The notes under the pieces: model-generated
Seen by the model: only the letters and a program-made list of their open reading frames with translations
Database searches by the model: none
Told to the model about the DNA's origin: nothing
Virus record (IMG/VR): IMGVR_UViG_3300045965_000170
Coordinates: 1-23,247 of that record
Reading direction: 5' to 3' (one strand)
Length of the DNA: 23,247 nt
From: a virus
Shown: positions 1-23,247 of the stretch, in pieces
How the letters are laid out: every line of letters starts with the position of its first letter
Position numbering within the stretch: position 1 is the stretch's first letter
Position numbers and translations under genes: made by a program

Positions 1-238
1 TGAGATCAGTAGGGCCAGTCAAATAGACCGTAGCCGCGCCCTGGTCGTCTAGCACCGTTGGGTTTGGATTGCTGATGGTGAGAAAAGGGTCCGAAAATGT
101 CGAACTCGGGGTAGATGTTCCAGGTAGATAGCTAAACAATTTGGCGCCAATGGCCGGCTGGCCGTCAATCACGGCCTGGAAATGCGGCCATGGATATACT
201 TCTATTATTACTGTTTCTAAAGGTACTGCTATAGCCAT
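1..238 (-). CDS. Tailspike/tail fibre N-terminal part (partial)
   Basis: Minus-strand reading frame starting at ATG 238 and running off the left edge, so only about 79 N-terminal residues are visible. The ribosome site is AGAGGG about nine bases upstream. The visible part has the pattern of phage head-binding or tailspike N-termini: a short beta stretch, then G-x-K-L-F-S-Y-L-P-G-T-S-T-P, then S-D-P-F, then N-P-N-P-T-V-L-D-x-x-G-x-A-x-V-Y-L. This pattern is common at the start of podovirus receptor-binding proteins and carbohydrate-degrading tailspikes. It follows the ejection genes in transcription order, where P22 gene 9 sits. The receptor or enzyme domain is outside the window, so specificity is unknown. 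The first 60 bases of the gene are AT-rich compared with other virion genes. Confidence 0.6.
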   Translation of the reverse strand, partial: MAIAVPLETVIIEVYPWPHFQAVIDGQPAIGAKLFSYLPGTSTPSSTFSDPFLTISNPNPTVLDDQGAATVYLTGPTDL

Positions 239-260
239 AGCAGATAGCCCTCTTTTTTGG

Positions 261-277
261 TATAATTCGCGTATACT
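261..277 (+). promoter_or_regulatory. Promoter of HNH gene 1 (TATAAT and TATACT boxes)
   Basis: A TGG-TATAAT extended -10 box (261-266) is followed after five bases by GTATACT (271-277). The TATACT hexamer ends seven bases before the first paired base of the structured leader, the distance expected between a -10 box and the transcription start. No good -35 box is seen at 16-18 bp from either hexamer. The same TAYAAT-N4-GTATACT arrangement occurs before HNH gene 2. Confidence 0.5.
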
Positions 278-284
278 TTCTTGC

Positions 285-369
285 TGGTGGGGCCGGAGCT
301 GATCACTCCGCGTAAGTTGCTGCCCTATACGGCAAGCCTCACCACCTCGCGCTTATAGGGAGTGCGCTC
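285..369 (+). ncRNA. Structured leader RNA, copy 1 (three-way junction plus RBS pseudoknot)
   Basis: Outer stem 285-292 pairs with 337-344 (8 bp). Hairpin 1 pairs 294-298 with 306-310 and has loop CUGAUCA. The linker is CGUAAG (311-316). Hairpin 2 pairs 317-322 with 330-335 and has loop CCCUAUA (323-329). That loop is fully complementary to UAUAGGG at 354-360, which is the likely ribosome binding region nine bases before the ATG at 370. The fold was made by eye. Support comes from the same layout with different sequences at 1041, 10908 and 14217. Confidence 0.7.
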
Positions 370-972
370 ATGCCTCGCAAAAGTCTTCTGTGTACGTGTC
401 TTCAATGTCATGGTCAATTTCTTGTCAACGATCACCGCACCAGTAAGCCGGAAGCTATCAAATATTGCTCGCGAGTATGTCATGCAGTTGTGCAGAGTGC
501 CGAACAAGCCTCGAAATTTTGGGAGAAGGTTGCCATCTGCGTGCATGGGCTGGACTGCCCTTACTGCTGCTGGCCATGGCAAGGATTCGTGAGGTACGAT
601 GGCTACGGCGCAGTGACCAAGCACAAACGCCCCTATGGAGCATACCGCCGCGCATGGGAATACTGGCATGGTATGGACATGCCCAGTGGGCTTGATGCCT
701 GCCACTATTGTCATAATCCTCTCTGTGTCAACCCTGCCCATATTCATCCTGGCACACGGCAAGACAATCAAACTGAATCTGTCCTGGCTCATCGCTTTCC
801 TGTGGGAGAAGCCCGCGCCAATACGAAACTGACAGAAGCGGACGTACGCTTGATCTTGCAATGGCATCGTGATGAGGGCATAGGTTGTTATGTCATCTCG
901 AAACGCATAGGAGTGAGCAACACGACGGTGTACGCGATTCTCAAAGGGCGTACCTGGAAACATATCTCCTAG
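370..972 (+). CDS. HNH homing endonuclease 1 (HNH_3 type with C-terminal HTH)
   Basis: 200 residues. The N-terminus has paired cysteines (CxxC at about 10-13, C33 and C37) that may bind zinc. The centre has C-x-H-G-x-x-C-x-x-C-C-W followed by a GYG motif and the HNH core around residues 109-125, ending in N-P-L-C-V-N-P-x-H. The C-terminal part (about 141-197) resembles the small helix-turn-helix modules (NUMOD/IENR type) that give phage HNH enzymes DNA specificity. There is no RuvC or PLMP domain, so it is not IscB-like. It is free-standing between the tailspike and the membrane-protein cassette, antisense to the virion genes, with its own promoter and structured leader. It is clearly related to the HNH protein at 22032. 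Likely a selfish nicking or cutting enzyme; target unknown. Confidence 0.85.
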   Translation: MPRKSLLCTCLQCHGQFLVNDHRTSKPEAIKYCSRVCHAVVQSAEQASKFWEKVAICVHGLDCPYCCWPWQGFVRYDGYGAVTKHKRPYGAYRRAWEYWHGMDMPSGLDACHYCHNPLCVNPAHIHPGTRQDNQTESVLAHRFPVGEARANTKLTEADVRLILQWHRDEGIGCYVISKRIGVSNTTVYAILKGRTWKHIS

Positions 973-1005
973 CGTGGGTGCCATAGCGCACTTTCCCGTT
1001 AAAGT

Positions 1006-1034
1006 TTGCACGCAAAGGTGTCGAAACGTATACT
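1006..1034 (+). promoter_or_regulatory. Sigma70-type promoter of membrane-protein cassette
   Basis: TTGCAC (1006-1011), a 17 bp spacer, then TATACT (1029-1034). This is the clearest promoter among the four units with the structured leader and identifies TATACT as the -10 box. The start point would fall close to base 1041, the first base of the leader stem. Confidence 0.7.
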
Positions 1035-1040
1035 AGAGGC

Positions 1041-1135
1041 TGCCGTGCAGGGTTTGGCCACCCTCGCAAGTGCAGCAGCGCCAATCCGCTGATTGCAGCA
1101 CGGCGCACCACCTCAGCCTGATTGGAGGTTGTCTC
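1041..1135 (+). ncRNA. Structured leader RNA, copy 2 (membrane-protein cassette)
   Basis: Outer stem 1041-1048 pairs with 1098-1105 (8 bp, one G-U). Hairpin 1 pairs 1049-1053 with 1060-1064; with its last U-A pair opened the loop ends in the palindrome UGGCCA (1055-1060). The linker CGCAAG (1065-1070) resembles that of copies 1 and 3. Hairpin 2 pairs 1076-1080 with 1087-1091 and, past a bulged A, 1071-1075 with 1093-1097. Its loop CCAAUC (1081-1086) is fully complementary to GAUUGG (1120-1125), which overlaps the GGAGG ribosome site ten bases before the ATG. Fold made by eye. Confidence 0.75.
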
Positions 1136-1276
1136 ATGTCCTCATCGGATCGTTGGCTCTTCGCCATCCACTTCGCCGTCATGGTCATTGGTCTCGGCTT
1201 TCTTGCCACCATGGTCTATCTGACCTCCAGGCAAGTGGCCCATGTCGCGGATCTGCTGATCCGCCTGCATCAGTAA
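1136..1276 (+). CDS. Small single-span membrane protein
   Basis: 46 residues. The start at 1136 is chosen because GGAGG lies seven bases before it; an in-frame ATG at 1070 falls inside the structured leader and has no ribosome site. One strongly hydrophobic span covers about residues 8-30, followed by a short amphipathic tail ending in L-L-I-R-L-H-Q. The tail resembles that of the 47-residue protein at 1553, so the two are probably paralogues. It is the first gene of a four-gene plus-strand cassette of tiny membrane proteins placed next to the virion transglycosylase gene, a position that suggests a role in lysis (holin, antiholin or regulator). There is no direct evidence for the function. 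Confidence 0.65.
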   Translation: MSSSDRWLFAIHFAVMVIGLGFLATMVYLTSRQVAHVADLLIRLHQ

Positions 1277-1287
1277 GGCGGTGCGGC

Positions 1288-1542
1288 ATGAGTCTGCTCA
1301 ACCTTGAAACCTACGATGCCCTCAAGGCGGCCGGCACCCCGGAGCCCGAAGCGCGCCAGGCCGCTATGGAAGTCGCCACGATGGGCGGTATCCTCAGCGT
1401 GCTGGCCGAACGCGTCAACGGCATCGACAGCAAGCTCACCATCATGCTGTGGATCATGGGCATTGGTTTTTCGGCCATGCTCACCGGCTTTGGCTTCATC
1501 CTCAACATCCTCTGGCAGATCACCGCCAGATTGCCACGCTAG
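1288..1542 (+). CDS. Small helical protein with one transmembrane span
   Basis: 84 residues, starting at ATG 1288 behind a GGCGG-type ribosome site in the 11-base gap after the previous stop. The N-terminal half is a charged, probably helical or coiled-coil segment (about 8-50) containing G-T-P-E-P-E-A-R-Q-A. A transmembrane span follows at about 51-77, with a short basic tail. The helix-plus-membrane arrangement is reminiscent of the DUF1640/CCDC90-like small proteins found in many phages, but this is only a resemblance. It lies in the probable lysis cassette and is co-transcribed with its neighbours. Function unknown; a holin partner or membrane anchor are possibilities. Confidence 0.7.
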   Translation: MSLLNLETYDALKAAGTPEPEARQAAMEVATMGGILSVLAERVNGIDSKLTIMLWIMGIGFSAMLTGFGFILNILWQITARLPR

Positions 1543-1552
1543 GAGGTGCGGT

Positions 1553-1696
1553 ATGGATCGCCTCTCCTTGACCGTGCTCGTTGTCGGCTGTGTGGCCATG
1601 CTGACCTGTACGACCCTCGTCGCCTACCAGAACGTGCGGCTGGCCCAGATTCAGCAGCAGACCATCGACCTCATCGTGCGCACGCACCAACGCTAG
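1553..1696 (+). CDS. Small single-span membrane protein, paralogue of the one at 1136
   Basis: 47 residues from ATG 1553, with a strong AGGAGG ribosome site that overlaps the stop of the upstream gene. A transmembrane span covers about residues 6-25. The tail, Q-x-x-x-x-I-D-L-I-V-R-T-H-Q-R, closely resembles the end of the 46-residue protein at 1136 (A-D-L-L-I-R-L-H-Q). This suggests duplication followed by divergence inside one operon. Pairs of near-identical small membrane proteins with opposing roles are known in phage holin/antiholin systems, but nothing in the sequence proves this here. Confidence 0.65.
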   Translation: MDRLSLTVLVVGCVAMLTCTTLVAYQNVRLAQIQQQTIDLIVRTHQR

Positions 1697-1707
1697 GGGG
1701 TAGCGCC

Positions 1708-2016
1708 ATGGCCTGGATACTCTGGATCTTCCTTGGTGCGCTGCTGGCGATCCTGTTTCCGGCGATCCACGCGGTCTTTGCCGCCCTCGGTCCGGTGTTC
1801 GTTGTCCTCGGCCTCCTGATCGGTACCGGCGTCTTCCTGTATGCCCTGTCCTGTGGTGTCGAGGGCACCCTGCGCGAAGCCGGGGCCATGTGGCATCCGC
1901 TGACCCGCTGGCTGCCAGAAGGGCTCCAGCCGTACAGCTTCTGGCTCCTTGTGGCCGGCGGCATGGGGGCCTTTGTCGCCTTCAGCGTGACGGTGCACCT
2001 GCTCATGGGGCGTTAA
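1708..2016 (+). CDS. Putative holin, three membrane spans
   Basis: 102 residues from ATG 1708, with GGGGG as ribosome site. Hydrophobic spans lie at about 2-24, 26-48 and 77-99, with a polar loop at about 49-76 and a very short C-terminus. Three spans in about 100 residues is the topology of class I holins, and this is the last and most holin-like gene of the membrane-protein cassette. Its TAA stop shares the tetranucleotide TTAA (2013-2016) with the stop of the convergent transglycosylase gene, leaving no room for a terminator. No separate endolysin gene is visible in the window. The holin call rests on topology and position only. Confidence 0.5.
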
Positions 2017-4097
2017 TCCGTGGTCCTGGCACGGCCACCCGGGGCCTGCTGGGACTCGCTCTGCCCTGCCCTCTGGCGTGGCGGCTCCTCCTGCATGGGC
2101 CCGTAGCCCATCTCCCGGCGTGCCGCATCCAGAATCAATGCCACATTGTTGGCCGAGAGTTTCCCCCCACTGCGCACAATGCTGTCACGAAACAGGTTCA
2201 TGGCGCGGGGCGACCCGAGCATAAGACTGAGTGAGGCCGGGATCGCTGCGGCCACGGCCGCCCCCGGTTGCCCGGTCAGGAGCATCCAGCCCGCCGTGCC
2301 GAGACTCCCCGTCTGTGTCACCAGCGAGGCCAGCGAGGGAATCTTGACGAAGGGATAGCGTTTCGCCAGGGCATCGAGTTCGCGCTTCAACGTCGCCTGT
2401 TCTGCCTCGCCCATCTGCCCCAGGACCCGCTGGGCGCGCTTCGTCGTGCCCTGGAGTTCTTTGTTGAGGGCTGCCAGGTTGAGATCGCTGAACTTCGTAT
2501 TGGGGTTGTAATTCGTGTGCTTCGTGACCATAGCTTGCAGGTCATCGGCATTACGGATACGGCGCCAGTCGGCCTGCGCCTGCTGGAGACGCGCAGGCGA
2601 GAAGCCTGCGGGCACCCGTCCCACGCTGAGGCCCTGGTCAATCGCATCGTCCACCGCGTTGCGCATATCCCAGAGCAGGTCGCGCGTCTCTGGCGTCGTG
2701 ACGACCTGGCGACGTTTCATGAGTTCGGAGCGCAGGCGTTGCAGTGCACCAATATCCCAGCCCTTGAGACTCGCCGCACCGGTCGTGCCCGAGCGTTCGA
2801 GGGCCTGCGCCAGTGGCGACGAGATGCGCCGCACTTCCTGAAGCGCCCGCTGTCTCTCCACCGTACTCAGGCCGTTCCACATGGTCTGCACGGGGGCAAT
2901 GTCCAACTTCACCCCACTCTGGCCAATCTCGTCAAAGACCGCCGATACCCGCGTCCGCTCTGGCGCCTGAAAGACGCGCTGCCCCAGCCCCTGGGCTTCC
3001 CTGGCGGCCTGGTCCCGCAGCACCATCTGCCCCCCACGACCACTGCGGAGGATCGTCCGTGCCGTGCCACGCACCGCTTCCTCACCAGCGGAAGGGACCA
3101 GATTCCAGGCCAGGGTTTCGAGCGCTTCCTGGGGTGTCGGGGCTTTCCCGGTCTCCCACCAGCGCCCGGCGGTTTCGCCCGCGCTCTGCGTGAGCGCTTC
3201 GCCGGCCACACGGGCGGCGATCCCCGCGGCCGGACGCATGGCCGTGCCCACGCCCGTCATGAGTGGAATCAGCGTCGAGGGCTTCGTGATGCCTTCCTCC
3301 AGTGGCGCTTCCACCTGACTTGGCAGCACCTGTGGCCGCTGACTGGGGGGGATCGGGTCGCCCTCATGCCACCCCCGCTGTCTGCCCATGGCCAGCAGCG
3401 CGGTGGGGTCGGTCACCGGCGGCGCCTGGACCGTCGGACCACCCCCCACCGCTAGCGCCGCCGGATCCTCCATCCCTTGCTGCTGGCGCATCCGGGCAAT
3501 CGTCTGCGCGGCTTCCTGCTCGGTGGCCACCGGAGCCCCCTGGCTGGCCGCTGGAGCCGTCTGGGATGTGGGGGTCGTCTGGGACACCGGGGAAGGGGTC
3601 GTCGTGGCGCCTGGAGTCTGCTGGGCGTCTCTGCGGGCGAGTTCCGCTTCAATCTCGTCGAGACGACTGCGCCCAGGGGCGGATGGCTGCGGCGTGGCCG
3701 CCTCGGCACGGGCAGGGGTGAGTGCGCCGAGGATGCGCGACACATAGCCCCGCGTCTCTTTGAACGGGGGCACGCCTTTGTAGGCATCGACGGCCCCCGG
3801 CCCGGCGTTGTACGCCGCCAGGGCCATGCCCTGGTTCCCCCCGTAGCGGTCGAGCTGCTGCTTGAGGTAGCGCACGCCGCCTTCGATGTTTTGCCCCACG
3901 TCCGCAGGATTGACGCCGAGTTGGCGTGCCGTGCCGGGCATGAGTTGCATGATGCCAGCAGCCCCTTTGGGCGAACGGGCAGTGGGATCGAAGTTCGACT
4001 CCTGGCGCGCGACGCCGAGCGCCAGCGCCGGATTCACCCCCTGCAACCGGGCTTCCACCTCGATGAGGCGTTGGATATCGTCACGGGAGAGTGGCAT
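2013..4097 (-). CDS. Virion lytic transglycosylase / DNA ejection protein
   Basis: 694 residues. The N-terminal 130 residues form a lysozyme-like SLT domain: A-R-Q-E-S-N-F-D-P with catalytic Glu at about 33, then [13 protein letters not shown], then [11 protein letters not shown] low-complexity Pro/Thr/Gln linker follows (about 135-215), then a long helical region, with a small-residue-rich hydrophobic patch near 600-630. In podoviruses, large internal proteins with an N-terminal transglycosylase are ejected with the DNA and open the cell wall locally. It is the last of three ejection-type genes and is followed by the tailspike, as gp16 is in P22. The ATG directly follows the TAG of the upstream gene (TAGATG), so translation is probably coupled. 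Confidence 0.85.
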
Positions 4098-5648
4098 CTA
4101 GCGCCCTCCCTTGCGCAGGCGGTCGCGCTCGGCGAGCAGTTCATCGCGGGACATCTCCGTGACGGGTTTCAGCGCCTGGCTGCTCTGGCCCCCACCGGGC
4201 GCGGCCTGGCCTCCGGTGCGTCCGGTCGCCCGGGCTTCTTCTTCGAGGTTGCGCGTAATGCGCTCCCGGGCCTGACGCTTTTGCTCAATCACCTCTTTGC
4301 TGTTGCCCGGTTGCGGGAAGTAGATCTGATCGGTCATGTCCCATTCCATCTGGGTGACATTGGCCCCAGACGTTTTGCGCAACCACGCCGCGGCAAATTC
4401 CCCGACCGCCTGCTTGTATTTTTGATAGTCCTCGCCCGTCAGATAATTGCTGATGCCGTAGGGCAGTTTCTGGTCAGCCAGCTTCTCCCAAAAGCCCGGC
4501 TGAAACCCCTTCTTTTCCATCTCGGCAGTAATGGCCTGGGAGCTTTTGGCAAGATCGTAATAGGTCCCGGCCTTTTGTTCGGCCTCGGTGGGCTTGCCGA
4601 GCAGCGGTCCCCCGCCGGGAGCCTGGAGATACTCGACGTCGCCACTTTTGCCAATACGCACCATGCCCTGCGGCGTCTCTTTAATCTGCCCGGCACCATG
4701 CATGGCGGACACCCGCTCCTTGGCCGACTCGGCCTGCTGGATGGCCCAGGCGCGTTCCTGTGGCGTGGCCGTCTCCCAGGTTTTGTTGAGGGTCCCTAAG
4801 TACTCCGTCACTGGCGCGCTAATCCCCTCGCGCTTCGCCTTGAGCATCGCCGCCTGCGCCTTCAGGTCTTCCTGCTCCAGCAGGATGCTGTCCTTCCGAC
4901 TGAGCGCCCGGTCCGCAATCGACTGCATCGCCTCGGCCGAGTACACCTGCGGCAGTTGCGCCGCGTATTGATGCAGGCCCTGGCTTTGGAGCTGGGTCCG
5001 CCAGGTGTCGAGGTCCGCCTGGGACTTGATGGTTGGCGCGGTCCGGCCCAGGTACTCCATGACCTTCTCACCTATGATGAGTCGGTTCTCCTGGCGCTTG
5101 AGCTGCGCGTCCTCCTGCCCCTGCATCTGGCGCATGAGGAGCAGGCCGGCCCGGGGATTCTGGCGCACGAGCGCTTCGATAGGGTTGCTCTGCGGGCCCC
5201 CGAGTCCCGCCAGGGTCGGCTGTGGGGGCGTGACTCTCGGCATGACCTGCGCCGCGACGTCTGGCGGCATCGGCCCCCCACTCGCCGGCGACACCCCGGC
5301 AAAGCGGCTCATGTCAGGGTAGGCGGGAATCGTCTGCGTCGCACCTGGACCGCCCGGCCCCACCGTCTGTTGCGTCATGGCCCCGGCCGCCGGCTGGCCA
5401 CTGAGCGACGCCAGGGGACTCTGGGGCATGCTGCCGCCGCCGCCCAGCCCCAGTAAGGCGGGGTTCTGTTGCACGGCCTGCAAGTACAGGGCTTCGGCTT
5501 CCTGGTTGCGCTGCGCTTCCTGCAAGGCCATCAGCGCGGTGCGGTTCTGCAGCATGCCCCCCGCCGCATTGATCGCCTGTGTGGTCGTGCGCGGGAGGTC
5601 AAAGGGCCGCATGTCCGGTAAGTAGAGTCCGCCAAGAACGGTACTCAT
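4098..5648 (-). CDS. Probable internal/ejection protein, helical
   Basis: 516 residues from ATG 5648 with an AGGAGG site. The N-terminus reads as a phage structural protein: a short beta start, then helices rich in Gln, Ala and Leu. Residues about 60-160 are Pro/Gly/Ser-rich low complexity. The rest is mostly helical with many charged residues, ending in a predicted helix rich in Arg, Glu and Leu. No catalytic motif is visible. Its place between the 921-residue glycine-rich protein and the transglycosylase corresponds to the gp7/gp20/gp16 ejection block of P22-like phages. A role in the internal core or in the channel formed during ejection is inferred from position and composition. Confidence 0.6.
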   Translation of the reverse strand: MSTVLGGLYLPDMRPFDLPRTTTQAINAAGGMLQNRTALMALQEAQRNQEAEALYLQAVQQNPALLGLGGGGSMPQSPLASLSGQPAAGAMTQQTVGPGGPGATQTIPAYPDMSRFAGVSPASGGPMPPDVAAQVMPRVTPPQPTLAGLGGPQSNPIEALVRQNPRAGLLLMRQMQGQEDAQLKRQENRLIIGEKVMEYLGRTAPTIKSQADLDTWRTQLQSQGLHQYAAQLPQVYSAEAMQSIADRALSRKDSILLEQEDLKAQAAMLKAKREGISAPVTEYLGTLNKTWETATPQERAWAIQQAESAKERVSAMHGAGQIKETPQGMVRIGKSGDVEYLQAPGGGPLLGKPTEAEQKAGTYYDLAKSSQAITAEMEKKGFQPGFWEKLADQKLPYGISNYLTGEDYQKYKQAVGEFAAAWLRKTSGANVTQMEWDMTDQIYFPQPGNSKEVIEQKRQARERITRNLEEEARATGRTGGQAAPGGGQSSQALKPVTEMSRDELLAERDRLRKGGR

Positions 5649-5659
5649 GCCTGGACCTC

Positions 5660-8425
5660 CTAAGCGTTGAGGCTGCCGAGCAAGCTGGTCAGCTGATTCT
5701 GAAATGCGACGTTGCCAAAGGCCCCTTGCGCCGCATTGCCGAGGTTGCCCAGCGTGTTGGTCCAGGCGTTCCCACTACTGAGCGCCCCCTGTCCTTGCGC
5801 CGTCCCCAATTGCCCGTACAGGTTCCCCATCTGCTGCCCGTAATTGGCCCCCAGCTGCCCGAGCTGCCCCAGGCTTGTCTGCCCCAGCCCGGCCAGATTA
5901 CTCCACTGATTGAACTGCGTGCCTTGCGCCAGCCGTTGCGCATTAAACAGTTCGGCGAGCCGCTGGTTCTGCGCTTCCCGCTCGGCCCAGTCACGCCCGT
6001 ACTGGAGCTGGTTCTGCCCCAGCAGCCGACTATAGAGGGCCTCGTCATAGGCCTGCCGCTCGCGCTGCCCCTGTTGCTGGGCGTTGAAGTCGGCCTGCCA
6101 GCCAAACTGCCCTTGCTGCGCCCGCATCTGGGCTTCCTGTGCGGCCTGGCTCCAGTTCTGGGCTTGCGATTGCTGCGCCAATTGCTCCCGGAAGGCCGCT
6201 TCGGCCTGTGCCTGCGACCAGCCCTGCTGACTGGCGATCTGGTTGACCTGCTCGCGGAGCTGCGCCTCACTCATGGCCTGGCCGTAACCCATCTGACTTG
6301 CCGTCTGCGCCCACTGCTCTCGCAGCTGTGCCTGTTGGCTGGCGCGTTGCCAGGCCGCGCCATACTCCTGACTCGCCAGGTCCTGCCCTTGCTCCTGGAG
6401 CGCACGCAACGCTGAGCCTGACAAGGCCCCACCCCGGGCCGCCTGCGAGGCCTCTAAGGCCCGCTGGGCCCGGTCCAGGCGAAACTGCACCCCCGGATCA
6501 TTGGCGAGCAGTGCCTGCCCACTGAGCGTCGGCACGGCCCCCGGCGTGTAGCGGTACTGGCTCGCGGCCGGGATGGCCCCTGGCGCGTAGCGGTAGTCCC
6601 CGGCACGCGGTCCCTGCCCTGGCGTGTAGCGGTACCCCGCCGCACTGGGCACGTCGGTGGGCGTATAGCCGCCGTAACTGCCCGGCGTCCACCCTGGGGT
6701 GGCACTCGGGAGGGCATAGCCTGCGCCACTGAGCGGCGCCACCTGGCCGAGCGTCGGTTGCGCCTGACCCGCCAGCGTCTGGAGTTGCCCCAGGGCACTG
6801 CGTCCGGCTTCGAGCCATGGGGCCTGGTTGGCCTGGGTAGCCAGCCACTGGGCCGTTTGCAGATCAATGCCCCGGTTGAGGGCCGCCGCCTGGAGGGCCG
6901 CCGCGTCACTGGCGGCACTGGCCCCCATGGCGCCGGCCCCGAGCGACGTCAGGCCGCTCACGGCAGGGCCGAGCCACGAGGCATTTTTGCCCAGAAAGCC
7001 GCCCACACTGCCGAGGGCGCCGAGAGCGGTGCCGAGCCAGCCGCCGCCGGTGCCGCCGCCGCCCCCAAAGCCGTACAGACTGGGATTGGCCGCCATCGCC
7101 GCCGCGACCTGATCTTGTAAGGACGACACGTCACCAGGGAAATCCCCCGTGCCGTAGCCACTCCAATCGCTCACACCACTATACCAGTCGCCGGCGCCGA
7201 TATCCGTACTGTAATCTCCCGGGAAATCCCCACCGCCCCAGTCGTTCCAATCCATACGCCCTCCTGTCGCCGCGTCCGTGAGTCCCTGCGTCGCCCCCTC
7301 CTGCACGCCCTGCGCCGCACTGAGCAGGCCCGCCACACCACTGCCCGCACTGCCAAGCTGTGACCCTAAGCCCAGATAGCGACTCACCTGTTGGAGGGGC
7401 TGTGTTCCAGTTGCCCTCCCAAGCGCCCCAGTAATGCGCCCAGCAGAGCCCGCTAAACGTGCCACATCACCCACACTGCGGATGCCGGTACTCGCCAGAT
7501 TCCCCAGCCCGGCCGCGCCACCCGCCAGGCCACCGAGGACCCCGAGACCCAGCCCGACTTTCTGGAGCCAGGGCTGGCCCGTGGCGGCGCCCAGCACGTT
7601 CGCGCCCATCCCGCCGTAAGAGCCGATGGCACCGATCGTCCCGAGCGTCGAGGTGGGAATCCCCAGGATCGAGGGCGCCGCCGCACTGGCTGCCGCAGGG
7701 GCTGCCGCGGCGCCACCGGCCGCCACTGGCGCAAAGGCCCCGAAAGCCGCCGCGCCGCCGGCCGCCGCGCCCAGGGTGCCCAGGGCCATAAAAAACTCGT
7801 TCGAGAGCGGGTTGAAAGCGTCCGAGGGCTGCGGTGTCGTGGCCACCCAGTTCTGGTACGCATCGGCCTGGCGCACGTTCTCGAACAGACTGCGCTCGGC
7901 ATCGGTGGCACTGCCGGCGCGGATTTTGTCGCGTAGGCCCAGCATAATGGCGCCCAGGTCGGGGGAGCTCTGCGTGAGCCGCCAGGCGGACTCCACCCAC
8001 TCGGGATCGCTCTTGTCCTCGGGAAATCCGACCCAATAGCCCCCGCGCGCCCCTGGGGTCAGGCGCGCGAGCTCCCGCGTCGGCACCGCCAGGGCCTGCG
8101 TGCGCATCTCCTCCCACTGCTCACGCTCGTAGTCCTTGAGCTGCCCGGCCTCGGCCTGCTCAGCAAAATGGAGGAGCTGCTGAATATAGCCCGGCGGGGC
8201 GTAGGGCATCTGCGGGATCGGGGCGCCCGGCATCCATTGAAAACTGCTGCTCGATCCCTCCTGGCTCGGGAATTGATAGGAAAGCGTATATTCCGGGACC
8301 TTGGAGATCCCTTCATCCCCCCACGTTACCTTGCTCCCGTCAGGGAGCGGTAACTCCCCGTAGAAGGGAATGTCTTCCTGTTGATCGTCCACAATCCCGC
8401 GGCCAGGAACAACGTACAGGGTCAT
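5660..8425 (-). CDS. Large Gly/Ala-rich DNA transfer-type protein
   Basis: 921 residues from ATG 8425 (AGGA eight bases upstream). Residues about 1-200 are globular. Two long Gly/Ala-rich hydrophobic stretches follow (about 205-320 and 450-515) and could enter or cross a membrane. Around 520-545 is N-Q-A-P-W-L-E-A-G-R-S-A-L-G-Q-L, a motif frequent in phage DNA-transfer/ejection proteins. Next come three spaced copies of Y-R-Y-(T/A)-P-G (about 595-635). The last 280 residues are Gln-rich helical sequence with S-Q-x-x-W-S-Q-A-type repeats. Likely an ejected core protein that helps DNA cross the envelope. Assignment is by composition, motif and gene order. Confidence 0.6.
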   Translation of the reverse strand: MTLYVVPGRGIVDDQQEDIPFYGELPLPDGSKVTWGDEGISKVPEYTLSYQFPSQEGSSSSFQWMPGAPIPQMPYAPPGYIQQLLHFAEQAEAGQLKDYEREQWEEMRTQALAVPTRELARLTPGARGGYWVGFPEDKSDPEWVESAWRLTQSSPDLGAIMLGLRDKIRAGSATDAERSLFENVRQADAYQNWVATTPQPSDAFNPLSNEFFMALGTLGAAAGGAAAFGAFAPVAAGGAAAAPAAASAAAPSILGIPTSTLGTIGAIGSYGGMGANVLGAATGQPWLQKVGLGLGVLGGLAGGAAGLGNLASTGIRSVGDVARLAGSAGRITGALGRATGTQPLQQVSRYLGLGSQLGSAGSGVAGLLSAAQGVQEGATQGLTDAATGGRMDWNDWGGGDFPGDYSTDIGAGDWYSGVSDWSGYGTGDFPGDVSSLQDQVAAAMAANPSLYGFGGGGGTGGGWLGTALGALGSVGGFLGKNASWLGPAVSGLTSLGAGAMGASAASDAAALQAAALNRGIDLQTAQWLATQANQAPWLEAGRSALGQLQTLAGQAQPTLGQVAPLSGAGYALPSATPGWTPGSYGGYTPTDVPSAAGYRYTPGQGPRAGDYRYAPGAIPAASQYRYTPGAVPTLSGQALLANDPGVQFRLDRAQRALEASQAARGGALSGSALRALQEQGQDLASQEYGAAWQRASQQAQLREQWAQTASQMGYGQAMSEAQLREQVNQIASQQGWSQAQAEAAFREQLAQQSQAQNWSQAAQEAQMRAQQGQFGWQADFNAQQQGQRERQAYDEALYSRLLGQNQLQYGRDWAEREAQNQRLAELFNAQRLAQGTQFNQWSNLAGLGQTSLGQLGQLGANYGQQMGNLYGQLGTAQGQGALSSGNAWTNTLGNLGNAAQGAFGNVAFQNQLTSLLGSLNA

Positions 8426-8447
8426 AGGAAAGTCCTATGTTTCTAGC

Positions 8448-9008
8448 CTACCCCGCCCAGTACGACCCACTGAGCGCAATCTGCGTCGTGGCCGTCAGGG
8501 CCGTCACCGGCAGGCGGTCCCAGCCCGTCGTACGCCCTTGCTGATACAGCCGCACGCGCGGTTCGCCAGCCACCATGGCGCCCATCAGGCTCTCGAACTG
8601 GCCGCCCAGCGTGACGTTGCCAAAGGCCAGCGACACCGGAATGAGCAAGGCGGGTGGGCCACTCGCCGCCGCCGGCAGCCCTGCCACGTCCACAAAGCCG
8701 GCCATGATGGGATCGAGCGCGCTGAGGGCGAGCGTCGCCGCAATCGTATAATTGTTCCCCGTCTTGATGGCCTGGCCCCACTGCACGCTATAGGTGTGAC
8801 CACTCGTGCCACTGCTGTCCACCAGCGTCGGCGTCCAGGTGAGGAGCACCGGCGTGATGGCCTCCAGCGTGGCCTCAATGGCGCCCAGGCGTTGCTGCGT
8901 CGTCAGCGACAAACGCTCGAACCAGCGTACCCACGTCGGCGTGAGCACCAGGGGCTCCCGAAACAGCACGGGCTCACGGGCCGGCACAGGATCTAAACGT
9001 TCGGCCAC
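8448..9008 (-). CDS. Hypothetical virion-associated protein, beta-rich C-terminus
   Basis: 186 residues starting at GTG 9008, with AGGAG eight bases upstream; no ATG in this frame has a better site. The first 50 residues include W-V-R-W-F-E-R-L-S and look helical. The rest is rich in Val, Thr, Gly and Ser with alternating hydrophobic residues, suggesting a beta-sandwich or fibre-like fold with the motif Y-S-V-Q-W-G. It sits between the FN3 gene and the ejection genes, near the position of the P22 tail needle gene, but has no recognisable needle heptads. Probably a minor tail or decoration protein; function unknown. Confidence 0.55.
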   Translation of the reverse strand: MAERLDPVPAREPVLFREPLVLTPTWVRWFERLSLTTQQRLGAIEATLEAITPVLLTWTPTLVDSSGTSGHTYSVQWGQAIKTGNNYTIAATLALSALDPIMAGFVDVAGLPAAASGPPALLIPVSLAFGNVTLGGQFESLMGAMVAGEPRVRLYQQGRTTGWDRLPVTALTATTQIALSGSYWAG

Positions 9009-9020
9009 AGCTAGGGCTCC

Positions 9021-9387
9021 TCAAGGTACGACTGTACCGCGCAGTCCTGTCGGCGCGTTGGGCGCTTGTGGTAGCGGCACTTGAAATTGAACGGTGTTGC
9101 TAGGACCGGATTCCTCCCCGTCTGCAGCCACCGCTTTGACGATGTAGCAGTAGTTGTGCCCAGCCAGCAACGGGGCCGGCGCCGAGCCCGTATCCGTATA
9201 CGTCTGCTGGCTCCTGGGCGTCGTCGCCAGGAACGCATACACCCCGAGACAATCGTTATCGCGATACACCGCGAAGTGGTCCGCCGGGTCCAGGGGATTG
9301 TCAAAGATAATCCCAGATGAGGTTCACCCCAACCCCCAGGGCAGGCATGGCCCAGAGCAGCACAAGGGCGGTCAGTACGGCGCGCAT
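9021..9387 (-). CDS. Secreted-type FN3 protein, probably made by +1 programmed frameshift
   Basis: The gene starts at ATG 9387 behind GGAGG. The zero frame encodes 28 residues: a signal peptide-like segment (M-R-A-V, hydrophobic core, A-L-G) and the start of a beta strand (V-N-L-I-W-D-Y-L), then TGA at 9303-9301. In the +1 frame the next 93 residues (9302-9024) complete a fibronectin type III domain (D-H-F-A-V-Y-R-D, Y-C-Y-I-V-K-A-V) and a proline-rich tail. A shift at CTT TGA C gives a 121-residue protein with an unbroken FN3 A-B region. TAT CTT TGA C is identical to the prfB frameshift site. The alternative is a simple frameshift mutation or sequencing error. FN3/Ig-like domains are known to be joined to phage proteins by frameshifting; a signal peptide on one is unusual. 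Confidence 0.6.
9300..9310 (-). other. RF2-like +1 frameshift site (CTT TGA C)
   Basis: On the minus strand the zero frame reads GAT TAT CTT TGA C, with the stop at 9303-9301. Slipping by one base at CTT TGA continues with GAC and opens the FN3 frame. The ten bases TATCTTTGAC match the E. coli prfB shift site. The internal Shine-Dalgarno that prfB has three bases before CTT is weak here (TGGGAT); a GGGGTGA lies further upstream. Confidence 0.55.
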
Positions 9388-9388
9388 G

Positions 9389-10861
9389 TTAACTTACCTC
9401 CAGGCGAGCCCCTAATATGGCCGTGAACACCGGGTCAGTCACGACCACTTTGAACGCCCGCTGACTCTTCGCTCTCCCCAGCCGACGCCACCTGACCAGC
9501 CTCGTGCGTTCGCCAATGCGCCCGGCGCTACGCCACAGGGGGTGACTCCACGAGTGGCCCCCGTCATCGGACCAACTCAACATGACTTGCGGGTCGGCCC
9601 CTGGCGGCTGCGCACCCCCGTCGGGCGGGTCGAAGCCGGCCTGCTCGTGCGTGCCAGGCAGCGCCAGCCCATCCAGGCCCACGCCCGTTTCGAGCAGCAA
9701 CTCGAACAGGTGATACACCACGGGCTGCTGGTCGTTGCGGATGTGCGGCGAGATGCGCTCGCGGTAGAGCGGATCGGTGCCATGCGTGTACCAATCCGGG
9801 CGCCAGCGATACAGGTGCCCGGTGGTGCGATCACCCCAGAGATGGTCACCAAACGCGAGGCAATGCGTGCCAGCGCGCCAGGCCGTGAGCGTACCCTCGG
9901 CGGTGAGGTCCGCCAGTTCGGTCCAGCCCTGCGTCGCCACGTCATAGGCCCAGGTGGTGTCGTGGCCCGGCACGTGCAGGAAGTACCACGAGTGGCCACC
10001 ATGCCGGGCGGTGTAGGCTTCCGTGCCAGAGAGATCCGTCACATGCGAGAGCGACGATTCAACGGCATGGGTGGAGATGCGGACGGGGGCGAAACCTTCC
10101 AGGCGCCAGACCGGGCCTTCGCCCCTGGGGCTTCCTCCTAGGAAGTACACAGTATTTTGCATAGCGACGCAGGCCCAGGGCGCCGCGATCCCCTGCTCAA
10201 TAAACGTACTGCTGGCACGCATGTACGGGTTCAGACTGTCCCCGGTCGGATGCCACACCTCAATACTTTGCGTGCCGAATAAGTACAGCTCTCTATGGTC
10301 TATAAGCAGCGTCAGGAGCAGGTCGGCACGCGCTTCCGCCTCGTAGAAGTTGAGGGCGGGCCAGGTCGCCGGGGCAAACGGGTCGCTGTACCAGAAGCGC
10401 CGCGTGCCAGGCTCGTTGGTGAGGATGCGGCCATCGAGGTACTGCACCCGCCCAAAGGTCTGCGGGCCTGTGAGCGGGATGGTCGCCAGCGTGTTGGTGG
10501 CAAACGGCATGGTATACCCGACGCCCTGCGCGCTCACCACCAGCGTCTGGCCGTCATCGGTCATACTGACCGGCGCGAGGCCGGTGGCGAGTGTGCCACG
10601 CACGAGATGCGTACCGCCGGCAAAGCACTCGTAGAGGGTGGTACTGGTCGCGCTAAAAACCCTGCCATTTGTACATTCATATAATCCGAGAATAGGTGCA
10701 GATTCAAGTAAATCGACTTGCTCTAAACCAGGGAAACCGTACAACGTGTATTGCCCACGTTGATTTGGGGACTCTTCTAAATACAAATTTAATGTTCTTT
10801 CAGAACTAACAAAAGGGCTTCTTGCTGGTGATGACGGACCTACAAAGCCTTTAAAATCCAT
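9389..10861 (-). CDS. P22 gp10-like tail accessory / DNA stabilization protein
   Basis: 490 residues when started at ATG 10861 (M-D-F-K-G), which has AGGA just upstream; in-frame alternatives at 10876 (ATG) and 10888 (TTG) have poorer sites. The N-terminus has the pattern of gp10-type proteins: polar start, S-S-E-R-T-L-N-L-Y-L-E-E-S-P, then G-F-P-G-L. The remainder is beta-rich with repeated W and G motifs such as H-G-G-H-S-W-Y-F, fitting a propeller-like tail hub. P22 gp10 (about 470 residues) plugs the portal after packaging, and this gene has the right length and place after the gp4-like gene. The first 180 bases (10681-10860) are about 40% GC by hand count, against about 67% at 10501-10560. 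Confidence 0.75.
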   Translation of the reverse strand: MDFKGFVGPSSPARSPFVSSERTLNLYLEESPNQRGQYTLYGFPGLEQVDLLESAPILGLYECTNGRVFSATSTTLYECFAGGTHLVRGTLATGLAPVSMTDDGQTLVVSAQGVGYTMPFATNTLATIPLTGPQTFGRVQYLDGRILTNEPGTRRFWYSDPFAPATWPALNFYEAEARADLLLTLLIDHRELYLFGTQSIEVWHPTGDSLNPYMRASSTFIEQGIAAPWACVAMQNTVYFLGGSPRGEGPVWRLEGFAPVRISTHAVESSLSHVTDLSGTEAYTARHGGHSWYFLHVPGHDTTWAYDVATQGWTELADLTAEGTLTAWRAGTHCLAFGDHLWGDRTTGHLYRWRPDWYTHGTDPLYRERISPHIRNDQQPVVYHLFELLLETGVGLDGLALPGTHEQAGFDPPDGGAQPPGADPQVMLSWSDDGGHSWSHPLWRSAGRIGERTRLVRWRRLGRAKSQRAFKVVVTDPVFTAILGARLEVS

Positions 10862-10883
10862 GGCATTCCTAGCCATACTAGGG

Positions 10884-10900
10884 TACAATAAGAGTATACT
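10884..10900 (+). promoter_or_regulatory. Promoter of HNH gene 2 (TACAAT and TATACT boxes)
   Basis: TACAAT (10884-10889) is followed after five bases by TATACT (10895-10900), the arrangement seen before HNH gene 1. TATACT ends seven bases before the leader stem. No convincing -35 box. GTATAC is itself a palindrome, and the site lies just upstream of the divergent gp10-like gene. Confidence 0.45.
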
Positions 10901-10907
10901 TGCTCAC

Positions 10908-10993
10908 TGATGGGGTAGCGCCTGATCAGCGCTCGTCAAGTCATTGACCTTCCTCAGTGAGCCCCATCATCCAACCTGGAAGGAGGTTGCCAC
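10908..10993 (+). ncRNA. Structured leader RNA, copy 3
   Basis: Outer stem 10908-10915 pairs with 10962-10969 (8 bp). Hairpin 1 pairs AGCGC (10917-10921) with GCGCU (10929-10933) around loop CUGAUCA, the same loop as copy 1 on an unrelated stem. The linker is CGUCAAG (10934-10940). Hairpin 2 pairs 10941-10947 with 10954-10960 (7 bp, one G-U) around loop CCUUCC (10948-10953). The loop is fully complementary to GGAAGG (10978-10983), part of the ribosome site, ten bases before the ATG. GGAGGUUG before the start is shared with copy 2. Confidence 0.75.
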
Positions 10994-11701
10994 ATGCCGT
11001 TCAAAGATCCCGAAAAATATCGTGCCATGGCTGGTATTTACTGTAGACGTTGGCTCGAAAAATCCCCCAAAAACCGTGAGACGTACAATGCCGCAGCGCG
11101 TGCGTCGTACCATCGACGGAAAGAACGACTCAACTCGGAACGTCGGGCAAAGCATGCAGCAAATCGTGACGAGTTGAATGCGATACGGCGAGCAAAGCGC
11201 GCTCTGAAGACACAAGATGCGCGGGAAAAGCGACTGCAAGAAGCTCCGCTGAAGAAAGCGCAAGCACAACAAGCACGTATTCTGTGGCTCAGCCAATGGC
11301 ATCGTACTTATCGGGCTGCTAATCCTCAGCAATTCCGTGCCTATGGACACGCGCGACGTGCAAGAGAAAATGGACATCCATATACATTGACACCAGAGCA
11401 AGAATCGTTTTGCCGCGCGCACTTTCACTACACCTGTGCTGTCTGCGGCCATGAAGAAGGCTTTCAGTGGCGCATTGTGTTGGATCACTGGATACCTCTC
11501 AAATCCCCTGACTGTCCTGGCACGGTTGCCACCAACATGATTCCTCTCTGTCATGGCGTCGGCGGCTGTAATAACTCGAAAAAGGACAAAGACCCTGAAA
11601 CCTGGCTGATTGCTCGCGTCGGGAAGCGCAAAGCCGCGACAATCTTGAAGCGTATCCGCGCCTATTTCGCTCTTGTGGCCCCAAAGGAGCAAGACGCATG
11701 A
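10994..11701 (+). CDS. HNH homing endonuclease 2 (basic N-terminal repeats)
   Basis: 235 residues. The N-terminal 120 residues are very rich in Arg, Lys and Ala with repeated N-R-E/N-R-D units, probably helical and DNA-binding. The HNH nuclease lies at about 148-200: C-x-x-C (148-151), L-D-H-W with Asp164-His165 as the catalytic pair, then N-M-I-P-L-C and C-N-N-S-K-K, giving the CxxC zinc-stabilised form. It resembles the protein at 14312 in both halves. It lies antisense between the gp4-like and gp10-like genes, with its own promoter and structured leader, and overlaps the next gene by ATGA. Likely a free-standing homing endonuclease whose site would be the intergenic junction or a nearby virion gene in cassette-free relatives. 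Confidence 0.8.
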   Translation: MPFKDPEKYRAMAGIYCRRWLEKSPKNRETYNAAARASYHRRKERLNSERRAKHAANRDELNAIRRAKRALKTQDAREKRLQEAPLKKAQAQQARILWLSQWHRTYRAANPQQFRAYGHARRARENGHPYTLTPEQESFCRAHFHYTCAVCGHEEGFQWRIVLDHWIPLKSPDCPGTVATNMIPLCHGVGGCNNSKKDKDPETWLIARVGKRKAATILKRIRAYFALVAPKEQDA

Positions 11702-11970
11702 CCCCGGAGCGCAAAGCCGACGTGCTCTTCTGGTGCCAGGTCGCCCTCTATCTCACGATTATGGGCGCGATTATCACCACCATGATCCTCTTTGCCTTCT
11801 GGCTCAATACCCTGCGCCTCGACCTGGAGGAAGCCCGCGCCAGAGATCGCGCCATGCTCCAGCAACACCAGACCGTGCTCGCCGATCACGACCGCGCCCG
11901 CGAGCAACACGACCGCGACCACCAGGCGTCCCACGCGGCCTTCATGGCGCTGCTCCAGGCGTACCGTTAA
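11698..11970 (+). CDS. Small membrane protein with coiled-coil tail
   Basis: 90 residues from ATG 11698, overlapping the HNH gene 2 stop (ATGA), with AAGGAG eight bases upstream. One transmembrane span at about 12-36 is followed by a strongly charged helix (about 38-75, many Arg, Asp, His, Gln) suited to a coiled coil, ending A-F-M-A-L-L-Q-A-Y-R. One N-terminal anchor with a long charged helix is like Rz-type i-spanins, but there is no partner lipoprotein gene and the helix is short. The overall plan also resembles the small proteins at 1136-1696. It shares the TTAA at 11967-11970 with the stop of the convergent adaptor gene. Function unknown; a lysis or membrane accessory role is a guess. 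Confidence 0.65.
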   Translation: MTPERKADVLFWCQVALYLTIMGAIITTMILFAFWLNTLRLDLEEARARDRAMLQQHQTVLADHDRAREQHDRDHQASHAAFMALLQAYR

Positions 11971-12683
11971 CCAATCCCCGCCCGGAAGCGCGCCATCCGG
12001 TCCCCCACCAGACCGCTCCCCGGCGTTGGACTCATCCGCCCTACGACCGTGTTGATCACCGCCAGGTTGCGCTTCGATTCCTCCGCAATCTTCAGCGTAA
12101 GCGGCGAGGGCTGCACGCCATAGGAGGGCGAACATTCGAGCGCCAGGGCTGCCCGGAGCGCCCGCGTATAGCCTGGCGGAAACTGCACGTCGTCATCGAG
12201 ACTGCTGAAGGCCTCTAGGGGCACCCAGGGATAGACGGTAATCGTCCATGGTCCTGCCGCATTGACTGGCCAAATATACAGCTCCCCTAGGGGCACCTGC
12301 GGCGCGTAGTACAGCGCCAGGGGCCACGTGCTGGTTTCCGTCTTCCAGGCGAGCTGGGCGTACTGCTCCTGGCGCGCCAGCACCTCCACGGGGTAGTCAT
12401 AGCCCACCGCATCACGGTACTCCGCATGGTCCGCCAGGCGGATCGGGCGCGCACTGGGGATGGCACCGCCCACCCCCCAGGTCTGCATCGGGACACCTGC
12501 GGGCCACGACAGCTCCGTGGGCTTGAGATAGTAAATCCACAACGACTCGGTACTGAACGAGTCGAGCAGGGCATTGAGCAGGTCCAGGCCATGCTGGGCC
12601 ATATCAGCCTGAATCGGCTCTTCCGGGCTACTGACGCCCAGGTCCATCAGGGCGCCTTTAATCAGGGTCCTGGCGGTGGTCAC
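11967..12683 (-). CDS. P22 gp4-like head-tail adaptor / tail accessory factor
   Basis: 238 residues from GTG 12683, with GGAG upstream and a GTGA overlap with the previous gene. The N-terminal helices match the gp4 pattern: T-A-R-x-L-I-K-G-A-L-M-D-L-G-V, then G-L-D-L-L-N-A-L-L-D-S. A segment with W-x-Y-Y-L and beta strands follows, then Y-x-W-V-P-L-E and a helical end with Y-T-R-A-L-R-A-A-L-A-L-E. This family attaches below the portal and joins head to tail in P22-like phages. Position after the coat gene and before the gp10-like gene agrees. P22 gp4 has 166 residues, so this one is longer. Confidence 0.75.
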   Translation of the reverse strand: MTTARTLIKGALMDLGVSSPEEPIQADMAQHGLDLLNALLDSFSTESLWIYYLKPTELSWPAGVPMQTWGVGGAIPSARPIRLADHAEYRDAVGYDYPVEVLARQEQYAQLAWKTETSTWPLALYYAPQVPLGELYIWPVNAAGPWTITVYPWVPLEAFSSLDDDVQFPPGYTRALRAALALECSPSYGVQPSPLTLKIAEESKRNLAVINTVVGRMSPTPGSGLVGDRMARFRAGIG

Positions 12684-12868
12684 CGGCTGCTCCGGCGCGG
12701 GCTGGCCGCCTCACTCTCAGCAGCCTTCGCCGCCGCGTCCGCCGCCTCAGCCGGGCTCTCAAACCATTCGCCAGCCGGGAGCGCACGCAATTCCTCCGGC
12801 GTCGTCACGACCTTCGATGTGCCACTGACGTGATAGCGCCAGGAGGGCAGCACAGGGGCTTCGGGCAT
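12680..12868 (-). CDS. Small hypothetical protein between coat and adaptor genes
   Basis: 62 residues from ATG 12868, 20 bases after the coat stop; an in-frame start at 12916 would overlap the coat gene. No strong ribosome site is visible (a weak GAGATGG lies close upstream). The middle, V-V-T-T-P-E-E-L-R-A-L-P-A-G-E-W-F, resembles short proteins found after phage coat genes. The C-terminus is an Ala/Glu-rich helix. Overlap with the adaptor start suggests coupled translation. Function unknown. Confidence 0.55.
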   Translation of the reverse strand: MPEAPVLPSWRYHVSGTSKVVTTPEELRALPAGEWFESPAEAADAAAKAAESEAASPRRSSR

Positions 12869-12888
12869 AATCCATCTCGCTTTCCATA

Positions 12889-14097
12889 TTAGACCAATGG
12901 ACTCCAGACACGGCATACGGCCTCAGGTTGCACATATTTGAACCCCCAGAGCACATCACAACGGCTCAAATGGCCATCAGTACGGATGTCGGAGTCACGC
13001 CACACGCGCAACGCCAGACGCACCTGTTCATCACTGGCCGTGGCATTCTCGCCAGACCACGGGGTAAACAGCTTGACGTTGCCCAGCGTCACGCCAATGG
13101 GGTGATAAAACAGGTTCTGGGCATAGGCGGTGTCTGCGGTACCCAGAAACGTGATGACGCCGTTATCCACGGGGAGTGCCGTGACGGTGGCCCGTGGGTC
13201 GGACGGCAGAATCATCGGCGGGTAGACCGGCACACTGGCCGTGCCCGTGCCACTCGCGTCCACGTCGGCCTGCACGCTGAACATGCGCAACTTCCCGGTC
13301 GATTCCAGCGACTGCGGCTTGATCCCGAACACGTTGGCCACCTGAAACACGTCGCCCTTTTTGAGAACGCCCGTGGCCGAGGCGGTAAAGCCCTTCATGT
13401 TAATCGTGGACCCCGTCGAGCCGGCGGCAATGAGCGGCGTCCCGGCGCGCGAGCCCGTGGTATGCGTGGCCACGTTTTGATCAATCGACCACTTCGCGCC
13501 TAAGGTCTTGCCCATCAGGCCATCGGTGTACTGCCGGCCAATCTCGGTGGACTGCTGAAACAGGCCCTTGTTCTCGTCAACCACCTCGATGCCTTCGTCG
13601 GGATGGAGCACCACGGCGCGCTGATCGTCCCTGGGCACCCCTTCCATATCCAGGAGGGCCGAGGCCAGACCAAACGCCCGCCAGTGCTTGCCGGTTTCCA
13701 CCAGCACCGAGTTATACGCCTCCCAGTACATAGACAGGCCATCCGTGTCAATTTCGTTGGCCAGGCGGGCCGCCTGGGGTTTGGCGATGCGATTGTTCCA
13801 GTCATCGAACTGCAATGTAAGTTCCACTGACGTGAAATCCACATCCGCATGTTTCTGTTTGTCAATGACCAGACGGACCACCTCTTCCACGTAGTCTTGA
13901 CCGACATAAGCAGGGCCATCATGGACCGAATAGCGCGGGGTTTTCCTTATGTCGAGAAAATCGCCGATCTTGTGACCTTGCTTCCCAAAATCATCCTCCC
14001 AGCGGCGATCCGCACCAGCGGCGAAAACGAGGTTATTGGTTAAATTAGCGAGAAGCATTTGACTTACCATCTGTATGGTACGAAAAGTATTGGCCAT
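12889..14097 (-). CDS. Major capsid (coat) protein, P22 gp5-like
   Basis: 402 residues from ATG 14097, with GGAAAG eight bases upstream. The N-terminal region (M-A-N-T-F ... L-A-N-L-T-N-N-L-V-F) and the following segment (G-D-F-L-D-I-R-K-T-P-R-Y) match the start of P22-type coat proteins, where an N-terminal arm precedes the HK97 E-loop. A long polar helix region at about 115-200 and a beta-rich insertion at about 215-330 fit an HK97 fold with an inserted domain. P22 gp5 has 430 residues. The gene follows scaffold and precedes the adaptor as expected, although an antisense HNH gene separates it from scaffold. Confidence 0.85.
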   Translation of the reverse strand: MANTFRTIQMVSQMLLANLTNNLVFAAGADRRWEDDFGKQGHKIGDFLDIRKTPRYSVHDGPAYVGQDYVEEVVRLVIDKQKHADVDFTSVELTLQFDDWNNRIAKPQAARLANEIDTDGLSMYWEAYNSVLVETGKHWRAFGLASALLDMEGVPRDDQRAVVLHPDEGIEVVDENKGLFQQSTEIGRQYTDGLMGKTLGAKWSIDQNVATHTTGSRAGTPLIAAGSTGSTINMKGFTASATGVLKKGDVFQVANVFGIKPQSLESTGKLRMFSVQADVDASGTGTASVPVYPPMILPSDPRATVTALPVDNGVITFLGTADTAYAQNLFYHPIGVTLGNVKLFTPWSGENATASDEQVRLALRVWRDSDIRTDGHLSRCDVLWGFKYVQPEAVCRVWSPLV

Positions 14098-14158
14098 ATT
14101 AGCTCTTTCCTATTTACAACGGAATGTCGGCGTAAAGGGGGAGCTAAACGCCATACTT

Positions 14159-14178
14159 TATTGGCAAACGTGCCAATA
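14159..14178. promoter_or_regulatory. Inverted repeat, possible operator
   Basis: TATTGGCA-AACG-TGCCAATA: perfect 8 bp arms with a 4-base centre, lying between the coat gene start (minus) and the promoter of HNH gene 3 (plus). It has no T-tract, so a terminator is less likely than a protein-binding site or a stabilising hairpin. Confidence 0.4.
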
Positions 14179-14185
14179 GATGGGA

Positions 14186-14210
14186 TACAATTACCTATGT
14201 CTGGTATACT
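14186..14210 (+). promoter_or_regulatory. Promoter of HNH gene 3
   Basis: TACAAT (14186-14191) and, further down, TGG-TATACT (14202-14210), which is an extended -10 box. TATACT ends six bases before the leader stem at 14217, as in the other three units. The -35 region is weak. Confidence 0.45.
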
Positions 14211-14216
14211 CCAGAT

Positions 14217-14311
14217 GCGACACGGCTAGGGAACAGCTGCCCGAAAACCTGTCTCAGCAGGCTGCCGCGTCGTTTTCCACTGAGACCTCTGACTGAGGAG
14301 AGGACAGAGAG
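14217..14311 (+). ncRNA. Structured leader RNA, copy 4 (more diverged)
   Basis: Outer stem 14217-14226 pairs with 14264-14273 (one A-C mismatch and one G-U). Hairpin 1 is GGG (14229-14231) with CCC (14240-14242) and an 8-nt loop ending in the palindrome CAGCUG. The linker is GAAAA. Hairpin 2 is CCUG/CAGG with loop UCUCAG (14252-14257). The loop can pair fully with CUGAGA (14280-14285), or with one G-U with CUGAGG (14293-14298), which overlaps the ribosome site. The second choice gives start spacing closest to copies 1-3. Confidence 0.6.
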
Positions 14312-14986
14312 ATGTCTCGCCAAATTGATCCAGACGTGCAGAAAGCACGCTGGCGTCTTGCCAGTGCGCGCTATCGTGCCAAACATCGTCCAAAAGTTCT
14401 TGCCAAACAGCGTGACTATAATCAGCGCTACTACGCGAAAAATCGCGAGAAATTGATCGCAGCCAGCGCCGCGTACTATGCGGCAAATCGCGAGCAGATT
14501 CTTGCTGACAACAAAACTCCAGAAGCGCGGAGGTATCAAGCGCTCTGGAAAAGGGCCTTCCGTGCGAGCAATCCAGTCGCGTACAATGCCTATACGCAGA
14601 AGCGTCGTGATGCCAATCGCGAGACCATTCGCGAGCGTGACCGTGCCTACTATGCCATAGACTATGCCGCGCATCCTGAACGCCACCGGGCGAAACACCA
14701 TAGGCGACGTGCGCGGATAGCCGGATCGCAACGTAATGACTTGACGCCCGAACAAGCTGCACTCATTCTTGCTCTCGCCGATGGCGTCTGCGCCTATTGT
14801 CCGTACTACAATCCTACGTGTCAGGCCTGCAAACGGCATAGTCACGAACTCACCTATGATCACATCACGCCCGTCAATGACCAGGGCGACAGCACACTCT
14901 GGAACTTTGTCGCCTGCTGTAAGTCTTGCAACTCCAAGAAAGGTATTGGACCGCCTCCAGGACCAGTCCAACCGTTGTTGCTCTAG
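14312..14986 (+). CDS. HNH homing endonuclease 3 (basic N-terminal repeats)
   Basis: 224 residues. Residues 1-135 are Arg/Lys/Tyr/Ala-rich with repeated A-x-N-R-E units spaced roughly 16 residues apart (around 42, 58 and 101), suggesting tandem DNA-contacting helices. The HNH core lies at about 160-210: C-A-Y-C (160-163), a C-x-x-C insertion at 170-173, Y-D-H-I-T-P with Asp183-His184, W-N-F-V, and C-C-K-S-C-N-S-K-K. The organisation is that of the HNH protein at 10994. It is antisense to and between coat and scaffold genes, and its TAG shares CTAG (14983-14986) with the scaffold stop. A GGAG/GAGG ribosome site precedes the ATG. Confidence 0.8.
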   Translation: MSRQIDPDVQKARWRLASARYRAKHRPKVLAKQRDYNQRYYAKNREKLIAASAAYYAANREQILADNKTPEARRYQALWKRAFRASNPVAYNAYTQKRRDANRETIRERDRAYYAIDYAAHPERHRAKHHRRRARIAGSQRNDLTPEQAALILALADGVCAYCPYYNPTCQACKRHSHELTYDHITPVNDQGDSTLWNFVACCKSCNSKKGIGPPPGPVQPLLL

Positions 14987-15978
14987 CGCCCGAAGTCCCT
15001 AGGGCTAGGCCTCCATCCACTATTCCATTTCGCTCTAAACTCCGCCTGACTCCAGTCCGCCGGGGATTCCGGCGGGGCCGCCCCGCGCCCAGTCAGGGGG
15101 GCGAGCGGGGGGGCTAAGGGTGGGGGACTGGCCGCCGGGGGAGCAGCGGGCGGGGGGGCCTGTGGCGGGGTGCCGTTCGCCTGGAGAGAGACAGGCTGCA
15201 GGCGCCCGAGTTCGATCAGCATGAGTGGCGGGGGGAGCTGGTTCAAGCGTGCCACCACGTCAGGCTGGCTGGCCAGGCCATAGGCGATGGCAGGACCATC
15301 CGGATGGAACATGAGGGCCTGCTGGAGGGGCGGCGAGACCTTCCCCACCAGCCCGGCACGCACCACGTCGTCGTAGTCCGCGTGCTGCGCCTTGAAAGCC
15401 GCCTCGCGTTCCTGAAGCTGGCGCTGGAGGTCCTGCATCTGCTGGCGCTGCTGCATCTCCTGTGTCTGCGCCTGCGTCACTTGCTGGGCTTCGTAGCGGG
15501 CCGTGGCGCGCACGTAGTCGTCGTGACTCTGAAACGCCTCGGCCTGCGGGGGGCCCTGGGGCTGCTCGGGGAGCGCGGGGGCCCCACCCTGGAGCAGCTG
15601 CGTCATGAGCTGCATCTGGGCACGCAGTTCGGCAATGGTCTGCTGATTGGTGGCGCGCTCGGCTTCCAGGGCCCGCTCGGCCGCACGGTGGCGAGCGGTC
15701 AGGCGACCAATGCGTTTATGGAGATAGCCGGCCGTAATCGGCGCATCATCGGGAGAGTCGGGCTCGTCCGCATCCCCTGGGGACTCTCCCTCCCCAGGGG
15801 CGGGTGGTTCGGGTGGTGAGTCCGAGGGCGGTGCGTCGGAGGCCTCCGGCGACACCTGTGCACCAGGCGCATCTGTTTGCGCACCGTCAGCTGCCGGCAC
15901 GTCGGGCGATACGTCCCCGGGATAGGGGGTCTCGGTAATCTGGCCGCTGGCGTCGCGGCTGGTGATCGTAATGGCCAC
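14983..15978 (-). CDS. Scaffolding protein
   Basis: 331 residues from GTG 15978, with AGGAG eight bases upstream, three bases after the portal stop. Residues about 20-80 are acidic and Pro/Ser/Asp-rich (disordered). Residues about 85-215 are helical and rich in Gln, Glu, Ala and Arg, with long coiled-coil potential. About 265-305 is a proline-rich linker. The C-terminus (R-A-K-W-N-S-G-W-R-P-S-P-R-D-F-G-R) is basic, as expected for a coat-binding scaffold tail; in P22 gp8 the basic C-terminal helix-turn-helix binds coat. Position between portal and coat supports the call. There is no protease motif. Confidence 0.75.
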   Translation of the reverse strand: MAITITSRDASGQITETPYPGDVSPDVPAADGAQTDAPGAQVSPEASDAPPSDSPPEPPAPGEGESPGDADEPDSPDDAPITAGYLHKRIGRLTARHRAAERALEAERATNQQTIAELRAQMQLMTQLLQGGAPALPEQPQGPPQAEAFQSHDDYVRATARYEAQQVTQAQTQEMQQRQQMQDLQRQLQEREAAFKAQHADYDDVVRAGLVGKVSPPLQQALMFHPDGPAIAYGLASQPDVVARLNQLPPPLMLIELGRLQPVSLQANGTPPQAPPPAAPPAASPPPLAPPLAPLTGRGAAPPESPADWSQAEFRAKWNSGWRPSPRDFGR

Positions 15979-15980
15979 CG

Positions 15981-18074
15981 TTATTGCTCCTCTACGGTGC
16001 CGTTCGTGGGTTGCTGCATGTCATGGGCGAGTTTTGCTGCTTCGACAGAATATTTGAGTTCCAGTTCACGGCGCTTGAGGGCATTATCCTCCACAGCCAC
16101 CTCATGTTCCCACTTCGCCTTATAGGTCTCAATCGCCTCGGTCTGGCGCTTATCCTCCAGGCGCGTCTTGAGCCGGGCATTTTCCTGCTCGGTCAAGGCC
16201 AGCTGTTGCGTCGCCACCTGTGTCTGCTGCTGGAGCTTCTGCATCTCCTGCGTCAGCGCCTCCAGCTGCTGCTGGGCCTGTCTGGCGGCGTTCTGCGCCT
16301 GCACCAGCTGCGTTTCCGGACTCCCGCCTTGCGTCGCCTGGAGCGCTTCCGGTGGGACTAACGTGCGCAAGCGTTGCGAGAGTTCCTCGGCGCCCGGGAT
16401 ATCGAGCGAGCCCGTATAGATGTCGAGGACATACTTCGCCACGTCAGGCACCGCGCCCAGGAGAATGCCAAGCCGCTCATTCATCATCTCGCGGCTGGTG
16501 TCATAACTGGGGCCACTGGACACCACGCATTCGTACACGCCAGCCCCCAGCGCATGGTCCATCCCCTGCCCATCCGGCCTGGGCTGGTTCACCTGGGCCA
16601 TCGAAACCGTCCCGTCCTTGCCGACCTGGCGCAGCTGCGTCGGGCCCGGGTAGAGGGTTGGCAGGATAGCGAGGATCTGCCTGCCACACGCCTCGATCGA
16701 CCACGCCAGGTTGGCCGTGAAGCCGGCGGTCGTCTGCTCGCCCTCGCGCTTCCTGGCGTCAATCGCCGCGCCACTCTGTTCATTGGAGGGCGCGCCAACG
16801 CTGGCTTCGTACTGGCCTACGGTGGCCTGAATGTCCTGGGCGGCGAGCATCCTGGCCTGGGAGATGGCCTGGACGGCGGGCTCGGCCACCTCACGGCGGG
16901 GTGGGGGGAGGAGCTGGCCGCCAGCCACCACGGCCTTGACGGGCAGGTAGGGCAGGTGCGCGTCATTGGCCTGCCTCCACAGGTCCTCGTAGCCGGCGAT
17001 GGTCTCGGCAAACAGGATGAAGGGCGCCTTGGGCGTCAGGGCAATGGCACTCATTTCGGCGCTGGCGTAGGCATCGTAAGCGAACTGGCTGGAGGCCGAG
17101 GCCTGCACAATGCCGGTGCGGCGGGCCCGGCCGTCGAGGTCGAGGCGCCGGCCTTCGACACGGATCAGCGGGATGTGACTTCCTGGCCAGCGGGTCTTCT
17201 CCAACACCGCGTAGCCGCACATGGTCACGCCATAGACGGTGCAGATGCGCGTCTGGCGCGTCGGCCACTCTGGCGGGAGATCGCCGAGTCCCTCGGTGGG
17301 CAGCACCGTGCCATCGGGCATCTGGACGATCTCTTCGTCCTGCCAGACCTTGTAGTAGTAGAGAGCCACCTGGACATCCGTCGGCGTGACCCACTTCTGG
17401 TCAGGATAGGACGCCCAGTGACGCACCTCGGCCGGGCTCTTGCGGTATTTGGCGCAGAAGGCGCGGTGCGACATGGTGTCGATGATGAAGGCCCAGTCGA
17501 GGTCCAGGGCTGCTGGGTGGGTGGAATAGGGGTCACAGAACACACTGAAGCGGTCGTACACCGGCACAATTTTGAGGCACTGCTGGAAGGACGTCGGGGA
17601 TTCGTAGTCCAGCGCGAGGCGAAAGAAGCCCTCGCCAGTGCTGATGGCCTGGGATAAGGCCGAGGTGTACGAAATTTCTGCTTGTGAATCGGCCTCTATG
17701 TCCCTGACTTTCCCTTCCAAGATCGTCGCAAGCTTCTGCGTCGCCCCCCCCGACTTGGGACGAATACGGATGGAAAAGGGCGCACGCCTGTACGAGTTGA
17801 TGAGTTGGGAGATATATTGATGCGTCCGATCAATAGTGAGCGTCGGCTGCTCCTGGCCTTGTTTGGCGCGTTGCTCCCGTAAATAGGAAGGCCAATGCTC
17901 ACCGCTTTGAAACACTAAGGCATCGCGTTGTTGAGCCCTTTCAGCCTGCTCGGCTTGTTCTGATTCGGTGAACCGGGCACGGGCTTCGCTGAGCACGTCG
18001 TCATCGGTGCGCGGGTCCAGCGCAGTCTTGTCCTCGCGGGTCAGCGGGCGCAGGGTCTGGACGTGTTCAGCCAC
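15981..18074 (-). CDS. Portal protein, P22 gp1-like
   Basis: 697 residues from GTG 18074, with AGGAG upstream (P22 gp1 has 725). N-terminal helices lead to Y-L-R-E-Q-R-A-K-Q-G-Q-E-Q-P-T-L-T-I-D-R, then Y-R-R-A-P-F-S-I-R-I-R-P, then S-T-G-E-G-F-F-R-L and V-Y-D-R-F-S-V-F-C-D-P, all typical of the P22 portal family. Residues about 580-690 are a Gln/Glu-rich coiled coil, matching the C-terminal barrel helix of P22-type portals. Forms the dodecameric DNA channel at one capsid vertex and contacts terminase, scaffold and the gp4-like adaptor. Confidence 0.9.
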   Translation of the reverse strand: MAEHVQTLRPLTREDKTALDPRTDDDVLSEARARFTESEQAEQAERAQQRDALVFQSGEHWPSYLREQRAKQGQEQPTLTIDRTHQYISQLINSYRRAPFSIRIRPKSGGATQKLATILEGKVRDIEADSQAEISYTSALSQAISTGEGFFRLALDYESPTSFQQCLKIVPVYDRFSVFCDPYSTHPAALDLDWAFIIDTMSHRAFCAKYRKSPAEVRHWASYPDQKWVTPTDVQVALYYYKVWQDEEIVQMPDGTVLPTEGLGDLPPEWPTRQTRICTVYGVTMCGYAVLEKTRWPGSHIPLIRVEGRRLDLDGRARRTGIVQASASSQFAYDAYASAEMSAIALTPKAPFILFAETIAGYEDLWRQANDAHLPYLPVKAVVAGGQLLPPPRREVAEPAVQAISQARMLAAQDIQATVGQYEASVGAPSNEQSGAAIDARKREGEQTTAGFTANLAWSIEACGRQILAILPTLYPGPTQLRQVGKDGTVSMAQVNQPRPDGQGMDHALGAGVYECVVSSGPSYDTSREMMNERLGILLGAVPDVAKYVLDIYTGSLDIPGAEELSQRLRTLVPPEALQATQGGSPETQLVQAQNAARQAQQQLEALTQEMQKLQQQTQVATQQLALTEQENARLKTRLEDKRQTEAIETYKAKWEHEVAVEDNALKRRELELKYSVEAAKLAHDMQQPTNGTVEEQ

Positions 18075-18086
18075 GGGCGCGTGCTC

Positions 18087-18281
18087 CTAATACGAGGTCT
18101 TTGAGGAACGTTTGGGGATCTTCGCCCCGGCTTTCCTCGCCTTGGACAGCGCGATGGCGCGCATCTGGCTCTCGCGCTCCTCTGCTGTCTGGTGCGTGCC
18201 CATGGTCGAGGGCGGGTTGGCATGCACCTCGCGCATCGCCTCAGCCACTTTTTTCGCGGTCTTACTCTTCGCCTTCGCCAT
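18087..18281 (-). CDS. Small basic protein upstream of portal
   Basis: 64 residues from ATG 18281, chosen because GAGGAG lies seven bases upstream; a longer in-frame start at 18374 has no such site. The sequence is Lys/Ala/Ser-rich: A-K-A-K-S-K-T-A-K-K at the start and S-K-A-R-K-A-G-A-K-I-P-K-R near the end. The N-terminus overlaps the end of the previous gene, so translation is probably coupled. It may bind DNA or RNA by charge, but no known fold is recognised. Similar small basic genes are common between terminase and portal in phages. Confidence 0.6.
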   Translation of the reverse strand: MAKAKSKTAKKVAEAMREVHANPPSTMGTHQTAEERESQMRAIALSKARKAGAKIPKRSSKTSY

Positions 18282-18516
18282 CGTCCATCTCCTCAGCGGC
18301 CGGGAAGTATCCCCACCGCAGACTGTATAAGCCACATCGACACACCGTAGCTGGTGCCTCGGTCTCGCAGGCATACGACCGCCAGTGCCGAGGCAGCCGT
18401 CCGAGCCCCCGCTGCACCCAAACCCAGCGCGGCAGCAGCATGACCCACCGCCGGCGCGTGCGGTGGCGCCAGGGGGAGGTGACGGCCCAGGCCTCAGGAA
18501 GCGGTGTGGTGGGCAT
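18262..18516 (-). CDS. Small hypothetical protein
   Basis: 84 residues from ATG 18516. AGGAGG lies four bases before the start and is inside the last codons of the upstream HNH gene, whose TAG directly abuts the ATG (TAGATG). The first half is Arg/Trp-rich (R-W-V-M-L-L-P-R-W-V-W-V), the middle has C-x-C (V-C-R-C-G), and the end is acidic (E-E-M-D-D-G-E-G-E-E). Two nearby cysteines and one more upstream could hold a metal, but this is weak. The unusual composition leaves some doubt, but the strong ribosome site favours a real gene. Confidence 0.45.
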   Translation of the reverse strand: MPTTPLPEAWAVTSPWRHRTRRRWVMLLPRWVWVQRGLGRLPRHWRSYACETEAPATVCRCGLYSLRWGYFPAAEEMDDGEGEE

Positions 18517-19101
18517 CTAGCCTCCTAGGGCCTGCTTCTGTGCGCTGAGACGGCGACGGTAATTTTTCTTGTGCCTGCTACGACACGCACGACAAATACG
18601 ACGTCCCTTTGGGTCCAACGCCAGGTTGTCGCCATCAAATTCATGCCCATATTTGCAATGCGTCTTGCGAGCATTGGCAGCGGTTAATCCTTCGCCTCGC
18701 AAGATATTTGTATGCCTGGTAACGGGCTCAAGATGTGCAGGATTACAACAGGCATGATGGCGGCAGAGATGATCGAGCTGGAGTCCTTGAGGAATCGGTC
18801 CTACAAAGCGCTCATAAGCATACCGATGCACATACAGGAACGTGTGACTCCCTAAAGACAACTGTCCATAGCCCTTCTTATCAAGGGTCCCACCCCACAG
18901 CCAACACGTCTCCGTGCGTGTTACATAGGCTTCAAAGCGTATGGCAAGACTACAGGCGTCAGAACATCCCCGCTGGGATCTCCCATTGGCTCGGTAGACG
19001 TGGTTGCACCACACACACACGCGCAAAGGGGCACGCGGGTGGCTTCGTTGCGTTTTTCTCCAGACAGCGGGCGGAAAAAGCCGTAGATTCTTCTCAGGCA
19101 T
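18517..19101 (-). CDS. HNH endonuclease 4, same strand as virion operon
   Basis: 194 residues from ATG 19101, with GGAG seven bases upstream. A longer frame reaches 19197, but a TGG-TATAAT box and a 5' hairpin lie inside that extension, so the internal start is preferred. The N-terminal zinc-like part has C-V-W-C and C-S-D-A-C (about 29-50). The HNH core has C-W-L-W-G-G, K-G-Y-G, L-D-H-L-C (Asp110-His111) and C-C-N-P-A-H-L. A C-terminal C-x-x-G-H-E and C-R-A-C pair suggests a second zinc finger. It lies between the large terminase gene and the small genes before portal. Its last codons carry the ribosome site of the next gene, so it is well integrated into the operon. Confidence 0.8.
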   Translation of the reverse strand: MPEKNLRLFPPAVWRKTQRSHPRAPLRVCVWCNHVYRANGRSQRGCSDACSLAIRFEAYVTRTETCWLWGGTLDKKGYGQLSLGSHTFLYVHRYAYERFVGPIPQGLQLDHLCRHHACCNPAHLEPVTRHTNILRGEGLTAANARKTHCKYGHEFDGDNLALDPKGRRICRACRSRHKKNYRRRLSAQKQALGG

Positions 19102-19135
19102 GCTGCGACTCCAATCCAGTTGCAGTGTGAGTAGG

Positions 19136-19163
19136 GACGTGTCAGGCACCACCCTGGCACGTC
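19136..19163 (-). promoter_or_regulatory. 5'-terminal hairpin in leader of HNH gene 4
   Basis: GACGUG pairs with CACGUC and, inside it, CAGG pairs with CCUG around loop GUGGUG. The hairpin begins six bases after the -10 box, so it should sit at the extreme 5' end of the mRNA. It is a single hairpin and lacks the three-way junction of the four plus-strand leaders. Confidence 0.5.
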
Positions 19164-19168
19164 TCGTT

Positions 19169-19177
19169 ATTATACCA
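19169..19177 (-). promoter_or_regulatory. Extended -10 promoter of HNH gene 4
   Basis: TGG-TATAAT on the minus strand, a consensus extended -10 box, identical to the one before HNH gene 1. No good -35 box is visible. It lies just downstream of the large terminase stop. Confidence 0.5.
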
Positions 19178-19201
19178 CAAGAGTCTGCGTAATACATTGA
19201 T

Positions 19202-20539
19202 TTACCTGAACCAAAAGCCTTGCCTTACCCCTCGTGGGATAGCACCTGGATCTCTTGTAAATGTCGGAAGTTGCACTGTCTCCTGATCCTGGTACATAAT
19301 ACAAAATGTTCTAAGAGAGTCTGCGGCGTGGCTTGACCAGTCATGCATAGGATGGTCTAAGAAGGTTTTGCGTGTCTCGCTCCATTCCCTACGGTAAGCC
19401 GCCAGCGCCAGCAACCCTTCATGGCACTTCTCTTTGTCGAACATGAAACGGGGGAATAACGTTCTCACGGCCTGCACACCGTCAGCAATCGGGCTCTGCG
19501 TGGCAATGACCGAAGGCTTCAGCCCTAAGCTTTCCGCCAGGGCCAAGCGGGAACGTCCATCACTACTAAAGTCGCGCGCCATGACGTCATGAGGCCAGTA
19601 AAAACGACCATAGACGTAGGGCTTCTCTCGGATGGCTCGCACATAATATTCCAGTCCACGGTCCGTTGCTTCGAAGTAATCTATAACGTGGATCATTCTG
19701 CCCACAGGCTGAAAAAACCAAATAGCCGTGCTATCGGCAACCCCGATGTCGAACGAAACGTGCACAGGGATATTGACTTCCCATGGCACTCTGGTGATAC
19801 GTCCTTCCTCCCTGGCCGTCTCCAGGTACGAGGCGTAGTAGGCGCCAATCAGGGCACTCTCGAAACTGCACATCCACTCCTGGGCATATTGCTCTGGTGC
19901 CATGACGCGCCGGGCCGCGTCGAGTTCCTCCTGCGGGATGACGCCGGTATCCTCCACCGTATAGAGCGCCGTATGCCAATCAGGCTCGTGCTGCGCCTGC
20001 TGGTAGAGGTCGTAAAAATGATTATGCCCCATGGGCGTCCCAATGAAGATGGCCCAGCCGGCCCGGTCCGCCAGTGCCGGGCGCACCACTTCATGCCACA
20101 CGCGCGGGCGCATCTGGGCGTACTCATCGAACACGACGCCATCGAGGTAGATACCGCGCAGGCTATCGGGGTTATCCGCACCGTAGAGGCGAATCTGGCC
20201 ACCATTGGGGAAATCCACCCGGAGCTCGGCTTGATTGATGGTGATGTCCTCAAAGACACTGGCATAGCGCGACAGCATATCCCACGCAATGGCTTTGGCC
20301 TGGCGATAGAGGGGAGCGATATAGGCGTAACGCGGCTGGCGCTGCGCGTTGCGTGTGAGGTCAGAGAGGGTAATCAGTAAGGTCAGGGCACTTTTCCCGA
20401 AGCGACGATGACAGACCCAGCAATTAAAACGCTGACGCGCATCGACCAGACGCTTTTGATAGGGGCGGAGGCGTTCAGCACGGATAAGGGGTGCACGCCT
20501 AGATTTCGAGGATCTGGGTGGTGCGATGGCCATGTTCAT
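19202..20539 (-). CDS. Terminase large subunit
   Basis: 445 residues from ATG 20539 (AAGG just upstream), overlapping the preceding gene by 41 bases. The ATPase domain has R-R-F-G-K-S (Walker A, about 45-50), L-D-G-V-V-F-D-E-Y (Walker B, Asp138-Glu139) and F-I-G-T-P-M-G (coupling motif, about 165). The RNase H-like nuclease domain has F-D-I-G (Asp264), H-D-V-M-A-R-D (about 317-323) and H-A-A-D-S-L-R (Asp407). All motifs needed for DNA translocation and cutting are present. The 3' part of the gene, next to HNH gene 4, is less GC-rich (40-55% by hand in three 60-base lines) than the 5' part. Confidence 0.95.
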   Translation of the reverse strand: MNMAIAPPRSSKSRRAPLIRAERLRPYQKRLVDARQRFNCWVCHRRFGKSALTLLITLSDLTRNAQRQPRYAYIAPLYRQAKAIAWDMLSRYASVFEDITINQAELRVDFPNGGQIRLYGADNPDSLRGIYLDGVVFDEYAQMRPRVWHEVVRPALADRAGWAIFIGTPMGHNHFYDLYQQAQHEPDWHTALYTVEDTGVIPQEELDAARRVMAPEQYAQEWMCSFESALIGAYYASYLETAREEGRITRVPWEVNIPVHVSFDIGVADSTAIWFFQPVGRMIHVIDYFEATDRGLEYYVRAIREKPYVYGRFYWPHDVMARDFSSDGRSRLALAESLGLKPSVIATQSPIADGVQAVRTLFPRFMFDKEKCHEGLLALAAYRREWSETRKTFLDHPMHDWSSHAADSLRTFCIMYQDQETVQLPTFTRDPGAIPRGVRQGFWFR

Positions 20540-20777
20540 CGACCTTGGTAATTTCCAGGATCTGTTTCACGTCAATGGGCTTGCCATAGACATAGGCCCA
20601 GACGGTTTGCAAGAAGGAGACACTCGGGGTCTCGGCGTTGAGCACCTTATCGAGCTGCGACTTGAATTCAGGGCGTTCCAGGATCGTGCGGAAATACGCT
20701 TCTGCCTCGACGGTGCGCTTGTTCAGAGAGCCAGGAGGGCGCCCGGCGCCGGGGCGTTTGCCGCCGTGTGTCGCCAT
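20499..20777 (-). CDS. Putative small terminase subunit
   Basis: 92 residues from ATG 20777 (M-A-T-H-G-G-K); an ATG six bases upstream is possible. The N-terminus G-K-R-P-G-A-G-R-P-P-G-S-L-N-K is the basic motif often seen at the start of small terminase or packaging proteins. A helical region follows with F-L-Q-T-V-W-A-Y-V-Y-G-K-P. It directly precedes and overlaps the large terminase gene. It is shorter than P22 gp3 (162), so it may be a reduced subunit. The ribosome site is weak, and a 6 bp hairpin (CUUGAU/AUCAAG) sits just upstream of the start. Confidence 0.6.
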   Translation of the reverse strand: MATHGGKRPGAGRPPGSLNKRTVEAEAYFRTILERPEFKSQLDKVLNAETPSVSFLQTVWAYVYGKPIDVKQILEITKVDEHGHRTTQILEI

Positions 20778-20783
20778 GATCAT

Positions 20784-20990
20784 TCATCTTGATTCTTTAT
20801 CAAGCATCCCCCATCCGTGCGCCGCAGGGCCAGACGACGCACGGCGGGTGTTAGTAGCACAAGAGTCCTGGGGTCGTGTGGATAGTGTCGAGAGGAGAGG
20901 GCTTGCCGGTGAGTAGGCGCACCAGTAGCCCCAAGGATAGGATAGGTCTAAGATACTCTATCCTATACTTCCTCTAGACTACTAGCACGG
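20784..20990 (-). promoter_or_regulatory. Long structured leader of the late (terminase) operon
   Basis: About 200 bases without a gene. The expected start of transcription (near 20989) abuts a stem in which 20979-20988 pairs with 20848-20857 (9 of 10 positions). Inside are a perfect 9 bp hairpin (20937-20945 with 20958-20966, 12-nt loop) and a GGGCU/AGCCC hairpin with an inner CUGGUG/CACCGG stem. Downstream are CCGUGCG/CGCACGG and CUUGAU/AUCAAG hairpins close to the terminase start. It could regulate translation or contain packaging-related sites. Not recognised as a known RNA family. Confidence 0.4.
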
Positions 20991-20995
20991 GAACA

Positions 20996-21025
20996 ATTGT
21001 ATGGCTATCGCGTGCTGGATGTCAA
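20996..21025 (-). promoter_or_regulatory. Strong promoter of the late operon
   Basis: On the minus strand TTGACA (21025-21020), an 18 bp spacer and TACAAT (21001-20996). The -35 is consensus. It overlaps the 3' end of the small gene at 21005-21247 and would drive terminase and the downstream virion genes. Confidence 0.7.
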
Positions 21026-21247
21026 AAGGGAAAATGGGTCCGCGTCGATCCAGGCCACGGCATCAGCGGGGGCCGCATGCATGCTGGCGGTGTTCGAGGG
21101 CCAGACCCAGATCACGGCGTCTGCGGCAAAGTCGACGTCGCTGAACACGGCCTCCGGGTAGCGCGCCAGCAGCGCGGTCATGGCGTCCTGGAGGGAGGCG
21201 AAGTCCTCCGGGGTGGCGCACGCCAGGTCGTAGACGGTGCAGGGCAT
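21005..21247 (-). CDS. Hypothetical small acidic protein
   Basis: 80 residues from ATG 21247 with an AGGAGG site, eight bases after the previous stop. The pattern is mixed alpha/beta with A-T-P-E-D-F-A-S-L-Q-D-A-M-T-A-L-L-A-R-Y-P, then V-D-F-A-A-D-A-V-I-W-V-W, and a C-terminal A-W-I-D-A-D-P-F. It is rich in Ala and Asp. No family recognised. It is the last of four small genes starting with the XRE regulator, and its 3' end holds the late promoter. Possibly an early or accessory gene. Confidence 0.55.
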   Translation of the reverse strand: MPCTVYDLACATPEDFASLQDAMTALLARYPEAVFSDVDFAADAVIWVWPSNTASMHAAPADAVAWIDADPFSLLTSSTR

Positions 21248-21255
21248 ACGTCCTC

Positions 21256-21465
21256 CTAGTGCCCATTGGGCGGCCGCTGGAGCAGGTCGAGGATGGCGGC
21301 GAGCGTGCGGTCAAGGCGCGCGTTGATCTCGCCTTGACTGGCGAGAAACCGGAGGAGTTGGTCCTCCACCTTGCTCTGCATCTCGGCCAGGTCGATCATC
21401 ACGGCTGTCAGTTTGTCAAAGCCCTGCTCCAGGCGTGTCAGGCGGCCTTCGTGGTCATCAGGCAT
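21256..21465 (-). CDS. Small coiled-coil protein
   Basis: 69 residues from ATG 21465 with AGGAGG upstream. It is almost entirely helical with heptad-like hydrophobic spacing (L-T-R-L-E-Q-G-F-D-K-L ... V-E-D-Q-L-L-R-F-L ... L-D-R-T-L-A-A-I-L-D-L-L-Q-R), ending in a short polar tail. It resembles the next-door protein at 21474 in size, heptads and the L-L-Q-R end, so the two may be duplicates. No transmembrane span. Function unknown; an oligomerising accessory protein is plausible. Confidence 0.6.
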   Translation of the reverse strand: MPDDHEGRLTRLEQGFDKLTAVMIDLAEMQSKVEDQLLRFLASQGEINARLDRTLAAILDLLQRPPNGH

Positions 21466-21473
21466 CTGTCCTC

Positions 21474-21650
21474 CTAGGGCGTGCCGTTGTGCGTGTCGTT
21501 CCCCTCGCGGCGCTGGAGGAGTTGCACGATCAGGCGGTGGTCCTCGCGCAGGGCATCGATCACCGCGTCCATGCGGCTACAGAGCGCCACGAGGTGTCGG
21601 ATAATGTCCTCGTGGCTGGCGAGCTGGGCGTTAAAGTCAGGGTCAGACAT
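21474..21650 (-). CDS. Small coiled-coil protein, relative of the one at 21256
   Basis: 58 residues from ATG 21650, chosen because GAGGTG lies four to five bases upstream and the start overlaps the regulator stop; a longer frame from 21686 lacks a site. Helical, with H-E-D-I-I-R-H-L-V-A-L and M-D-A-V-I-D-A-L-R-E-D-H-R-L-I-V-Q-L-L-Q-R, then a polar tail. Shares the L-x-Q-L-L-Q-R ending with its neighbour. Co-transcribed with the XRE regulator. Function unknown. Confidence 0.55.
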   Translation of the reverse strand: MSDPDFNAQLASHEDIIRHLVALCSRMDAVIDALREDHRLIVQLLQRREGNDTHNGTP

Positions 21651-21867
21651 GGGGCACCTCGTCACGACCGAGGAGATAATCCACACTCACGCCGAGCACA
21701 TCAGCAAGACGGACAAGCCGCGCCACCGTGGGCACACTCACGCCACGTTCGTACTTACTCACATCGGTTTTAAACAGCCGCGCCTGGTGCGCGACATCAT
21801 CCTGACTCAATCCACGTCGTCGCCGCACGAGCAGCAAGCGCTCCTGTAACAGCGGAACACGTTCCAT
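21643..21867 (-). CDS. XRE/Cro-type HTH transcription regulator
   Basis: 74 residues from ATG 21867, with AGGAGG five to six bases upstream; a GTG two codons earlier is inside the ribosome site. A single XRE domain fills the protein: R-L-L-L-V-R-R-R-R-G-L-S-Q-D-D-V-A-H-Q-A, recognition helix K-T-D-V-S-K-Y-E-R-G, then V-P-T-V-A-R-L-V-R-L-A-D-V-L-G-V-S-V-D-Y-L-L-G-R. There is no peptidase or ligand domain, so it is Cro-like in size. It is first in a minus-strand operon and faces the plus-strand HNH gene 5 across an AT-rich gap, where it may bind. It could set a lytic/lysogenic or early/late switch, but no partner repressor is visible. Confidence 0.85.
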   Translation of the reverse strand: MERVPLLQERLLLVRRRRGLSQDDVAHQARLFKTDVSKYERGVSVPTVARLVRLADVLGVSVDYLLGRDEVPHV

Positions 21868-21884
21868 ACTCACCTCCTACTATG

Positions 21885-21913
21885 ATGATAGCAAGTGGTG
21901 AAAAATATTTCAA
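21885..21913 (-). promoter_or_regulatory. Promoter of the XRE regulator operon
   Basis: On the minus strand TTGAAA (21913-21908), a 17 bp spacer and TATCAT (21890-21885), followed closely by the AGGAGG of the regulator. The region up to about 21945 is AT-rich and lies between two divergent promoters, a likely operator region. Confidence 0.65.
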
Positions 21914-21942
21914 ATTTCTTCTACTTTTTTTCTAAGATTGGC

Positions 21943-21971
21943 TTGCACAGGTAAGCGAGTTAGGCTACAAT
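21943..21971 (+). promoter_or_regulatory. Promoter of HNH gene 5
   Basis: TTGCAC (21943-21948), a 17 bp spacer, TACAAT (21966-21971). The -35 and spacer match the promoter of the membrane-protein cassette at 1006. Divergent from the XRE promoter. Confidence 0.7.
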
Positions 21972-22031
21972 ATTTCTAGAGACAGCATGGCGGTGGCCAA
22001 CCCCGCAAGAGAGCATAAGGAGAAAGACAGC

Positions 22032-22625
22032 ATGTATCCAGAGGCACTCATTACCCGTTTTTGGTCCCATGTGCGACAGTGTACACATGGGATGACGTGT
22101 GACACCTGTTGTTGGGAATGGACAGCAAGTCTGAATTCCTGGGGGTATGGAAATTTTAAAATGACGCCCCGCTACCGCGAAGGACGGGCCATCACACAGC
22201 ACGCACACCGCGTTGCGTATCGGATTCACTATGGGGCATTCGACGACGCAGCATTCGTCTGCCATCGTTGCGATAATCCTGCCTGCGTTAATCCACAACA
22301 TTTATGGCTCGGCACACCAAAAGACAATGTCAATGATGCGGTGAAGAAAGGACGACATCGATCCCAAGTCCTCAAGCTCCCGGAAGAGGAGAAGCGGGTC
22401 ATTATGTACGCGAAATCACGCGGGATAAACAATAAGCATCTTGCCATGATTTTCGCAGTCACGATCCAAACGATACGTCTCATTGGGCATCAGCAAGTGT
22501 TCCACAGTCCTAAGGAAGGATTTCAGGACTATGCCGCAGAGTATGTGAAGATGGCAATTGAAAAAAGGTTAGCGGCTTTACGAGAGCAGTTACTCGAAGT
22601 CTGCCAGCAGTTAAAAGAACAGTAA
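22032..22625 (+). CDS. HNH homing endonuclease 5 (HNH_3 type)
   Basis: 197 residues from ATG 22032, preceded by AAGGAG; an in-frame ATG at 21987 lies only about ten bases after the expected transcription start and has no site. C-T-H-G-M-T-C-x-x-C-C-W-E-W and G-Y-G match the protein at 370 closely. The HNH core is at about 76-91 (V-C-H-R-C-D-N-P-A-C-V-N-P-Q-H-L), followed by G-T-P-K-D-N and a C-terminal helical, HTH-like DNA-binding part, ending in a charged coiled coil. It has its own promoter but no three-way-junction leader. It lies beside the XRE regulator rather than among virion genes. Confidence 0.85.
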   Translation: MYPEALITRFWSHVRQCTHGMTCDTCCWEWTASLNSWGYGNFKMTPRYREGRAITQHAHRVAYRIHYGAFDDAAFVCHRCDNPACVNPQHLWLGTPKDNVNDAVKKGRHRSQVLKLPEEEKRVIMYAKSRGINNKHLAMIFAVTIQTIRLIGHQQVFHSPKEGFQDYAAEYVKMAIEKRLAALREQLLEVCQQLKEQ

Positions 22626-22638
22626 GGAAACATAGCGC

Positions 22639-22675
22639 GGCGTACCGCCAAGCCCTAGGAAGCGAACGGTACGCC
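22639..22675 (+). promoter_or_regulatory. Stem-loop between HNH gene 5 and the SWIM gene
   Basis: A perfect 9 bp stem (22639-22647 with 22667-22675) closes a 19-nt loop containing the palindrome CCUAGG (22654-22659). There is no T-tract, so it is not a standard terminator. It lies about 35 bases before the SWIM gene start. Confidence 0.4.
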
Positions 22676-22709
22676 ACACCACCCCTGAACCCCATGGAGG
22701 AGTCGAGAG

Positions 22710-23247
22710 ATGCGCACCGTAGCAGAAACCATCCAGTTTGACAATGCCCTGAGAGACCTGGCCGAGCGTGCCCGCACCCGGTACGCCGGCGAAACGGCCC
22801 GCATCGACCGCGGCCTCTGCCTGGCGCTGAACGGCCACGTCACGCTGCACCAGGACGGGACGGCCAGCGTGCAGAGCGGCCGCGACGCCGAGGTGGTGTA
22901 TACGGTAAACGGGCACTGCGATTGCCCGGATGCGACGCGGGCCCCGGAAGGCCGGTGTAAACATGTATGGGCTCGCTGCTTCGTCCGCAAAGCCCACAAG
23001 CAGATCGAGGAGGACCGGGCCGCCAACACGTATTATGCCACGTACTACGCCGAGCATGGCCTGGCGTATCAGGGCATCGCGCAGTACATCCCCGGGCAGG
23101 GCTGGGTGTTTCAGTCGGACGAGGATGACTTTACGCTGACCTACGCTGACCATGCCAGCCTGGTGCTGGGCGGCCGCGTCGATATCCTCGAAGCGCAGCG
23201 CGCCGCCGATGGTTCGCTGGTTGAGAAAGTCTGCTTCGGCACAGGGA
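22710..23247 (+). CDS. SWIM zinc-finger protein (partial, runs off right edge)
   Basis: Open frame from ATG 22710 to the window end, 179 codons visible. GGAGGAG lies seven bases upstream. The N-terminal helix (A-L-R-D-L-A-E-R-A-R) is followed by beta strands typical of the segment before a SWIM finger, then C-D-C-P-D at 70-74 and C-K-H-V-W-A-R-C at 83-90, the CxC...CxH zinc ligands. SWIM fingers bind DNA or proteins and occur in recombination-linked and transposon-linked proteins. The rest has Tyr-rich helices (N-T-Y-Y-A-T-Y-Y-A-E-H). In phages such small SWIM proteins are mostly uncharacterised. It lies in line with HNH gene 5 and probably begins a rightward operon. Confidence 0.75.
   Translation, partial: MRTVAETIQFDNALRDLAERARTRYAGETARIDRGLCLALNGHVTLHQDGTASVQSGRDAEVVYTVNGHCDCPDATRAPEGRCKHVWARCFVRKAHKQIEEDRAANTYYATYYAEHGLAYQGIAQYIPGQGWVFQSDEDDFTLTYADHASLVLGGRVDILEAQRAADGSLVEKVCFGTG

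Follow-up and report, generated by a model that had tools for sequence, protein, structure and literature searches.

Few recoding signals have been studied as thoroughly as the +1 site CUU_UGA. In the prfB shift, the spacer codon, the slippery codon, the stop and the C in the fourth position have each been described as contributing (PMC13245932; PMC12421855), and the UAU spacer and the fourth C have been described as promoting shifting (PMC13245932). The position of the Shine-Dalgarno-like stimulator for +1 shifting is 3 nt upstream (PMC5009743). This element is nearly invariant among prfB sites (PMC12421855), and no competing Shine-Dalgarno-like stretches are found further upstream of them (PMC5009743). 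Among the +1 sites in RECODE, those having CUU before the stop are all prfB (PMC10885494).

Here, we explored a phage gene that is split between two reading frames at UAU_CUU_UGA_C. Both frames, the site and a domain running across the two frames are directly observed. The reading that we tentatively prefer, at somewhat less than even confidence, is an accessory gene for a small exported FN3-like protein, the full-length form of which would be made through a weak, RF2-sensitive and functional +1 slip at this site. The likelihoods given here and below are our judgements and not computed posteriors.

Organization of the Split Gene

The split gene (367 bp) is located on the minus strand between the Hc3 head-closure gene and a downstream neighbour gene. 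The coordinates of the features in the window, that is, the whole 23,247-nt stretch of DNA that was analysed, are listed in Table 1.

Table 1. Features of the split gene, its putative shift site, its neighbours and the endonuclease-like genes of the window.
Feature	Coordinates	Strand	Description
Zero-frame ORF	9387..9301	-	28 codons, MRAVL...NLIWDYL, then TGA
Contents of zero-frame ORF	9301..9387	-	Hydrophobic, signal-peptide-like N-terminus, then first FN3-like strand NLIWDYL
+1-frame continuation	9302..9021	-	93 codons, rest of FN3-like domain
Shine-Dalgarno GGAGG of split gene	9401..9397	-	Pairing -10.7 kcal/mol; within end of Hc3 gene
Putative shift site UAU_CUU_UGA_C	9300..9309	-	Spacer codon, slippery CUU, UGA stop, fourth-position C
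UGGGAU, in place of prfB AGGGGG	9310..9315	-	Weak Shine-Dalgarno-like pairing only
Hc3 head closure / P22 gp10-like packaged-DNA stabilisation protein	9389..10888	-	phrog_578, E=9.6e-97; upstream neighbour
Downstream neighbour	8448..9008	-	No function assigned; homologue directly after Hc3 in nearest relative
HNH/endonuclease VII-like gene	370..972	+	
HNH/endonuclease VII-like gene	10994..11701	+	
HNH/endonuclease VII-like gene	14312..14986	+	
HNH/endonuclease VII-like gene	18517..19197	-	
HNH/endonuclease VII-like gene	21987..22625	+	

The ATG of the gene is at 9387, 1 base past the Hc3 stop. Its zero frame reads MRAVLTALVLLWAMPALGVGVNLIWDYL and ends with TGA at 9303..9301. The +1 frame continues with GAC (9302..9300) and then DNPLDPADHFAVYRD...VVP up to a TGA at 9023..9021; it is also written DNPLDPADHFAVYRDNDCLGVYAF...QAPNAPTGLRGTVVP and is open from just upstream of the junction. 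The joined product of both frames has 121 aa. When the minus strand was re-read, the coordinates and sequence claims of the initial annotation, namely the zero-frame TGA, the +1 continuation and the CUUUGAC junction, proved exact. The zero frame, the stop, the +1 frame and the site are all in the right phase, and the long form ends only 12 nt upstream of the GTG of the next gene. Both observations argue for a weak +1 shift.

The codon-usage score of the +1 part was 0.03, the best of the three frames (-0.43 and -0.51 in the other two), compared with 0.15-0.36 for the other genes of the phage. There were no further lesions in its frame. That the +1 part scores best and carries no other lesion would fit a part that is still translated through a weak +1 shift. 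The single lesion in an otherwise intact frame is also a point in favour of a recent one-base insertion, which is considered below.

It may also be proposed that no frameshift takes place. The 28-aa ORF would then encode a leader peptide or be a short frame unrelated to the rest, and the FN3-like part would be made from its own internal start. A GTG at 9269 in the +1 frame could serve as such a start. However, starting there would drop the first part of the domain, and no obvious Shine-Dalgarno was seen by eye before this GTG, whereas the start of the zero-frame part has a strong one. In addition, the NLIWD strand, which this same domain would be expected to have, lies in the zero-frame part. 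We therefore regard this explanation as very improbable.

Comparison of the Shift Site with prfB

The spacer (E-site) codon, which is UAU or UCU in prfB-type sites, is TAT at 9309..9307. It is followed, again as in prfB-type sites, by the slippery CTT at 9306..9304, by TGA directly after it and in phase, and by C at 9300. The in-phase stop of prfB-type sites may be UGA or UAA. Thus, UAU_CUU_UGA_C covers 10 of the 16 site bases and all 10 are identical to prfB. Over the whole site, UGGGAU UAU CUU UGA C and the AGGGGG UAU CUU UGA C of E. coli prfB are equal in 13 of 16 bases. The identity of these 10 bases to the prfB core suggests a weak +1 shift, and from the work on prfB such a core would be expected to allow some slippage in any translated sequence.

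A strong Shine-Dalgarno-like stimulator 3 nt upstream of CUU was also looked for as a feature of prfB-type sites, and only UGGGAU was found there. Its pairing is -4.0 kcal/mol, compared with -10.7 for the E. coli prfB core, and 33% of the 4,829 in-frame positions in the phage pair as strongly or more strongly. A stronger competing stretch, GGGUGA (-6.3 kcal/mol), lies 17 nt upstream. The missing prfB-type element and the upstream competitor both count against a weak +1 shift, as does the fact that the CUU-stop sites in RECODE belong to prfB; the Shine-Dalgarno element not being enriched at the site is also in line with a one-base insertion. Because this feature was tested and is not present, the phage site falls outside the prfB-type class as defined, though it may work like a prfB-type site. 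The equation of the junction with the prfB frameshift site that had been made earlier is therefore borne out for the slippery codon, the stop, the fourth base and the spacer, which are in phase, but not for the Shine-Dalgarno stimulator, which is absent or weak. If the site does shift, its efficiency would probably be weak because there is no strong Shine-Dalgarno stimulator.

Chance of the Site Arising

CTTTGAC has five copies in the window when both strands are counted. Therefore, the heptamer by itself means little, and its position is the notable part. We simulated every single-base insertion into the ten large genes (53,055 in total). The first zero-frame stop was CTT_TGA_C in 1.2% of these events, and CTT_TGA was located at most 6 nt from the insertion in 0.08%. 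A TAT or TCT spacer codon together with the site occurred in 0 of the 53,055. Since the simulated insertions go back to few underlying sites and are therefore not independent, and since the finding was picked from many possible curiosities, the simulation is a guide and not a p-value. In addition, CTT is a rare Leu codon in this phage (18 of 451 Leu codons).

These results bear on the possibility that a dispensable accessory gene recently gained one base by insertion. Its frame would originally have been uninterrupted, the extra base would have created a prfB-looking stop by accident, and the gene would now be a pseudogene or be expressed only through the accidental leakiness of the site. We consider this to be almost as likely as the weak +1 shift. 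The figure of 1.2% for CTT_TGA_C as the first stop somewhere is compatible with it. However, the full core UAU_CUU_UGA_C was never produced by the simulation, whose events, as noted, are not independent and come from few underlying sites, and the rarity of CTT also stands against it. That random insertions almost never yield the site at the junction supports a weak +1 shift, and a chance origin of the site, although conceivable, is uncomfortable. The initial annotation had held that the exact placement argues against chance. The direction of this argument is right, but placement alone does not tell a selected site apart from a lesion that arose by luck.

The FN3-Like Product

The product is a 121-aa FN3-like protein and not release factor 2, so the gene itself is not prfB. 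The joined protein matched the FN3 region of PHROG_31 weakly at residues 18-103 (18.2 bits, E = 8e-4). The +1 part alone scored 11.3 bits, and the zero-frame part added 6.9 bits, which shows that the zero-frame strand NLIWD contributes to the match. The best PDB match of the joined protein was 3mpc, an FN3-like protein (E = 0.065, also weak). This alignment crosses the junction and pairs NLIWD with NLTWN. The matches across the junction are consistent with the earlier proposal of an FN3 domain divided over both frames and would favour a weak +1 shift. By this evidence, a homologous product appears to be continuous across the zero and +1 frames, as at prfB-type sites.

No curated FN3 model in Pfam (fn3) or NCBIfam matched the joined protein, and its single-sequence AlphaFold model was poor (pLDDT 45). 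Because of these two results, FN3-like seems a fair but not a strong label for the product, and the Pfam and AlphaFold outcomes count against a weak +1 shift. The label was chosen because FN3-like motifs can be seen in the sequence. The N-terminus of the zero-frame part resembles a signal peptide as judged from the sequence, and on this prediction the product is probably secreted or exported.

Relatives and Homologue Searches

Another IMG/VR record, 3300046482_000331, is 25,903 bp long and shares 17,355 bp with the window at 0 mismatches and 0 gaps, and its ends are different. This second contig was most likely assembled separately, though the population behind it is probably the same. We asked with this record whether the interruption could be a sequencing or assembly error in a genome whose true frame is uninterrupted, as might be suspected of a metagenomic contig. 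An identical second contig with different ends makes a simple assembly error unlikely, although both contigs could still share one population or study. A run of TTT is also too short for a typical homopolymer error. This explanation is thus improbable.

Protein homologues of the split gene were searched for in IMG/VR, GTDB genomes, phages and plasmids, and apart from the near-identical contig all matches were weak and generic. A search for the DNA pattern of the site with or without the extra base returned only the same phage plus one chance match. Among 42 IMG/VR contigs with TGGGAYTAYCTTTGAC, the same arrangement in an FN3-like gene was seen only in the near-identical contig; in those with a long +1 frame, the motif was mostly inside one long uninterrupted frame. 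Relatives were gathered via Hc3, the downstream neighbour and the major capsid protein, and none of them had an FN3-like gene beside Hc3.

In the nearest relative, 3300043331_002188, Hc3 is 87% identical, the split gene is absent and the downstream neighbour comes directly after Hc3. The gap from Hc3 to the next gene is about 360 bp shorter there, which is near the length of the split gene. Since the nearest relative does without it, the split gene appears to be a dispensable accessory cassette, and a simple lesion is therefore plausible. This lends weight to the one-base insertion. The failure to find homologues in the databases searched and the absence of the gene from the nearest relative would both speak against a weak +1 shift.

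The window (23 kb) also contains five free-standing HNH or endonuclease VII-like genes, four of which are not on the strand of the structural genes but on the other one. Because the nearest relative has a much shorter gap at at least two of the five places, these genes appear to be homing endonuclease genes that were inserted.

Other Features of the Window

The ten large genes at 2013..20539 on the minus strand never end in TGA (six TAA and four TAG), despite the 62% GC of the window. TGA stops do occur in smaller genes and in the part of the second contig that extends past the window. At 1070..2016 on the plus strand, a series of short and closely spaced ORFs of membrane-spanning character is possibly a lysis cassette. 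The gene at 2013..4097 on the minus strand encodes a protein of 694 aa. An SLT transglycosylase domain (PF01464, E = 3.3e-25) is located at its N-terminus, and in this it resembles internal virion or ejection proteins.

Two further candidates were rejected. Transcriptional slippage was rejected because the run has only three Ts. Stop-codon reassignment was rejected because TGA ends several other plausible phage genes and a phage tRNA search found none.

Proposed Mechanism and Comparison with Known Systems

In the weak +1 shift that we prefer, CUU would be in the P site while UGA awaits RF2. The peptidyl-tRNA-Leu would then re-pair with UUU, and translation would resume at GAC. The majority of ribosomes would terminate and leave a 28-aa dead-end peptide. 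A minority would make the 121-aa protein, and their share would rise with RF2 scarcity. Under this mechanism the arrangement may have been selected rather than tolerated. The interpretation in the initial annotation, that the phage could tie production of the protein to the host RF2 level, is only partly supported. In this stronger form of the proposal, synthesis of an exported FN3-like protein would depend on host RF2 through an RF2-type shifty stop, the first such stop to be used by a gene other than prfB; we consider this rather unlikely.

An RF2-type site outside prfB would be new. If it is functional in a phage gene, this would show that the signal can be co-opted to gauge the termination capacity of the host, and the locus would give a short, directly testable construct for shifting by the core without the Shine-Dalgarno element. 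If the gene is only broken, it is a useful example of how readily a lesion looks programmed.

The locus resembles prfB in its UAU spacer, CUU slippery codon, in-phase UGA and following C, and in having a short N-terminal zero-frame ORF ahead of a longer +1 ORF. It differs in its weakly pairing UGGGAU where prfB has AGGGGG, and no orthologue in which the site might be conserved was found in the databases searched. The phage product, unlike that of prfB, has no part in its own regulation, and any RF2 sensing would therefore form no feedback loop.

Phage Ig-like extensions are often added through frameshifting (PMC5009743). The +1 shifts of phage PSA and of the A118 and A500 tail likewise occur in phage genes, either at a stop or beside it. 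However, the PSA shift takes place at a proline codon and extends an abundant structural protein at its C-terminus, whereas the small stand-alone protein here would exist only through the shift. The locus is also similar to corrective or 'savior' indels, in which a one-base change leaves a product that can still be made at a low level by shifting (PMC5009743). Most corrective indel cases are mitochondrial, and the cited example relies on a homopolymer run (PMC5009743), whereas here the site would be a shifty UGA stop.
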